From contig NZ_GG697143.2 of the NCBI RefSeq assembly GCF_000155955.1, positions 163,618-220,617 on the forward strand: a stretch of DNA of 57,000 nt, written 5' to 3'. This document shows positions 1 to 57,000 of this stretch, piece after piece. Numbering within the stretch: position 1 is the stretch's first letter; each line of letters starts with the position of its first letter. The stretch comes from Mitsuokella multacida DSM 20544. Its GTDB lineage: Bacteria > Bacillota > Negativicutes > Selenomonadales > Selenomonadaceae. A program made the translations under genes and the position numbers. A model generated the notes under the pieces. It had not been told where the DNA came from, made no database searches, and saw nothing but the letters and a program-made list of their open reading frames with translations.

Positions 1-891
1 GCGCACTTCCCGCGCTTCAAGCGGAAGAATCAGCAGAATGTAAAGCTCTACTTCCCGAAGAACAACAAGGGCGACTGGACGATCTGGCGACACAAAATCC
101 AGATCCCGACCATCGGCAAGGTGCGCCTGAAAGAATTTGGCTACCTACCGCAGAGCGTGACCATCAAGAACGGGCACGTCTCCTATGAAGCGGGCCGCTA
201 CTACGTCTCGGTCACGGCCGAGATTGATGAGACGAGCCGCTATAACAATGACTTAGAAGCATCGTACCATCCGCAGTCGGATGGCATCGGTGTGGATCTT
301 GGCGTCAAATCGCTTGCCATCGTCAGCGATGGCAGGATTTTTGAAAATATCAATACGTCTTCCCGGGCCAGACGGCTCGAGAAGCGGCTGAGAAGAGAGC
401 AGAGGCGTCTCAGCCGCAAGTACGAGATGCGAAAGAGGAAAGGTGGTAGTACTGCTACTGCCTCTGCAAACATAGCGAAAAAGAAATTATCGGTACAGAA
501 ACTGCATCAGCGGTTAGCGAATCTCCGCCGCAATCACGAGAATCAGGTCATCCACGCACTGGTGGAGCAAAAACCACGCTTCATCACGGTGGAAGACCTC
601 AACGTGACCGGCATGATAAAGAATCGTCATCTCTCGAAGGCAGTGTCAGAGCAGCGCTTCTATTCCTTCCGTGAAAAGCTGCGGCGCAAGGCAGAGATCA
701 TCGGGATTGAATTCCGCATCGCGGACCGATTCTACCCGAGTTCCAAGACCTGTCACGCCTGTGGGCATGTGAATAGTGGCCTGAAACTCAAAGACCGCGT
801 CTATATTTGCCACGCATGCGGCTACACGGAAGACCGCGACTTGAATGCAGCGCTGAATCTGCGCGATACGAAGAACTATCGCATCGCCTGA
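1..891 (+). CDS. tnpB: TnpB RNA-guided endonuclease, IS200/IS605 type (5' end outside window)
   Basis: The frame is open from base 1, so the N-terminus lies upstream of the window and 296 residues are visible. It encodes the accessory nuclease of an IS200/IS605-type transposon, a DNA endonuclease guided by an RNA made from the element's right end. Visible catalytic elements are RuvC-I (GVDLGVKSLAIV, Asp codon at 295), RuvC-II (TVEDLNVTGM, Glu codon at 592), a four-cysteine zinc finger of two CHACG pairs at 751-819, and RuvC-III (DRDLNAALN, 832-858). All key residues are present, so the protein looks active. No TnpA is visible in the window, but it could lie upstream of base 1. Confidence 0.93.
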   Translation, partial: AHFPRFKRKNQQNVKLYFPKNNKGDWTIWRHKIQIPTIGKVRLKEFGYLPQSVTIKNGHVSYEAGRYYVSVTAEIDETSRYNNDLEASYHPQSDGIGVDLGVKSLAIVSDGRIFENINTSSRARRLEKRLRREQRRLSRKYEMRKRKGGSTATASANIAKKKLSVQKLHQRLANLRRNHENQVIHALVEQKPRFITVEDLNVTGMIKNRHLSKAVSEQRFYSFREKLRRKAEIIGIEFRIADRFYPSSKTCHACGHVNSGLKLKDRVYICHACGYTEDRDLNAALNLRDTKNYRIA

Positions 892-1062
892 TTCACGTTT
901 TCACATTTGATAAATGTACCGATGGCTAGTCGGAAACAGGCCGTTGCTTTGCGAGGCAAGGAACACGGTCAACGCCTTTGGAGTGTACAAGAACTTGTGA
1001 GTAGTCTCAGGCTTGCCTGGACAAAAGCATACACGATGAATAAGGAATTTTTCTAGGCATAG
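892..1062 (+). ncRNA. Candidate right end / omega (guide-scaffold) RNA region of the TnpB element
   Basis: About 170 bases with no reading frame follow the tnpB stop and contain short inverted segments, for example around the gcaaag/ctttgc pairing near 952-960. In IS200/IS605 elements the RNA bound by TnpB is transcribed from this position and ends at the element's right end. The stretch closes with gaataaggaatttttct (about 1037-1053), which resembles the right tip of such elements. The exact ends are inferred, not seen. Confidence 0.4.
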
Positions 1063-1106
1063 ATAATTTCTATGTTATTCTATGTTTTTAGTAGCAGGTT
1101 TTTATT

Positions 1107-1778
1107 ATGAAGCGCAGGAAGGGATTCATGGCAATCCTGATTCTCTTGCTGGCGGCCATCGGCGTCAGCGGCTACTGCTATCAGTCGTCCCGCACGCCGG
1201 AATACGCCCTGGACCAGCTCATGGAGGGCGTCAGAGACCACGACGCGCAGAAAGTACAGCGCTATGCGGACGTATCCGCCATCATCACGACGAGCTACGA
1301 CACGGGCACGGCCATCCTCGCGCGTGACATCGAGCGGCTGCACGCTGCGTATCCGCAGGATTGGTTCTTCTGTCACGACACGGCGTTCATGAAATCGTAC
1401 ATCGCCGACCGCCGCGATAACGACCTCGTCTTCATTCACCGCAGCATGGAGTTCTTCCTGACGCCGACCATCGCGCCGATTGGCGAGAGCGACGAGCAGG
1501 CGAAGTGGATCGCGGGCGAAGCCGAGAAGTTCGCGCAGCACTACAGCGCCAAGCTCGAGAACGTCGAGCGCAAGGGCGACTGGGCCGAGGCGACGTTCCT
1601 CGTGACCGGTGACGAGTCCGACTACGGCCGACTCGTGCCGCAGATGACCGTCAAGGTCGAGCTCGCGCAGCAGGACGACGGCCACTTCCAGGTCACGCAT
1701 ATCACGAACGGCGAGGAGATCTTCGACCCCATCGTTAAGGGCGTCGAGGACTACTGGACCTTGCAGGGCTGGCAGTAA
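1107..1778 (+). CDS. Hypothetical membrane-anchored protein, DUF2939-like
   Basis: The product has 223 residues: a short basic N-terminus (MKRRKG), one hydrophobic segment at about 7-24 serving as an uncleaved anchor or signal, then a soluble extracytoplasmic domain. The stretch TPEYALDQLMEGVRDHDAQK followed by a short helical repeat resembles DUF2939-type proteins that repeat 'xxALxxLxxAIxxxD'; this is similarity from memory and not proof. No catalytic motif is visible. It stands alone between the transposon end and ogt and is closed by a good terminator, so it is probably monocistronic. Function unknown. Confidence 0.75.
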   Translation: MKRRKGFMAILILLLAAIGVSGYCYQSSRTPEYALDQLMEGVRDHDAQKVQRYADVSAIITTSYDTGTAILARDIERLHAAYPQDWFFCHDTAFMKSYIADRRDNDLVFIHRSMEFFLTPTIAPIGESDEQAKWIAGEAEKFAQHYSAKLENVERKGDWAEATFLVTGDESDYGRLVPQMTVKVELAQQDDGHFQVTHITNGEEIFDPIVKGVEDYWTLQGWQ

Positions 1779-1796
1779 ATCAGATAGCCGAACGCA

Positions 1797-1831
1797 AAAA
1801 GAGATTCCTCAATCTGGGGAATCTCTTTTTT
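1797..1831 (+). terminator. Rho-independent terminator
   Basis: The arms aaaagagattcc and ggggaatctcttttt enclose a short loop and end in a T run, just after the 223-residue protein. Confidence 0.85.
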
Positions 1832-1909
1832 GTGCGTTCTATGAGTTTGGTGAGCTTTCTCGTAGAAAACTGCGGCGCGGTCTGCTAGAATGGGCATGAG
1901 GTGATACTT

Positions 1910-2371
1910 ATGGAAAAGATTGAGCATATCGGCATCTACGCCTGCCGGTTCGGCTTCTTCCGCATTGTGGAGGAAGAGGGGGCAGTCGTCGCCATCGATG
2001 TCGTCAAAGAGCGGCAGGGCGAGGAGGCGCCGAGCGAGGTGACGGACCTCGCGGCGCGCGAGCTCGCAGAGTATCTGGCGGGCGAGCGGCAGGTATTCAC
2101 GTTCCCATACCGTCTTGTGGGCACGCCGTTCCGCCTGAAGGTCTGGCATGAGCTCGAGAAAGTCCCTTATGGCGAGACGACGACCTACAAGAAGCTGGCC
2201 GAGGCCATCGAGCGGCCCGGCGCCTACCATGCTGTCGGCGGCGCTGTCGGGGCGAATCCCCTGAGCATCGTCGTGCCGTGCCATCGCGTCATCGGCACGG
2301 ACGGCAGCCTGACTGGCTACGCCTGGGGCCTGCCGATGAAAGAGGCCTTGCTCGACCTTGAGCGCCATTAA
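1910..2371 (+). CDS. ogt: Methylated-DNA--protein-cysteine S-methyltransferase
   Basis: This suicide DNA-repair protein (153 residues) transfers the methyl group from O6-methylguanine to its own cysteine. The active-site motif IVVPCHRVIG is intact, preceded by the helix-turn-helix region PYGETTTYKKLAEAI with its usual Arg-finger neighbourhood. ATG at 1910 is chosen because GAGGTG at 1897-1902 sits 7 bases upstream; the in-frame GTG at 1901 lies inside that ribosome site. The N-terminal domain is short, as in Ogt and YbaZ-like forms. Its stop overlaps the convergent ECF gene by 4 bases. Confidence 0.93.
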   Translation: MEKIEHIGIYACRFGFFRIVEEEGAVVAIDVVKERQGEEAPSEVTDLAARELAEYLAGERQVFTFPYRLVGTPFRLKVWHELEKVPYGETTTYKKLAEAIERPGAYHAVGGAVGANPLSIVVPCHRVIGTDGSLTGYAWGLPMKEALLDLERH

Positions 2372-2904
2372 CGGCGGCCGAGCGGCGTTTTCTGCAAGAT
2401 GCCCGCGGCGACGATCGCGATCGCGCTGTTCAGCACGCCCTCTGCGATGAGGCCGGGGGCCGAGGCGAGGCCGGCCGCGAGGCTGTCGTAGAGCATGGCG
2501 CCGAAGAGCGTATAGGCCGCCGCCATCCAGGCCGAGGCGAGCAGGAAGCCGACGACAAGGCGCGTGAGCGAGGCATGGCGCTGGTCTGGACGGATGACGC
2601 GCCAGGCGATGTCCGCCATGAAGTACTTGATGATGATGGTCGGCACGATCCAGAGCGGGAAGCCGCCGAGCAGATCCGAGAGCGCCGAGCCGAAGCAGGC
2701 CGCGATCAGTGTCTCGCGGCGGCCGAGGAACAGCACCATGAGGAAGATGGCCGCATCGCCGAGATGGGCGTAGCCGAGCGGGATCGGGATGCGCGGCACG
2801 AAGGTTGCGAGGAAGACGACGGCCGCCATGACGGCCGCGAGGCAGAGCTCGCGCACCGTGAAGGAAGTTGAAGAGGAAGAGGATGGATGTACAGATGAGG
2901 TCAT
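2368..2904 (-). CDS. ECF transporter S-component, candidate vitamin B6 precursor uptake
   Basis: The product (178 residues) is an integral membrane protein with about five or six hydrophobic segments and looks like the substrate-binding S-component of an energy-coupling factor transporter. The segment AAVMAAVVFLATFVPRIPIPLGYAHLGDAAIFL is typical of the PF07155-like S-component group. The start was set at 2904 because AAGGAAAA lies just upstream; a longer frame to 3021 has a charged, non-homologous extension. It is divergent from a MocR-type regulator, the arrangement known for PdxR-controlled pyridoxine transporters (PdxU). Pyridoxal, pyridoxamine or pyridoxine is therefore the best substrate guess, from context only. 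The shared T and A1/A2 ATPase components must be elsewhere. Confidence 0.82.
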   Translation of the reverse strand: MTSSVHPSSSSSTSFTVRELCLAAVMAAVVFLATFVPRIPIPLGYAHLGDAAIFLMVLFLGRRETLIAACFGSALSDLLGGFPLWIVPTIIIKYFMADIAWRVIRPDQRHASLTRLVVGFLLASAWMAAAYTLFGAMLYDSLAAGLASAPGLIAEGVLNSAIAIVAAGILQKTPLGRR

Positions 2905-2968
2905 GAGTTTTCCTTCTTTCATTTTTGCATTTTTGGGTTTTGTCAATCTGGACTTGTGTCCTTTTGGT

Positions 2969-3028
2969 AGATAGTATATACTGATTTTGACCTTAGAAAA
3001 AGACTCAAAGTATGATGACAAGATAGTA
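2969..3028. promoter_or_regulatory. Candidate MocR/PdxR operator: direct repeat and palindrome in the divergent spacer
   Basis: AGATAGTA occurs at 2969-2976 and again at 3021-3028, 52 bases apart, which is close to five helical turns. The first copy overlaps the perfect palindrome AGTATATACT (2973-2982). The sites also carry GGTA and TACC in opposite orientation. MocR-type regulators commonly bind direct repeats in such divergent spacers. Assignment is by position and pattern only. Confidence 0.4.
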
Positions 3029-3051
3029 CCAGATGAGAGAGAAGGACTGCC

Positions 3052-4452
3052 ATGCTGACCTATTCATTCGAGAACATTGGGGAGGAATCCCTCTATGAGC
3101 ACCTCTACCGCTGCATCCGCGCCGACATCCTCGCCGGGCGGCTGCAGGCGAGCGAGAAGCTGCCGTCGAAGCGCTCGCTCGCGCGCCAGCTCGGCATCAG
3201 CGTCATCACGGTCGAGGGCGCTTATGGTCAGTTGGTGGCCGAAGGTTATTGTCAGTCTGTGCCGAAAAAGGGCTTCTTCGTCGCGCATCTCGCGAGCCTG
3301 CCCGTCCCGCCCGCGCGGCCGCGGCGCGCGCCTGCCGAGCCGGAAGCGCATAAGGCCGCGTATTTGGCCGACTTCACAGCTAACAGCCTGCGCCCCGAGG
3401 ATTTCCCGTTCAAGACGTGGACGCGGCTCTTGCGCCAGGTCATGGCCCAGCAGGCCGAGGAGCTCTTAGTGCGATCGCCGGGCATGGGCATCATGGGCCT
3501 GCGCGAGACGATTGCCGACCATCTGCGCAGCTTCCGCGGTCTTGACGTCGCGCCCGAGCAGATCGTCGTCGGTGCCGGCACGGAGTACCTCTACGGCCTG
3601 CTCGTCCAGCTCTTGGGCCGCGACAAGTGCTTCGGCGTCGAGAATCCCGGCTTCGACAAGATCCGCGCGGTCTACCGCCAGCACGCCGTGCGCTGCGTGC
3701 CCGTGGCGATGGACGAGCAGGGCATCTGCCCGCAGGAACTCGAGGAAAAGGGCGTCGCGGTCCTGCACATCAGCCCGTCGCACCACTTCCCGACGGGCTG
3801 CATCACGCCGATCAGCCGCCGCTACGAGCTCCTGGGCTGGGCGAGCGCGGCCGAGGGCCGCTACATCATCGAGGACGACTACGACAGCGAATTCCGCCTG
3901 ACCGGCCGGCCAATCCCGACGATGATGGGCATCGACGTCAGCGGCCGCGTCATCTACATGAACACCTTCTCGAAGACCCTGACGCCGACCATCCGCATCA
4001 GCTACATGGTCCTGCCCGACAAGCTCGTCGAGGTCTTTCACCGCGAGCTCGGCTTCTACAGCTGCACCGTCTCGAACTTCGAGCAGTACACACTCGCGCG
4101 CTTCATCCGCGGCGGCTACTTCGAGAAGCACATCAACCGCATGCGCAACTGCTACCGCAAGCGGCGCGAGGCCCTGCTGCACGCGATGAAAGCGGGCGGA
4201 CTCTTCCGCCATGCCGACCTCATCGAGCGCGGCTCCGGCCTCCACTTCCTGCTGCATTTCCACACGGATAAGGACGATGGTGCACTCCAGCAGGAATTCG
4301 CGCAGAAGGGCATCCGCATGCGCCCTCTGCGCGACTACTACGTCGGCACGGCCGACGGCGCGGCGCACACCTTCGTGCTCAACTACTCCGGCATGGAGGA
4401 GAGCTGCCTCGAAGAGGCCATCGCCCGCATCGTCTCGTGCCTCGAGGCATGA
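3052..4452 (+). CDS. pdxR: MocR-family regulator (GntR HTH fused to aminotransferase fold), PdxR-like
   Basis: The product has 466 residues. Residues about 8-75 form a GntR-type winged helix (LPSKRSLARQLGISVITVEGAYGQL); residues about 110-460 form a class I aminotransferase-fold domain. The PLP-binding lysine is kept (NTFSKTL, K308), as are the cofactor-contact motifs IEDDYDSEF and SPSHHFPTG. Such proteins sense PLP and control vitamin B6 synthesis or uptake. The gene is divergent from an ECF S-component, which supports a PdxR role, but MocR proteins also control other genes (GABA, taurine), so the symbol is tentative. The start ATG follows a GAAGGA ribosome site. Confidence 0.85.
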   Translation: MLTYSFENIGEESLYEHLYRCIRADILAGRLQASEKLPSKRSLARQLGISVITVEGAYGQLVAEGYCQSVPKKGFFVAHLASLPVPPARPRRAPAEPEAHKAAYLADFTANSLRPEDFPFKTWTRLLRQVMAQQAEELLVRSPGMGIMGLRETIADHLRSFRGLDVAPEQIVVGAGTEYLYGLLVQLLGRDKCFGVENPGFDKIRAVYRQHAVRCVPVAMDEQGICPQELEEKGVAVLHISPSHHFPTGCITPISRRYELLGWASAAEGRYIIEDDYDSEFRLTGRPIPTMMGIDVSGRVIYMNTFSKTLTPTIRISYMVLPDKLVEVFHRELGFYSCTVSNFEQYTLARFIRGGYFEKHINRMRNCYRKRREALLHAMKAGGLFRHADLIERGSGLHFLLHFHTDKDDGALQQEFAQKGIRMRPLRDYYVGTADGAAHTFVLNYSGMEESCLEEAIARIVSCLEA

Positions 4453-4493
4453 CCACATAGATATTTGCTATACACCCGATAGGGATTCCATAT

Positions 4494-4522
4494 TTTCCAT
4501 ATATGATGATTCGTGATATAAT
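4494..4522 (+). promoter_or_regulatory. Sigma70-type promoter of tatA
   Basis: TTTCCA (4494-4499), a 17-base spacer and TATAAT (4517-4522) lie about 60 bases upstream of tatA. Confidence 0.6.
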
Positions 4523-4583
4523 GAGAGACAATGAGATAAAACCGTCACTTGCAGTGGATAAATGAAAGATAGAGGTGCTTCTT

Positions 4584-4787
4584 ATGTTGATGGGTCTTAC
4601 CGTACCAAAACTCCTGCTGATCCTCGGAATCGGCCTGTTGGTCTTCGGACCGGGCAAACTGCCACTCGTCGGCAAATCGCTCGGCAAGAGCGTCCGCGAG
4701 TTCAAATCCGCCGTCACTGAAGACGAGAAGGCCGAGCCAAAGCAGCTCGCCCAGGCGGAAACGAAGACGGAAACCGCCGCAAAATAA
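4584..4787 (+). CDS. tatA: Sec-independent translocase subunit TatA
   Basis: A 67-residue TatA-type protein that forms the pore of the twin-arginine pathway for folded proteins. It has one N-terminal transmembrane helix (about residues 5-22), the conserved hinge FGPGKLP, an amphipathic helix (GKSLGKSVREFKSAV) and a charged, disordered tail rich in E and K. The start at 4584 places GAGGTG (4572-4577) 6 bases upstream; a GTG at 4575 would lie inside that site. TatC is not in the window. A possible local client is the twin-arginine signal at 12884. The gene has its own promoter and a strong following hairpin, so it is monocistronic. Confidence 0.93.
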   Translation: MLMGLTVPKLLLILGIGLLVFGPGKLPLVGKSLGKSVREFKSAVTEDEKAEPKQLAQAETKTETAAK

Positions 4788-4848
4788 AAAAGCGAATACA
4801 TTGCACAGTAACCTGGACCGAACAAGTCGGACAAGTGAAGAACGCTTA

Positions 4849-4892
4849 CAACGCGAAAAGGCCATGCATTCCTGCATGGCCTTTTCGCGTTG
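4849..4892. terminator. Perfect 20-bp inverted repeat after tatA (terminator-like hairpin)
   Basis: Two perfectly complementary 20-base arms (4849-4868 and 4873-4892) enclose a 4-base TTCC loop. The stem is fully paired, but the classic T run lies inside the stem and not after it. It separates tatA from feoAB. Confidence 0.7.
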
Positions 4893-4957
4893 GAGTTGCA
4901 TTCTGCTCGTTTTAGAGTAGAATAAAAATGTGTGTTCAATATCAAAGGAGTAATAAC

Positions 4958-7303
4958 ATGTTTTTAAATGAATTGAAAGCCGGTGAGCGGGCGGTGGTGC
5001 GCTCGGTCGGCGGGGAGGGGGCGCTACGGCAGCATTTCCTCGACATGGGCGTGATACCGGGGGCGGAGATCACGCTGGTGAAGTTCGCCCCGATGGGGGA
5101 CCCGATCGAGTTCCGCATCCACGAGTATGAGCTGACGCTGCGCGTCGACGATGCGAAGCAGATCGGCATCGAGAAACTGCCGAAGTGGGAGTCGGACCAG
5201 CATCCGGTCGTCAAGATCCCGCACGAGCCGACGGACCATCCGGGGCTCGGCGAGGGCGGCCGCTACCATGTGCGCGAGGGTGAGCACCCTCTGCCGGATG
5301 ACCAGCTGCTGACGTTCGCGCTTGCGGGCAACCAGAACTGCGGCAAGACGACGCTATTCAACCAGCTGACGGGCTCGAACCAGCACGTCGGCAATTTCCC
5401 AGGCGTCACGGTCGACCAGAAGAGCGGCAGCATCCGCGGCCATGAGAACACGAAGATCACGGATTTGCCGGGCATCTACTCGATGTCGCCGTACACGGAC
5501 GAGGAAATCGTCTCGCGTGAGTTCATCCTGCGCGAGCAGCCGACGGGCATCATCAACATCGTCGATGCGACGAACATCGAGCGCAACCTCTACTTGACCT
5601 TGCAGCTCATCGAGCTCGACCGCCCGATGGTCCTCGCGCTCAACATGATGGACGAGCTCACGGGCAACGGCGGCTCGGTCGACATCAATGCGATGGAGTC
5701 CCTGCTCGGTATCCCGATTGTGCCGATCTCGGCATCGAAGGGCGAGGGCATCGAGGAGCTCGTCGCGCACGCGCTGCACGTCGCACATTACCAGGAGAAG
5801 CCGGGCCGCATGGACTTCTGCGATGCGGAGAGCCATCGCGGCGCGGTGCACCGCTGCCTGCACGGCATCATGCACCTCATCGAGGATCACGCGAAGGAAG
5901 CGCGCATCCCGGTCCGCTTCGCCGCGACGAAGATCGTCGAGGGCGACAGCCGCATCATCGAGGCGCTGATGCTCGATCAGAACGAGATGGAGATGATTGA
6001 GCACATCATCTGCCAGATGGAGAAGGAGCGCGGCCTCGACCGCTCGGCGGCCATAGCGGACATGCGCTTTTCCTTCATCGGCAAGCTCGTCGACCGCACG
6101 TTCCACAAGGCGCACGAGAGCCGCCAGCACGAGCGCAGCCGCCGCATCGACAAGGTGCTGACGGGCAAGTACACGGCCATTCCGGCCTTCATCGCCATCA
6201 TGAGCCTCGTCTTCTACCTGACGTTCAACGTCATCGGCGCGGGGCTTCAGGACCTCTTGGCGGCAGGCATCGGCCTGCTGCAGGATCAGGTCGATGCGGC
6301 CATGACGGCGGCCGGCGTCAATGAGGCCATGCACTCGCTCGTCATCGACGGCATCTTCCAGGGCGTCGGCACCGTGCTGTCGTTCCTGCCAATCATCGTG
6401 ACGCTCTTCTTCTTCCTGTCCCTGCTCGAGGACACGGGCTATATGGCGCGCATCGCCTTTGTCATGGACAAGTGGCTCAGGAAGATCGGCCTGTCGGGCC
6501 GCAGCATCGTGCCGCTGCTCATCGGCTTCGGCTGCTCGGTGCCGGCCATCATGTCGACGCGCACGCTGCCGTCGGAGCGCGACCGCCGCATGACGATCCT
6601 CCTGACGCCGTTCATGAGCTGCTCGGCCAAGCTGCCGATCTACGGCTTCTTCATCGCGGCGTTCTTCGGCGATTACGGTGCCCTGCCGATGATTGTGCTC
6701 TACTTCGGCGCGATGCTCGTCGGCATTCTCGTGGCCTATCTCGGCAAGAACACCATCTTCAAGGGTGAGGCTGTGCCGTTTGTCATGGAACTGCCGAACT
6801 ACCGCATGCCGGGCCGCCGCAATGTCATGCAGCTGCTCTGGGAGAAGTCGAAGGACTTCCTCGAGCGCGCGTTCTCGGTCATCTTCATTGCGACGATCGT
6901 CATCTGGTTTTTGCAGACGTTCAACTTTCGTCTCGACATGGTGACGGATTCGTCGGAGAGCATGCTCGCCGCTGTCGCGGGCATCATCGCGCCGATCTTT
7001 GCGCCGCTGGGCTTCGGCGACTGGCGCATCTCGACGGCGCTGATCTCGGGCTTCATGGCCAAGGAGAGCGTCGTCTCGACGCTCGGCGTCCTGTTCGGCA
7101 CGAGCTCCATCTCGACCGTGCTGACGCCGCTCTCGGCTGCGTCACTCCTGGCGTTCTGCCTGCTCTACACGCCGTGTGTCGCCGCCATCACCTCCGTCAA
7201 GCGCGAGCTCGGCACGACGTGGGCTATCTGGGTTGTCATCTTCCAGTGCGTTATCGCCTGGATCGTCTCCTTTATCGTCCATACAATCGGCTTACTTTTA
7301 TGA
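4958..7303 (+). CDS. feoB: Ferrous iron transporter, FeoA-FeoB fusion
   Basis: This 781-residue inner-membrane protein imports Fe2+. Residues about 1-75 are a FeoA (SH3-like) domain (LNELKAGERAVVRSVGG). A linker leads to the FeoB G domain with G1 GNQNCGKTT (residues 124-132), G3 DLPG, G4 NMMD (229-232) and G5 SASKGEG. After about residue 400 comes the polytopic part with the two Gate motifs and FeoB core segments (GFGCSVPAIMSTR, PFMSCSAKLPIYG). ATG at 4958 is chosen because AAAGGAG lies 8 bases upstream; a frame extending to 4928 adds 10 unconserved residues. No FeoC follows. FeoA and FeoB are more often separate genes, so the fusion is noteworthy but known in other lineages. Confidence 0.96.
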   Translation: MFLNELKAGERAVVRSVGGEGALRQHFLDMGVIPGAEITLVKFAPMGDPIEFRIHEYELTLRVDDAKQIGIEKLPKWESDQHPVVKIPHEPTDHPGLGEGGRYHVREGEHPLPDDQLLTFALAGNQNCGKTTLFNQLTGSNQHVGNFPGVTVDQKSGSIRGHENTKITDLPGIYSMSPYTDEEIVSREFILREQPTGIINIVDATNIERNLYLTLQLIELDRPMVLALNMMDELTGNGGSVDINAMESLLGIPIVPISASKGEGIEELVAHALHVAHYQEKPGRMDFCDAESHRGAVHRCLHGIMHLIEDHAKEARIPVRFAATKIVEGDSRIIEALMLDQNEMEMIEHIICQMEKERGLDRSAAIADMRFSFIGKLVDRTFHKAHESRQHERSRRIDKVLTGKYTAIPAFIAIMSLVFYLTFNVIGAGLQDLLAAGIGLLQDQVDAAMTAAGVNEAMHSLVIDGIFQGVGTVLSFLPIIVTLFFFLSLLEDTGYMARIAFVMDKWLRKIGLSGRSIVPLLIGFGCSVPAIMSTRTLPSERDRRMTILLTPFMSCSAKLPIYGFFIAAFFGDYGALPMIVLYFGAMLVGILVAYLGKNTIFKGEAVPFVMELPNYRMPGRRNVMQLLWEKSKDFLERAFSVIFIATIVIWFLQTFNFRLDMVTDSSESMLAAVAGIIAPIFAPLGFGDWRISTALISGFMAKESVVSTLGVLFGTSSISTVLTPLSAASLLAFCLLYTPCVAAITSVKRELGTTWAIWVVIFQCVIAWIVSFIVHTIGLLL

Positions 7304-7331
7304 TTCATTGAATCATTTCTTGTGAATATCT

Positions 7332-7365
7332 GCCTGCTGTGAGCTATGCTGCAGCAGGCTTTTTT
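7332..7365 (+). terminator. Rho-independent terminator of feoAB
   Basis: GCCTGCTG at 7332-7339 pairs with CAGCAGGC at 7352-7359, followed by TTTTTT. The remaining spacer to 7557 is AT-rich and carries no gene; it probably holds the promoter of the following catabolic operon, but I cannot place boxes reliably. Confidence 0.85.
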
Positions 7366-7557
7366 ACGTGTTGATAATAAAATATAGATGCATATTATTG
7401 CTATGATAAGCGGTACCTTTCATCGGAAGACAAAATACGATAGTGATATGAGTGTATAAATAAGAGCAAAAAATAGAAAACCAGGTAAAATATAAATATC
7501 AGCTGAGGAAAAACAAAACAAGAAGGTTGTAGGGGGTTAATAGGGGGAATGTGAAGC

Positions 7558-8919
7558 ATGGAAAGCAATCAATATCAACCAATCAAGATGAAGGAAAAGC
7601 TTTGTTACAGCAGCGGTGATTGCGCTGGTCAGATCTATGTCACCTTGTGTACCTTTTTCCTGACTGGTTATTACACGGACACCGTCGGCATTGCCGCTTC
7701 GGCAGTCGCTACGATGATGTTCGTGACGCGAATCTTCGATGGCACGAGCGACCTGTTCATGGGAGCACTGATTGAGAAGACGCATTCTCGATATGGCAAG
7801 GTCAGGCCGTGGATCCTCTGGAGTTCGCCATTCATGGCGCTCGGCTTCATCGCCTTGTTCTTTGTGCCGGAGTCGCTGGGGGATACAGGCAAGCTCATCT
7901 ACGCGTATGTGACGTACATTCTGCTCAACTGTGTCATCTATACGGCAAATGGTATTGCCTACAATTCGCTTCTCTCGCGCATGACTTTCAGCATTCGCGA
8001 CCGCGTGTCCTGCACATCCATTCGCTTTATTCTCGGCAATGTCATGGCACTGGCCATCAATATGATCACTGCAGTCCTCGTGGGCAAGATTGGCTGGCAT
8101 GCGCTGGCTGTCATCTATGCGGTCATCATGCTAGTCCTACTGCTCATCTGCTTCTGGGGCTGTGAAGAGCACATCGGCAAGCGCCTGGATGAGTCGGATA
8201 AAGAACGGAAGGGAAAGGCGGAGCGTGTTCCACTGAAAAAAGCGTTCGCTGCGTTGCTGCACAACAAATACTTCTATTTGCAGACGCTCCTGATGACCTC
8301 ACTTTACATCAGCGTGATGTTCACGGGGACCATGACGTATTATTTCTGCAACAGCGTTCTGCATGACCTTTCGCTCATGGCACCTATCAGCATGGCTTAC
8401 ACCTTGCCGGTACTGCTCGGCAGCTTTTTGAATCCGCGTCTTGTCGAGAGAATTGGCAAGCAGAAGACCTTGATTGCTGCGTTTGCTCTGGTCATCCTTG
8501 GTCGCATCCTGGTCGGTCTGGCGGATGTCGCGCTCGTGCCCATCATGATTGGCTGTGCCCTGCATGGCTTTGCTCTGGGCTTCATCTACGCAGATGTATT
8601 TGCGATGACGTCGGATGTCGTGGACTATGGTGAATGGAAATTCGGCATTCGCTCGGAAGGACTGGTTACCTGTTGTGTCATGATCGGCATGAAGGTCGGT
8701 CTGGGCATTGGTGGCGCTCTCGTCGGCATCCTGCTGGCTGTCAGTGGTTATCAGGGACTTGCCGCCATGCAGGCACCGGAGGCGCTTGCAGCCATCAAAT
8801 TTGGATTTGGTTACATTTGCGCAGCCTTTGCTCTTGTCAGCCTGCTCATCAGTCTCTTCATGAACCTGGACAATCTCGTCCATCGGATTCAGGAAGACTT
8901 GATTCGCAAGTATTCTTAA
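7558..8919 (+). CDS. GPH-family sugar (glycoside) : cation symporter
   Basis: A 453-residue inner-membrane transporter of the glycoside-pentoside-hexuronide family (MelB/YicJ-like major facilitator). Twelve hydrophobic segments are visible. The N-terminal stretch with TDTVGIAASAVATMMFVTRIFDGTSD and then GALIEKTHSRYGKVRPWILW is the family signature; the Asp residues of helices II and IV normally bind the coupling cation. It is the first gene of the catabolic operon, 32 bases before the deglycosidase beta subunit, so the likely cargo is an intact glycoside. GGGGG about 14 bases upstream serves as a modest ribosome site. Confidence 0.9.
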   Translation: MESNQYQPIKMKEKLCYSSGDCAGQIYVTLCTFFLTGYYTDTVGIAASAVATMMFVTRIFDGTSDLFMGALIEKTHSRYGKVRPWILWSSPFMALGFIALFFVPESLGDTGKLIYAYVTYILLNCVIYTANGIAYNSLLSRMTFSIRDRVSCTSIRFILGNVMALAINMITAVLVGKIGWHALAVIYAVIMLVLLLICFWGCEEHIGKRLDESDKERKGKAERVPLKKAFAALLHNKYFYLQTLLMTSLYISVMFTGTMTYYFCNSVLHDLSLMAPISMAYTLPVLLGSFLNPRLVERIGKQKTLIAAFALVILGRILVGLADVALVPIMIGCALHGFALGFIYADVFAMTSDVVDYGEWKFGIRSEGLVTCCVMIGMKVGLGIGGALVGILLAVSGYQGLAAMQAPEALAAIKFGFGYICAAFALVSLLISLFMNLDNLVHRIQEDLIRKYS

Positions 8920-8951
8920 TCTCGTCTATACATATCATAGGAGGTCCTATC

Positions 8952-9410
8952 ATGTTTGATAATTTTCTGATTCGCAAAGACAGCTTGAAGAATGATTACG
9001 ATGCCAAGGGAAACATCATCGGGTTCCAGATGGCTGTCCGCAATGCCAATTATCGTGGCGTTTATCTTTCCTTGCACAATGGCTATTACATCAAGGCTGA
9101 TGGTGTGCTCTACAAGCGCGATGTCCAGACGTTTGAGATTAACGGCCGCGAGCCGCGCACGTTTGAGCAGATCAAGAAATGTGTCTGGGAACATTGGGAT
9201 TTCGATGATGAAGCAATTCTGCACATCTATAAGCCAGGCGGGCTTAAGCCGGGCAAACATACCATTGATTTCCAGCAGTCCATCCTTGCAGCATATGGCT
9301 ATCTGCCCACGGATGAAGAGTGGGTCAAGAATCCGCCGGAGCCTGGCACGGGTGCTGGTTCCGATAAGACGAAGAATATCGTCACATATGAGTTGGAACT
9401 GCAGGAGTGA
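8952..9410 (+). CDS. C-glycoside deglycosidase beta-subunit-like protein (DUF6379)
   Basis: The product (152 residues) resembles the small beta subunit of C-glycoside deglycosidases (DUF6379; DgpB/DfgB/CarC type), a beta-sandwich partner that covers the active site of the TIM-barrel alpha subunit. Recognisable features are the start FDNFLIRKDSLKN, a central SLHNGYYIKADG, and the closing strand IVTYELELQE. The start at 8952 has AGGAGG 8 bases upstream. The alpha-subunit gene begins 48 bases downstream. That neighbour and the following DgpA-like oxidoreductase support the call more than this small sequence alone. In described systems the beta subunit has no activity without alpha. Confidence 0.8.
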   Translation: MFDNFLIRKDSLKNDYDAKGNIIGFQMAVRNANYRGVYLSLHNGYYIKADGVLYKRDVQTFEINGREPRTFEQIKKCVWEHWDFDDEAILHIYKPGGLKPGKHTIDFQQSILAAYGYLPTDEEWVKNPPEPGTGAGSDKTKNIVTYELELQE

Positions 9411-9458
9411 CAGAAGATAGAATGATTGATGCAGACCGATAGATTAGGAGGAAATATC

Positions 9459-10583
9459 ATGGCAATCAAACGCGGTGTCGATTTTTACAGCTATCAGCAG
9501 GCCCAGTTCTTTGGCCAGATGAATCTTGAGCAGCAGATGAAGGAAGCGGCTAGTATCGAAGGTGTTACAGGCATCGAGATGCTCGATGAGCAGGCGCTGC
9601 ACTATCCGGACCCGAGCCCGGAATTCGTCGATCAGTGGTATGAGTGGCTGGCTAAATATAAGCTCGAGCCGGTCACCCTGGATGTCTTTGGCGATGTCCT
9701 GCAGTTCCGCGACCACGTCATGAGCATCCATGAACTGGGAGAGCGCTTGATGCACGATGTCCGCCTAGCACATCGACTTGGCTTCAAGTACGTCCGCACT
9801 CTCGCGACGACGCCGCTGGAGGTCATGGCACTCGCGGTTCCCGTGGCAGAAGAGCTCGGCATGCGCATTGGCAAGGAAATCCATGCGCCGATTCCACTCA
9901 ATGGCCAATATGTCAAGGAAATCGTCGATTATGTCGATAAGACGGGCACGAAAGCCCTTGGTATTGTGCCAGACTGGGGCATCTTCGCTTATCGCCCGTC
10001 GGAGGTTACGCTTGACTGGTATGTGCGCCAGGGGGCAAAGCGCAAGACCTGTGACCTCGTCGACAAGCTCTGCATGGACACGTACACGGGCAAGTCGGAC
10101 ATCCTGTCGAACATCGACCTCTCCCTGTATTCGGCTGGCAATGTTGAATCGTTCTTCCACAGCTACCTCAACAACCGTAAAGTGCCGCAGGAACTCATCC
10201 CAGTATTCCAGATGATGGAAGCACTCGTCAAGGACAATGTCAAGGATTATACGGATATCGACTTTGAGGTCATGGGCCAGGCCCTGCTTCTGTCACGTGC
10301 CAATCCGGACAATCTGCGCAAACTCATGCCGTACATCGTCAACTTCCACGGCAAATTCTACAATATGTCGGAAGTTCCGGGACACCCGGGTGAATACGAG
10401 GACAAATCTATCGACTATGCAGGCCCAATCCAGGTACTCAAGGAAGTCGGCTATGATGGCTACATCAATACGGAATATGAAGGCCAGCGCCGCTTTCAGG
10501 ATCGCGGTGTCGAGGATCTCATTGACGAGGCGGACCAGGTCCGCAAGCATCAGGGCATGATGAAACGCCTGATTGAAGGTTGA
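9459..10583 (+). CDS. C-glycoside deglycosidase alpha-subunit-like TIM barrel (sugar phosphate isomerase/epimerase fold)
   Basis: A 374-residue protein of the xylose-isomerase-like TIM-barrel superfamily, matching the large subunit of C-glycoside deglycosidases, which break the C-C bond between a 3-keto sugar and its aromatic aglycone. Candidate metal ligands (Mn2+ in studied enzymes) are E140, D172, H297 and E339; H142, two residues after the first ligand (KEIHAP), fits the catalytic base. The start at 9459 follows AGGAGG at good spacing; an upstream in-frame start at 9426 has no such site. It is flanked by the beta subunit and an oxidoreductase, as in puerarin-degrading gut bacteria. Some close relatives act on 3-keto O-glycosides instead, so C-C specificity is inferred. 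Confidence 0.82.
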   Translation: MAIKRGVDFYSYQQAQFFGQMNLEQQMKEAASIEGVTGIEMLDEQALHYPDPSPEFVDQWYEWLAKYKLEPVTLDVFGDVLQFRDHVMSIHELGERLMHDVRLAHRLGFKYVRTLATTPLEVMALAVPVAEELGMRIGKEIHAPIPLNGQYVKEIVDYVDKTGTKALGIVPDWGIFAYRPSEVTLDWYVRQGAKRKTCDLVDKLCMDTYTGKSDILSNIDLSLYSAGNVESFFHSYLNNRKVPQELIPVFQMMEALVKDNVKDYTDIDFEVMGQALLLSRANPDNLRKLMPYIVNFHGKFYNMSEVPGHPGEYEDKSIDYAGPIQVLKEVGYDGYINTEYEGQRRFQDRGVEDLIDEADQVRKHQGMMKRLIEG

Positions 10584-10645
10584 ATGTGTATCGAGAATTT
10601 TATTTGAGTTATATTTGAATCATAAGTCCATAGGAGGAATTTATC

Positions 10646-11752
10646 ATGGCTAAGAAATTACAGCTCGCATTCGTTGGCACTGGTGGCATCTGCAACCATA
10701 AACATATCCCGGCACTCTTGAAACTGCAGGATAAGGTCGAGATTGTCGCACTCTGCGATATCGACCGCGCAAAAGCCGAGAAGACGGCCAAAGACTTCGG
10801 CCTGACGGACGCTAAAATCTATACGGACTACCACGAGATGCTCAAGGATGATAACATCGATGTCGTGCATGTTTGCACGCCGAACGTCTCGCATTGTGAG
10901 ATCACGGTCGCGGCTTTTGAGGCGGGCAAGCATGTTTACTGTGAGAAACCGATGGCTGCCAAGACGGAGGACGCCGAGAAGATGCTCGCTGCCTGGAGAA
11001 AATCCGGCAAGAAGTTCACGGTCGGCTATCAGAATCGCTTCCGCTATGATGTCCAGGTCCTCAAGAAAGCCTGTGATGCCGGTGACCTCGGTGACATCTA
11101 CTATGCAGAGGCCAATGCCATCCGCCGCAAGGCCGTTCCGACTTGGGGGGTCTTCCCGGATAAGTCGAAACAGGGCGGCGGCCCGCTCATCGATATCGGC
11201 ACGCATGCACTGGACATCACGCTCTGGTGCATGAACAACTACGATGTCGACTCAGTCAGCGGCCAAGTCTTCTACAAGCTCGGCAATGATCCAGAGGCGG
11301 CTCAGGGCAATACGTACGGTCCTTGGGATGCGGAGCACTTCGAGGTAGAGGATTCGGCCATGGGCTTCATTAAGATGAAGAACGGTGCCCTGATTAATTT
11401 GCGTGCTTCTTGGGCACTCAATTACCTCGATGCACGCGAAGCTTCGACGACGCTCTGCGGCACGAAGGAAGGTGCGGAGATTAAGCACGGCGGCAGCTAC
11501 CCGAAGTCGGAGCTCTGGTTCAATCACACGCGCCATGGCAAGATGATGACGGAGTTCCTGTCGGGGGAAGCACTTGTCGACTATTTTGAGGGCGTTAACG
11601 AGCCGCCGGCTGATGTCGATATGCGCCAGTGGACGAATGCCATCCTCAATGATACGGAACCGTGCGTAAAGCCGGAAGAGGCATTCCGCATCACGCAGAT
11701 TCTCGATACAATCTACAAAGCTGCAGCGACGAATACGACCATCAAGCTTTGA
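10646..11752 (+). CDS. Gfo/Idh/MocA oxidoreductase, DgpA-like glycoside 3-dehydrogenase
   Basis: The 368-residue product has an N-terminal Rossmann fold (FVGTGGICNHKHIPAL) that binds NAD(P), the EKP motif (K101) and the C-terminal alpha/beta domain with D183 and H187 in GGGPLIDIGTHALDI. The stretch VPTWGVFPDKSKQGGGPLIDIG closely resembles DgpA-type enzymes, which oxidise the sugar C3 hydroxyl of a C-glycoside to the ketone needed before C-C cleavage. In studied members hydride is returned to free 3-keto sugar, making the step redox-neutral. ATG follows AGGAGG. Position directly after the alpha subunit supports the role. Confidence 0.87.
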   Translation: MAKKLQLAFVGTGGICNHKHIPALLKLQDKVEIVALCDIDRAKAEKTAKDFGLTDAKIYTDYHEMLKDDNIDVVHVCTPNVSHCEITVAAFEAGKHVYCEKPMAAKTEDAEKMLAAWRKSGKKFTVGYQNRFRYDVQVLKKACDAGDLGDIYYAEANAIRRKAVPTWGVFPDKSKQGGGPLIDIGTHALDITLWCMNNYDVDSVSGQVFYKLGNDPEAAQGNTYGPWDAEHFEVEDSAMGFIKMKNGALINLRASWALNYLDAREASTTLCGTKEGAEIKHGGSYPKSELWFNHTRHGKMMTEFLSGEALVDYFEGVNEPPADVDMRQWTNAILNDTEPCVKPEEAFRITQILDTIYKAAATNTTIKL

Positions 11753-11793
11753 TATGTGAGAGCTAATGATAGAAAAGAATGCAGGTGAGTATC

Positions 11794-12864
11794 ATGTTTA
11801 AATTTGCAGTGATTGGCTACGGCTTCATCGGCCGCCGCCATGTCAATACGTTGAAATCATTCGATGGCGTGGACTGCGTGGCAGTCTGCGATATCGACCC
11901 GGTTCGCCGGGAAGAGGCCAAGAAAGCGCATTCGGACATTGAGACATACGCGAGTGCCGATGAACTTTTTGCCAAAGCCGATATTGACAGCGTCATCATT
12001 TCGGCCAATAATAATCAGCACCACGACCTTGTCATCAAGGCTGCCCGTGCGGGCAAGCACATCATCTGTGAGAAGCCGGTGGCGCTGAGTGTCCGTGAGC
12101 TCGATGAGATGATTGAAGAAGTCCGTCAAGCCGGTGTGACCTTCACAGTCCATCAGCAGCGTCGCTTCGATAAGGACTTCCAGACGGCGAAGGCATGCTA
12201 TGACCAGCATCTCGTCGGCGACGTCTACACAATCCAGAGCAAGCTCTTTGGCTATAACGGTAATATGCATGACTGGCATGTTTACAAGGCTGAGGGCGGT
12301 GGCATGCTCTACGACTGGGGCGTCCACCTCATCGACCAGGCGCTGTACCTCGACAAGAGCCGTCTCGTCTCGGTCTACGCCGATGTGCGCAATGTCATCA
12401 ACAAAGAAGTCGACGATTACTTCAAGATCCTGCTTTCCTTTGAGGATGGTGTGACCTTTGAGATTGAGCTTGGAACCTACTTCCTCTCGGACCGCAAGAA
12501 TTGGTTTGAGCGTCACTGGTTCGTGGGCGGCAATAAGGGCTCAATGCATGCCGACAAATTCAATCCGGAAGGCTCCATCGTGCGCACGGCGCATCTGCTC
12601 GAGAATGTGGCAGGCGAACAGGATAAGTCGACGGCCTCGTATGGCCCGACGCGTTCCTTCGGCATCCCGGCACCAGGCCTTATCAAGACGGAGCCGTTGC
12701 CGGAAGTCCACACAGAGCAGCGCGACTACTTCGTCAATTACTTCAAGGCACGCCGCGGTGAAGCGGACTTTGTCGTCACAATCCCGCAGGTGCGCCGCGT
12801 GCTCGCAGTCATGGAAGCCATCCGCAAATCGGCTGCCACGAAACGCAGCATTGACTTTGAATGA
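11794..12864 (+). CDS. Second Gfo/Idh/MocA-family oxidoreductase
   Basis: This 356-residue NAD(P)-dependent oxidoreductase has a Rossmann motif VIGYGFIGRRHVNTL, the EKP motif (K94) and D174/H178 in GGGMLYDWGVHLIDQ. It differs clearly from the preceding paralogue, especially in the substrate domain, so it is not a recent duplicate. Carrying two such enzymes is common in glycoside 3-keto pathways: one may oxidise the glycoside and the other may reduce the released 3-keto sugar, or they may prefer different glycosides. Which does what cannot be read from the sequence. The start at 11794 has AGGTGA upstream; an ATG at 11779 is in frame but poorly placed. Confidence 0.87.
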   Translation: MFKFAVIGYGFIGRRHVNTLKSFDGVDCVAVCDIDPVRREEAKKAHSDIETYASADELFAKADIDSVIISANNNQHHDLVIKAARAGKHIICEKPVALSVRELDEMIEEVRQAGVTFTVHQQRRFDKDFQTAKACYDQHLVGDVYTIQSKLFGYNGNMHDWHVYKAEGGGMLYDWGVHLIDQALYLDKSRLVSVYADVRNVINKEVDDYFKILLSFEDGVTFEIELGTYFLSDRKNWFERHWFVGGNKGSMHADKFNPEGSIVRTAHLLENVAGEQDKSTASYGPTRSFGIPAPGLIKTEPLPEVHTEQRDYFVNYFKARRGEADFVVTIPQVRRVLAVMEAIRKSAATKRSIDFE

Positions 12865-12883
12865 GGTAGGACATCATGATGGC

Positions 12884-13735
12884 ATGACGATGACGCGTCG
12901 TGAATTCGTGAAAGCAGCTGGCATAATTTGTGCGGCAGCTGTGGCTGGTGATATGGATACCTTAGCCATGGCGGCCGAAACAGCAGAGAAGGAGGAGGGT
13001 TCCATGGTTATTGATGGACATGTGCATGTCTGGACGGCAGAAGGGGAGAATGAGCGGGCCAAGGTTGAGAATATCGTCAAGGCGATGGATGCGAATGGTA
13101 TCGACAAAGTCGTCTGCTTCCCGTTTGCCGCAGGACTGGAGAAGCAGAGGAAAATGGCAGAGCTCATCAAGCCGTATGGAGACCGGTTTTATCCGCTGGC
13201 CTTCATCAATCCGAACGAGAAGGATGCCAAGGAACAGCTGCTCTATTGCCTCGATGAACTCGGTTTTCACGGCATGAAACTGCATCCGTGGTTCGGTAAT
13301 TTCTCACTGGCAAACATCGAGCTCTTGCGTCCAACCATGGAAGTGCTCAATGAGCGTGGTCTCTACACGGTTATCCATTGCACGTCAGACGATGCGCGCA
13401 TGCACCCCATCATGTTCGAGAAACTCGGCCTCGCCTTCCCGAATGTCGCGATTCAGATGGCCCATATGGGGGAAGTCATGGCAGGGGAATATGCTATCGA
13501 TGTCGCGAAACGCGTGCCGAACGTCTATGTTGATACGTCCATCACGAGCTATATGGCTGTCATTCACGCGCACGAGCAGATTGTCGATAAGACGGTCATG
13601 GGCTGTGATTTCCCATTCTACAGGTTCGAGATGGAGATACAGAAACAGAAGCTGGCTGCAGAAGAACTGCACGATGTCGAAGGCATGAGGAAAATCATGG
13701 GAGAGAATCTTGCTCGAGTGCTTCATCTGAAATAA
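12884..13735 (+). CDS. Amidohydrolase-2-family enzyme with possible twin-arginine signal and a strong internal start
   Basis: The product is 283 residues from 12884. Residues 4-32 form a complete Tat-type signal: TRREFVK, a short hydrophobic core AAGIICAAAVAG and a cleavage site after LAMA. The mature TIM barrel has the superfamily metal residues H46, H48, H165, H194 and D242 (GCDFPFY), typical of PF04909 hydrolases and decarboxylases. An equally convincing start exists at 13004 (MVIDGHVHVW), with AAGGAGG 8 bases upstream, which would give a 243-residue cytoplasmic enzyme. The 12884 start has only GAGGTAGG 13 bases away. Substrate unknown; an aglycone or an unsaturated keto sugar from the deglycosidase step is possible. 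Confidence 0.82.
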   Translation: MTMTRREFVKAAGIICAAAVAGDMDTLAMAAETAEKEEGSMVIDGHVHVWTAEGENERAKVENIVKAMDANGIDKVVCFPFAAGLEKQRKMAELIKPYGDRFYPLAFINPNEKDAKEQLLYCLDELGFHGMKLHPWFGNFSLANIELLRPTMEVLNERGLYTVIHCTSDDARMHPIMFEKLGLAFPNVAIQMAHMGEVMAGEYAIDVAKRVPNVYVDTSITSYMAVIHAHEQIVDKTVMGCDFPFYRFEMEIQKQKLAAEELHDVEGMRKIMGENLARVLHLK

Positions 13736-13754
13736 GGGAAGCAAAACAGGCAGT

Positions 13755-13816
13755 GTATAGGAATTGAAAAAGGGGAAGTTCTCCGCTTAAGGTGGGATAC
13801 TTCCCCTTTCCTATAC
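13755..13816 (+). terminator. Long hairpin terminator closing the catabolic operon
   Basis: Outer arms GTATAGG (13755-13761) and CCTATAC (13810-13816) and inner arms AAGGGGAAGT and ACTTCCCCTT make an interrupted long stem. It lies between the amidohydrolase and the porin. Confidence 0.65.
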
Positions 13817-13890
13817 GCATATCGGATATATTATCGTATTATTCTGATTATACAGGTGCGTAGAAGAGAGAAGAAAGGGAGGAAATCCAA

Positions 13891-15294
13891 ATGCGGAAGG
13901 GATATCAAACAAAAACAGTCATGGCCATGGCAGCCATAGGAGCTGCCTTGAGTGTTTGGGGCACTGCTCCGGCAGAAGCGGCCTCATTCTTGGAGGAAGT
14001 GCCGGTCTCGGACTGGTCGTATCAGGCTGTCAATGGCCTCATCGATGCTGGGAAGGTGCCTGGCTATGCGGCGAAGATACCGGAGGGGCGCGTCATGAGT
14101 CGTCTGGAAATGGCGGCCATTGTCGAATCGGCGGAGGGAAATCAAGCAGCGATGACGCCGACAGAGCAGCAGGAACTCACGAAGCTGAAGAATGCATATG
14201 ATTATGACATCAAGAAGCTGGAACTCATTAATCGCCTGGATGGAGCTGCGGAGCATCTCAACCAGCAATCGCGTACACATGACGATGGCTTTACACCGGA
14301 GGAGAAGGCTGGACTGAAGAAGGCCGCTGCATTGGCGGATAAGCTTTCCATCAGCGGCTATGGGCGCCTGCGCAACGATCATCGCATCAAGGAGACGGGC
14401 GGTCGACAGACGATTGCCAATAAAGTACAGGTCTTCGTGGCCTCCAACTATCAGGTCAATGAGGACTGGCAGGCCCATGCAGACCTCTACTATCGCAGCT
14501 CTTTGAGCAGTGGCTTCGATGAGAGCCGCAGGACGCTGTGGCCGGATGACAATCACACGGGCATCATTGTCGACCCGTACATCACAGGACGACTGCTCCA
14601 CAATTCTTTAGGAATCAAGGCGGGCAAGTAGAATGAGTGGAACATCTACGGTTGGGGCATGGACATGGATTGCGATTTTGCCGGCTTCCAGCTCGATTAC
14701 GGCAAGAAGGATTTCAAGACCTTCTTGACCGTCGGCAAGATGGATTTGTGGGATAATGTCATGGGCGGTACGCGTGAAGATGAGGAAATCACGAGCCTGC
14801 GCTTCTTCTATCCGTTTGACAAGAAGAATGATGTCAATTTCGGCGTCTCGTGGAGTTCTGCGATGCAGAGTCGCTATCAGGACCCTGACCAGGGTCGCGT
14901 CTTCTACTATTACGGTCACGCACATCATCGCTTCGACAAGAATTGGGATTTGCGCGCCGGACTTATTGCGAGCAATGCCAAGCGTGATCCGTCGAACCCC
15001 GTTGCTAGTACGAAATCCAAGCATCCAGGTCGCTGGCTGCAGCTGCTCTACAAAGGGGAAGATCTGCAGAGACCGGGTTCGTATGGTATCAAGCTGACGT
15101 ACCGCTATGAACCGGCGCTTTCCTGGCCGACGGTGACGGACTGGTGCGACCTCAACGATAAATTCGTCCGCCTTGCATTCTCGTACGTGCCGGCTAAGAA
15201 CATCTTGCTCGATACCTTCTATAGCTGGGAGCGTGAGATTGATACAGGGGATCGTGACGATATGTACCGCTTCCAGGCTCAGTTCTTCTTCTGA
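13891..15294 (+). pseudogene. SLH-domain outer-membrane porin, interrupted by one in-frame TAG
   Basis: The frame would encode a 467-residue outer-membrane protein, but codon 247 (14629-14631) is TAG; the same frame continues cleanly to 15294. Residues 1-31 are a signal peptide ending AEA; an SLH domain follows (FLEEVPVSDWSYQAVNGLI, about 32-80), which in Negativicutes tethers porins to polyamine-bearing peptidoglycan. A coiled segment (about 85-130) and then amphipathic beta strands lead to a C-terminal phenylalanine, as usual for beta barrels. The change looks like CAG to TAG. It may be a true null allele, a suppressed stop or a sequencing error. The position before the AraC regulator and after the glycoside operon suggests a dedicated entry pore. 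Confidence 0.85.
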
Positions 15295-15344
15295 GGTGCT
15301 GGCAGGATTTACGGAATGGATAACGAATCATGCGAGTGAGGTGA

Positions 15345-17831
15345 ATGCATTTGGAGAAGGACCATTTAAAAGCGGGACAGATTATGTCCGTACAGATTGT
15401 GGAGGATTGTTCTGCTGCACAACATTCTCATGGAGATATCGAGCTCTTATACATTCTGTCTGGCTATGTCCAGGTCACAGTAGGCAGTGAAAACCAGTCT
15501 CTGAAAGAACGTGATATACTCGTCATCAATGCGAACCGCGAACACAGCTATATCGGCAGTGAGGGGATGCTCATGGCTCGCTTCCTGATTTCCCTGCAGG
15601 GGATCAAGGAAATGATGGGACAGAGCATTGTCCTATTGCGGTGCTGCTCTGCGAGAGAACAGCATGAGGCGTTTTCCAGCCTTCGCTTTCTCATTGGCCG
15701 CATCCTCAACGATATCCTGACACACAACAACTCGCAGATTTACCGCAACAGCCTCTATTATCAGATGCTGCACATCCTGACGAGCAATTTCCTGATACCG
15801 CCGGAGGAAATCCACTATCGAACGGATGTGGATAAGGATGAACTGCGCCTGCAGGAAATCTTTGCCTACATTCGGACCAATTACCGCCATAATATCCGGC
15901 TGAAAGACTTGGCGCAGCACTTGTTCCTCAGTGAGACGTATGTATCGAAGTACATCTCGCAGAAGTGTGGCATCAACTTTGTCGGGCTCGTCAATCACAT
16001 TCGCTTGGAATATGCGATGGATGACCTCATCGAATCAGATGTCAGCATCATTCATTTAGCCATGGACAATGGCTTCGTCAGTGTGGCGGCGTTCAATCAT
16101 TATTTCCAGCAGGCCTATCAGATGAACCCGTCTGCCTTCCGCAAGCGCTACCGCCAGCAGCGCAGGGAGCAGCAGGAGCGGGTGAAGAATATCCAGAAAG
16201 AACAGGAGGTCAAGCAGCGCATCGATGCCTTCCTGCGCGAGGAAGCAGATGGCGGTACGGCTTACGATCGCCGTGAAATCACGGTGCAGGTAGATACCGC
16301 CATAGATGGGATGCATTTCGAGAAAGCCAATCTCGTAGCTGTCATCAATGTGGGAACCGCAGTGGAACTTCTCGATGCTGGTCTCCGGGCGCAGTTGCTT
16401 GCATCACAGAGACGTCTGGGCTTCCGCTACGTCCGTTTCTGGAATCTGTATGGTGAGGGCATGAATTTCGATATCCACGCGAAGGGACCTCTGAATTTTA
16501 ACCGTCTCGACAATATCTTGGACTTCCTGCTCGAACATCAGCTGCGGCCTTACATTGAGCTTGGCTGCAAACCATACCGCATCCTGCGCACGACAAAGAC
16601 GGCAGTGCGCGATGACTATGCCCCGAACGGGGATTTCCGGGACCTCCAGGAGGAGCGGGAGTTCTATCGGCAGCTGGCTGTACATCTGGAACAGCGCTAT
16701 GGCGACAAGGAAGTAGCGAATTGGTTTTTTGAATTGCGCATGAAAGAGCACTCGGTTTTTCAGGGCAGCCAGTTTTCTTATACGCCCTTGTCTGCAGCAG
16801 ATCATCAACAGTTCTTCCGGGAATTTGATGCAGTTGCTGCAGTGTTGCAGCAAAGTCTCCCGTCACTCCGGTTGGGGGGAGGTGGCTTCCCCGTTCAGCA
16901 TTATGGCCGGGAAGAGCTGCAGGCATGCGTAGAGCGTTGGTTGAAGAATCATGTGCGCCCTGCGTTCATCAGTATGACAGGCTTTCCTTATCATCTGGAA
17001 CAGCACGAGGGCGATATGTATTTTGAGAAGCGCATTACGGATGAAGAATTCATCCGGCATAACGTACAGCTGATGGAACGTGTCTTAGCAAGCGTTGGTT
17101 TGGCAGGCGTCCCGATACATCTGTCAGAATACGCCATGAGCCTGTCGAGCCGCAATGCGATGAATGACAGCTGCTATCGAGGCGCATTCCTGATGCGTAC
17201 GCTCATTTCCTGCGTGAGTTGCCAGAATCTGCTCATGGGACAGTGGCTTTTTTCGGATCTCCACAGCGAGTATAAGGATACGCGGGGACTGCTGTTTGGT
17301 GGCAGCGGCTTGGTGACGCGCGATGGCATCCCGAAGCCGGCCTGGTTCGCCTTTGATTTCTTCCATGCCTGTCATGATAGGTTCCTGGCAATGGAAGAGC
17401 ACTGCCTTGTCACGGGCGGGGAGGACATAGGCTACCGCTTGGTCTGCCATAACGGCAAGCATCTGAACTATCATTATTACATGACGCCAGAGGACCAGGT
17501 AGATGGGAGAGCAATCAGTACATATCTTGAGGACCGGGATGTACTTTGCTTGCACATCGTTCTGCGTCATCTGAAGAACGGACGCTATATTATCCGGCAG
17601 AGGCGCATTGACGATGGTGATGGCAGCATCCAGGATGAATGGAATGAGCTTGACTGCATGGAAGGGCTGACCAGTCTGGAAGTCCGTCATCTCGCCAAGA
17701 TTACGATGGCTCATCTGAGCATCCGCCATCGGCAGGTTGAGGATGGGACACTGCAGTTGGACCTGGAGTTGCGGCCCGATGAGATACGCTATCTGGAAAT
17801 CAGCAAATCATTGGATTGGCTTGAATCTTGA
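15345..17831 (+). CDS. AraC-family regulator with cupin sensor and C-terminal GH39-like domain
   Basis: The 828-residue product has an N-terminal cupin-type sensor (about 10-95, AQHSHGDIELLYILSGYV), a two-helix-turn-helix AraC DNA-binding domain (about 170-275, LKDLAQHLFLSETYVSKYISQ ... AAFNHYFQQAYQMNPSAFRKRYR) and a domain like glycoside hydrolase family 39 (about 310-700). In GH39 enzymes the acid/base lies in a WNEP motif; the aligned stretch here is FELRMKEH (462-469), where the catalytic Glu appears replaced, while the nucleophile-like Glu is kept (SEYAMS, E595). It is therefore probably a sugar sensor and not an enzyme. ATG 15345 is very close to GAGGTGA; TTG 15351 gives better spacing. 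It likely controls the surrounding genes. Confidence 0.88.
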   Translation: MHLEKDHLKAGQIMSVQIVEDCSAAQHSHGDIELLYILSGYVQVTVGSENQSLKERDILVINANREHSYIGSEGMLMARFLISLQGIKEMMGQSIVLLRCCSAREQHEAFSSLRFLIGRILNDILTHNNSQIYRNSLYYQMLHILTSNFLIPPEEIHYRTDVDKDELRLQEIFAYIRTNYRHNIRLKDLAQHLFLSETYVSKYISQKCGINFVGLVNHIRLEYAMDDLIESDVSIIHLAMDNGFVSVAAFNHYFQQAYQMNPSAFRKRYRQQRREQQERVKNIQKEQEVKQRIDAFLREEADGGTAYDRREITVQVDTAIDGMHFEKANLVAVINVGTAVELLDAGLRAQLLASQRRLGFRYVRFWNLYGEGMNFDIHAKGPLNFNRLDNILDFLLEHQLRPYIELGCKPYRILRTTKTAVRDDYAPNGDFRDLQEEREFYRQLAVHLEQRYGDKEVANWFFELRMKEHSVFQGSQFSYTPLSAADHQQFFREFDAVAAVLQQSLPSLRLGGGGFPVQHYGREELQACVERWLKNHVRPAFISMTGFPYHLEQHEGDMYFEKRITDEEFIRHNVQLMERVLASVGLAGVPIHLSEYAMSLSSRNAMNDSCYRGAFLMRTLISCVSCQNLLMGQWLFSDLHSEYKDTRGLLFGGSGLVTRDGIPKPAWFAFDFFHACHDRFLAMEEHCLVTGGEDIGYRLVCHNGKHLNYHYYMTPEDQVDGRAISTYLEDRDVLCLHIVLRHLKNGRYIIRQRRIDDGDGSIQDEWNELDCMEGLTSLEVRHLAKITMAHLSIRHRQVEDGTLQLDLELRPDEIRYLEISKSLDWLES

Positions 17832-17848
17832 ACACAACGCTGATGAGT

Positions 17849-17900
17849 CGACATCATGACAAGAAACAGGGATAAAATCTTGTTGTGATGTCGGCTTTTT
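17849..17900 (+). terminator. Rho-independent terminator after the AraC regulator
   Basis: CGACATCA (from 17849) pairs with TGATGTCG (17886-17893), with further pairing of ACAAG and CTTGT inside, and then TTTTTT. A possible -10 box TACAAT (17969-17974) with a weak -35 lies downstream for the next gene. Confidence 0.8.
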
Positions 17901-18029
17901 TATTGAATATCATAAATAAACTCACTGATATGGATGTATTGTGCGGAGAAGCGCGGGGGAGAAATCGGTACAATATAGGTACAGTAAAGAAGTCAAGAAA
18001 TCCTGATACAAAGAAAAGAGGGGCTTATC

Positions 18030-18950
18030 ATGATGAAGTTTGGTTTACTGACATCCATTCTTGAGGGAACGACATTTGAAGAAGCAGTTGACTTTGCTGC
18101 CGAGAATGGCCTGGAGTGTCTGGAAGTGGCCTGCTGGCCGAATTCGGGCGGGGCGAAGCGCCGCTACGCTGGTGTCTGCCACATTGATGCGGAAGCGCTG
18201 ACGCCGGAACGCGCAGCAGAGATTCGCACCTATTGCCAGAAGAGAGGCGTCGCAATCTCGGCCCTCGGCTATTATCCCAACACGTTGGACCCGGATCTTG
18301 CGAAGCGCAAGGCATATATCGCGCACCTCTACGCGCTGATCGATGCGGCGGCGATGCTCGAGGTCAATATGGTAACGACGTTCCTCGGCCGCATCACCGA
18401 CCAGTCGGTGGAACAGAATCTCTCTGTGGTCAAGGAAGTATGGCCGCCAATCCTCGAGTATGCCCAGAAAAAAGGCGTCAAGATCGCCATCGAGAACTGT
18501 CCGATGTGGTTCACCGAAGATGAGTGGCCGGGCGGACAGAATCTCATGACGAGTCCTGCGAACTGGCGCAAGGTATTCGAAATCCTGCCGTATGACAATT
18601 TCGGCATTAACTACGATCCGTCCCATTTCGTCTGGCAGCAGATTGACTATATCAAGCCAATCTATGAGTTCAAGGACCGTATCTTCCACGTGCACTTCAA
18701 GGATATCAAACTTCTGCACGACAGACTGGCAGATGTAGGTGTCATGGCTTGCCCGTTGGAGTACATGAAGCCGAAGATTCCGGGACTCGGTGATGTGGAC
18801 TGGGGCAAGTACGTTTCGGCACTCAGTGATATCGGCTACGATGGATACAGCGTCATCGAAGTCGAGGATAAAGCATACGAGGGCACACTTGACGATGCGA
18901 AGCGTGCGGTCAAAGTGGCAGCGCATTATCTGCGCAATTTCGTCGGCTGA
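18030..18950 (+). CDS. Sugar phosphate isomerase/epimerase family protein
   Basis: This 306-residue TIM barrel of the AP-endonuclease-2/xylose-isomerase-like superfamily has the metal-binding set E155 (AIENCP), D196 (NYDPSHF), H222 (HVHFKD) and E277 (VIEVED). It is distinct from the deglycosidase alpha subunit at 9459. Relatives near glycoside 3-keto pathways isomerise or hydrate keto sugars; here it could convert the unsaturated or 3-keto sugar released by the deglycosidase, but the sequence does not fix the substrate. It has its own promoter region after a terminator, so it is a separate unit that may share the AraC regulator. The start has AGAGGGG upstream; a second ATG follows directly. 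Confidence 0.85.
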   Translation: MMKFGLLTSILEGTTFEEAVDFAAENGLECLEVACWPNSGGAKRRYAGVCHIDAEALTPERAAEIRTYCQKRGVAISALGYYPNTLDPDLAKRKAYIAHLYALIDAAAMLEVNMVTTFLGRITDQSVEQNLSVVKEVWPPILEYAQKKGVKIAIENCPMWFTEDEWPGGQNLMTSPANWRKVFEILPYDNFGINYDPSHFVWQQIDYIKPIYEFKDRIFHVHFKDIKLLHDRLADVGVMACPLEYMKPKIPGLGDVDWGKYVSALSDIGYDGYSVIEVEDKAYEGTLDDAKRAVKVAAHYLRNFVG

Positions 18951-19016
18951 GGCAGAGATAAAGACTGCCGACAAGATTAGAGATGAAGCGATAAGATGAA
19001 GGAAGGAGCGTACGGA

Positions 19017-19718
19017 ATGGGAGAAATGAGATTTTCTGCAGTAATCCGCTTGCTGATCTATATCGCAGGGATTGTTTCCGTATCATTGGGCATTGTCTTG
19101 TGCAAAAAGTGTGGCTTTGGCATCTCACCAATCAGCAGTATCCCCTTTGTACTGGAGGCCGCAATTCCCCTTACATTCGGTACATTGACGATGCTCTTCC
19201 ACTTGGCAAACACAATCCTGCAGATGGTGATGGCACGCGAGATTACGGTGAAATATCTCTTGCAGGTGCCTGTGGCCATTCTGTTTGGCCAGATAATCGA
19301 TCTCCTGCAGTTCTTCATCGTTCCGGACACATCGGATTTTCTGCTTGCTGTTTTCTATCTTGTCGGCAGCATTATCTTTACCGCAATCGGGATGGTCCTG
19401 ATGATCAACATGCATCTCGTCCAGAATCCGCCAGATGGCTTTGTCTATCTGCTGAGCCTTCGCACTGGTCATGGACTCGGATGCGATAAGGTTCTTTATG
19501 ACAGTGCCTGTGTCGTCATTTCTATAGCGGTTGGCTTGATGCTTTACGGCAACCTGTACGGGATGGGGGCAGCGACAATCCTTTCGGCAATCTTTGTCGG
19601 CCGCCTGATCCGACCACTGAATCCTGTATTCTTGCGTTTGATGCAGAGATGGGATGTGGATGGGACGACGGGCAGTGCTACGGAAATGGAAGAGGCGACG
19701 GAACCGGCAGCCGAATGA
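19017..19718 (+). CDS. YczE/YyaS/YitT-family integral membrane protein
   Basis: The product (233 residues) has about five or six membrane helices and the family's CGFGISPISSIPFVL and GHGLGCDKVLYD-like motifs. YczE-type proteins are membrane proteins of unclear role; several sit beside biosynthetic or transport genes. The start at 19017 follows GGAAGGAG; an in-frame ATG at 18996 precedes that site and is rejected. It lies 66 bases after the isomerase and just before a HAD phosphatase, so the three may be one transcript. The C-terminal tail is acidic and probably cytoplasmic. Confidence 0.8.
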   Translation: MGEMRFSAVIRLLIYIAGIVSVSLGIVLCKKCGFGISPISSIPFVLEAAIPLTFGTLTMLFHLANTILQMVMAREITVKYLLQVPVAILFGQIIDLLQFFIVPDTSDFLLAVFYLVGSIIFTAIGMVLMINMHLVQNPPDGFVYLLSLRTGHGLGCDKVLYDSACVVISIAVGLMLYGNLYGMGAATILSAIFVGRLIRPLNPVFLRLMQRWDVDGTTGSATEMEEATEPAAE

Positions 19719-19781
19719 GTTATGCGTGATGATGAGCGATATGGGGCGATTCCTGTACGAGAAGCAAAGGAGCGAATGAAG

Positions 19782-20633
19782 ATGATCAAGGCGATTTTTT
19801 CGGATATGGATGGCACCTTGCTCAATGAAGCAGGGCGGCTGCCGACAGGGTTCGGTGAGCTGGCTGCACAGTTGCGAAGCAGGGGCGTCATCTTTGCTCC
19901 TGCTTCGGGGCGGCAGTATGCATCATTAGCAAGGACATTTGCATCGTATCGCGAGGACTTCCTGTTCATCGCCGAGAATGGTGCGCTGGTCCGCTATCGG
20001 GAAAAGACCATCTTTTCCTGCCCGATTGACGAGAATCTCGTCTGGGATGTCCTTGATGCGGTGCTTGGCAAACCGGATATCTTCCCCGTGCTCTGTGGTC
20101 TGCGCCACGCTTATGTGTTGAGGCAACAAGCGAGGGATTCTCTGCTTCAGGGCATTGAGCCGTATTACCCCAATCATGTGTTGGTGCATTCCTTTGCTGA
20201 TGTAGAAGATGTTTGTGTGAAAATCGCTTTATTCGATGACAGCGGACAGGCAGGTCAGCATATCCTGCCGTATGTCAAGACTTTTTCCAGCAAACTGCAG
20301 CTCGTGGAATCGAGCGGGTTCTGGCTGGACATCATGCAAAAAGGCGTGAACAAGGGAAAGGCAATCAAGGCCGTCTGCTCACGTTTTGGTTGGCAGTCGG
20401 GGGAGTGTGCAGCTTTCGGCGACTGGCTCAACGATGTTGAGATGATGAAGGCGGTTCGCTACAGCTTCGCAATGGCTAACGCGCATTCATCTGTCAAGCA
20501 AGCAGCGCATTTTACGACGTTGACCAACAAAGAGAACGGTGTGCTGCTTGGTATCCAGGGCTTGATTCAGAAAGGCTTGCTGTATTCTCCAGGGCAGCAT
20601 GGTGATTTATCTCCAGATTGCCTTCCCGCATGA
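19782..20633 (+). CDS. Cof-type HAD-IIB phosphatase
   Basis: The 283-residue product starts with the nucleophile motif FSDMDGTLL (D8, D10) and ends with the metal motif FGDWLNDVEMMKAV, with the Lys of motif III at NKGKAI. This is the HAD subfamily IIB layout with a cap between motifs I and III, typical of sugar or cofactor phosphatases. ATG 19782 was chosen because AAAGGAG sits 9 bases upstream; starts at 19776 and 19722 are less well placed. It follows the YczE-like gene closely and is closed by a bidirectional terminator. Substrate unknown. Confidence 0.9.
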   Translation: MIKAIFSDMDGTLLNEAGRLPTGFGELAAQLRSRGVIFAPASGRQYASLARTFASYREDFLFIAENGALVRYREKTIFSCPIDENLVWDVLDAVLGKPDIFPVLCGLRHAYVLRQQARDSLLQGIEPYYPNHVLVHSFADVEDVCVKIALFDDSGQAGQHILPYVKTFSSKLQLVESSGFWLDIMQKGVNKGKAIKAVCSRFGWQSGECAAFGDWLNDVEMMKAVRYSFAMANAHSSVKQAAHFTTLTNKENGVLLGIQGLIQKGLLYSPGQHGDLSPDCLPA

Positions 20634-20686
20634 CATAAGACCCCTTCCTGGCTCTTTCCTTGATTTATCTTTGCGGGATTGCACAT

Positions 20687-20722
20687 AAAAAGCGGCTGTA
20701 CGCGATGTACAGCCGCTCTTTT
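20687..20722. terminator. Bidirectional terminator between convergent genes
   Basis: AGCGGCTGTAC and GTACAGCCGCT form a perfect stem, with A-rich sequence on the left and T-rich on the right, so it works for the HAD gene and for the minus-strand unit. Confidence 0.85.
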
Positions 20723-20726
20723 CATG

Positions 20727-20810
20727 TCAATCTTCGACGTCCCGTGTCTCGAGATAGAAGAAGAACGCGGTGACGATGATGGCTAAGATCAGCCAGATGG
20801 AAGATGGCAT
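20727..20810 (-). CDS. 27-residue single-span membrane peptide
   Basis: A short frame encodes MPSSIWLILAIIVTAFFFYL followed by ETRDVED and a stop. It has one hydrophobic helix of about 16 residues and an acidic C-terminal tail. A full AGGAGGT ribosome site lies 4 bases before the ATG, and a terminator lies right after the stop, which together make translation likely. It is the last reading frame of a minus-strand group after the DNA glycosylase, 61 bases away. I do not recognise a family; small accessory subunits of transporters or oxidases look like this. Confidence 0.6.
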   Translation of the reverse strand: MPSSIWLILAIIVTAFFFYLETRDVED

Positions 20811-20871
20811 ATGGACCTCCTGTCGATGATGGCACGGGGGTGATTCGGCAGCGGATGGATATTTCAGTCCG

Positions 20872-21396
20872 CTATATCTTGTTCTCAGTATAGCAGAGGA
20901 TTCCCGACTCTGTCAAAGCTTTTCGCCAGGCCGCTTCGAGCATGGGCAGGCGCCAGCGGGCGTTGGCCGGGCTCGTCGAGGGCATGGCGTGGAAGGCGAT
21001 GTCGGGGCGCGCGAGCAGCGCCTTGTTGTAGCGCTTGAAGGCCTGCGCCGACTTGCCGCCATTGAAGTAGATGGCCCGTATCCCGGGGTACTCCTGCAAG
21101 AGCGCCGCAAAGTCATTGCCCTGTTCGTTGCGGATGGCGGAGTCGAGGCTGCCCTCGCGCTCGCAGCTGCCGATGGAGTCCCAGAGGGCAATGTGGTGGC
21201 GCAGCAGCATGGCGAGCCTTTCCTCATAGGCGGAGGGCAGTGCTTCGCCGAGCAGATGGGCCATCATCGGCCAGAAGCGGTTCTGGGGATGGGCGTAGTA
21301 CTGCTGCGCTTCGAGCGACTTGACGCCGGGCATGGAGCCGAGGATCAGCGCGCGGCAGTCTTTATCGATGTTGGGCCTTAGGCCAATGCAGAGCAT
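20872..21396 (-). CDS. DNA-deoxyinosine (hypoxanthine-DNA) glycosylase, UDG superfamily
   Basis: This 174-residue protein of the uracil-DNA glycosylase superfamily, family 6 (HDG), removes hypoxanthine arising from adenine deamination. The family start motif LILGSMPGVKSLEAQQYYAHPQNRFWPMM is complete, and the second motif appears as MPSTSPANARW near the C-terminus. The gene lies 37 bases after patB and may be co-transcribed with it. ATG 21396 has AAGGT about 8 bases upstream. The G:U/T Mug-type enzymes are the nearest alternative, but GSMPG favours HDG. Confidence 0.88.
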   Translation of the reverse strand: MLCIGLRPNIDKDCRALILGSMPGVKSLEAQQYYAHPQNRFWPMMAHLLGEALPSAYEERLAMLLRHHIALWDSIGSCEREGSLDSAIRNEQGNDFAALLQEYPGIRAIYFNGGKSAQAFKRYNKALLARPDIAFHAMPSTSPANARWRLPMLEAAWRKALTESGILCYTENKI

Positions 21397-21433
21397 GTTG
21401 ATGCGACCTTTCTAGATGCGTGTGTCAGTGGAT

Positions 21434-22609
21434 TCAGCGATTCTCGAACGCCTTGGCGAGATGCTCGAGGCCATCTTCGAGCGTGCTCCAGGGGCAGGCG
21501 ATGTTGAAGCGCTGGAAGCCGCGGCCCGCCTTGCCGAAGATGTGGCCGGAGTCGAGCCAGAGGTTGGCGTCGTTGATGATGATGTCGTCGAGCTCCTCGT
21601 CAGAGAGACCGTAGGCCGAGAAGTCGAGCCAGAGCAGATACGTGCCCTCAGGTTCAATCAACGTGACCTTAGGCATCCTTTCGGCGAGGAAGGCCTTTGT
21701 CTTCTGGTAATTGCTCTCGATGTAGGCAAGGAGCTCCTTGAGCCAGTCGGCGCCGTGCTCATAGGCGGCTTGGGCGGCGAAGAGGCCGAGCGCGTTGGGC
21801 TGGCTGTAGCCGGCCGCCGAGATCTCGGCGCGGAAGCGCTTGCGCAGTTCATCATTCTCGATGAAGATGTTCGAGATCTGCAGGCCGGCGAGGTTGAAGG
21901 TCTTCGACGGCGAGGTGCAGGTGATGGTCTGCGCCGCAATCTCCGGCGAGAGGGAGGCGAGCGGCGTGTGCTGGAAGCCCGGGCGCATGAACTCCTCGTG
22001 GATCTCGTCGGAGACGATCAGCACGCTGTGCTTGAGGCAGATTGAGGCGATGCGCAGCAGTTCCTCGCGCGTCCAGACGCGGCCGGCCGGATTGTGCGGG
22101 CTGCAGAGCAGGAAGAGCTTGACTTCATTCTTGATGATCTTATCTTCAAAGTCGGCAAAGTCAATCTCGTAGTGGCCGTCCTGAAGGACGAGCGGGCTGT
22201 TGACGAGCAGGCGCCCGTTCTGGCGGATGACCTCGCTGAACGGGTAGTAGACGGGCTGCTGCAGGAGGACGGCGTCGCCGGGCTCCGTGAAGCAGCGCAC
22301 GGCCGTGGCTAGTGCGAAGACGACGCCCGGCGTGATGGTCAGGGCCTTCGTCGAGGGCGTCCAGCCGTGGTGTTTTGTCATCCAGTCGACGATGGTCTGC
22401 TTGTACGATTCCTTCGGGTCGGTGTAGCCGAAGATGCCGTGCTGGACGCGGCGCGTGAGCTCTTCGATGACGGGCTGCGGCGTGCGGAAGTCCATATCGG
22501 CGACCCAGAACGGCAGGATGCCCTGCGGATAGCCGCGCTCGACGGCGAAGTCGTATTTGAGGCACGAGGTGCCGCGACGGTTGATGACTGTATCAAAATC
22601 GGTAGGCAT
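21434..22609 (-). CDS. patB: MalY/PatB-family pyridoxal-phosphate C-S lyase
   Basis: The 391-residue aminotransferase-fold enzyme is of the cystathionine beta-lyase / PatB type, cleaving C-S bonds of cystathionine or cysteine. The N-terminal segment DTVINRRGTSCLKYDFAVERG resembles the 'RxGTxSxKWD' signature. Cofactor motifs include SPHNPAGRVW and the lysine in TSPSKTFNLAGLQ, so PLP binding is intact. It follows a trans-sulfuration enzyme by 39 bases on the same strand, pointing to methionine or cysteine metabolism. It could also generate H2S from cysteine. Confidence 0.9.
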   Translation of the reverse strand: MPTDFDTVINRRGTSCLKYDFAVERGYPQGILPFWVADMDFRTPQPVIEELTRRVQHGIFGYTDPKESYKQTIVDWMTKHHGWTPSTKALTITPGVVFALATAVRCFTEPGDAVLLQQPVYYPFSEVIRQNGRLLVNSPLVLQDGHYEIDFADFEDKIIKNEVKLFLLCSPHNPAGRVWTREELLRIASICLKHSVLIVSDEIHEEFMRPGFQHTPLASLSPEIAAQTITCTSPSKTFNLAGLQISNIFIENDELRKRFRAEISAAGYSQPNALGLFAAQAAYEHGADWLKELLAYIESNYQKTKAFLAERMPKVTLIEPEGTYLLWLDFSAYGLSDEELDDIIINDANLWLDSGHIFGKAGRGFQRFNIACPWSTLEDGLEHLAKAFENR

Positions 22610-22648
22610 AGAATCACTCGCTTTCTGTACGGTTCAAGAGAAAAGGGA

Positions 22649-23788
22649 TCAGCCGTTCAGGGCCTGGTCAAGGTCGGCGATGATGTCATCGACTGCCTCG
22701 ATACCGATGGAAAGGCGCAGCAGCCGGTCATCGAGGCCTGTGCGCGCGAGCAGCTCTTTTGGCATCTCAGCGTGCGTCTGGGCAATCGGGTAGGTCAGCA
22801 GGCTCTCGACGCCGCCGAGGCTCTCGGCAAAGGCGATGAGTTTGAGCCGGCCGAGCACGCGCACGGCGTGCTCCGGCGACTCGGTCTTGAACGAGATCAT
22901 GCTGCCGAAGCCCGTGGCCTGGCTCTCGTGGAGCGCGTGGCCCGGATGGTCGGGCAGTCCGACGTAGTAGACGTCGGTGACTGTCGGCTGCGTCCGGAGC
23001 CACTCGGCGACCTTCATGGCACTCTGCGCCTGGCGCTCGACGCGGATGCCGAGCGTCTTGATGCTGCGCAGCAGCAGCCACGAGTCGATCGGCGTGAGGT
23101 TCGGCCCCTCCGACTTGATGTAGAGCTCGAGGTCCTGGCCGTAGTCGGAGGCGGCGTCGGCAATCGCGATGACGCCCGCGATGATGTCGTTATGGCCGCA
23201 GAGGTACTTCGTCGCGCTGTGGACGACGATGTCGGCGCCGAGCGTCAGCGGTTTCTGGACGTGCGGCGAGAGGAAGGTGTTGTCGACGGTGAGCAGGGCG
23301 CCGTTCTTGTGGGCGAGCTCGGCGATGGCGCGGATGTCGCTGACGAGCATCATCGGATTCGACGGCGTCTCGATGAAGATCATCTTCGTCTCCGGGCGGA
23401 TTTTCGCGGCCGTCGCTTCGAGGTCGGCCGTGTTGACGTAGTCAAACGTCAGGCCGTACTTCTTGTAGATGTCGTTGACGAGTCGGACTGTGCCGCCGTA
23501 GAGGTCTTCGGAGAGCAGGATGTGGTCGCCGGGATTCAGCAGGTGGAGCACCATGTTGATGGCGGCCATGCCCGACGAGACGGCCCAGGCGCGCTGGCCG
23601 CGCTCGAGCTTCGCGAGGACGTCCTCGAGCTCCTTGCGCGTCGGATTGGCGACGCGGCCGTAGTCGAAGCCCGTGCTCTGCTTGTAGCCGGGATGGCGGT
23701 AGGTGGCCGAGAGGTAGATCGGTTCACTGATGGCACCGGTTGCATCGTATTGGTGACAGCCGTGCACTTCAAGGGTGTAGTCGTTCAT
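22649..23788 (-). CDS. Trans-sulfuration PLP enzyme (cystathionine gamma-synthase / gamma-lyase family)
   Basis: The 379-residue Cys/Met-metabolism PLP enzyme has the lysine motif VVHSATKYLCGHND, the phosphate-binding SSGMAAI and the segment YGRVANPTRKELE. Members make cystathionine from O-acyl-homoserine or break cystathionine to cysteine; sequence by eye does not separate these, so no symbol is given. Start 23788 is supported by AGGAGGG just upstream; the longer frame to 23833 has no such site. Its partner patB follows directly, and together they could run homoserine-ester to homocysteine. A sigma70 promoter lies at 23858-23887. Confidence 0.9.
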   Translation of the reverse strand: MNDYTLEVHGCHQYDATGAISEPIYLSATYRHPGYKQSTGFDYGRVANPTRKELEDVLAKLERGQRAWAVSSGMAAINMVLHLLNPGDHILLSEDLYGGTVRLVNDIYKKYGLTFDYVNTADLEATAAKIRPETKMIFIETPSNPMMLVSDIRAIAELAHKNGALLTVDNTFLSPHVQKPLTLGADIVVHSATKYLCGHNDIIAGVIAIADAASDYGQDLELYIKSEGPNLTPIDSWLLLRSIKTLGIRVERQAQSAMKVAEWLRTQPTVTDVYYVGLPDHPGHALHESQATGFGSMISFKTESPEHAVRVLGRLKLIAFAESLGGVESLLTYPIAQTHAEMPKELLARTGLDDRLLRLSIGIEAVDDIIADLDQALNG

Positions 23789-23857
23789 AGAATCCCTCCT
23801 GATGGGCAGAATGAGCAAAACTCCTAAAGACATATCGTTCTAGTATGTATAGCTGAT

Positions 23858-23887
23858 ATTATAAGGGAAAACGGCCCCTTTTGTCAA
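23858..23887 (-). promoter_or_regulatory. Sigma70 promoter of the trans-sulfuration operon
   Basis: On the minus strand TTGACA (23887-23882) and TATAAT (23863-23858) are separated by 18 bases. No S-box (SAM) or T-box structure is recognisable in the short leader. Confidence 0.8.
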
Positions 23888-23907
23888 TGATATAGACTCT
23901 CGGTCTG

Positions 23908-24546
23908 TCAGCACGGCAGGGCGATGCGGCGCGTCTCGCCCGTTTCGGCCTGGAAGTTGGCGCTCGTGAGGTCGCGGAGCTCTGTCAACCGCGCATCGAC
24001 TTCCTCGGGCGGCAGCAAGAGGTGGAGCGTGACGTGCTCGGCGTAGTCGGCTTCCTCCGTGCGGATCTCCTGCTGGCGGATCCAGTGCTCGACTGTGGCT
24101 AAGAGGTCATAGCCAATCGTCACGTGGAGCGCGGTGAAGGGCGTCATCTCAATGCGCGTGGCCGCCTCTATGCCGAGCACGGCGGCGTGGCCGTAGGCGC
24201 GGATGAGCCCGCCCGCGCCTAGCTTGATGCCGCCGAAGTAGCGCGTGACGACGATGACGACGTCAGTCAGCTCGTTCTTCTTGATGGCCTCAAGGATGGG
24301 ATTGCCCGCCGTGCCGCCGGGCTCACCGTCATCGTTCGACTTCTGCTTGTCGGCGCGCTCGCCGAGCACGTAGGCGGAGCAGTTGTGGCGCGCGTCGAAG
24401 TACTGCTTCTTCATGGCCTGGATGAAGCTGCGGGCTTCTTCCTCAGTCTCGACATGGCGGATGTGTGTGATGAATCTCGATTTCTGTATCTCATAGAGCG
24501 TCTCGACGGAGTCGTCCGTCTCGCGGATGGTTCGATAGCGGTTCAT
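23908..24546 (-). CDS. yigZ: YigZ/IMPACT-family protein
   Basis: The 212-residue UPF0029 protein has an N-terminal domain with KKQYFDARHNCSAYVLG and the hallmark DDGEPGGTAGNPIL, then VTRYFGGIKLGAGGLIRAYG. A C-terminal ferredoxin-like domain follows. Relatives bind nucleic acid or affect translation; the bacterial function is not settled. The gene lies 20 bases upstream of the promoter of the trans-sulfuration genes. A minus-strand TATAAT (24583-24578) precedes the ATG. The 205 bases to the next gene hold no other recognisable feature. Confidence 0.92.
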   Translation of the reverse strand: MNRYRTIRETDDSVETLYEIQKSRFITHIRHVETEEEARSFIQAMKKQYFDARHNCSAYVLGERADKQKSNDDGEPGGTAGNPILEAIKKNELTDVVIVVTRYFGGIKLGAGGLIRAYGHAAVLGIEAATRIEMTPFTALHVTIGYDLLATVEHWIRQQEIRTEEADYAEHVTLHLLLPPEEVDARLTELRDLTSANFQAETGETRRIALPC

Positions 24547-24751
24547 GATTGCCTCCTGAATCTATTTCTTTCTTATAATTATACCCTATTTTCTGCCCGT
24601 ATGTCCTCATCTGAAAATTTTATCTGTGTGGCTATGGTAATTGCCCCTGTTTTGTAGTATCCTTTAATAGAAATAATGGAAGTGTCGCGGATGGCAATGC
24701 TATACAAATCACAGATCGAAGCGGCACTGGGAAGGTTGTGTTATTAAGGTA

Positions 24752-26131
24752 ATGAACGAGTCGAAAATGAACAGAGGGTTAAAGAATCGCCATCTGCAGC
24801 TGATCTCGCTGGGCGGGGTCATCGGCAGTGGTTACTTCCTCGGCACCGGGTATGTTCTCGAAAAAGCGGGCCCGGCCGCGATACTCGCCTATCTCTTGGG
24901 CGGGATTATCGTGCTTTGCGTCATGCTCTGCCTTGCGGAGCTGGCGGTGGAAAAACCTGTATCAGGTTCTTTTGTCACGTACGCCAGGGAGCATATCTCT
25001 CCGACCTGGGCCTGTGGTGTGGGCTGGGCCTACTGGACGACCTGGGTTGCGTACGTTCCATCCGAGATGATTGCCGCGGGCATCATCATGAATAACTTTA
25101 TACCGGAAGTCAGCCAGCTCTGGTGGGCTGTGTTCTTCGGACTTCTGGTGACGATTCTCAATCTGTTTCATGTCGATAAGTTCGGCGAGAGTGAGTTCTG
25201 GTTATCCTTGATCAAGATTATCGCTCTTGCAGCCTTCAGTATCGTGGCCGGCCTCATCTGCCTCGGCCTCATCGGTGATCAGGGCTATATCGGCACCAAG
25301 GTACTTCTCGGCAGCGGTGGTTTCGCGCCGAACGGTTACTGGTCCATCGTGCTGACGATGGTCATCATCCTCGTCAACTTCCAGGGCACGGAGATCATCG
25401 GCCTGGCGGCTGGCGAGTGCGAGAAGCCGGAGAAGAGCATTCCGATTGCGGTGCGCAACGTGACGTGGCGCATCATCGCGCTCTACATCATCCCAATCTC
25501 GCTCCTGATCTCGATCCTGCCTTGGGACAAGGCGGGCCTCGATGAGAGTGTCTTCGCGGCAGCGGTCACGCAGTACGGCCTTTCGGGCTTCGGCGCGTTC
25601 TTCGCTTTCGTCATCCTGACGGCGGCCATCTCGTGCTCGAACTCGGGCCTCTACGGCGCAGCTCGCGCACTGCATGCGCTCGCGCGCATGGACATGGCAC
25701 CGAGCGCACTCGGCCACATCAACAAGAATGGCATGCCGTCGCGCTCCATCCTCGTCTCGATCTGCGCCTGCTGGGCGGTCATCCTGCTCTACTCGTTTGA
25801 CCCGAACTCGGCACTCTACACGTACCTCTTAGCCGTCTCGGGCTTCACGGGCGCGATTGCCTGGATCTCGATCTGCTGGAGTGAGTACCGCAGCCGCAAG
25901 CGCAAGATTGCGGAGGGAACGGAAGGCGCACTGCGCTATAAGACGCCGTTCTTCCCGTACGTCACGCTGTTCGGCATCTGGGCTCAGGTCTTCTGCCTCA
26001 TCGTCATGGTCTTCGAGCCAGAGCTCCGCGAGGCCCTCTACGCCGGCATCCCGATGCTCATCTTCCCAATGGCATGGTACCGCCTGCGCCAGCGCCGCCG
26101 CGCCACCAGCGCCGCACGCGCAATCCACTGA
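24752..26131 (+). CDS. APC-family amino acid permease
   Basis: The 459-residue inner-membrane transporter has about twelve helices. The amino acid-polyamine-organocation signature is visible at the start (HLQLISLGGVIGSGYFLGTG) and in FQGTEIIGLAAGECEKPEKSIP, matching the AAT subfamily that includes lysine, aromatic and proline permeases. Substrate is not decidable by eye. AAGGT lies just before the ATG; another in-frame ATG six codons on is possible. It is monocistronic, followed by a terminator. Confidence 0.92.
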   Translation: MNESKMNRGLKNRHLQLISLGGVIGSGYFLGTGYVLEKAGPAAILAYLLGGIIVLCVMLCLAELAVEKPVSGSFVTYAREHISPTWACGVGWAYWTTWVAYVPSEMIAAGIIMNNFIPEVSQLWWAVFFGLLVTILNLFHVDKFGESEFWLSLIKIIALAAFSIVAGLICLGLIGDQGYIGTKVLLGSGGFAPNGYWSIVLTMVIILVNFQGTEIIGLAAGECEKPEKSIPIAVRNVTWRIIALYIIPISLLISILPWDKAGLDESVFAAAVTQYGLSGFGAFFAFVILTAAISCSNSGLYGAARALHALARMDMAPSALGHINKNGMPSRSILVSICACWAVILLYSFDPNSALYTYLLAVSGFTGAIAWISICWSEYRSRKRKIAEGTEGALRYKTPFFPYVTLFGIWAQVFCLIVMVFEPELREALYAGIPMLIFPMAWYRLRQRRRATSAARAIH

Positions 26132-26142
26132 ATAGGATACAA

Positions 26143-26174
26143 AGCCGCTTCTCGCATAGAGGGCGGCTTTTTTA
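26143..26174 (+). terminator. Rho-independent terminator of the permease
   Basis: AGCCGC and GCGGCT with a TTTTTT tail. The left side overlaps a 17-base sequence that recurs at 26417-26433. Confidence 0.75.
26144..26160 (+). repeat. 17-bp direct repeat, copy 1
   Basis: GCCGCTTCTCGCATAGA is repeated exactly at 26417-26433, flanking the first palindromic element. Confidence 0.8.
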
Positions 26175-26203
26175 TGTTGGGTTGACATCCAGCAAAAAGA
26201 GGC

Positions 26204-26392
26204 GCCGCAGCTGCTTGTCAACGCTCCGCTGCGCAGGATTGCTAAAAGGATTTTTTGCCGGATAATTAAGCCTTAGTAAAGACAAAAACGCGCTTCGCTT
26301 GAACGATTGTCTTTTCTAAGGGACTTGGTCGGCAAAAAATCCTTTCTTCACGCAATCCTGCTAACGCTCCGCTTATGACAAGCAGCTGCGGC
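26204..26392 (+). repeat. 189-bp palindromic element A
   Basis: Perfect 17-base ends (26204-26220 and 26376-26392) enclose nested imperfect stems: GCAGGATTGC against GCAATCCTGC, AAGGATTTTTTGCCG against CGGCAAAAAATCCTT, and a central AAAGACA against TGTCTTT around the loop aaaacgcgcttcgcttgaac. The whole element can fold into one long hairpin. It shares size, order of stems and loop sequences with element B. No gene is inside. Confidence 0.85.
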
Positions 26393-26416
26393 TCACTTCC
26401 AGCAGGCGGCTGGTGC

Positions 26417-26433
26417 GCCGCTTCTCGCATAGA
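26417..26433 (+). repeat. 17-bp direct repeat, copy 2
   Basis: Exact copy of 26144-26160. The pair surrounds element A, which could reflect duplication on insertion or duplication of a terminator arm. Confidence 0.8.
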
Positions 26434-26462
26434 AGATTCGAATCTCTCATCGGAGGTGACAG

Positions 26463-26526
26463 GAAGACAAAAATCGCTTCTTCACGCAGGAATTTGAACG
26501 CTCCACTACTGGAGTGCTGCTGCCGC
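26463..26526 (+). repeat. Degenerate fragment of the palindromic element
   Basis: AAGACAAAAATCGC is followed by TTCTTCACGCAGGAATTTG and AACGCTCC, pieces that occur in elements A and B but with the intervening part missing. It reads as a deleted third copy. Confidence 0.5.
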
Positions 26527-26659
26527 CTCTCTTCGAACAACTGAGTTTTTCGACACCGGAGCCGTGGCCGTTAGACTGCTCCGCATGCTGGCGCAGACCC
26601 CATCTCGCTTTCTGGAAGCAACAAAAAGAAGGCGAGCGAATAGGGCGGGAAGGCACTGA

Positions 26660-26849
26660 GCCGCAGCGGGCAGACATAAGCGGAGCATTGGCAGAGCTGC
26701 GTCAAGAAAGAATTTTTTTGCCGACCAGCTGCCCTGAAAAAGACAAGCGTCCAAGCGCAGCGCGTTTTTGTCTTTTTCAGGGATAAATTGAAGGGCAAAA
26801 AAATTCTTTCAGCAGCCTGCCCTGCGGAGCGTTGTCTGCCCGCTGCGGC
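26660..26849 (-). repeat. 190-bp palindromic element B (inverted relative to A)
   Basis: Perfect 17-base ends (26660-26676 and 26833-26849) enclose the same series of stems as element A. Read on the minus strand it aligns with A end to end: acgctccgc, the ggcaaaaaa block, and the central loop aaaacgcgctgcgcttggac are shared, while outer and inner stem bases differ in pairs that keep pairing (outer stem CAGCTGCTTGTCA in A, CAGCGGGCAGACA in B). No gene is inside. The remaining sequence of this 0.8-kb interval between the permease and the symporter shows no protein-coding signal. Confidence 0.85.
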
Positions 26850-26890
26850 GGCTTTTCTATAAGATGTAAATCGAATCCAAGCCTGCAAAT

Positions 26891-26920
26891 CAAAAGCCCC
26901 CTGCAATGCAGAGGGCTCTC
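26891..26920 (-). terminator. Rho-independent terminator of the symporter gene
   Basis: Read on the minus strand, GCCCTCTGC pairs with GCAGGGGGC (with a G-T pair) and is followed by TTTTG. Confidence 0.75.
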
Positions 26921-26954
26921 TTGTAGATGTGTCTATGTACTTATAGGAGTAAGA

Positions 26955-28172
26955 TTATGCCGCAGCTTGTCTCTTGGCGTATTTCTTCTCTTCCTGATCC
27001 ATGACGATGGCGACGGCGCCGTCACCGGTGATGTTCAGGCAGGTGCGGAACATGTCGAGGACACGGTCGATGCCGGCGACGAGGGCGAGGCCTTCCATCG
27101 GAAGGTTGACGCTCTGCAGGACCATCGCGAGCATGATGAGGCCGGCGCCCGGGACACCTGCTGTGCCGATGGAGGCCAGCGTACCGGTCAGGACGACCAT
27201 GGCCATCTGGCCGTACGTCAGGTCAATGCCAAAGACATTCGCGATGAACAGCGAGCAGACGCCCATGTAGAGGGCCGTGCCATCCATGTTGATCGTCGCA
27301 CCGAGCGGCAGGACGAAGGAGGAGACATCGCGCGATACGCCGAGCTTCTCCTGGCTGTTCTTCATGTTGATTGGCAGAGCCGCTGCACTCGAGCAGGTCG
27401 TGAAGGCAATCAGCATCGCCTCACTCATGCCGCGGAAGAACTGTGCCGGCGTGTGGCCGCCCCAGACCTTGGCGAGCGTCGAGTAGACCGCGACCGCGTG
27501 GATGACGCAGCCGACGGCGACGCAGGCGATGACGGAGATCAGCGGCAGCAGTACGGACGGGCCGTTCTTGGCGACGACCGGCAGCAGCAGGGCGAAGACG
27601 CCGATAGGAGCGAAGCTCATGACGATGCCGATGATCTTGTAGGAGACCTCTGCGCAGGCGTCGAAGAACTTGATCAGGATATCCGCGCGCTCGCCGCCGA
27701 CTTTGAGGATGCCGACGCCGATGAAGAGCGCGAAGACGATGACCGGCAGGATGTCGGCCTTAGCCATCGAGGCGACCGGGTTTGCCGGGATCATCGCGAC
27801 GAAGACCTGCATGATCGACGGTGCTTCCTTGACCTTGACGACAGCGTCCGACGTCATCTGCAGGCCGACACCCGGATGCGCAAGACCCGCGACACCAAAG
27901 CCGATGACAATCGCGATGGCCGTCGTGACGAGGTAGAGCAGGATGGTCTTGATGCCGATGCGGCCGAGCTTCGTCGTGTCGCCGAGGCTTGTCATGCCGA
28001 CGACGAGCGAGCAGAGGACGACCGGGACGATCATCATCTTGATGAGGTTGATGAAGATCGTGCCAATCGGTGCGATCCACCAGTTGATGAACGGCAGGGC
28101 CGGTTCACCAGCGATGAGGCCGACGATGACGGCCAGCACAAGCGAAATAAAAATCTTGATGGATAAGTTCAT
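26955..28172 (-). CDS. Dicarboxylate/amino acid:cation symporter (DAACS, GltP/GltT type)
   Basis: The 405-residue inner-membrane transporter brings in glutamate, aspartate or C4-dicarboxylates with Na+ or H+. Hallmarks are the re-entrant-loop serine motif TTCSSAAALPINM, NMDGTALY in helix 7 and GTAGVPGAG in the second hairpin loop. Start 28172 has AAGGAG upstream; the 28199 frame start lies before it. Length and motif order match the family. The protein is complete and the gene stands alone. Substrate among the family cannot be fixed from sequence by eye. Confidence 0.93.
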   Translation of the reverse strand: MNLSIKIFISLVLAVIVGLIAGEPALPFINWWIAPIGTIFINLIKMMIVPVVLCSLVVGMTSLGDTTKLGRIGIKTILLYLVTTAIAIVIGFGVAGLAHPGVGLQMTSDAVVKVKEAPSIMQVFVAMIPANPVASMAKADILPVIVFALFIGVGILKVGGERADILIKFFDACAEVSYKIIGIVMSFAPIGVFALLLPVVAKNGPSVLLPLISVIACVAVGCVIHAVAVYSTLAKVWGGHTPAQFFRGMSEAMLIAFTTCSSAAALPINMKNSQEKLGVSRDVSSFVLPLGATINMDGTALYMGVCSLFIANVFGIDLTYGQMAMVVLTGTLASIGTAGVPGAGLIMLAMVLQSVNLPMEGLALVAGIDRVLDMFRTCLNITGDGAVAIVMDQEEKKYAKRQAAA

Positions 28173-28458
28173 GCAAATCACTCCTTGGGTGTTTCTCATT
28201 GGCGTGCATTTTCATATTTGTACGATATATAATGCCAACTCCTTATCACAGTAACTAATTATAGAGAAAACATGTACGCCTGTCCACCCATATGGTATAA
28301 GTATACGGTATACATACGCCGTGAAAGGACATACTTCCTTGTAATTCTGTATCATTGTAACTTGAATCCAATTCATTGACTGAATCCTGCCGCTTCGCTT
28401 CCTTATATACACAAGAAAGCGAGCAAACGGCAGACGTAAAATTTTTCGCGCGGGGTGA
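28173..28458. other. AT-rich spacer before rpsB
   Basis: No gene is visible in these 286 bases. They contain the symporter's promoter region and a hairpin at 28387-28433 (CTGCCG ... CGGCAG with inner CGCTT/AAGCG pairing) that may end rightward transcription before the rpsB promoter. Confidence 0.5.
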
Positions 28459-28487
28459 TTGTCAAGGCAGGACTCTTATGATATAAT
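28459..28487 (+). promoter_or_regulatory. Sigma70 promoter of rpsB-tsf
   Basis: TTGTCA (28459-28464), 17-base spacer, TATAAT (28482-28487). Confidence 0.8.
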
Positions 28488-28507
28488 TTCTAACGGTGTA
28501 AAAATAG

Positions 28508-28570
28508 CACGCGCCTCGATCGCTGCCCTGTGCCCGAAACTGGGTGGTGCAGAGAAATGAAAGGCGCGGA
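28508..28570 (+). promoter_or_regulatory. Candidate ribosomal protein S2 leader structure
   Basis: CGCGCCT (28510-28516) pairs with AGGCGCG (28562-28568), closing a region with a nested stem CTGCC..GCCC / GGGTGG..GCAG. The structure sits between the promoter and the rpsB ribosome site, where autoregulatory S2 leaders occur. It is inferred from pairing only. Confidence 0.45.
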
Positions 28571-28595
28571 AGAAAAAAACAGGAGGTGCACCAAC

Positions 28596-29321
28596 ATGGC
28601 AGTTATTTCCATGAAACAGTTACTTGAAGCAGGTGTCCACTTCGGACATCAGACCCGTCGTTGGAACCCGAAGATGGCAAAGTACATCTTCACGGAGCGC
28701 AACGGCATCTACATCATCGACCTTCAGAAGACGGTCAAGAAGGTTGACGAGGCTTATGCATTCCTTCGCAGCGTTGCAGAGGAAGGCAAGAGCGTCCTCT
28801 TCGTCGGCACGAAGAAGCAGGCTCAGGAAGCCATCAAAGAAGAAGCTACGCGTGCTGGCCAGTTCTATGTCAACGAGCGTTGGCTCGGCGGCATGATGAC
28901 GAACTTCCGCACGATCCAGAAGCGCATCGCTCGTCTCAAAGAGCTCGAGGCTATGGAAGCAGACGGCACGTTTGAAGTCCTCACGAAGAAAGAGGTCCAG
29001 GGTCTCCGTCATGAGATGGAGAAGCTCGAGCAGTACCTCGGCGGCATCAAAGAGATGAACAAGCTGCCGGGCGCACTCTTCATCGTCGATCCGCGCAAGG
29101 AGCGCATCGCCGTTGCAGAGGCTCGCAAGCTCAACATCCCTATCGTTGCTATCGTCGACACGAACTGCGATCCGGACGAGATCGACTATGTCATCCCGGG
29201 CAACGATGACGCAATCCGCGCTGTCAAGCTCCTCACGGGCCGCATGGCTGATGCAGTCCTCGAGGGTCGTCAGGGTGAGGATAGCGAAGCAGAAGCTGCA
29301 GAAGCACCGGCTGCTGAATAA
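28596..29321 (+). CDS. rpsB: 30S ribosomal protein S2
   Basis: The 241-residue small-subunit protein is recognisable by [41 protein letters not shown] and by [23 protein letters not shown]. The ATG at 28596 has AGGAGGTG 9 bases upstream; upstream frame extension to 28530 runs through the leader structure and is rejected. The C-terminal tail is acidic and alanine-rich, as in many bacteria. It is first in the conserved rpsB-tsf-pyrH-frr block. Confidence 0.98.
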
Positions 29322-29349
29322 GCAATCCAGATTCGATAAGAAGACCGAG

Positions 29350-29388
29350 AGGGGTAAGGGAGTTATCCCTTACCCCTTTCTTTTATTA
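29350..29388 (+). terminator. Intercistronic hairpin between rpsB and tsf
   Basis: GGGGTAAGGG and CCCTTACCCC form a 10-base perfect stem followed by TTTCTTTTATT. It probably attenuates transcription so that tsf is made at a lower level than rpsB. Confidence 0.75.
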
Positions 29389-29402
29389 GGAGGAAAGAAC
29401 CA

Positions 29403-30272
29403 ATGGCAAAGATTACGGCTGCAATGGTAAAAGAGTTGCGCGAGACGACGGGCGCAGGCATGATGGACTGCAAGAAGGCCCTGACGGCTACGGACGGCGA
29501 CAAGGAAAAGGCAATCGACTGGCTCCGTGAGAAGGGCATCTCGAAGGCTGAGAAGAAGGCTGGCCGCATCGCTGCAGAGGGTGCTGTCGCAGCTTACATC
29601 AGCGACGATGCTAAAGTCGGCGTTCTCGTCGAAGTCAACTGCGAGACGGACTTCGCTGCTGGAAATGAGCAGTTCCGTTCCCTCGAAGAGAAGATCGCAA
29701 AGCACATCGCTGCTACGAACCCGGCTGACCTCGATGCCCTCAACGCAAGCGAGATCGACGGCAAGACGGTTGCTGCTCTCGTAACGGAAGCAACGGCTAC
29801 GATCGGCGAGAAGATCTCCCTGCGCCGTTTCGTCCGCTATGAGACGGAAGGCCGCGTTGCCAGCTACATCCACATGGGCGGCAAGATCGGTGTCCTCGTC
29901 GACATGACGGGCGGCGACGAAGAGCTTGGCAAGGACGTTGCGATGCAGATTGCTGCAGCAGCTCCGGCAGCCATCGACCGCAGCGGTGTCGATGCAGCAG
30001 CTCTCGAGCACGAGAAGGAAGTCCTCCGCAAGCAGGCTCTCGAAGAGGGCAAGCCGGAGAAGATCGTTGAGCGCATGGTCGAAGGCCGCATCAACAAGTT
30101 CTACAAGGAAGTCTGCCTCAACGAGCAGATTTTCGTCAAGGATTCCGACAAGACGGTCAAGGACATCCTCGGCGACGTCAAGGTAACGGCATTCACGCGC
30201 TACCAGCTCGGCGAAGGCATCGAGAAGAAGCAGGAGAACTTCGCTGCTGAAGTCGCTGCTCAGATGAAATAA
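29403..30272 (+). CDS. tsf: Elongation factor Ts
   Basis: This 289-residue guanine nucleotide exchange factor for EF-Tu has an N-terminal UBA-like domain, [23 protein letters not shown], and the core signature [27 protein letters not shown] coiled insert and the C-terminal module are present, giving the common full length. AGGAGG precedes the ATG. The gene follows rpsB after an attenuator hairpin and ends before its own terminator. Confidence 0.98.
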
Positions 30273-30299
30273 TCGCCTCTAAAACCGTAAAACGGAATG

Positions 30300-30337
30300 G
30301 AAAGAGAACACATAATGGATTGTGTTCTCTTTTTTTA
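30300..30337 (+). terminator. Rho-independent terminator after tsf
   Basis: AAAGAGAACACA and TGTGTTCTCTTT enclose a short loop and end in TTTTTTT. A TATAAT box at 30343-30348 directly after it probably starts the pyrH transcript. Confidence 0.9.
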
Positions 30338-30386
30338 GAGGTTATAATAGAGAAAGATGCAGTGACATTTAGGCATTTACATTTAG

Positions 30387-31126
<740 letters not shown>

Positions 31127-31127
<1 letters not shown>

Positions 31128-31684
31128 TGGTAAAAGACATTCTCGCGTCCCATGAGGAACGCATGAAGAAGAGCATCGAGGCCCTCAAGCACGAGTTTGC
31201 CTCGCTGCGTGCAGGCCGCGCTACGCCGTCCTTGCTCGATAAGGTCATGGTCAACTACTACGGTGCACCGACGCCGGTCAACCAGATCGCGAAGGTCACG
31301 GTGCCGGAGCCGCGCATGATCATGATCCAGCCGTGGGAGAAATCCATCCTGCACGACATCGAAGTCGCGATCATGAAGTCGGACCTCGGCCTGAGCCCGA
31401 ACTCGGACGGCACGGCCATTCGCCTCTCCATCCCGGCTCTGACGCAGGAGCGTCGCCAGGAACTCGTCAAGACGGTCAACAAGAAGACGGAGGAGGCCAA
31501 GGTCGCCCTGCGCAACATCCGCCGAGACGGCAACGAGGATATCAAGAAGCTCGAGAAGGCCAAGGAGATCACCGAGGACGAATCGAAGCGCGGCCAGGAA
31601 TCCATGCAGAAGCTCGTCGACAAGTACGTCAAACTCGCTGATGCAGCCAAAGAGGTCAAGGAGAAAGAGGTCATGGAAGTCTGA
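31127..31684 (+). CDS. frr: Ribosome recycling factor
   Basis: The 185-residue protein splits the post-termination ribosome together with EF-G. The tRNA-like helical bundle signature is complete: ALKHEFASLRAGRATPSLLDKVMVNYYG, then PWEKSILHDIEVAIMKSDLGLSP and the C-terminal KEITEDESKRGQESMQKLVDKYV. It overlaps pyrH by one base with GGAGAGGA inside the pyrH end. Confidence 0.98.
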
Positions 31685-31685
31685 T

Positions 31686-31931
31686 ATGGCTCCGATGGAC
31701 TCGATGACGCCTGACGTTCTGGCACGGCCCCTCGCCGAGGCCGAATCGCTGCTTCGCGAGGCCGGCCGTTCATGGCAAACGGAAATTACACGCCCAACGC
31801 GTGATTTTTTCAAGACAGACAACACCTGTCTCTATGTCGTCCGCGTGCGCGAGCAGGCGGACGGCACGATCATGCTGACTCTTGCGGCAAAGCAGAGGAA
31901 GCAGAATGAATTCGGAAAGGAGGCGAGATGA
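31686..31931 (+). CDS. Small conserved-looking hypothetical protein
   Basis: This 81-residue frame starts one base after the frr stop and ends at the ferredoxin ribosome site, so it is tightly packed in the operon. No membrane segment is visible; the central part DFFKTDNTCLYVVRVREQADGTIMLTLAAKQ looks like a small beta sheet. I recognise no family. The tight spacing and sustained codon use argue that it is a real gene. A function linked to its operon neighbours (isoprenoid or translation) is a guess. Confidence 0.65.
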   Translation: MAPMDSMTPDVLARPLAEAESLLREAGRSWQTEITRPTRDFFKTDNTCLYVVRVREQADGTIMLTLAAKQRKQNEFGKEAR

Positions 31932-32102
31932 ATGGCTTATAAGATCAATGATGACTGCATTTCCTGCGGTTCCTGCGCTGCTACGTGCCCGGTTGAGGCA
32001 ATCAGCGAGGGTGCTGAGCATTACGAAATCGACGCAGACAAGTGCGTTGAGTGCGGTGCTTGCGCTGCCGGCTGCCCGGTATCCGCAATCGAAGCTCCCT
32101 GA
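31932..32102 (+). CDS. 2[4Fe-4S] ferredoxin
   Basis: This 56-residue clostridial-type ferredoxin has two CxxCxxCxxxCP motifs: CISCGSCAATCP and CVECGACAAGCP. Each supplies three cysteines to one cluster and the last to the other. GGAGG lies upstream of the ATG. Its place just before uppS, in the same run as dxr and ispG, makes it a plausible electron donor for the [4Fe-4S] enzyme IspG (inference); it could equally serve general metabolism. Confidence 0.95.
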   Translation: MAYKINDDCISCGSCAATCPVEAISEGAEHYEIDADKCVECGACAAGCPVSAIEAP

Positions 32103-32113
32103 TGGATGACGAG

Positions 32114-32146
32114 CGGCCCCTCTTTTCTATTTGAGAGGGGCTTTTC
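32114..32146 (+). terminator. Terminator-like hairpin after the ferredoxin gene
   Basis: GCCCCTCT and AGAGGGGC with a CTTTTC tail. The T run is short, so it may only partly reduce read-through into uppS. Confidence 0.65.
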
Positions 32147-32185
32147 GTTATTCTGCACGCAAGAATCTCAGGATGGGGATATAGT

Positions 32186-32989
32186 ATGTGGAAAAAGATA
32201 TTTGGCGGAGGAAGCTCCAACTCGGAGCGCACGGAAAAGGCGCCCGCTGGCGCGAATCCGCTCTACGATAGAATCAACTGGCAGCGCCTGCCGCGCCACG
32301 TCGCCGTCATCATGGACGGCAACGGCCGCTGGGCGCAGGGCAAGGGGCTCATCCGCACGGCGGGCCATAAGGCGGGCGTCAAGACGCTCAAGGACGTCCT
32401 CAAGACGGCCATCGACTTACGCATCGAGGCTCTGACGGTCTACGCATTCTCGACGGAGAACTGGAAGCGCCCGCGCCCGGAGGTCGAGTTCCTCATGAAG
32501 CTCTTCTCGGAGTACCTGCTCAAAGAGCTCGAGGAGATGAACGACTACAATGTGCGCATCCGCTTCATCGGCCGCATGGAGGGCATGCCCGAGGGCCTGC
32601 AGCGCCAGATGCGCGAGGCGGAGGCGCTCATGAAGGACAACACTGGCATCCGCTTCAATGTCGCGGCCAATTACGGCGGGCAGGACGAGCTCATCCGCGC
32701 TGCCCAGTCGCTCGCGCGCCAGGCAGCCGAGGGCAAGATCGCGCCCGAGGATATCGATGCAGAGGCCATTGAGCAAGAGCTCGACACGGCAGGCGACCCG
32801 CCTGTCGACCTCGTCATCCGCACGAGCGGTGACCAGCGCCTCTCGAACTTCCTGCTCTGGCAGTCAGCTTATGCGGAGTTCTACTTCACAGATGTCAACT
32901 GGCCCGACTTCACGCCGGCCTGCTTCGTCGACGCGATGGTCGACTTCGCCGGACGCGACCGCCGCTTCGGTGGTCTCACCAACAAATAA
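32186..32989 (+). CDS. uppS: Isoprenyl transferase (undecaprenyl diphosphate synthase)
   Basis: The 267-residue cis-prenyltransferase builds the C55 lipid carrier from isopentenyl units. The catalytic Asp is D44 in VAVIMDGNGRWAQGKGL; other blocks are LTVYAFSTENWKRP and VDLVIRTSGDQRLSNFLLWQSAYAEFYF. The first 25 residues form a variable extension. A usual neighbour of cdsA, it heads the isoprenoid-envelope run. Confidence 0.97.
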   Translation: MWKKIFGGGSSNSERTEKAPAGANPLYDRINWQRLPRHVAVIMDGNGRWAQGKGLIRTAGHKAGVKTLKDVLKTAIDLRIEALTVYAFSTENWKRPRPEVEFLMKLFSEYLLKELEEMNDYNVRIRFIGRMEGMPEGLQRQMREAEALMKDNTGIRFNVAANYGGQDELIRAAQSLARQAAEGKIAPEDIDAEAIEQELDTAGDPPVDLVIRTSGDQRLSNFLLWQSAYAEFYFTDVNWPDFTPACFVDAMVDFAGRDRRFGGLTNK

Positions 32990-33012
32990 GATAGTAGATA
33001 GGAGCGTTTTCG

Positions 33013-33843
33013 TTGCTTACAAGAATCATCACAGGAGTGGTCGGCATCGCGCTGGCTGCCTTTGTCATCCAGACGGGCGGGGCCCTGTTCGCGGGCTTTG
33101 CTCTCGTGCTCTCTATACTGGCCTGGTTTGAATACGCGCGCGCCTTTCACCGCAAGGGCAGCAATCTCACCTTCCTGACGGGCATCCTCGGGCTCTTCCT
33201 GCTCTGGGGCTGCGCGTGGCTCGGTAATGCCGACGAGTCGATGGCCGTCACGACGGGCATCGTGCTCATCGTGCTCTTGGAGAGCGTCCTCTTGCACGGC
33301 CGCGTCTCCTTTGTCGATGCCTGCACCTCGGTCGCCGGCATCCTCTACCTCGGCCTGCCCTTCGCGCACATGGTCATGCTGCGCGGCCTCTACCCTGAGA
33401 CGACGCTTGCGACCTCGCTCGGTTCCTTCGAGTTCGGCTGTGCGATGATCTGGGTCATGTTCATCGGCACCTGGGCCAGTGACACCTTTGCTTACTTCGT
33501 GGGCTCGGCCATCGGCAGCCACAAGCTCTGCCCGACGATCAGCCCGAACAAGACGGTCGAGGGCTTCCTCGGCTCCGTCGTCGGCACGACGGCAGCCGTC
33601 GCCGGCCTCGGTGTCTTCTTCTCGCTGCCCGTCGCTGAGATGGCTGGCCTCGGCTTCTGCATCTCGCTCCTCGCGACGCTCGGCGACCTCGTCGAGTCCG
33701 TCGCGAAGCGCTACACGGGCATCAAGGACTCGGGCAATATCATCCCGGGTCACGGCGGCGTCTGGGACCGCTTTGACAGCGTGCTCTTCACGGCACCGCT
33801 CGTCTACTACTTTGTGCTGATCTCGGGCCTCGGCCTGAAATAA
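33013..33843 (+). CDS. cdsA: Phosphatidate cytidylyltransferase
   Basis: The 276-residue integral membrane enzyme makes CDP-diacylglycerol from phosphatidic acid and CTP. About eight hydrophobic segments are visible. The family signature SPNKTVEGFLGS followed by GDLVESVAKRYTGIKDSGNIIPGHGGVWDRFDS is intact. The start is TTG 33013 after GGAGCG. It lies between uppS and dxr with short gaps. Confidence 0.96.
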   Translation: MLTRIITGVVGIALAAFVIQTGGALFAGFALVLSILAWFEYARAFHRKGSNLTFLTGILGLFLLWGCAWLGNADESMAVTTGIVLIVLLESVLLHGRVSFVDACTSVAGILYLGLPFAHMVMLRGLYPETTLATSLGSFEFGCAMIWVMFIGTWASDTFAYFVGSAIGSHKLCPTISPNKTVEGFLGSVVGTTAAVAGLGVFFSLPVAEMAGLGFCISLLATLGDLVESVAKRYTGIKDSGNIIPGHGGVWDRFDSVLFTAPLVYYFVLISGLGLK

Positions 33844-33856
33844 GGGAGGGCAGGAA

Positions 33857-35005
33857 ATGAAGAACATTGCCGTATTAGGCTCCACGGGCTCCATCGGCAC
33901 GCAGACGCTCGACGTCGTGCGCGGCCATCGCGAGCTCTTCCACATCTCCGTGCTTGCTGCCAATTCGAGCGATGAACTGCTCGAACAGCAGATCCACGAG
34001 TTCGAGCCGGAGCTCGCCGTGCTCTCCGACGAGGCGGCCTACGCGCGCCTCAAGTCGCGCTACACGGGCAAGACGCAGCTCGCCGGCGGCCGTCAGGCGT
34101 TCATCGATGCGGCGGCCTATCCTGCGGTTGACACGGTCGTGACCTCGATGATGGGCTTTGCCGGCCTCGAGCCGACGATGAAGGCGCTCGACGCCAAGAA
34201 GAACATCGCGCTCGCCAACAAGGAGACGCTCGTCGTCGCCGGCGAGATCGTCATGCGCCGCGCGAAGGAACAGGGCGTCTCCATCCTGCCCGTCGACAGT
34301 GAGCACTGTGCCTTTTTCCAGTGCTTGCAGGGCGAGAAGCGCGAGACGATTGAGAAGCTGCTCTTGACCTGTTCGGGCGGCCCGTTCCGCGGCAAGAAGC
34401 GCGAGGCGCTCATCGGCGCGACGAAGGCGCAGGTCCTCGCGCATCCGACGTGGAATATGGGGCAGAAGATCACGGTCGACTCGGCCTCGCTCGTCAACAA
34501 GGGCCTTGAGGTCATCGAGGCGAAGTGGCTCTACGGTGTCGACTATGACCAGATCCAGGTCGTCGTCCACCCGCAGAGCATCATCCACTCGATGGTCCAG
34601 TTCTGCGACGGCTCCGTCATCGCGCAGCTCGGCTGCCCTGACATGAAGCTGCCAATCCAGTACGCCTTGACGTATCCGACGCGCCAATCGTCCGACTTCG
34701 AGCGCCTCGACTTCTGGAAGCTCAAGGACCTGACCTTCGAGAAGCCGGACACCGACACGTTCAAGGGACTGCGCTTCGCCTACGAGGCCGGCAAGATGGG
34801 CGGCTCGATGCCCTGCATCTTCAACGCGGCCAACGAGGTCGCCGTCGGCGCCTTCCTCAAGGGCGCCATCCACTTCCTCGACATCTACGACATCATCGAG
34901 CAGACGATGATGAAGCGCGCGTGCATCCTCGAGCCGACGCTCGAAGAGCTCTTCGAGGAAGACGCCTGGGCGCGCTCCTATGCCGCTTCGCTCCTTGAAA
35001 CGTGA
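33857..35005 (+). CDS. dxr: 1-deoxy-D-xylulose 5-phosphate reductoisomerase
   Basis: The 382-residue enzyme catalyses the second step of the MEP isoprenoid pathway with NADPH and a divalent metal. Seen are the nucleotide-binding LGSTGSIGTQTLDVV, the metal site in LPVDSEHCAFFQC, GGPFRG, PTWNMGQKITVDSASLVNKGLEVIEA and the C-terminal helical domain. GGGAGGG precedes the ATG 13 bases after cdsA. Confidence 0.98.
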   Translation: MKNIAVLGSTGSIGTQTLDVVRGHRELFHISVLAANSSDELLEQQIHEFEPELAVLSDEAAYARLKSRYTGKTQLAGGRQAFIDAAAYPAVDTVVTSMMGFAGLEPTMKALDAKKNIALANKETLVVAGEIVMRRAKEQGVSILPVDSEHCAFFQCLQGEKRETIEKLLLTCSGGPFRGKKREALIGATKAQVLAHPTWNMGQKITVDSASLVNKGLEVIEAKWLYGVDYDQIQVVVHPQSIIHSMVQFCDGSVIAQLGCPDMKLPIQYALTYPTRQSSDFERLDFWKLKDLTFEKPDTDTFKGLRFAYEAGKMGGSMPCIFNAANEVAVGAFLKGAIHFLDIYDIIEQTMMKRACILEPTLEELFEEDAWARSYAASLLET

Positions 35006-35067
35006 GCGAGACGTGGGCAATGCGATGATAAGTATCAGATCGATAATAACGATAGGATGGTGAAGCA

Positions 35068-36105
35068 ATGGTATTGACAATAGCAGCCGCCGTATTCGTC
35101 TTCGGCCTGCTCGTCCTCGTCCATGAGCTCGGTCACTTCGCCACGGCGAAGATGACGGGCATGCGCGTCGACGAGTTCGCCATCGGCTTTGGCCCGAAGC
35201 TCGTGGGCTTCCAGCGCGGCGAGACGGTGTACTCCATCCGCGCGATCCCGCTCGGCGGCTTCAACGACATCGCCGGCATGGACCCCGAGCAGAACGACGC
35301 GGGCAGCCGCGGCTACTGCGAGAAACCCGTGAGTTCGCGCATGATCGTGATCCTCGCGGGCTCCATCATGAATTTCATCCTGCCGCTGTTCCTGTTCTTC
35401 GGCATCTTCTTCTTCGCCGGCGTCAGCACGCCGAGTCCCGAGCCGGTTCTCGGCACGGTGCTCGCGGGCAAGCCGGCGGCAGAGGCGGGCCTCAGGGACG
35501 GCGACCGCGTGCTGGCCATCGACGGCACGCCGATTGCGACGTGGTCCGACTTCGTGGGCGGCGTCAAGGACAGCGCGGGCGAGCCCGTCAAGCTGACGGT
35601 TGAGCGCGGCGGCGAGACATTTGACGCGACGGTCACGCCGGCCTACGACTCGAGCACGCAGCGCGCGATGGTCGGCGTCATGGGCTCCGTCAACACGCGC
35701 TATCCGGGCTTTGTCGAGTCGGTACAGCTCGCCGTGCAGAAGACGGGGGCCATCCTCTACATGATGGTCGACGCGCTCTACAAGATCATCCTCGAGCTGT
35801 CGGGTGCGGAGCTCGCAGGCCCAATCGGTGTCGCGCAGATGGCGGGGGAGGTTGCCCAGATGGGCTTTGTGCCGCTGCTGAACTTCGCGGCGTTCCTGAG
35901 CCTCAACCTCGGTATCGTCAACCTCTTCCCGATACCGGCGCTCGACGGCGGCCACTTCCTGACGCTCTGCGTCGAGGCCGTGCGCGGCAAGCCGCTGAGC
36001 CCAACGGCTCTGCGCTATACGCAGAACGTCGGCATCATCCTGCTGCTCCTCTTGATGCTGCTCGCGACGAAGAACGACATCGTCCGCGTCATCTTTGGCG
36101 GCTGA
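35068..36105 (+). CDS. rseP: RIP metalloprotease RseP (site-2 protease)
   Basis: The 345-residue membrane zinc protease cuts anti-sigma factors and signal-peptide remnants inside the membrane. The zinc motif HELGH (H19, E20, H23) is in the first helix; one PDZ domain lies at about residues 120-190 (GLRDGDRVLAIDGTPI); the third zinc ligand is in NLFPIPALDGGHFL. One PDZ domain is the usual firmicute form. It sits between dxr and ispG as in many firmicutes. Confidence 0.97.
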   Translation: MVLTIAAAVFVFGLLVLVHELGHFATAKMTGMRVDEFAIGFGPKLVGFQRGETVYSIRAIPLGGFNDIAGMDPEQNDAGSRGYCEKPVSSRMIVILAGSIMNFILPLFLFFGIFFFAGVSTPSPEPVLGTVLAGKPAAEAGLRDGDRVLAIDGTPIATWSDFVGGVKDSAGEPVKLTVERGGETFDATVTPAYDSSTQRAMVGVMGSVNTRYPGFVESVQLAVQKTGAILYMMVDALYKIILELSGAELAGPIGVAQMAGEVAQMGFVPLLNFAAFLSLNLGIVNLFPIPALDGGHFLTLCVEAVRGKPLSPTALRYTQNVGIILLLLLMLLATKNDIVRVIFGG

Positions 36106-36160
36106 GCAGTTCAGATAACGCATCCGACTCATCCGACAGTCCGAAAGGATTCGAAAGGAA

Positions 36161-37258
36161 GTGTACGATTTGTACGATTTAAAGAAGCGCCGTCCGACGC
36201 GCCAGATCCACATCGGCAAGGTCGCCATTGGCGGCGGGGCGCCCATCTCTGTGCAGTCGATGACGAATACGAAGACGACGGACACCGAGGCGACCGTCGC
36301 CCAGATCCGCGCCCTGCAGGCCGCGGGCTGCGACATCGTGCGGCTCGCCGTGCCCGACATGGAGGCTGCCAAGAACCTCGGCAACATCCTGCGCCAGGTC
36401 ACGGTGCCGCTCGTCGCGGACATCCACTTTGACTACAAGCTCGCGCTCGAGGCCATCCATCAGGGCATCCACGCCCTGCGCCTCAACCCGGGCAACATCG
36501 GCGGCGAGGAGAAGGTCAAGGCTGTCGTCAAGGCGGCCAAGGAGGCCGGCATCCCAATCCGCATCGGCGTCAACGCCGGCTCTCTCGACAAGAAGATCCT
36601 CAAGAAGTACGGCGGCGTCACGCCGGAGGCCCTCGTCGAGTCGGCCATGGAGCACGTGCGCATCCTCGAGGCGCTCGACTTCCACGACATGAAGATCTCC
36701 CTCAAGGCGCACGACGTGCCGCTGACGATTGCGGCCTACCGGCTCATGAGCCAGACGGTCGACTACCCACTGCACCTCGGCATCACCGAGGCCGGCACGG
36801 TCAACACGGGCATCATCAAGTCGGCTGTCGGCATCGGCGCGCTGCTCGCCGAGGGCATCGGCGACACTTTCCGCATCTCGCTGACGGGCGACCCCGTCGT
36901 CGAGGTCCGCGTCGCCAATGAGATCTTGAAGTCGCTCGGCCTCAAGGAGTACGGTCCGACGCTCGTCGCCTGCCCGACCTGCGGCCGCACGAGCATCGAC
37001 CTGCCGGCCATCGCCGCACAGGTTGAGGAGAAGCTCAAGGACATCGCGGAGCCCATCGAGGTGGCCGTTATGGGATGTGTCGTCAACGGCCCGGGCGAGG
37101 CGCGCGGCGCCGACGTCGGCATCGCCGGCGGCAACGGCGAAGGACTGATCTTCCGCAAGGGCGAGATTGTCCGCAAAGTGCCCGAGGCCGACCTCGTGAA
37201 CGAATTATTCCAGGAAATAGACCAGATATTGGAGGAACGCAAACATGCGAGCAAGTAA
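36161..37258 (+). CDS. ispG: (E)-4-hydroxy-3-methylbut-2-enyl-diphosphate synthase
   Basis: The 365-residue MEP-pathway enzyme has an N-terminal TIM barrel ([19 protein letters not shown]) and a C-terminal [4Fe-4S] domain with cysteines C271 and C274 (CPTCG) and C306 ([10 protein letters not shown]). It needs two electrons from ferredoxin or flavodoxin. GTG 36161 follows AAGGA; a TTG three codons later is an alternative. The last 14 bases overlap proS. Confidence 0.97.
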
Positions 37259-38960
37259 CCTTTATGCACCAACCCTTAGAAATACGCCAGCTGAGGCGGA
37301 GATTGCCAGCCATCAGCTCATGTACCGCGCCGGCATGATCCGCAAGACGGCCGGTGGCATGTACACCTTCCTGCCGCTCGCATGGCGCACAATCCGCAAG
37401 ATCGAGCAGATCATCCGCGAGGAGATGGACGCCGCCGGCGGCCAGGAGATCATGATGCCAATCCTGCAGCCGGCAGAGTTCTGGCAGGAGAGCGGCCGCT
37501 GGGGCGCTTACGGCGATGAGATGATGCGCATCAAGGACCGCCATGGCCGCGACTTCTGCCTCGGACCGACGCATGAAGAGATGATCACGGCGCTCGTGCG
37601 CGACGAAGTCCGCTCCTACAAGGAGCTGCCGCTGATGCTCTACCAGATTCAGGACAAGTTCCGCGATGAGCGTCGTCCGCGCTTCGGCCTCATGCGCAGC
37701 CGCGAGTTCATCATGAAGGACCTCTACTCTTTCGACAAGGACGTCGAGGGCATGAACGAGTCCTACAAGAAGATGTACGACGCCTACACGAACATCTTCA
37801 CGCGCATGGGCCTCGAGTTCCGTCCGGTCGAGGCCGACAACGGCGCCATCGGCGGCGGCCATTCCCATGAGTTCACCGTCCTCGCCGACGCTGGCGAGTC
37901 GAACATCGCCGTCTGCACGAAGTGCGACTACGCTGCAAGCGACGAGAAGGCTGAACTCAAGCCAGTTGAAGCTCCGGCTGAAGATGAGCTGCCGCTCGAG
38001 AAGGTCAGCACGCCGGGCACGAACACCATCGAAGCCCTCTGCGACTTCCTCAAGGTGCCGGCCGACAAGACGATCAAGGCCGTCGCCTACCAGACGGACA
38101 AGGACGAGCTCGTGCTCGCCTTCATCCGCGGTGACCACGACGTCAACGAGGTCAAGGTCATCAACCAGATTGAGGGCGCACTCGACCTGCGGATGGCCGA
38201 GGAAGAGGCTATCCGCGCCGCTGGCGGCTGCCCGGGCTTCATGGGCCCCATCGGCATTAAGAAGGACACGCATGTGCTCGTCGATGCGACCGTCATGAAC
38301 ATGCACAACGCCGTCACGGGTGCCAATGAAGTCGACGTCCACTACAAGAACGTCAACCCGCAGCGCGACTTCGACAAGGATGCCATCATCGTCACCGACC
38401 TGCGCATGGTCAAAGAGGGCGACCCGTGCCCGCACTGCGGCGCACCGCTCAAGATGACGCGCGGCATCGAGGCCGGCCAGGTCTTCACGCTCGGCACGAA
38501 GTACAGCAAGGCCATGGGTGCGACCTTCCTCGATGAGAACGGTAAAGAGCAGCCGCTCGTCATGGGCTGCTACGGCATCGGCGTTGGCCGCACGATGGCT
38601 GCCGCCATCGAGCAGAACAATGACGACCAGGGCATCGTCTGGCCACGCGCCATCGCGCCGTTCGAGGTCGTCGTCGTCGCCGTCAACGCTAAGAAAGAAG
38701 AGCAGCTGACGTATGCCGAGGGCATCTACGACGAGTGCCGCAAAGCCGGCCTCGACGTCCTGCTCGACGACCGCAAGGAGCGCGCCGGCGTCAAGTTCAA
38801 GGACTGCGACCTCATCGGCTACCCGGTCCGCGTGACGATTGGCCCGAAGGCCGTCGACGAGGACATCATCGAAGTCAAAGTCCGCAAGACCGGCGAAGTC
38901 TACAACTTCACGCGCGCCGACTACCTCGAGAAGGTCCAGGAACTGCTCAAAGACCTCTGA
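37245..38960 (+). CDS. proS: Prolyl-tRNA synthetase (bacterial type with editing domain)
   Basis: The 571-residue class II synthetase charges tRNA-Pro. Motif 1 ([22 protein letters not shown]), motif 2 ([27 protein letters not shown]) and motif 3 ([17 protein letters not shown]) are complete. The YbaK-like insertion at about 225-400 removes Ala-tRNA-Pro. An anticodon-binding domain closes the protein. A ribosome site GGAGG lies inside the end of ispG, giving a 14-base overlap and coupling. Confidence 0.98.
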
Positions 38961-38977
38961 GCCTGAAAAAATACAAT

Positions 38978-39012
38978 AAAAAAGCTGCACCATCTGGTGC
39001 AGCTCTTTTTTA
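38978..39012. terminator. Bidirectional terminator
   Basis: AGCTGCACCA and TGGTGCAGCT form a stem flanked by A-rich and T-rich runs between convergent proS and the DUF1858 gene. Confidence 0.9.
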
Positions 39013-39022
39013 TTGGCTTGTC

Positions 39023-39220
39023 TTATGCGCCGACGACCGTGTTGAGGTCCTTGACGAGCTGGTCGACGTCGATGCCGTGTGCCATCGCGCCCTGCTCGAT
39101 GTTCTCGAAGTGTGCGGCAGCGCAGCCGAGGCAGCCCATGCCAGCGTTGACGAATACGTCAACCGTGTCCGGGTACTTCTGGACGACTTCGAGGATGCTC
39201 ATGTCTTTCGTGATTGCCAT
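39023..39220 (-). CDS. DUF1858 domain protein with CxxC
   Basis: The 65-residue protein starts MAITKDMSILEVVQKYPDT and contains GMGCLGCAAAHFENIEQGAMAHG, the DUF1858 pattern with a redox-type CxxC. Such proteins are linked with hybrid-cluster and iron-sulfur or sulfur metabolism, but no reaction is established. Start 39220 has AGGAGG upstream; the longer frame to 39613 is an artefact of the divergent gene. A minus-strand TATAAT (39310-39305) supplies the promoter. Confidence 0.9.
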   Translation of the reverse strand: MAITKDMSILEVVQKYPDTVDVFVNAGMGCLGCAAAHFENIEQGAMAHGIDVDQLVKDLNTVVGA

Positions 39221-39419
39221 AATGAAAAAACCTCCTATGGGTAACATAAAATCGCTGTGAGTTTCATCACATATACGTGGATGGGGTATATTTCCATCAA
39301 GAGGATTATACCACATTTTCGAGAAATGCACTAGATAGCCAAAAACTTTTCCGCTTTTTTCCAGATTTTGTGTTATGATAGATGCGAGTATCACGGAACA
39401 CATGCAGGAGGAAGATTTG

Positions 39420-40286
39420 ATGAGACGTTCATGGCGTTTGCTGGGACTGGTAGTATTGGCAGCGGTGATCTGCCTGGCGGCGGTGACACTGCTGCGGCCG
39501 GCGGTGCACGAGGCCGAGATGGCAGGGGGCACCGATAGCACGCAGGAAACGAAAGAGGTGCAGCAGCCAAAGCCCGATACTGTGGAAGGCGGCCCGCAGA
39601 TCCTCGTGCTCAACTACCACAAGGTCAGCGACGAATTCCTGTCGCTCGCCGTCGCGCCGGCCGACTTCGACTGGCAGATGCGCTACCTTAAGGAGCATGG
39701 CTATCACGCTATCACGCCCGACGAGCTCTACGATGCCATCGAGGGGACAGGGACGCTGCCCGACAACCCCGTGTTGATCACCTTCGATGACGGATATCAG
39801 GACAACTACGACAACGCCTATCCGATTCTCAAGAAGTACGGCCTCAAGGGCACGGTCTTTGTTGTCACGAGCTTCCTCGGCACGCGCAAGGGCTACCTGA
39901 CCTGGGATGAGTGCCGCGAGATGGAGAAGAACGGCATGACCGTCGCCTCGCACACCGTCGACCACAAGTCGATGACCGACCTGACGAACGACCAGCTGCG
40001 CGCTGAGCTCGTCGAGTCGAAAAAGAAGGCTGAGGCCGAGCTCGGCCACGAGGTCAAGTACATGGCCTACCCGACCGGTGCCTACAACCTCCACATCGCC
40101 CAGCTCGTGCGCGAAGCCGGCTACAAGGCCGCCTTCACCATCAAGTACGGCGGCGTCAGCCGCAAGAGCAACATCTACGCACTCGAGCGCGTGCCAATCT
40201 TCCATACAGAGAAGACGAACCGCGACTTCGTCGAGCGCATCCATTACACCCCGCAGTTCGAGAGCTTTGGCTGGACGAAGCACTGA
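39420..40286 (+). CDS. Polysaccharide deacetylase (carbohydrate esterase family 4)
   Basis: The 288-residue protein has an N-terminal signal anchor (LLGLVVLAAVICLAAVTLL), a short disordered linker and a NodB-type barrel. Catalytic motifs are TFDDGYQDNY (D123, D124) and SHTVDHKSM (zinc ligands H178, H182), then YPTGAY. Early LNYHKV suggests the PgaB-like subgroup acting on cell-surface N-acetylated polymers. ATG 39420 has CAGGAGGA at 9 bases; an ATG 45 bases earlier lies upstream of that site. Monocistronic with a hairpin after it. Confidence 0.92.
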   Translation: MRRSWRLLGLVVLAAVICLAAVTLLRPAVHEAEMAGGTDSTQETKEVQQPKPDTVEGGPQILVLNYHKVSDEFLSLAVAPADFDWQMRYLKEHGYHAITPDELYDAIEGTGTLPDNPVLITFDDGYQDNYDNAYPILKKYGLKGTVFVVTSFLGTRKGYLTWDECREMEKNGMTVASHTVDHKSMTDLTNDQLRAELVESKKKAEAELGHEVKYMAYPTGAYNLHIAQLVREAGYKAAFTIKYGGVSRKSNIYALERVPIFHTEKTNRDFVERIHYTPQFESFGWTKH

Positions 40287-40339
40287 GCTGCACAAAAGAT
40301 TGCACGAAGTATACAAAATTAATAATTATTTTCCATAGA

Positions 40340-40406
40340 CAGGATATCTTTCTTTCATAAATCGGCAAATTTAATCCGATGCTAAAGAAAAATATCCTGT
40401 TGTTTT
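40340..40406 (+). terminator. Hairpin terminator after the deacetylase
   Basis: CAGGATAT (40340-40347) pairs with ATATCCTG (40392-40399), extended by TTTCTTT/AAAGAAA, followed by TTGTTTTA. The rest to 40568 has a TATAAT (40536-40541) and belongs to the left end of the IS607 element. Confidence 0.6.
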
Positions 40407-40568
40407 ATGCAATAAACGTGAGGTAAATCACTGAGCAAGACGCCATGCCTCTGGCGTACGCATAAAGGGGAAAGGATATAGTAAAGATATAAAATCAACC
40501 ACACCAAATTTATAGATGATTATATTAAAATATGTTATAATTATCTATAGAGGGGAGGTGATTTCCAT

Positions 40569-40891
40569 ATGTTTGCTAAAGATGTTCTTCGTGTCTTGCA
40601 GGTTTCTAGGCCAACGCTCACGAAATACGTCAAGACAGGGATTATCCGTGTCCACATTATGCCCAATGGCCACTATGACTACAATGAGGAAGATGGTTTC
40701 AGAAGTACAACTGTGAGATTGTCGTGATGAGCGAAGTTGGGTCCGAAAAGCTTGACTCGCAGGAAGTGTTCGAGGATGCCGTAAGCCTGTTGCACTGCTA
40801 CTCCATGAAGCTGTATGAAAGCCGCAGGAGACTGCGGAAGATCAAGGAGGCGATAGAGGATGATGAAACGAGTGGAACACCACCGTCTTAA
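40569..40891 (+). pseudogene. tnpA: IS607-family serine recombinase TnpA, internally deleted
   Basis: The N-terminal 46 residues (MFAKDVLRVLQVSRPTLTKY ... NEEDG) are the MerR-like helix-turn-helix of IS607 TnpA and end after a frame change at a TGA (40725-40727). The second piece reads KYNCEIVVMSEVGSEKLDSQ and then VSLLHCYSMKLYESRRRLRK, which is the C-terminal end of the recombinase. The catalytic core with its serine, about 100 or more residues, is missing between them at about 40700. Two short frames (40569-40727 and 40727-40891) remain. Both have good upstream sites but cannot give an active enzyme. Confidence 0.8.
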
Positions 40892-42116
40892 ATCTTCTTC
40901 ACCGTTCTACGCCATGCTGCGTGAATTTTGTCATTGTTCCAAGAATCTGTACAACCATGGGAACTACCTGATTCATCAAACATTCATTGAAGATGGCAAA
41001 TGGCTGCGCTATGGCGAAGTCGATCGTTTGCTGAAGGCTGACGCAGAGTACCCCGACTATCGGGAGATGCCAACGGCGCAGACAGCGCAGCAGACTCTCC
41101 GACTGCTGGATAAGAACTGGGCTTCGTTCTTCGCAGCCATCAAGGACTGGAAAGCACATCCCGAAAAGTACAAGGGACGGCCAAAACTGCCGAAGTACAA
41201 GCCGAAAGACGGCTATTTCCCGCTAGTACTGACGAACCAGAATTGCAAGCTCAAGGACGGGTTCATCCGTTTTCCAAGAGTCTTTCAAGGGTTCACGGTA
41301 AAGGCTATCTTCGCCAGTCAGCCAGAGGCTGTGTTCAAGCAGGCACGCTTTATCCCGCATGGTGGCGAAATTAATCTGGAGCTCGTCTATGAGATTCCAG
41401 AGGTCGAGGAAAAAGTGGATAATGGAAAGTATGCCGCCATCGATATCGGCGTCGACAATCTCGCGGCGCTGGCCTGGAACACAGGCAAGCGACCTGTCCT
41501 GCTCAAGGGGACGCCGCTCAAGTCGGTCAATCAGTACTACAACAAGCAGATGGCCAAGCGCAGAAGCATCTGTGAGCTGATGAATGGACGCCATTCATCC
41601 AAGCGAATCGCGCGGCTCACAGCGAAGCGGAACCGCAAGGTCGAAGATTACCTGCATAAAGCAAGCCGCAAGGTCATCGACCTGTGCGCGGAGCAGGATG
41701 TGCCGGTACTGTTCATCGGCAAGAACAAGGGCTGGAAGCAAGAAGCGAAACTTGGCCGCAGGGTCAACCAGAGCTTCATGCAGCTGCCTTTCGCCCGCTT
41801 CATTCAGATGCTCCAGTACAAGGCCAAATTAATCGGCATGAAGGTCATGCTGACTGAGGAGAGCTATACGAGCGGCACTTCATTCTTGGATGGCGAGACT
41901 CCGACCAAAGACCGCTATGACAAATCGCGCCGCGTTCATTGTGGCCTGTTCCAAGCAAGCGATGGCCGGAAAATCAATGCCGACATCAATGGTGCCTACC
42001 AGATTATGCGAAAAGTATTCCCGAACGTGAACGCAGACGGGATAGAGGGCGTAGCGTTACGCCCAGCTGTAGTAGCCCTTTCGATGAGCGCTCGTCGCAG
42101 CTCTGGCTGCGCCTGA
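40860..42116 (+). CDS. tnpB: TnpB-family nuclease of the IS607 element
   Basis: The 418-residue protein has RuvC-I AAIDIGVDNLAAL (D195) and RuvC-III INADINGAYQI (D375). In the RuvC-II place it reads VLFIGKNKGWKQEAKLG instead of the usual Glu motif, and the zinc-finger region reads ESYTSGTSFLDGE without the usual paired cysteines. That layout is typical of a known TnpB subgroup, so it need not mean loss of activity. It overlaps the tnpA remnant by 32 bases, with AAGGAGG upstream. The C-terminus is Ala/Ser/Arg-rich and coincides with the expected guide-RNA region. Confidence 0.9.
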   Translation: MMKRVEHHRLKSSSPFYAMLREFCHCSKNLYNHGNYLIHQTFIEDGKWLRYGEVDRLLKADAEYPDYREMPTAQTAQQTLRLLDKNWASFFAAIKDWKAHPEKYKGRPKLPKYKPKDGYFPLVLTNQNCKLKDGFIRFPRVFQGFTVKAIFASQPEAVFKQARFIPHGGEINLELVYEIPEVEEKVDNGKYAAIDIGVDNLAALAWNTGKRPVLLKGTPLKSVNQYYNKQMAKRRSICELMNGRHSSKRIARLTAKRNRKVEDYLHKASRKVIDLCAEQDVPVLFIGKNKGWKQEAKLGRRVNQSFMQLPFARFIQMLQYKAKLIGMKVMLTEESYTSGTSFLDGETPTKDRYDKSRRVHCGLFQASDGRKINADINGAYQIMRKVFPNVNADGIEGVALRPAVVALSMSARRSSGCA

Positions 42117-42187
42117 TGCGAGAAAGAGTGAACAGCGAAATTTATTAAAAATACGAATATCATTATTTGGCATTTATAATAAATATA
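42030..42187 (+). ncRNA. Candidate omega RNA / right end of the IS607 element
   Basis: GC-rich inverted pieces (GTAGCGTTACGCCC, GCGCTCGTCGCAGC, GGCTGCGCC) overlap the tnpB 3' end and are followed by an AT-rich tip. In related elements the TnpB guide RNA overlaps this position. No independent evidence for transcription is visible. Confidence 0.35.
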
Positions 42188-42978
42188 ACGTTGTCTACAC
42201 AGTCACGAACCCGAACAATCCGTCGAGCTCAGACCCGATCAATGGACAGCTGGTTTACGGTGAGACGGTGACGCCGTCGTACCGTCCGGATGGGGTGCTG
42301 ACGGATGGCCATTACGGGGTCATCACGACAATCGATGGCAAGACCATCACGGATGGAAATGTCTACGACAATTACCGTTACCACTACGACGGCGATGTCA
42401 CGCTCAGCATGCCGAACAAGCCGGACTTCGAGCCGCCGGTCAATCCGCCGGTGATGCCGGGCACGGGCACGGTGACGCCGCTGCCGGAAAACCCGACGAA
42501 TCCGTCGAATACGCCGGAGAACACGACGGAGACGACGGGCCACAAGACGGTCTGGGATGGCGACCGCGGCGGCGACCGTCCGGAGGACAAGCGCGTCGTG
42601 ACGCTGCCGTTCTTCAAGGTATTGGAGGACAAGACGACGCACCGCTACGGCACCTATGATGTCGCGAAGCGCACGACGGAGGTCAAGATTGAGCCGTCGG
42701 CTCAGGTCCTGCCGGAGCCGAACCAGCCTGCGACACAGTATCGCGAGCTGACGACGGAGCTCACGACGGACAAGGGCACGGGCGAGTTCACGCTCAAGTA
42801 CAACGGCTCGCGCTTCACAATCCTGCCGGACGATGATGCGGCGATGAAGCTCATCGTCGTCGGCGACGAGACGAAGAACCGCGCGCTCTTCGAGAAGGCA
42901 CTCCATGTGACCTTCACGCAGATGGGCCTCGAGGTGGCCGACCTCGACGGTGTCTACATCCATTTCGGCAAAGATTAA
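42187..42978 (+). pseudogene. 3' fragment of a large adhesin (filamentous-haemagglutinin-like)
   Basis: An open frame without a plausible start begins right at the IS element edge with NVVYTVTNPNNPSSSDPING and runs 263 residues to a stop. It has low-complexity Pro/Thr/Asn linkers (NPPVMPGTGTVTPLPENPTN), few hydrophobics and the end FTQMGLEVADLDGVYIHFGK, which resembles the C-terminal cap of big secreted adhesins of Selenomonas-type bacteria. The 5' part is absent upstream of the element, so the gene was truncated by insertion plus deletion. A GTG at 42268 could still start a frame but has no good ribosome site. Confidence 0.7.
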
Positions 42979-42996
42979 GGGCAGGATATGCCTTCG

Positions 42997-43043
42997 GGAA
43001 AGCCTTTCTCATCTTCTTTTGGATGAGAAAGGCTTTCCTTTTT
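42997..43043 (+). terminator. Strong terminator before the dcw cluster
   Basis: GGAAAGCCTTTCTCATC and its near-perfect complement enclose a T-rich loop and end in CTTTTT. Confidence 0.9.
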
Positions 43044-43064
43044 CTATAGAAAATGAATTTCCCC

Positions 43065-43093
43065 TTGCAAAAGCAGGATTTATCTGCTATAAA
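43065..43093 (+). promoter_or_regulatory. Sigma70 promoter of the dcw cluster
   Basis: TTGCAA (43065-43070), 17-base spacer, TATAAA (43088-43093). Confidence 0.75.
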
Positions 43094-43107
43094 AAAGAAT
43101 AGATAAA

Positions 43108-43142
43108 GTGGTGAATTGTGGGGAAAAATGTCTGATTGGTGG
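43108..43142 (+). promoter_or_regulatory. MraZ box (repeated GTGG motifs)
   Basis: GTGGTG (43108-43113) and GTGGGG (43118-43123) are spaced exactly 10 bases apart and TGGTGG follows at 43137-43142. MraZ is known to bind tandem GTGG-type repeats spaced about 10 bases in front of its own gene, so this is the likely autoregulatory site. Confidence 0.65.
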
Positions 43143-43159
43143 AAGGGCGGTGCAGAAGG

Positions 43160-43597
43160 ATGTTCATGGGTGAGTATGCCCATACGATTGACGCGAAAGG
43201 CCGCGTCATCCTTCCGGCTGATTTCCGCCAGGAGCTCGGCGTTTCCTTTGTCATCACGAAAGGGCTCGACAAGTGCCTCTTCCTCTACGGCCAGCAGGCA
43301 TGGGAGGAACTCGCGGCAAAATTGCGGGCGCTGCCGCTCGCGAAGCCGGAGGCGCGCGCGATCGTGCGCTTCTTCTTCTCGGGGGCGCGCACACTCGAGT
43401 GCGATAAGCAGGGGCGTTTCCTCGTGCCGGCGAATCTGCGCGCCTATGCGGACATCACGCTGCGCCAGTCGGTCGTACTGACGGGCGCGGACAACCGCAT
43501 CGAGGTCTGGAGCAAGGACCAGTGGAGCCGCTACAACGAAGAAGTCGAGCCGGACGTGACGGCCATCGCGGCGTCGCTGGCAGAGCTCGGCATTTGA
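43160..43597 (+). CDS. mraZ: Transcriptional regulator MraZ
   Basis: The 145-residue protein has two AbrB-like halves: MFMGEYAHTIDAKGRVILPADF and then LECDKQGRFLVPANLRAYA. It forms a ring that binds the repeats upstream and controls the dcw operon. The start is taken at 43160 to keep the conserved MFMGEY beginning; ATG 43166 is an alternative with AGAAGG closer. First gene of the cluster. Confidence 0.96.
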   Translation: MFMGEYAHTIDAKGRVILPADFRQELGVSFVITKGLDKCLFLYGQQAWEELAAKLRALPLAKPEARAIVRFFFSGARTLECDKQGRFLVPANLRAYADITLRQSVVLTGADNRIEVWSKDQWSRYNEEVEPDVTAIAASLAELGI

Positions 43598-43651
43598 AGT
43601 AAGAGAAGCAAGATACGAACCAAGAAATGAAGACAGATGGGGGCAGGAAAC

Positions 43652-44629
43652 GTGGAGTTTCATCATATCAGCGTCATGCTGGAGGAGACAGTCAAGGGTC
43701 TCGTGACAAATAAAGAAGGGATCTATGTCGACTGTACCTTGGGCGGCGCTGGCCACTCTCACCGCATCGCGGAACTGCTCTCACCGAAGGGGCGCATCAT
43801 CGGCATCGACCAGGATGAGGAGGCCATCGAGGCGGCGAAGGAACGCCTCAAGGACGTCAAGTGCCGCGTGGACATCGTGCACAGCAATTTCTCGCATCTC
43901 GAGGAGATTCTCGAGGCGCAGGGTGCACCGCTCGTCGACGGCGTCGTCTTCGACCTCGGTGTCTCGTCGCATCAGATCGACACGGCGGAGCGCGGCTTCT
44001 CGTACATGCATGATGCGCCGCTCGACATGCGCATGGACCCGGAGGCGAAGTTTTCGGCGTACGATGTCGTCAACACGTACAGCGAGAAGGAGCTCGACCG
44101 CATCTTCCACGACTACGGCGAGGAGCGCTGGGGCCGCCGCATCGCGCAGTTCATCGTCAAGGAGCGCATGAAAAAGCCCATCGAGCGCACGGGCGAGCTC
44201 GTCGACATCATCTGCAAGGCCGTGCCGAAGGCGGTGCGCCAGGCGGCGAATGGCCACCCGGCGAAGCGCATCTTCCAGGCCATCCGCATCGAGGTCAATG
44301 ACGAGCTCGGCATCCTCGAGAAGGCATTCCGCACGGCGGTGCATCACCTGAAGCCGGGCGGCCGCATCGCAATCATCACCTTCCACTCGCTGGAGGACCG
44401 CATCGCGAAGCAGACGCTCAAGGAGATGGCGCGCGGCTGCATCTGCCCGCCGGAGCTGCCGGTCTGTGTCTGCCACCATAAGCCGGAGATTCGCTTGCTC
44501 GGCAAGCCGAAGCAGGCGACGGCGGATGAGCTCGCGCACAACTCGCGCTCGAAGAGCGCGAAGCTGCGCATCGCGGAGAAGTTGGCTACCGATAATAATC
44601 AGGAAGAGACGAGAAAGGGGGAGCGCTGA
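43652..44629 (+). CDS. rsmH: 16S rRNA (cytosine(1402)-N(4))-methyltransferase
   Basis: The 325-residue SAM-dependent enzyme methylates C1402 in the decoding site. Motifs are VDCTLGGAGHSHRI, FDLGVSSHQIDTAERGFSY, ANGHPAKRIFQAIRIEVNDEL and GGRIAIITFHSLEDR. GTG 43652 gives the usual VEFHHISVM start and has GGGGGCAGG upstream; ATG 43637 is in frame but lacks a site. Its stop overlaps ftsL. Confidence 0.96.
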   Translation: MEFHHISVMLEETVKGLVTNKEGIYVDCTLGGAGHSHRIAELLSPKGRIIGIDQDEEAIEAAKERLKDVKCRVDIVHSNFSHLEEILEAQGAPLVDGVVFDLGVSSHQIDTAERGFSYMHDAPLDMRMDPEAKFSAYDVVNTYSEKELDRIFHDYGEERWGRRIAQFIVKERMKKPIERTGELVDIICKAVPKAVRQAANGHPAKRIFQAIRIEVNDELGILEKAFRTAVHHLKPGGRIAIITFHSLEDRIAKQTLKEMARGCICPPELPVCVCHHKPEIRLLGKPKQATADELAHNSRSKSAKLRIAEKLATDNNQEETRKGER

Positions 44630-45009
44630 TGCTGGCAAGACAGGAAAAACCAGAGGAACCGTATCAGGAAGTACCGACGGAGCAGGCAGAGCGCGAGGGC
44701 AAGCGCTCGGACCGGCGCGAGTTCGTGCACCACGTGCTCAACACATCGCTGCGCTCTCATTTCCAGGTGCTCTTCTTCGTCACGGCGCTGCTCGCGATGC
44801 TCGTGACGATTGGCAGCGGCATCAGTGCGAGCCGCGGCTACACGCTTGTGGAGACGCAGAGCGAGGCCACCCGCATCGAGCAGGAGAATGAGCGTCTCAA
44901 TGTGGAGATTGCGAAGCTCAAGAACCCGGAGCGCATCAAGTCGATCGCGGAGAGCCAGCTCGGCATGCAGGTCCCGAAGAAGACGTATTTCGCGCATGAA
45001 AGTAAATAA
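44629..45009 (+). CDS. ftsL: Cell division protein FtsL-like (septum formation initiator family)
   Basis: The 126-residue protein has a charged cytoplasmic N-terminus, one membrane span (about 45-66, FQVLFFVTALLAMLVTIG) and a leucine-zipper-like coiled coil (EATRIEQENERLNVEIAKLKN), ending with the GMQVPKKTYFA segment. It pairs with FtsB/DivIC and FtsQ in the divisome. Start codon overlaps the rsmH stop (TGATG). Low conservation is normal for FtsL, so position carries much of the call. Confidence 0.9.
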   Translation: MLARQEKPEEPYQEVPTEQAEREGKRSDRREFVHHVLNTSLRSHFQVLFFVTALLAMLVTIGSGISASRGYTLVETQSEATRIEQENERLNVEIAKLKNPERIKSIAESQLGMQVPKKTYFAHESK

Positions 45010-45017
45010 GAAGACAA

Positions 45018-45052
45018 GAGGCTGCAAAGACAATGAGCAGCTTCTTTTGTGT
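45018..45052 (+). terminator. Terminator between ftsL and murE
   Basis: GAGGCTGC and GCAGCTTC (one G-T pair) around an 11-base loop, followed by TTTTGTGTTT. It lies where ftsI/pbp would normally be. Confidence 0.65.
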
Positions 45053-45092
45053 TTGCAGGACGCTGATGGAATGCCGATTGGTCCATTTTGCT

Positions 45093-45122
45093 TGTGCAAA
45101 ATCCGGACAGTTGCGCTATAAT
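45093..45122 (+). promoter_or_regulatory. Promoter of the murE segment
   Basis: A clear TATAAT lies at 45117-45122; TTGTGC at 45092-45097 is a plausible -35 with a long 19-base spacer. It starts a second transcript within the cluster. Confidence 0.55.
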
Positions 45123-45181
45123 AAAGAACGGCCCGCGGCGGCATGGGACTGCAGGCGGAGCCTTGGGGAGGAAATAATAAC

Positions 45182-46681
45182 ATGAAAACTATCGGTCAGC
45201 TGGCAGATCTCTTGACGGATGCTGTCGTCATCGGGAATCGCGATACGGTCATCACGGGCATCGAGCATGATTCGCGCAAGGTGCAGAAGGGCACGCTCTT
45301 CGTCTGCATCCCGGGCGTCCATGTCGACGGCCACAAGTTCATCCCGCAGGCAGTCGCGGCGGGTGCAAGCGCCATCGTGACGACGCGCGAGGATGTCGAG
45401 GTGCCGGAGGGCATCGCGGTGCTGCGCGTCAAGGAGCTGCAGCCGGCGCTCGACACGATTGTGCCGTACTTCCACGATTATCCGGCGCGCAAGATGCGCG
45501 TCGTGGGCATCACGGGCACGAACGGCAAGACGACGACGAGCTATATCACGCGCGCCATCCTGCGCAAGGCTGGCTACAAGGTTGGCCTTATTGGCACGAT
45601 CCAGATCATGATCGAGGATGAGGTGCTGCCCATCCACAATACGACGCCGGATGTCGTCGAGCTCCAGCACACGCTCGCGATGATGCGCGACAAGGGCATG
45701 GACTACGTCGTCATGGAGGTCTCGTCGCACGCGCTCGACCAGAACCGCGTGGCGGGTATCGAGTTTGACACGGCGGTCTTCACGAATCTCACGCAGGACC
45801 ACCTCGACTACCACAAGACGCTCAAGAACTACATGCTCGCGAAGGCGAAGCTCTTCGACCACGTGTCGGAGACGGGCTGCAAGCAGGGCAAGACGGCCGT
45901 CGTCAACATCGACGATGCGGTCGGCGCGACGATGCTCGCGCACGCGAAGTGCAAGCACCTGACGTACGCCATCGAGAAGGAAGCCGACCTGCGCGCGACG
46001 GACATCCTCGTCCACGCAAACGGTGCGGAGTTCGTGCTGCATCATGAGAGCTTCGGCGAGATGCCGCTGAAACTCCACATCACGGGCATCTTCAATGTCT
46101 ACAATGTCATGAGCGCGGTCGGCGCGGCTCTGGCGGAGCACATCGATGCGGCCGTCATCAAGGAGACGCTCGAGGCCTTCACGGCGGTGCCGGGCCGCTT
46201 CGAGCTCGTCAAGGCGGGCCAGGACTTCTCGATCATCGTCGACTACGCGCATACGCCGGACGGCGTCGAGAACGTCCTCAAGACGGCGCGCAAGATTGCG
46301 AAGAAGCGCATCATCGCGGTCTTCGGCTGCGGCGGCGACCGCGACCGCACGAAGCGCCCGATTATGGGCCGCCTTGCGGCGGAGCTCGCGGATGTCGTCA
46401 TCGCGACGTCGGACAACCCGCGCACGGAGGACCCAGAGTTCATCCTCTCGCAGGTCGAAGAGGGCGTCGATGAGGCCATCGGCACGAAGCACCACGAGCT
46501 CATCGTGGACCGCCGCCACGCCATCTACCGCGCCATCGAGATGGCGGAGAAGGACGATATTGTCGTCATCCTCGGCAAGGGTCACGAGAACTATCAGATC
46601 CTCAAGGACAAGACCATCCACTTTGATGATAAGGAAGAGGCCCGCGCAGCTGTCGCTGCCAAGCTGGCCAAGAAGAATTGA
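45182..46681 (+). CDS. murE: UDP-MurNAc-tripeptide synthetase (meso-diaminopimelate adding)
   Basis: The 499-residue Mur ligase adds the third stem-peptide residue. The ATP loop is GITGTNGKTTTS (from residue 109). The specificity motif reads SDNPRTEDP; DNPR is the signature of enzymes that add meso-diaminopimelate, so the peptidoglycan should be DAP type. Also seen: DYAHTPDGVENVL and EVSSHAL. GGAGG precedes ATG 45182. Confidence 0.97.
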   Translation: MKTIGQLADLLTDAVVIGNRDTVITGIEHDSRKVQKGTLFVCIPGVHVDGHKFIPQAVAAGASAIVTTREDVEVPEGIAVLRVKELQPALDTIVPYFHDYPARKMRVVGITGTNGKTTTSYITRAILRKAGYKVGLIGTIQIMIEDEVLPIHNTTPDVVELQHTLAMMRDKGMDYVVMEVSSHALDQNRVAGIEFDTAVFTNLTQDHLDYHKTLKNYMLAKAKLFDHVSETGCKQGKTAVVNIDDAVGATMLAHAKCKHLTYAIEKEADLRATDILVHANGAEFVLHHESFGEMPLKLHITGIFNVYNVMSAVGAALAEHIDAAVIKETLEAFTAVPGRFELVKAGQDFSIIVDYAHTPDGVENVLKTARKIAKKRIIAVFGCGGDRDRTKRPIMGRLAAELADVVIATSDNPRTEDPEFILSQVEEGVDEAIGTKHHELIVDRRHAIYRAIEMAEKDDIVVILGKGHENYQILKDKTIHFDDKEEARAAVAAKLAKKN

Positions 46682-46722
46682 CGAATTGCAACAGTTGCGA
46701 TAGTGCAGAAGGGAGTATTCCG

Positions 46723-48102
46723 ATGCCAGCATTTACGCTTGATGAGGTCCGCGAAGCGACGGGGGCACAGCTCTATAAGATGGAGCATGAAGAGTTCACG
46801 GATATCGTGACGGATACGCGCAAGATCACGCCGGGGGTCCTGTTCCTCGCCTTCAAGGGCGAGCGCTTCAACGGCGAGGATTTCGTGCGCGATGCGGTCG
46901 AGAAGGGCGCGAGCGGCGTCATGGTCAGCACGAGCTGCCCGAAGGCGCAGCTGGCCGGCCTCAAGACGACGGTGCTGATCGCCGAAGACACGCTGACGGC
47001 CTACCAGCAGCTCGCGCACGCCTGGCGCATGCGCTTCTCGCTGCCGGTCGTCGCCATCACGGGCTCGAACGGCAAGACGACGACGAAGGACCTCACGGCT
47101 GCGGTGCTCTCGGCGCGCGGCCCTGTCCTCAAGACGCAGGCCAACTACAACAATGAGATCGGCCTGCCGCTGACGCTTCTGGGCCTTCGCAAGGAGCATA
47201 CGGCTGCGGTCGTCGAGATCGGCATGCGCGGCCTGCACCAGATCGAGGCAATGGCTCCGATTGCGGCGCCGACGGTCGGCATCGTGACGAATGTCGGCGA
47301 GACGCATATGGAGCTCCTCGGCTCCATCGAGAACATCGCGAAGGCCAAGTCGGAGATGGTCGAGGCCATCCCCGCGGGCGGCACAGTCGTCCTCAATGCG
47401 GACAACCCGTACGTCGCGGCCATGCGCTCGCAGGCGAGGGAGGGCGTCCGCGTCCTGACGTTCGGCATCGAGAAGGAAGCCGATGTGCGCGCCAAGGAAG
47501 AGACCATCGAGACGATCGACGGCCATGAGACGCGCTTCAAGATTGAGTGGAAGGGCCGCGAGCAGACGTTCACGTTCGCGATGGTCGGCCGCCACAATGT
47601 CTACAACGCCCTCGCGGCCATCGCGGCCGGCTTTGCGCTCGGCCTGACGCCTGCAGAGGCAGCCTCTGGCCTGCGCAACCTCAAGGCGACGAAGATGCGC
47701 TTCGAGGTACAGGACGTCAAGACGTACCACGTCATCAACGACGCCTACAATGCAAGCCCGATGTCGATGAAGGCGGCCATCGAGACGCTTTCGGAGCTCA
47801 CAAAGGGACGCAAGATCGCGGTCATGGGCGACATGCTCGAGCTCGGCAGTGTCTCGGAAGAGGCGCATCGCGAGGTCGGCCATGAGCTCGCGGAGCACGG
47901 CTTTGCTGCTGTCGTCACGCGCGGCCAGATGGGCGCGTTCATCGCAGACGGCGCGGAGGAGGGCGGCGTGCCGCAGGTCTTCCGTGCGGATTCGCACGAG
48001 GCGGCGGCCGACTACCTGCACAAGATCCTCGAGCCGGGCGACACGATCCTCTTCAAGGGCTCGCGCGGCATGCAGATGGAAAAGATCATCGACCTGCTCT
48101 GA
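46723..48102 (+). CDS. murF: UDP-MurNAc-tripeptide--D-Ala-D-Ala ligase
   Basis: The 459-residue ligase joins D-Ala-D-Ala to the UDP-MurNAc-tripeptide. Motifs: DTRKITPGVLFLAFKGERFNG, ATP loop AITGSNGKTTTKD, IGMRGLHQIEAMAPIA and NDAYNASPMSMKAAI. ATG 46723 follows AGAAGGGAG. It starts 41 bases after murE. Confidence 0.97.
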   Translation: MPAFTLDEVREATGAQLYKMEHEEFTDIVTDTRKITPGVLFLAFKGERFNGEDFVRDAVEKGASGVMVSTSCPKAQLAGLKTTVLIAEDTLTAYQQLAHAWRMRFSLPVVAITGSNGKTTTKDLTAAVLSARGPVLKTQANYNNEIGLPLTLLGLRKEHTAAVVEIGMRGLHQIEAMAPIAAPTVGIVTNVGETHMELLGSIENIAKAKSEMVEAIPAGGTVVLNADNPYVAAMRSQAREGVRVLTFGIEKEADVRAKEETIETIDGHETRFKIEWKGREQTFTFAMVGRHNVYNALAAIAAGFALGLTPAEAASGLRNLKATKMRFEVQDVKTYHVINDAYNASPMSMKAAIETLSELTKGRKIAVMGDMLELGSVSEEAHREVGHELAEHGFAAVVTRGQMGAFIADGAEEGGVPQVFRADSHEAAADYLHKILEPGDTILFKGSRGMQMEKIIDLL

Positions 48103-48150
48103 GCGTTTGCTTGAGGCGGGAAATCATAAAGAGAGTGGAGACGTTAGATT

Positions 48151-49104
48151 TTGGATAAGATACTTCTTGCGGCGATCTTTGCCGCCGGCCTTGTGCTCTG
48201 CATTGGGCCGTTACTGATCCCGGAGTTGCACAAGCTCAAATTCGGACAGAGCATCCGTGAGGAAGGGCCGAAGAGCCATCAGGCCAAGAGCGGCACGCCG
48301 ACGATGGGCGGCATCATGATCATCCTGGCCATCGTGGTCGCGACAGTGGCGGCGGCGCCGCTGACGCCGGCTGTGCTGCTGGCCCTCTTCATCACGCTCG
48401 GCCACTTCGTGCTGGGCTTCCTCGATGACTACATCAAGGTCGTCAAGAAGCGCAACCTCGGCCTCAAGGCGAAGCAGAAGATGCTCGGCCAGATCCTCAT
48501 CGCCATCGTGACGATGATCGTCGGCACGCGCGTGCTCGGCATCGACACGACCATCTGGATCCCGATTGCGGATGTCAATGTCGACATCGGCATCGGCTAC
48601 TACTTCCTCGTGCTCTTCGTGCTCGTCGGCACGAGCAACGCGGTCAACCTGACGGACGGCCTCGACGGACTGGCCTCGGGCACGGTGGCCATCGCCTCGG
48701 GTGCCTATGCGCTCGTCTGCTATATGACGGGCCACTACGACCTCGCCATCTTCGGCGTGGCCATGATGATGGCCTGCCTGGCCTTCCTGCGCTTCAATGC
48801 GCATCCGGCCAAGGTCTTCATGGGCGACACGGGCTCGCTGGCACTCGGCGGTGCTGTTGCGGCGGTCGGCATCCTGACGCACACGGAGATCCTGCTCGCG
48901 GTCATCGGCTTTGTCTTTGTCTGCGAGGCACTCTCCGTCATCATCCAGGTCATCTCGTTCAAGACGACGGGCAAGCGCGTCTTCCGCATGAGCCCGATCC
49001 ACCATCACTTCGAGCTCGGCGGCTGGAAGGAGACGAAGGTCGTCTTCGTCTTCTGGATGGTCGGACTCGTCGCGAGCATCGTCGGACTGCTGATGATGCC
49101 GTAA
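48151..49104 (+). CDS. mraY: Phospho-N-acetylmuramoyl-pentapeptide transferase
   Basis: The 317-residue membrane enzyme makes lipid I from undecaprenyl phosphate. About ten helices are visible; catalytic motifs are [46 protein letters not shown] and [12 protein letters not shown], with HHHFELGGW near the end. The start is TTG 48151 after GTGGAGA. It uses the C55 carrier made through uppS in this window. Confidence 0.97.
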
Positions 49105-49164
49105 CAGCGATCTTAGACTTAAAGTCGAAAATCAGATTTTCTTGTATATCCGGGGGGACTTGTC

Positions 49165-50565
49165 ATGGAGTTGGATTGGAACCAGAAGAACGTGCTCGTC
49201 ATCGGCGCGGGCATCAGCGGCTTTGCGGCGGCAAAGCTCGCCCGCCGCTTCGGCGCATCGGTCACGCTGAGCGACGCAAAGACGGAAGAAGAGCTCACGA
49301 AGCTCGGCGACGACTTCGCGAAGCTGCGCGGACTCGGCATTGCGCTTGCCTTCGGCCCGCAGCAGGAGAGCCTGCTCGAGGGCGTGGATACGGTCATCGT
49401 CTCGCCGGCCGTGCCGGTGCGCATCCCGCTGATCCAGGCTGCTTATAAAAAGGGCATCCGCGTCATGAGCGAGGTGGAGCTCGCCTATGACATCGCGGAG
49501 TCGCCGATCTGCGCGGTGACGGGCACGAATGGCAAGACGACGACGACGACGCTCCTCGGCCTGCTGCTCGAGACGCATTACGACAAGGTCGGCGTCGGCG
49601 GCAACATCGGTGTGCCGCTGTCGGAAGAGGCCCTGCGCATCGGCAGGGGCGGCTGCATCGCGGCGGAGATCTCGAGCTACCAGATGGAGGCGACGGAGCA
49701 CTTCCACCCGCATGTCGCGGCCGTGCTCAATGTGACGCCGGACCACATCGTGCGCCACGGCTCGATGGAGGTCTACCAGGCCATGAAGGAGCGCCTCTTC
49801 CGCGAGGAGACGGAGGACGACTACCTCGTCCTCAATTACGACGACGAGAAGACGCGCGGCATGAAGGCGCGCACGGTGGCGCAGGTCTGCTACTTCAGCC
49901 GCCGCGAGGAACTCGAAGAGGGCGTCTTCGTGCGCGGTGATGTAAAGAACGGCCTCATCGTCATCCGCTGGCAGGGTCAGGAATACGAGCTCTGCCATAC
50001 GGATGAGCTCGGCATCAAGGGCCCGCACAACGTCGAGAACGCCCTCGCGGCCATCGCTGTGGCGTTCTTCGCCGGCTGCGAGCCCACGCTGATGGTCCCG
50101 GTGCTCAAATCGTTCCGCGGCGTCGAGCACCGCATCGAGTACGTGACGACGATCGATGGCGTGCCGTACTACAACGACTCGAAGGCGACGAATACAGACT
50201 CGGCCATCAAGGCGCTCGAGACGTTCGACGGTCACATCATCCTGCTCGCGGGCGGCGACGACAAGATGACGGACCTCACGGACTTCATGAAGCTCGTCTG
50301 CGAGCGCGTCGATGCGCTCGTCCTCATCGGCCGCGCGGCGGCCCGCTTCTACGGGGCGGCCGTCGATAACGGCTTCCCCGAGAACCAGATCTACGCGGCG
50401 GGCTACTCGATGCGCAAGGCGGTCGAGATCGCGCATGCGCTGGCCAAGGAGCCGGCCGTCGTGCTGCTCTCGCCGGCCTGCGCGAGCTTCGACATGTACC
50501 ATGACATGGCGGAGCGCGGCCGCGACTTCAAGCACCTCGTACATGAATTAGAACAGCAGAAGTGA
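49165..50565 (+). CDS. murD: UDP-MurNAc-L-Ala--D-glutamate ligase
   Basis: The 466-residue Mur ligase adds D-glutamate. The N-terminal Rossmann-like domain begins VLVIGAGISGFAAAKLARRFG; the ATP loop is AVTGTNGKTTTTTLLG; ISSYQME and NDSKATNTDSAIKAL are the usual D and E blocks. GGGGGG lies 8 bases upstream. The gap to murG is only 21 bases, so ftsW is absent here. Confidence 0.97.
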   Translation: MELDWNQKNVLVIGAGISGFAAAKLARRFGASVTLSDAKTEEELTKLGDDFAKLRGLGIALAFGPQQESLLEGVDTVIVSPAVPVRIPLIQAAYKKGIRVMSEVELAYDIAESPICAVTGTNGKTTTTTLLGLLLETHYDKVGVGGNIGVPLSEEALRIGRGGCIAAEISSYQMEATEHFHPHVAAVLNVTPDHIVRHGSMEVYQAMKERLFREETEDDYLVLNYDDEKTRGMKARTVAQVCYFSRREELEEGVFVRGDVKNGLIVIRWQGQEYELCHTDELGIKGPHNVENALAAIAVAFFAGCEPTLMVPVLKSFRGVEHRIEYVTTIDGVPYYNDSKATNTDSAIKALETFDGHIILLAGGDDKMTDLTDFMKLVCERVDALVLIGRAAARFYGAAVDNGFPENQIYAAGYSMRKAVEIAHALAKEPAVVLLSPACASFDMYHDMAERGRDFKHLVHELEQQK

Positions 50566-50586
50566 CGCTGAGCGGGAGGATTTACC

Positions 50587-51696
50587 TTGAATATCATTGT
50601 TTCAGGCGGCGGCACGGGCGGCCATATCTACCCGGCCATCACCATCATCCGGACCATCCAGCAGAAGGTCCCCGACGCGAAATTCCTCTACGTCGGCACG
50701 AAGCGGGGCCTCGAGGCCGACATCATCCCGAAGGAAGGGCTGCCTTTTACGACGGTCGACATCCAGGGATTTGAACGCCATCTGACGGCCGACAACATCC
50801 TGCGCGCGGGGCGCGCGATGGTCGGCGTGGCCAAGGCAACGCGCATCGTCCACAGCTTCAAGCCGGACGTCGTCATCGGCACGGGCGGCTACGTCTGCGG
50901 GCCCATCCTGCTCGCGGCCAGCCTCATGCACATCCCGACGCTCATCCAGGAGCAGAACGTCGTGCCAGGCATCACCAACAAGATCCTCTCGAAGTTCGTG
51001 ACGAAGATCGCGGCGGGCACGGAGGAGGCCATGAAGCACTTCCCGGCGGACAAGGTCGTCTTCACGGGCAACCCGATCCGCAGCGAGGTGCTCTCGGCAC
51101 AGCGCGAGCAGGGGGCAGCGGCCTTCGGCCTTGACCCGAAGAAGCTGACGGTGCTCATCTCGGGCGGCAGCCGTGGCGCGCGCGCCATCAACCTCGCGAT
51201 GATCGGCGTGCTCAAGAATGCGGCGCCGCATCCTGAGGTGCAGTTCCTGCACGTGACGGGCAAGCGCGGCTATCAGGGCGTGCTAGACGGCCTCAAGCAG
51301 GCGGGCGTCGACCTCGCATCGTGCCCGCAGCTTCTCGTCAAGCCGTACCTCTACAACATGCCGCAGGCGATGGCGGTGGCGGACCTCGCGATTTTCCGCG
51401 CTGGTGCGACGGGCCTTGCCGAGCTCACGGCACGCGGCATCCCCGCCATCCTGATCCCGTATCCGTATGCGGCGGAGAACCATCAGGAGCACAATGCGCG
51501 CGCCCTCGAGGAAGCTGGTGCGGCGCGCATGATCCTCGACCGTGATCTGACGCCGGAACGCCTGAGCTCCGTGCTCACAGAGCTCTTGAGCGAGCCGGAC
51601 AAGCTGCGGGCGATGGCAAAGGCCAGCCGCGCGATGGGACGCCCGCAGGCGGCCAGCGATATCGCGGACCTCGTGCTCGCGATCGCCAAGAAATAA
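50587..51696 (+). CDS. murG: UDP-GlcNAc:lipid I GlcNAc transferase
   Basis: The 369-residue GT28 glycosyltransferase makes lipid II at the inner face of the membrane. Motifs: SGGGTGGHIYPAITI, GTGGYVCGPILLAA, LIQEQNVVPGITNK, GGSRGARAIN and the sugar-nucleotide site FRAGATGLAELTARGIPAILIPYPYAAENHQ. TTG start at 50587 after GGGAGGA. Confidence 0.97.
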   Translation: MNIIVSGGGTGGHIYPAITIIRTIQQKVPDAKFLYVGTKRGLEADIIPKEGLPFTTVDIQGFERHLTADNILRAGRAMVGVAKATRIVHSFKPDVVIGTGGYVCGPILLAASLMHIPTLIQEQNVVPGITNKILSKFVTKIAAGTEEAMKHFPADKVVFTGNPIRSEVLSAQREQGAAAFGLDPKKLTVLISGGSRGARAINLAMIGVLKNAAPHPEVQFLHVTGKRGYQGVLDGLKQAGVDLASCPQLLVKPYLYNMPQAMAVADLAIFRAGATGLAELTARGIPAILIPYPYAAENHQEHNARALEEAGAARMILDRDLTPERLSSVLTELLSEPDKLRAMAKASRAMGRPQAASDIADLVLAIAKK

Positions 51697-51773
51697 GAGA
51701 CAGACAAAGATAGAGAACGAAATACGAGTGCATAGAGATTGAATCACAGGGTAAAAGGGAAAAGGTGATTGGA

Positions 51774-53171
51774 GTGCATAAAGAGCTCAAAGAGCTGAAA
51801 GGCATCAAGAAGATTCATTTCGTAGGCATCGGCGGCGCCGGCATGAGCCCGCTGGCCAAGATGATGGTGGAACTCGGCTATGAGGTGTCGGGGTCGGACC
51901 GCGAGGATTCCGGCATCATCGAGAAACTGCGCCAGATGGGCGCGAAGATCACGCTGGGCGGCCAGAAGGCGGAGAACGTCCGCGGTGTGGACGCCATCGT
52001 CGTCTCGACTGCCATCCCGTTCGATAATCCGGAAGTCCTGGCGGCCAAGGACCTCGGCATCACGAAGCTGCACCGCTCGGATATCAATGCGGCACTCGTC
52101 AATGAGTACAAGGGCATCGCGGTCGCCGGCGCGCACGGCAAGACGACGACGACTTCGATGCTCGGCGTCGCCCTGACGCATGCCGGCGTCTCGCCGTCGG
52201 TCGTCGTCGGCGGCGAGGTCCCCGACCTCGGCACGAATGCAGAGCTCGGCACGAGCGACTACCTCGTGTCGGAGGCCGATGAGAGCGACGGTTCCTTCCT
52301 CAAGCTCCACCCGCACATCGCCGTCGTGACGAATGTCGAAGACGACCACATGGATCACTACGGCACGATGGAGAACATCATCAAGGCGTTCACGCAGTTC
52401 ATTCAGAACGTCGACAAGGAGACAGGCTACGCCGTCATCTGCTTCGACAACGAGAACCTGCGTAACATGGCCAAGAACCTTGACCGCAAGTACATCACGT
52501 ATGCCATCGACCATGAGGCCGATTATCGCGCGAAGAACATCACGCACAGCGGCACGGGCATCTCGTTCGACGTCTTCCACGGTGAAGAAGAGCTCGGCCA
52601 CGTCGACCTCAACATCCCGGGCCGCCACAATGTCCTCGACGCGATGGCCTGCATCGTCACAGGCCTCTCGATCGGCGTGAGCTTCGAGAAGATGGCATCG
52701 GGCCTTGCGGCATTCCACGGTGCAAAACGCCGCTTCCAGACGAAGGGCCGCGTGAATGGCGTCTGGATCGTCGACGACTACGCGCATCATCCGACGGAGA
52801 TTGCGGCGACGCTCAAGGCCGCCAAGGAGACGAACCCGAAGCGCCTGATCTGCGTCTTCCAGCCGCACCGCTACTCGCGCACGCAGCTCTTGCACGAGGA
52901 GTTCGGCAAGGCCTTCGTCTCAGCTGACGTTCTCGTGCTCACGGACGTCTACGCAGCGGGCGAAGCGCCAATCCCGGGCATCAGCGGCCAGACGATTGTC
53001 GACGAGGTACAGCGCCAGTCGGGCCAGCACGTCGTCTACGAGCCGGCGCGCGAGAAGCTCGCCGCCTATCTCAAGGATTTCGTGCAGCCGGGCGACCTCG
53101 TCATCACGATGGGCGCCGGTGACATCTACAAGACGGGCGAAGAGCTCGTCGCGCTGTTGCAGGCAAAGTGA
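51774..53171 (+). CDS. murC: UDP-MurNAc--L-alanine ligase
   Basis: The 465-residue first Mur ligase of the pathway has N-terminal HFVGIGGAGMSPLAKMM, ATP loop VAGAHGKTTTTSM, EADESDGSF and DDYAHHPTEIAATL. The start is uncertain: GTG 51774 has AAGGTG 7 bases upstream; GTG 51765 in frame is the other choice. murB, often next to murC, is missing before ddl. Confidence 0.96.
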   Translation: MHKELKELKGIKKIHFVGIGGAGMSPLAKMMVELGYEVSGSDREDSGIIEKLRQMGAKITLGGQKAENVRGVDAIVVSTAIPFDNPEVLAAKDLGITKLHRSDINAALVNEYKGIAVAGAHGKTTTTSMLGVALTHAGVSPSVVVGGEVPDLGTNAELGTSDYLVSEADESDGSFLKLHPHIAVVTNVEDDHMDHYGTMENIIKAFTQFIQNVDKETGYAVICFDNENLRNMAKNLDRKYITYAIDHEADYRAKNITHSGTGISFDVFHGEEELGHVDLNIPGRHNVLDAMACIVTGLSIGVSFEKMASGLAAFHGAKRRFQTKGRVNGVWIVDDYAHHPTEIAATLKAAKETNPKRLICVFQPHRYSRTQLLHEEFGKAFVSADVLVLTDVYAAGEAPIPGISGQTIVDEVQRQSGQHVVYEPAREKLAAYLKDFVQPGDLVITMGAGDIYKTGEELVALLQAK

Positions 53172-53234
53172 AACATGCGCTGCGCATACTGCCGGTAAGA
53201 GATACGATAAGAGGGTAAAGGAGAAATTTTCATC

Positions 53235-54173
53235 ATGAATCAGGATAAGATCGTCGTCGTCATGGGTGGTCCGTCCACGGAAGCAGAGATCTCGCGCCAG
53301 ACGGGCTCGGCCATCCTCAAGGCACTGCAGTCGAAGGGCTACAACGCAGAGGGTATGGAGCTCAATCCGCCGACGTTTGCGGAGGACATCAAGAAGAGCG
53401 GCTGCGCGATCGTATTCAACGCGCTGCACGGCAAGTTCGGCGAGGACGGCGTCCTGCAGGGCACGCTCGACATGCTCGGCATCCCGTATACGGGCTCGGG
53501 CGTCCTGGCTGCTGCCGTCACGATGGACAAGGCAGCTTCGAAGCGCGTCTTCGTCGCAGAGGGCATCTCGACGCCGCGCTCGCACACGTACTACCGCTAT
53601 GAGATGAAGCGCGACCTCGCCGCGGAGATCAAGCAGGGCTTCTCGCTGCCGGTCGTCGTTAAGGCCGCTTCGCAGGGCTCGAGCATCGGCGTCTACATCG
53701 TCGAGACGAAGGATGCCCTCGAGGATGCGCTCAAGGAAGCCTTCTCCTACAACGATGAGGTTCTCGTCGAGGAGTTCATCCGCGGCAAGGAGCTCACAGT
53801 CGCTGTCTGGGGCAATGAGGAGAAGAAAGAGGCGTTCCCGATCATCGAGATCACGACGACTTCGGGCCGCTATGACTACGAGAGCAAGTATACGAAGGGT
53901 GCTTCGACGCACATCATCCCGGCTCGCGTCTCCGCGGAGAAGACGAAGGAGATCCAGGACCTCGCCATCAAGACGTTCACGGCCTGCGGCTGCAAGGGTG
54001 TTGCCCGCGTCGACATGATGCTCAGCGAGGACGGCACGCCGTACGTCATCGAGGTCAACTCGGTGCCGGGCATGACGGAGCTCTCGCTCGTGCCGGATGC
54101 TGGCCGCGCGATGGGTGTGGAGTTCCCAGAGCTCTGCGAGCGCATCCTCGAGATGGCTGGCTTCCAGAAATAA
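53235..54173 (+). CDS. ddl: D-alanine--D-alanine ligase
   Basis: The 312-residue ATP-grasp enzyme makes the D-Ala-D-Ala used by MurF. Motifs: VVVMGGPSTEAEISRQTG, FNALHGKFGEDGVLQGTLDMLGIPYTGSGVLA, PVVVKAASQGSSIGV and VARVDMMLSEDGTPYVIEVNSVPGMTELS. AAAGGAG is upstream with wide spacing. The active-site Tyr typical for D-Ala use cannot be assigned with certainty by eye. Confidence 0.96.
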   Translation: MNQDKIVVVMGGPSTEAEISRQTGSAILKALQSKGYNAEGMELNPPTFAEDIKKSGCAIVFNALHGKFGEDGVLQGTLDMLGIPYTGSGVLAAAVTMDKAASKRVFVAEGISTPRSHTYYRYEMKRDLAAEIKQGFSLPVVVKAASQGSSIGVYIVETKDALEDALKEAFSYNDEVLVEEFIRGKELTVAVWGNEEKKEAFPIIEITTTSGRYDYESKYTKGASTHIIPARVSAEKTKEIQDLAIKTFTACGCKGVARVDMMLSEDGTPYVIEVNSVPGMTELSLVPDAGRAMGVEFPELCERILEMAGFQK

Positions 54174-54198
54174 GCTCACGCGCTTTATGTGATCTGCT

Positions 54199-54229
54199 GC
54201 GCCGGACCTCGAATTGTCCGGCGCTTTTC
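54199..54229 (+). terminator. Hairpin between ddl and ftsQ
   Basis: GCGCCGGAC and GTCCGGCGC pair perfectly and are followed by TTTTC. It may partly end transcription ahead of ftsQ. Confidence 0.7.
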
Positions 54230-54245
54230 TATAGGGGGAACGATA

Positions 54246-55019
54246 TTGAAGGAACAAGAGCAGAAAAAACATCGCAGCGGCAGGCGGCTTTTCAAGGGAC
54301 TCCTGTTCCTGGCGGCCTGCGGCCTCGTCATGGCCATCGTCGTCTACACGCCAATCTTCACGCTGCAACGCGTGGAGGTCAGCGGCGCGAGCTACCTGAC
54401 GAAAGAGCAGATCTGCGAGATCGGCCGCATCCACACGGGCGAGCCACTCTTCCAGCTGCAGACCGATGCCGTGGCGCAGAACCTCATGCACGACCTGCGC
54501 ATCGAGTCGGCTGTCGTGCGGCGCCGCCTGCCGGACCGCCTCGAGATCGAGGTCACCGAGCGCAAGCCAGTCGCGACGGTCGCTTGTGACTACGGCTACC
54601 TGGACCTCGACCGCAGCGGTACGATCATCGCGGCCTACCGCGCGCTGCACAGCGTGCCAATCCCGCTGATCACGGGCATGGAGGTCAAGGGGCTCTACCT
54701 CGGCGACGAGGTCACGGACGAGAATGTCAAGAAGGTCCTCTACTTCCTCGACCAGATCGACGCAGAGGCGCTCAATCAGATCTCGGAGGTCAACATCGCC
54801 AATCAGGATGCTGTCGTCGCCTACGCGAACAGCTCTGTCCAGATTCGCCTCGGCAAGCTCGACCGTCTCGACGAGAAGGCCGTGCTTACGGCCGACTTCG
54901 TCAAGTCGCTCAAGACGAGCCGCCACACCATCGACTACGTCGACTTCAGCTACGAAGCGCCTTTCATCAAGCTCAAGGATTTCAATCCGGACTTGGATAA
55001 GGCGGATGGGAAGTCCTAA
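54246..55019 (+). CDS. ftsQ: Cell division protein FtsQ/DivIB
   Basis: The 257-residue divisome protein has a basic cytoplasmic tail, one membrane helix (about 17-37) and an extracytoplasmic POTRA domain (FTLQRVEVSGASYLTKEQI ... VRRRLPDRLEIEVTERKPVA) followed by the FtsQ beta domain. The start is TTG 54246 with AGGGGGAA 7 bases upstream; the longer frame to 54189 crosses the terminator hairpin. It is followed directly by the ftsZ promoter and not by ftsA. Confidence 0.93.
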   Translation: MKEQEQKKHRSGRRLFKGLLFLAACGLVMAIVVYTPIFTLQRVEVSGASYLTKEQICEIGRIHTGEPLFQLQTDAVAQNLMHDLRIESAVVRRRLPDRLEIEVTERKPVATVACDYGYLDLDRSGTIIAAYRALHSVPIPLITGMEVKGLYLGDEVTDENVKKVLYFLDQIDAEALNQISEVNIANQDAVVAYANSSVQIRLGKLDRLDEKAVLTADFVKSLKTSRHTIDYVDFSYEAPFIKLKDFNPDLDKADGKS

Positions 55020-55040
55020 CGTTGCGCTCTGCATAAATTT

Positions 55041-55069
55041 TTCACTTTGCCTATGGAATTCAGTATAAA
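55041..55069 (+). promoter_or_regulatory. Promoter of ftsZ
   Basis: TTCACT (55041-55046), 17-base spacer, TATAAA (55064-55069) in the 160-base gap between ftsQ and ftsZ. Confidence 0.6.
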
Positions 55070-55180
55070 ATGATGGTAAACTGATAGAGGTATCTTATTG
55101 CTAAATGAAATAGACATCTCGGAGATGCCGGAAAATAGACAGGATATAGTATCGTATTATAGATGATGGGGGTTAGGGCA

Positions 55181-56305
55181 GTGTTTGAACTGGACGATAA
55201 CGGGCTCGATCAATTAGCCAAAATTAAAGTAATCGGTGTAGGTGGCGGCGGCAGCAACGCCGTCAACCGTATGATCAATCTTGGACTGCAGGGCGTGGAG
55301 TTCATTGCAGTCAATACGGATGCACAGGCACTGCTCAAATCCCTGGCACCGAAGCGCATGCAGATCGGTGAGAAGCTCACGCGCGGTCTCGGCGCCGGCG
55401 CACAGCCTGAGATCGGCCAGAAGGCCGCTGAGGAGAGCCGCGACGACATCCTCGACACGCTGCGCGGCGCGGACATGGTCTTCGTGACGGCCGGCATGGG
55501 CGGCGGCACGGGTACTGGTGCTGCCCCTGTTGTGGCAGAGTGCGCGCGTGAGATCGGCGCGCTGACGGTCGGCGTCGTGACGCGCCCGTTCTCGTTTGAG
55601 GGCATGAAGCGCCGCCGCAATGCGGAGCTCGGCATCGAGAACCTCAAGAAGCACGTGGACACGATCATCACGATCCCGAACGACCGCCTCATGCAGGTCG
55701 TCGACAAGAAGACGCCGATCACGCAGGCGTTCAGCATCGCCGATGATGTCCTGCGCCAGGGCGTTAAAGGTATCTCGGACCTCATCGCCCTGCCGGGCCT
55801 CATCAACCTCGACTTTGCCGATGTCAAGAGCATCATGAGCAATGCGGGGTCTGCTCTCATGGGCATTGGCGAGGCTTCGGGCGAGAATGCGGCCGTCGAG
55901 GCCGCCAAGGCCGCCATCGCTTCGCCGCTGCTCGAGACGAGCATCGACGGTGCACGCGGCGTGCTGCTTAACGTGACGGGTGCAGAGGAGAACCTCAGCA
56001 TGTTCGAGGTCACCGAGGCATCGGAGGCCATCGAGAAGGCTGCCGATTCGCAGGCAAACATCATCTGGGGTGCGTCCATCGACGATTCGATGGGCGACAC
56101 GGTGCGCGTGACGGTTATCGCCACGGGCTTTGACGCGCCGGAGGAGACTGTCGGTATTCCTGACACCAAGGCACAGCAGGCCCAGCCTCAGGCACAGCCG
56201 CAGCAGGCCCCTGCCCAGAACACCCAGGCTCCGGATCCGTCCATCGGCAGCACGGTCGGCACGGACAGCTTCATCGATATCCCGGTCTGGATGCGCAAGA
56301 AATAA
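55181..56305 (+). CDS. ftsZ: Cell division protein FtsZ
   Basis: The 374-residue tubulin homologue forms the Z ring. The GTP-binding signature [15 protein letters not shown]-terminal [16 protein letters not shown]7 loop [11 protein letters not shown] and the conserved C-terminal peptide DIPVWMRKK after a Gln/Pro-rich linker are all present. GTG 55181 has GGGGG 8 bases upstream; ATG 55163 or 55166 would place that site inside the gene. Own promoter and no ftsA next to it. Confidence 0.98.
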
Positions 56306-56320
56306 AAAATGAAATAAGTG

Positions 56321-56349
56321 TTGACAAGTGCGTGGGGAGCCGCTATAAT
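56321..56349 (+). promoter_or_regulatory. Strong promoter of the tRNA pair
   Basis: Consensus TTGACA (56321-56326), 17-base spacer, TATAAT (56344-56349). Confidence 0.9.
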
Positions 56350-56381
56350 AATACTTGTTCTTGACGCACTTGTTGAGAAAT

Positions 56382-56467
56382 GGGTAGGTGCCCGAGTGGT
56401 TAAAGGGAACAGACTGTAAATCTGTCATCTTCGGATTACGATGGTTCGAATCCATCCCTGCCCACCA
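56382..56467 (+). tRNA. tRNA-Tyr (GTA)
   Basis: Acceptor stem GGGTAGG/CCTGCCC, anticodon loop CTGTAAA with GTA, long variable arm typical of bacterial tRNA-Tyr, T-arm GGTTCGAATCC, encoded CCA. Confidence 0.95.
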
Positions 56468-56473
56468 TTTCTT

Positions 56474-56550
56474 GGCGGCATAGCTCAGTTGGCTAGAGCA
56501 TGCGGTTCATACCCGCAGTGTCCGGAGTTCAAATCTCTGTGCCGCCACCA
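56474..56550 (+). tRNA. tRNA-Met (CAT), elongator type
   Basis: Acceptor GGCGGCA/TGCCGCC, anticodon loop TTCATAC with CAT, T-arm GTTCAAATC, encoded CCA. The paired G1-C72 argues against an initiator tRNA; a lysidine-modified tRNA-Ile2 cannot be fully excluded by eye. Confidence 0.92.
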
Positions 56551-56562
56551 ATAGCCATTATG

Positions 56563-56590
56563 ACGCATCGAGCAATCGATGCGTTTTTTA
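56563..56590 (+). terminator. Terminator of the tRNA pair
   Basis: ACGCATCGA and TCGATGCGT around GCAA, then TTTTTT. Confidence 0.92.
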
Positions 56591-56650
56591 TTGCTTTGTA
56601 TATGCTGCAGGGGAGCGGCTCAAAAAATTACGGATTTTGAGAAATAGGTG

Positions 56651-56682
56651 TTGACAAATGCACCGCCATCCTGTAATATAAT
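56651..56682 (+). promoter_or_regulatory. rRNA operon promoter P1
   Basis: TTGACA (56651-56656) with overlapping -10 candidates TAATAT (56674-56679, 17-base spacer) and TATAAT (56677-56682). Confidence 0.7.
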
Positions 56683-56799
56683 ACAAGTCGCCGCGAGATA
56701 CCGGTCAGCATGAAACGCAAGACAAGGTTCCTTGAGTGGAAACAGCTTGCAAGATGCAATCGGTTGTCTTTCAGACAAGAAAGAAAAATAAAAAAGTTC

Positions 56800-56828
56800 T
56801 TGACAGTCTAAAAGAGATGCGGTACAAT
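56800..56828 (+). promoter_or_regulatory. rRNA operon promoter P2
   Basis: TTGACA (56800-56805), 17-base spacer, TACAAT (56823-56828). Tandem promoters are usual for rRNA operons. Confidence 0.8.
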
Positions 56829-56884
56829 AAATGAGTCGCTTGAAGCAAAGCATTTCAAACGAAGGCAAGCTTCGAAAGACAAAG

Positions 56885-56899
56885 TTGTTCTTTGAAAAC
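56885..56899 (+). promoter_or_regulatory. boxA-like antitermination site of the rRNA leader
   Basis: TTGTTCTTTGAAAAC is the firmicute-style boxA context found upstream of 16S genes. The remaining leader to 57000 has no gene; the mature 16S start motif is not yet reached. Confidence 0.7.
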
Positions 56900-57000
56900 T
56901 AAACAATGCAACATGAATCATTTGTGATTCAAGCCAGATGTTTTTAAAAACATCGATTGATTATGAACATAAGCAATCGGCAATTTCTTTACTGAGCTTT

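Follow-up and report, generated by a model that had tools for sequence, protein, structure and literature searches.

Within the 57,000-nucleotide stretch of Mitsuokella multacida DSM 20544 DNA analyzed here (the window), six genes lie head to tail on the forward strand, with gaps of 32, 48, 62, 41 and 19 bp, and their family and PDB matches identify them as genes for a symporter, the β and α subunits of a putative C-glycoside deglycosidase (CGD), two oxidoreductases and an amidohydrolase (Table 1). The original prediction had named these genes and their arrangement, and both are borne out; the interval that it gave, 7558–13735, places the six genes correctly but takes in roughly half of the unit, which runs to ~20686. 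Beyond the six-gene operon, the island adds genes that we assign from their sequences to a porin, an AraC-GH39 regulator, a candidate hydratase, a DUF6198 protein and a HAD phosphatase.

The 13.4-kb block is an acquired, low-GC island, present as one clean insert. It is missing from G001 and G002, the two other genomes of the genus that were compared, in which 35 and 80 bp, respectively, separate its flanks, setting the left edge at 7291 (G001) or 7296 (G002) and the right edge at 20686 (G001) or 20727 (G002), and its GC content is 0.518 vs 0.595 in the rest of the window. A CGDB gene was found in neither of these two genomes. No shared direct repeat of at least 9 bp was found at the island edges in the stretches compared, and an Rfam search gave no RNA feature within the island. 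We reject an operon common to the relatives of the host, as none of 120 other genomes of the family (E ≤ 1e-15) and none of 397 others in a phylum sample (E ≤ 1e-30), two sets that overlap, gave a match to the α subunit. C-glycoside cleavage genes can, on our reading of the locus, sit in one self-contained acquired island.

Table 1. Features of the island, with positions in the window and the matches or evidence on which each assignment is based.
Feature	Position	Strand	Evidence
Whole genomic island (insert)	7297..20686	.	~13.4 kb; flank joins in G001/G002, GC
GPH-family cation symporter, candidate C-glycoside importer	7558..8919	+	TIGR00792, PF13347 E 1.2e-74
CGD β subunit (CGDB, DUF6379), 152 aa	8952..9410	+	PF19906 E 9.1e-34; PDB CGD β chains
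CGD α subunit, TIM barrel and predicted four-helix lid, 374 aa	9459..10583	+	PDB matches, residues, tree, model
DgpA-type glycoside 3-oxidoreductase	10646..11752	+	PDB 7xr9 E 1.8e-159
DgpA2-type Gfo/Idh/MocA oxidoreductase	11794..12864	+	PDB 9m37 E 6.1e-116
Amidohydro_2 protein with TAT signal; candidate lactonase (or aromatic-acid decarboxylase)	12884..13735	+	PF04909 E 1.1e-22
SLH porin (OmpM-like, presumably), broken by one in-frame TAG at 14629-14631	13891..15294	+	8bys E 3.1e-6, 8bym E 1.9e-4
AraC-type regulator with GH39 domain, candidate pathway sensor	15345..17831	+	PF12833 E 1.3e-16, PF01229 E 4.5e-36
AP_endonuc_2 TIM barrel; candidate 2-hydroxy-3-keto-glucal hydratase	18030..18950	+	PF01261 E 1.5e-39
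DUF6198 membrane protein	18996..19718	+	PF19700 E 3.3e-15
HAD phosphatase, final gene of insert	19722..20633	+	PF08282 E 8.6e-54; within island

The assignment of the 152-residue protein to DUF6379 held up in the profile search (PF19906, CGDB; 116.1 bits vs a cut-off of 27.6), and a control search with this family gave a match in 0 of 14 control genomes. The protein, whose gene lies directly upstream of that of the α subunit, also matches DgpB, DfgB and other CGD β chains in the PDB; a search of the open-licence literature found no paper on DUF6379. All eight distinct PDB sequences matched by the α subunit (E ≤ 0.001) come from entries titled as CGD α subunits or fusions, and its identity to solved CGD α chains is 22–31%. 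It carries all seven expected CGD metal and catalytic residues, E140, H142, D172, H297, K299, E339 and E341, assigned by motif and spacing to the AgCGD2 numbering in PMC8563793, which reports lowered activity upon mutation of the corresponding AgCGD2 residues. The first six are conserved in 29/29 aligned α subunits, and E341 in 28/29. The residues named beforehand, E140/H142/D172/H297/E339 here and EKP/D183/H187 in the DgpA homologue, are all present, while K299 and E341 had gone unlisted. Structure prediction of the α-β pair, a check set beforehand, matched the CGD folds, with a TM of 0.91 for the predicted α domain on 8qvc_A and of up to 0.84, on the target, for the predicted β domain against CGD β chains; the single-chain β-α model that contains both domains (pTM 0.67) failed to recover how the subunits sit in the natural fusion 8qrz (rmsd 21.1). 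By family, residues and predicted folds, the identification of the pair as a C-glycoside deglycosidase is well supported. We also rejected the α subunit as a plain sugar-phosphate isomerase, since the neighboring CGDB gene, the residues of the active site and matches confined to CGDs fit a CGD.

Among the remaining proteins, the symporter scores 274.8 bits against the TIGR00792 GPH model (cut-off 231.35). The DgpA homologue aligns over residues 3–364 with the DgpA of 7xr9, a full-length match, and has the Gfo/Idh/MocA EKP motif at 100–102 together with D183 and H187; the entry matched by the second oxidoreductase, 9m37, is titled “P581a DgpA2 and isoorientin complex structure”. The protein encoded at 18030 matches the hydratase 8ro4 weakly (E 6.5e-6, over residues 187–280) and 2zds, of unknown function, better (E 1.1e-14). 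It has a 71% homologue in another locus, L006, where a 52% homologue of the DUF6198 protein adjoins CGD genes; counterparts of the 18030 gene, of DgpA and of DgpA2 are found repeatedly in other CGD loci. The porin gene has no Pfam match, and 8bys and 8bym are both titled “S-layer homology domain-containing protein”; we take the protein to be OmpM-like, a name that accords with the title of PMC10628300. An SLH-type porin fits a Negativicute host.

From the homology, active-site residues, island boundaries and gene neighborhoods observed, we infer all reactions, enzyme directions and the substrate. The island very probably encodes a complete catabolic pathway for C-glycosides with C–C cleavage, in which oxidation, elimination, hydration and reduction would follow one another. 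A C-glucoside would be taken up by the GPH symporter and its sugar C3 hydroxyl oxidized by DgpA, after which the metal-dependent α-β CGD, with H142 as the likely base at sugar C2, would eliminate the aglycone and break the C–C bond. The resulting 2-hydroxy-3-keto-glucal (1,5-anhydro-hex-1-en-3-ulose) may then be hydrated to 3-keto-glucose by the TIM-barrel protein at 18030, and 3-keto-glucose reduced to glucose by a Gfo/Idh/MocA enzyme (DgpA or DgpA2). The AraC-GH39 protein presumably regulates the pathway.

Among the closest known systems is DgpABC of strain PUE (PuCGD, puerarin cleavage), which shares the DgpA-type oxidoreductase, the CGDB β subunit, the TIM-barrel α subunit, the metal and base residues and the four-helix lid (predicted here). 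Unlike PuCGD, the window has an additional amidohydrolase and, in the alignment, a longer, conserved β C-terminal stretch, and its α subunit is only 23–24% identical to DgpC structures and differs in clade from the ordinary rows. DfgAB of Eubacterium cellulosolvens (EuCGD, 6-C-glucosyl flavones) is likewise an α-β CGD (α E 5e-33, β E 7.3e-11), but the α identity is 25%, and EuCGD is described in PMC8563793 as having no lid domain, whereas a lid is predicted in the window α subunit. The best sequence match for α is the Deinococcus aerius CGD (8qvc; E 2.6e-47, 31% identity), on whose chain the model superimposes as given above, although the β subunit of that enzyme is barely related in sequence (E 0.0082). 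P581a, with DgpA2 (9m37) and DgpB1/C1 (9m3b), and W974-1, with DgpA1 (9m3d) and DgpB2/C2 (9m3a), resemble the window in their two DgpA types and CGD pair, but the α identity is 24–26%. The putative steps also parallel the oxidation, elimination, hydration and reduction of the Agrobacterium GlycDH-OGE-HYD-Gfo operon, as outlined in PMC10628242; its hydratase is the distant 8ro4 match, and its O-glycoside eliminase is reportedly unrelated in sequence to CGD.

In a tree with 12 ordinary Lachnospiraceae-type CGDs, which did not include the solved CGDs, the window α and β subunits fall in a clade apart from those rows, and α is, by its sequence, a member of this uncharacterized long-α clade. Long-α loci on Novosphingobium pSA2, Pantoea p174224, the Niallia Man26 plasmid and in an Anaerostipes MAG share 47–73% (α) and 67–84% (β) identity with the window. 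Unlike the window, the proteobacterial loci have a GMC oxidoreductase and a beta-propeller lactonase, and the Anaerostipes locus has a PTS; annotations and probes revealed no SLH porin in any of the four. Wider scans for further long-α loci gave 1/325 and 1/337 genomes, each the centre genome itself, a plasmid scan with the Novosphingobium α subunit gave three records, none new, and the Pantoea CGD genes had no match in E. coli genomes. Six of seven long-α loci encode a hydrolase of lactone or ester type (none was seen in L005/L040), and these hydrolases belong to three families unrelated to one another. Of 18 other CGD loci, 3 likewise have relatives of the hydrolase probes, one being the source of its own probe. 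One long-α locus, the only one adjoined by gallate genes, lies beside a VanA-like (O-demethylase-like) protein, a gallate dioxygenase and an aromatic-acid-type transporter, and another carries two such transporters, whose TIGR00895 matches, like that of the first, lie below the model cut-off. These neighborhoods are the reason why we propose carboxylated or lactone aglycones.

In bergenin, the acid group of the aglycone forms a lactone with the sugar, and release of the aglycone therefore requires a hydrolase to open this ester. We tentatively suggest that the long-α clade acts on a galloyl-type aryl C-glucoside, with bergenin as the foremost candidate, and that here the exported amidohydrolase would open the lactone. 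The TAT signal of this protein scores 19.5 bits (cut-off 16.7), and the host genome encodes TatC. A DgpA oxidizes bergenin, according to PMC11239390, and one known degrader of puerarin leaves it unconverted (PMC10772555). Open-licence literature yielded no bacterial genes that cleave bergenin, and nothing on point for C-glycosides together with Negativicutes, porins or an amidohydrolase or lactonase; nor did the residues special to the clade form a clear carboxylate pocket. Extending this proposal, the clade could conceivably be a separate CGD branch that handles bergenin and similar lactones of galloyl C-glucosides and that recruited a hydrolase to open the lactone on three occasions, each time from a different, unrelated family. 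In this host, an otherwise Lachnospiraceae-like gene set would then have been refitted for a two-membrane cell by the exported (TAT) hydrolase and the outer-membrane porin.

Of the C-glycoside cleavage operon originally predicted, the cleavage function stands, on the CGDB match, the CGD-only α matches, the DgpA match and the active site; a puerarin or flavone substrate is called into question by the separate clade, the low α identity and the neighborhoods. An ordinary flavonoid C-glucoside pathway (puerarin, vitexin, isoorientin), with the amidohydrolase as a passenger or acting on a flavonoid breakdown product, is nevertheless a possible, if doubtful, reading: the characterized Bacillota CGDs described in the available text of PMC8563793 act on flavonoid C-glucosides, DgpA is close to puerarin DgpA, and DgpA2 is closest to the enzyme solved with isoorientin. 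However, both CGD subunits lie outside the ordinary clade, the island is without the FAD/Fer4 flavoprotein set repeated in L048, L050, L052, L053 and L055, and amidohydrolase relatives of >50% identity were found only in long-α loci (a scan of viral contigs with this protein gave nothing useful).

The amidohydrolase could instead decarboxylate the freed aromatic acid, or its precursor, from another carboxylated aromatic C-glucoside, with no lactone opening. By Z, the best matches of its model are two uncharacterized proteins, followed by 2,6-dihydroxybenzoate, 2,3-dihydroxybenzoate and ACMSD-type decarboxylases, and 5-carboxyvanillate decarboxylase ranks second by Foldseek; LigI-type 2-pyrone-4,6-dicarboxylate hydrolases match as well, such that the predicted fold is no closer to lactonases than to decarboxylases. 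We nonetheless consider decarboxylation unlikely: an export signal would be odd in an enzyme acting after cytoplasmic C–C cleavage, and at the loci in Pantoea and Novosphingobium a protein of a lactonase family takes the place of the amidohydrolase. Even less probable is 3-keto chemistry on O-glycosides or sugar phosphates, with C-glycosides not the natural substrate. D3dgpA also oxidizes O-glycosides (PMC11239390), and some relatives have PTS genes and phosphatases as neighbors, but the β subunit and complete CGD active site are present, the window importer is a GPH symporter rather than a PTS, and the CGD complexes of known substrate described in the accessible text of PMC8563793 act on 3-oxo C-glycosides.

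Whether several plant drugs become active depends on the removal of their C-linked sugars by bacteria. With this locus there is a specific candidate for how bacteria might cleave bergenin, which PMC11053098 describes as a clinically used C-glucoside. The island also points to AraC-GH39 proteins as a likely regulator family, a role that would offer a reason for the numerous GH39 genes in Catenibacillus: C. scindens tested negative for β-glucosidase and xylosidase activity, although these genes are numerous (PMC11170127).

All six genes of the proposed C-glycoside cleavage operon are intact and lie on the + strand with intergenic gaps of 19–62 bp, as originally predicted. The symporter is of the GPH type (TIGR00792, above cut-off). 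Profile search bears out the assignment of the 152-residue protein to DUF6379, the beta subunit of C-glycoside deglycosidases (CGDs) (CGDB, PF19906, E 9.1e-34), and the 374-residue protein, taken to be the alpha subunit, matches eight distinct PDB sequences at E ≤ 0.001, all of them C-glycoside deglycosidases by title. The first oxidoreductase is indeed DgpA-like (PDB 7xr9, E 1.8e-159), the second matches P581a DgpA2 (9m37, E 6.1e-116), and the product of the last gene belongs to Amidohydro_2 and matches a TAT signal, in a genome that encodes TatC. The active-site residues quoted in the original prediction (E140, H142, D172, H297 and E339 in the alpha subunit, and EKP, D183 and H187 in the oxidoreductase) are all correct, and K299 and E341, two further residues important in the solved enzymes, are likewise present in the alpha subunit. 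Across 29 aligned alpha subunits, six of these seven alpha residues are conserved in 29/29 and E341 in 28/29, with residue roles taken from passages of PMC8563793, whose AgCGD2 numbering was converted to that of the window protein using motifs and their spacing.

In two other genomes of the genus (G001 and G002), the DNA match to the window ends at 7291 or 7296 and resumes at 20686 (G001) or 20727 (G002), with the flanks separated by 35 and 80 bp, respectively. The 13.4-kb insert has a GC content of 0.518 vs 0.595 in the remaining window, and the alpha gene was found in none of the 120 other family genomes and none of the 397 others in the phylum sample, two sets that overlap. Thus, the flank junctions, the GC contrast and the absence of the alpha gene from relatives indicate that the whole gene set was most likely acquired; the unit first delimited (7558–13735) contains the correct genes but spans only about half of this set. 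Family searches found no integrase among the island genes, and the edge stretches compared share no direct repeat of at least 9 bp. The in-frame stop in the island porin reflects either a true pseudogene or an assembly error and, since this porin is interrupted, other porins may have to serve for uptake across the outer membrane. Both the porin and the TAT signal appear to be adaptations to a diderm cell envelope.

Locations of the features discussed in the text (window positions, except where loci in other genomes or plasmids, L-numbers, are named)
Feature	Location	Remarks
SLH porin (OmpM-like)	13891-15294	one in-frame TAG stop at 14629-14631
AraC-GH39 regulator	15345-17831	
TIM-barrel isomerase-like gene		remaining island gene
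DUF6198 gene		remaining island gene
HAD phosphatase		remaining island gene
RAGATH-18 RNA	975-1047, +	
IS605 OrfB/TnpB-type protein	40860-42116	
Long-alpha locus	L002/L057	Niallia plasmid
Long-alpha locus	L003	Pantoea plasmid
Long-alpha locus	L004/L058	Novosphingobium plasmid
Long-alpha locus	L005/L040	Clostridiales
Long-alpha locus	L006	Anaerostipes
Long-alpha locus	L037	genome from same family sample as Anaerostipes
PTS permeases	L006:12419-14299, L005:4112-6028, L057:10201-12075	in long-alpha loci
Fused CGD	L046:9440-10924	natural beta-alpha fusion
AraC-GH39 relatives	L002, L005, L006, L037, L039, L045, L048-L054	

According to passages of PMC10628242, the Agrobacterium and PUE operons work by oxidation, then elimination, hydration and finally reduction, and the island has a candidate for each of these four steps. 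Oxidation would fall to DgpA, elimination to the CGD alpha-beta pair, hydration to the product of the tabulated TIM-barrel isomerase-like gene (AP_endonuc_2, 18030-18950), and reduction to either DgpA or DgpA2. The putative hydratase matches AtHYD (8ro4) at E 6.5e-6, with 2zds, of unknown function, scoring better. Homologues of its gene (56–74%), of DgpA (59–68%) and of DgpA2 (50–57%) recur at other CGD loci in the Lachnospiraceae sample and in genome G509, and thus, judged by sequence, these three look like general components of CGD loci. When beta and alpha were modeled as a single chain, with the beta stop read through, structure comparison placed the alpha domain on 8qvc_A with a TM score of 0.91 and the beta domain on CGD beta chains with scores of up to 0.84, and four helices were predicted at the lid position of alpha; subunit placement differs from that in the natural fusion 8qrz (rmsd 21.1), such that the model is uninformative on pairing.

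The window alpha subunit shares 22–31% identity with solved CGD alpha chains. In a tree of 29 alpha subunits, built with no PDB sequence among its rows, it falls in a group of seven, the long-alpha clade (support 94/83, with the fork drawn open), which was recovered in 96% of 200 bootstrap trees and comprises the window and the six loci tabulated. Its sister group consists of seven sequences from the Lachnospiraceae sample, none of which, to our knowledge, has been characterized; these 14 sequences together separate at 100/99, and the 12 ordinary, Lachnospiraceae-type alpha subunits group at 99/98. Genome G509 carries three CGDB genes adjoining alpha subunits of different clades (L038, L039 and L005/L040), and therefore several CGD types can coexist in one genome. 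A separate observation is the fused CGD of L046, which combines PF19906 and PF01261 in one frame; the locus also contains CGD genes that are separate from it.

Hydrolases accompany most long-alpha loci: the amidohydrolase occurs in three (the window, and two others at 67% and 56%), a beta-propeller lactonase (PF10282) in two and a CocE/NonD hydrolase in one, and probes found none in L005/L040 (four probes for L005, the amidohydrolase probe only for L040). Against 18 other CGD loci, the four probes found relatives in three (L042, 28%; L056, 29%; and L043, which is the source of its own probe). Because the probes were picked after viewing the loci, this pairing is a lead, not a statistic. On the sequence searches, the amidohydrolase itself is tied to the long-alpha clade: it matches 7/397 Lachnospiraceae-sample genomes at E ≤ 1e-15, the sole match above 36% being the genome of L006, and among 105 plasmid records only Niallia Man26 reached 60%, with the next match listed at 26.8%. 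Its predicted structure (pLDDT 93) is closest to two uncharacterized proteins and then to aromatic-acid decarboxylases, and likewise resembles LigI-type lactonases, such that the model would fit either a lactonase or a decarboxylase. The export signal of the window protein favors a lactonase; no such signal was seen in the annotated Niallia amidohydrolase or the Anaerostipes reading frame.

A clue to the aglycone comes from Novosphingobium plasmid pSA2. After its CGD block come genes for a LysR protein, a PDR/VanB-annotated reductase, a VanA_C-containing Rieske protein, a gallate dioxygenase (748.6 bits vs a cut-off of 412) and a transporter that hits the aromatic acid/H+ symport model TIGR00895 (3.8e-90, below the model's cut-off). 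The Niallia locus has two TIGR00895-matching transporters (1.7e-90 and 1.1e-87, both below the cut-off), and the visible stretch of the Pantoea locus contains no aromatic-acid genes. Bergenin is described in part of PMC11053098 as the lactone of 4-O-methylgallic acid 2-C-glucoside. Its use would need a hydrolase to open the lactone, enzymes for 3-oxidation, C–C elimination and O-demethylation, and a gallate pathway, a set that the Novosphingobium block offers. The bergenin aglycone is hydroxylated at the positions ortho and para to its C-linked carbon. Such hydroxyls are needed by the CGD mechanism set out in passages of PMC8563793, and an excerpt of PMC11239390 reports conversion of bergenin to "oxo-bergenin and derivatives" by a DgpA. 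The puerarin degrader Dorea MRG-IFC3, by contrast, did not convert bergenin, according to a passage of PMC10772555.

The Novosphingobium neighbors, the chemistry of bergenin and its oxidation by a DgpA therefore lead us to propose, tentatively, galloyl C-glucosides as the substrate, bergenin first. Flavonoid C-glucosides are a comparably tentative candidate, and other aglycones take the remaining probability. PTS and phosphatase genes lie near the CGD genes of the Anaerostipes, Clostridiales and Niallia loci, hinting at phosphorylated C-glucoside uptake in some hosts; a phosphorylated intermediate would be conceivable at these loci.

A check of the 22 other Bacillota CGD loci found relatives of the AraC-GH39 regulator in 13; Pfam detects both domains in L045, L051 and L054, and one domain each in the L037 and L039 frames. 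Portions of PMC11170127 report 21 and 28 GH39 genes in Catenibacillus genomes, and C. scindens as negative for beta-glucosidase and xylosidase. AraC-GH39 regulators beside CGD loci may account for this puzzling abundance, and we suggest that many of the Catenibacillus GH39 domains act as the sensory part of regulators for C-glycosides.

The CGD mechanism is already known; we found no description in open-licence papers of the long-alpha clade, the hydrolase pairing, the island or the diderm additions. The passages of PMC12724307 on DgpABC homologues place them almost only in Bacillota, list Enterococcus, Clostridium and Paenibacillus, and name no Negativicute. Elsewhere in the window, a RAGATH-18 RNA scores 72.6 bits vs a gathering score of 44.9, and an IS605 OrfB/TnpB-type protein carries PF01385 and PF07282.
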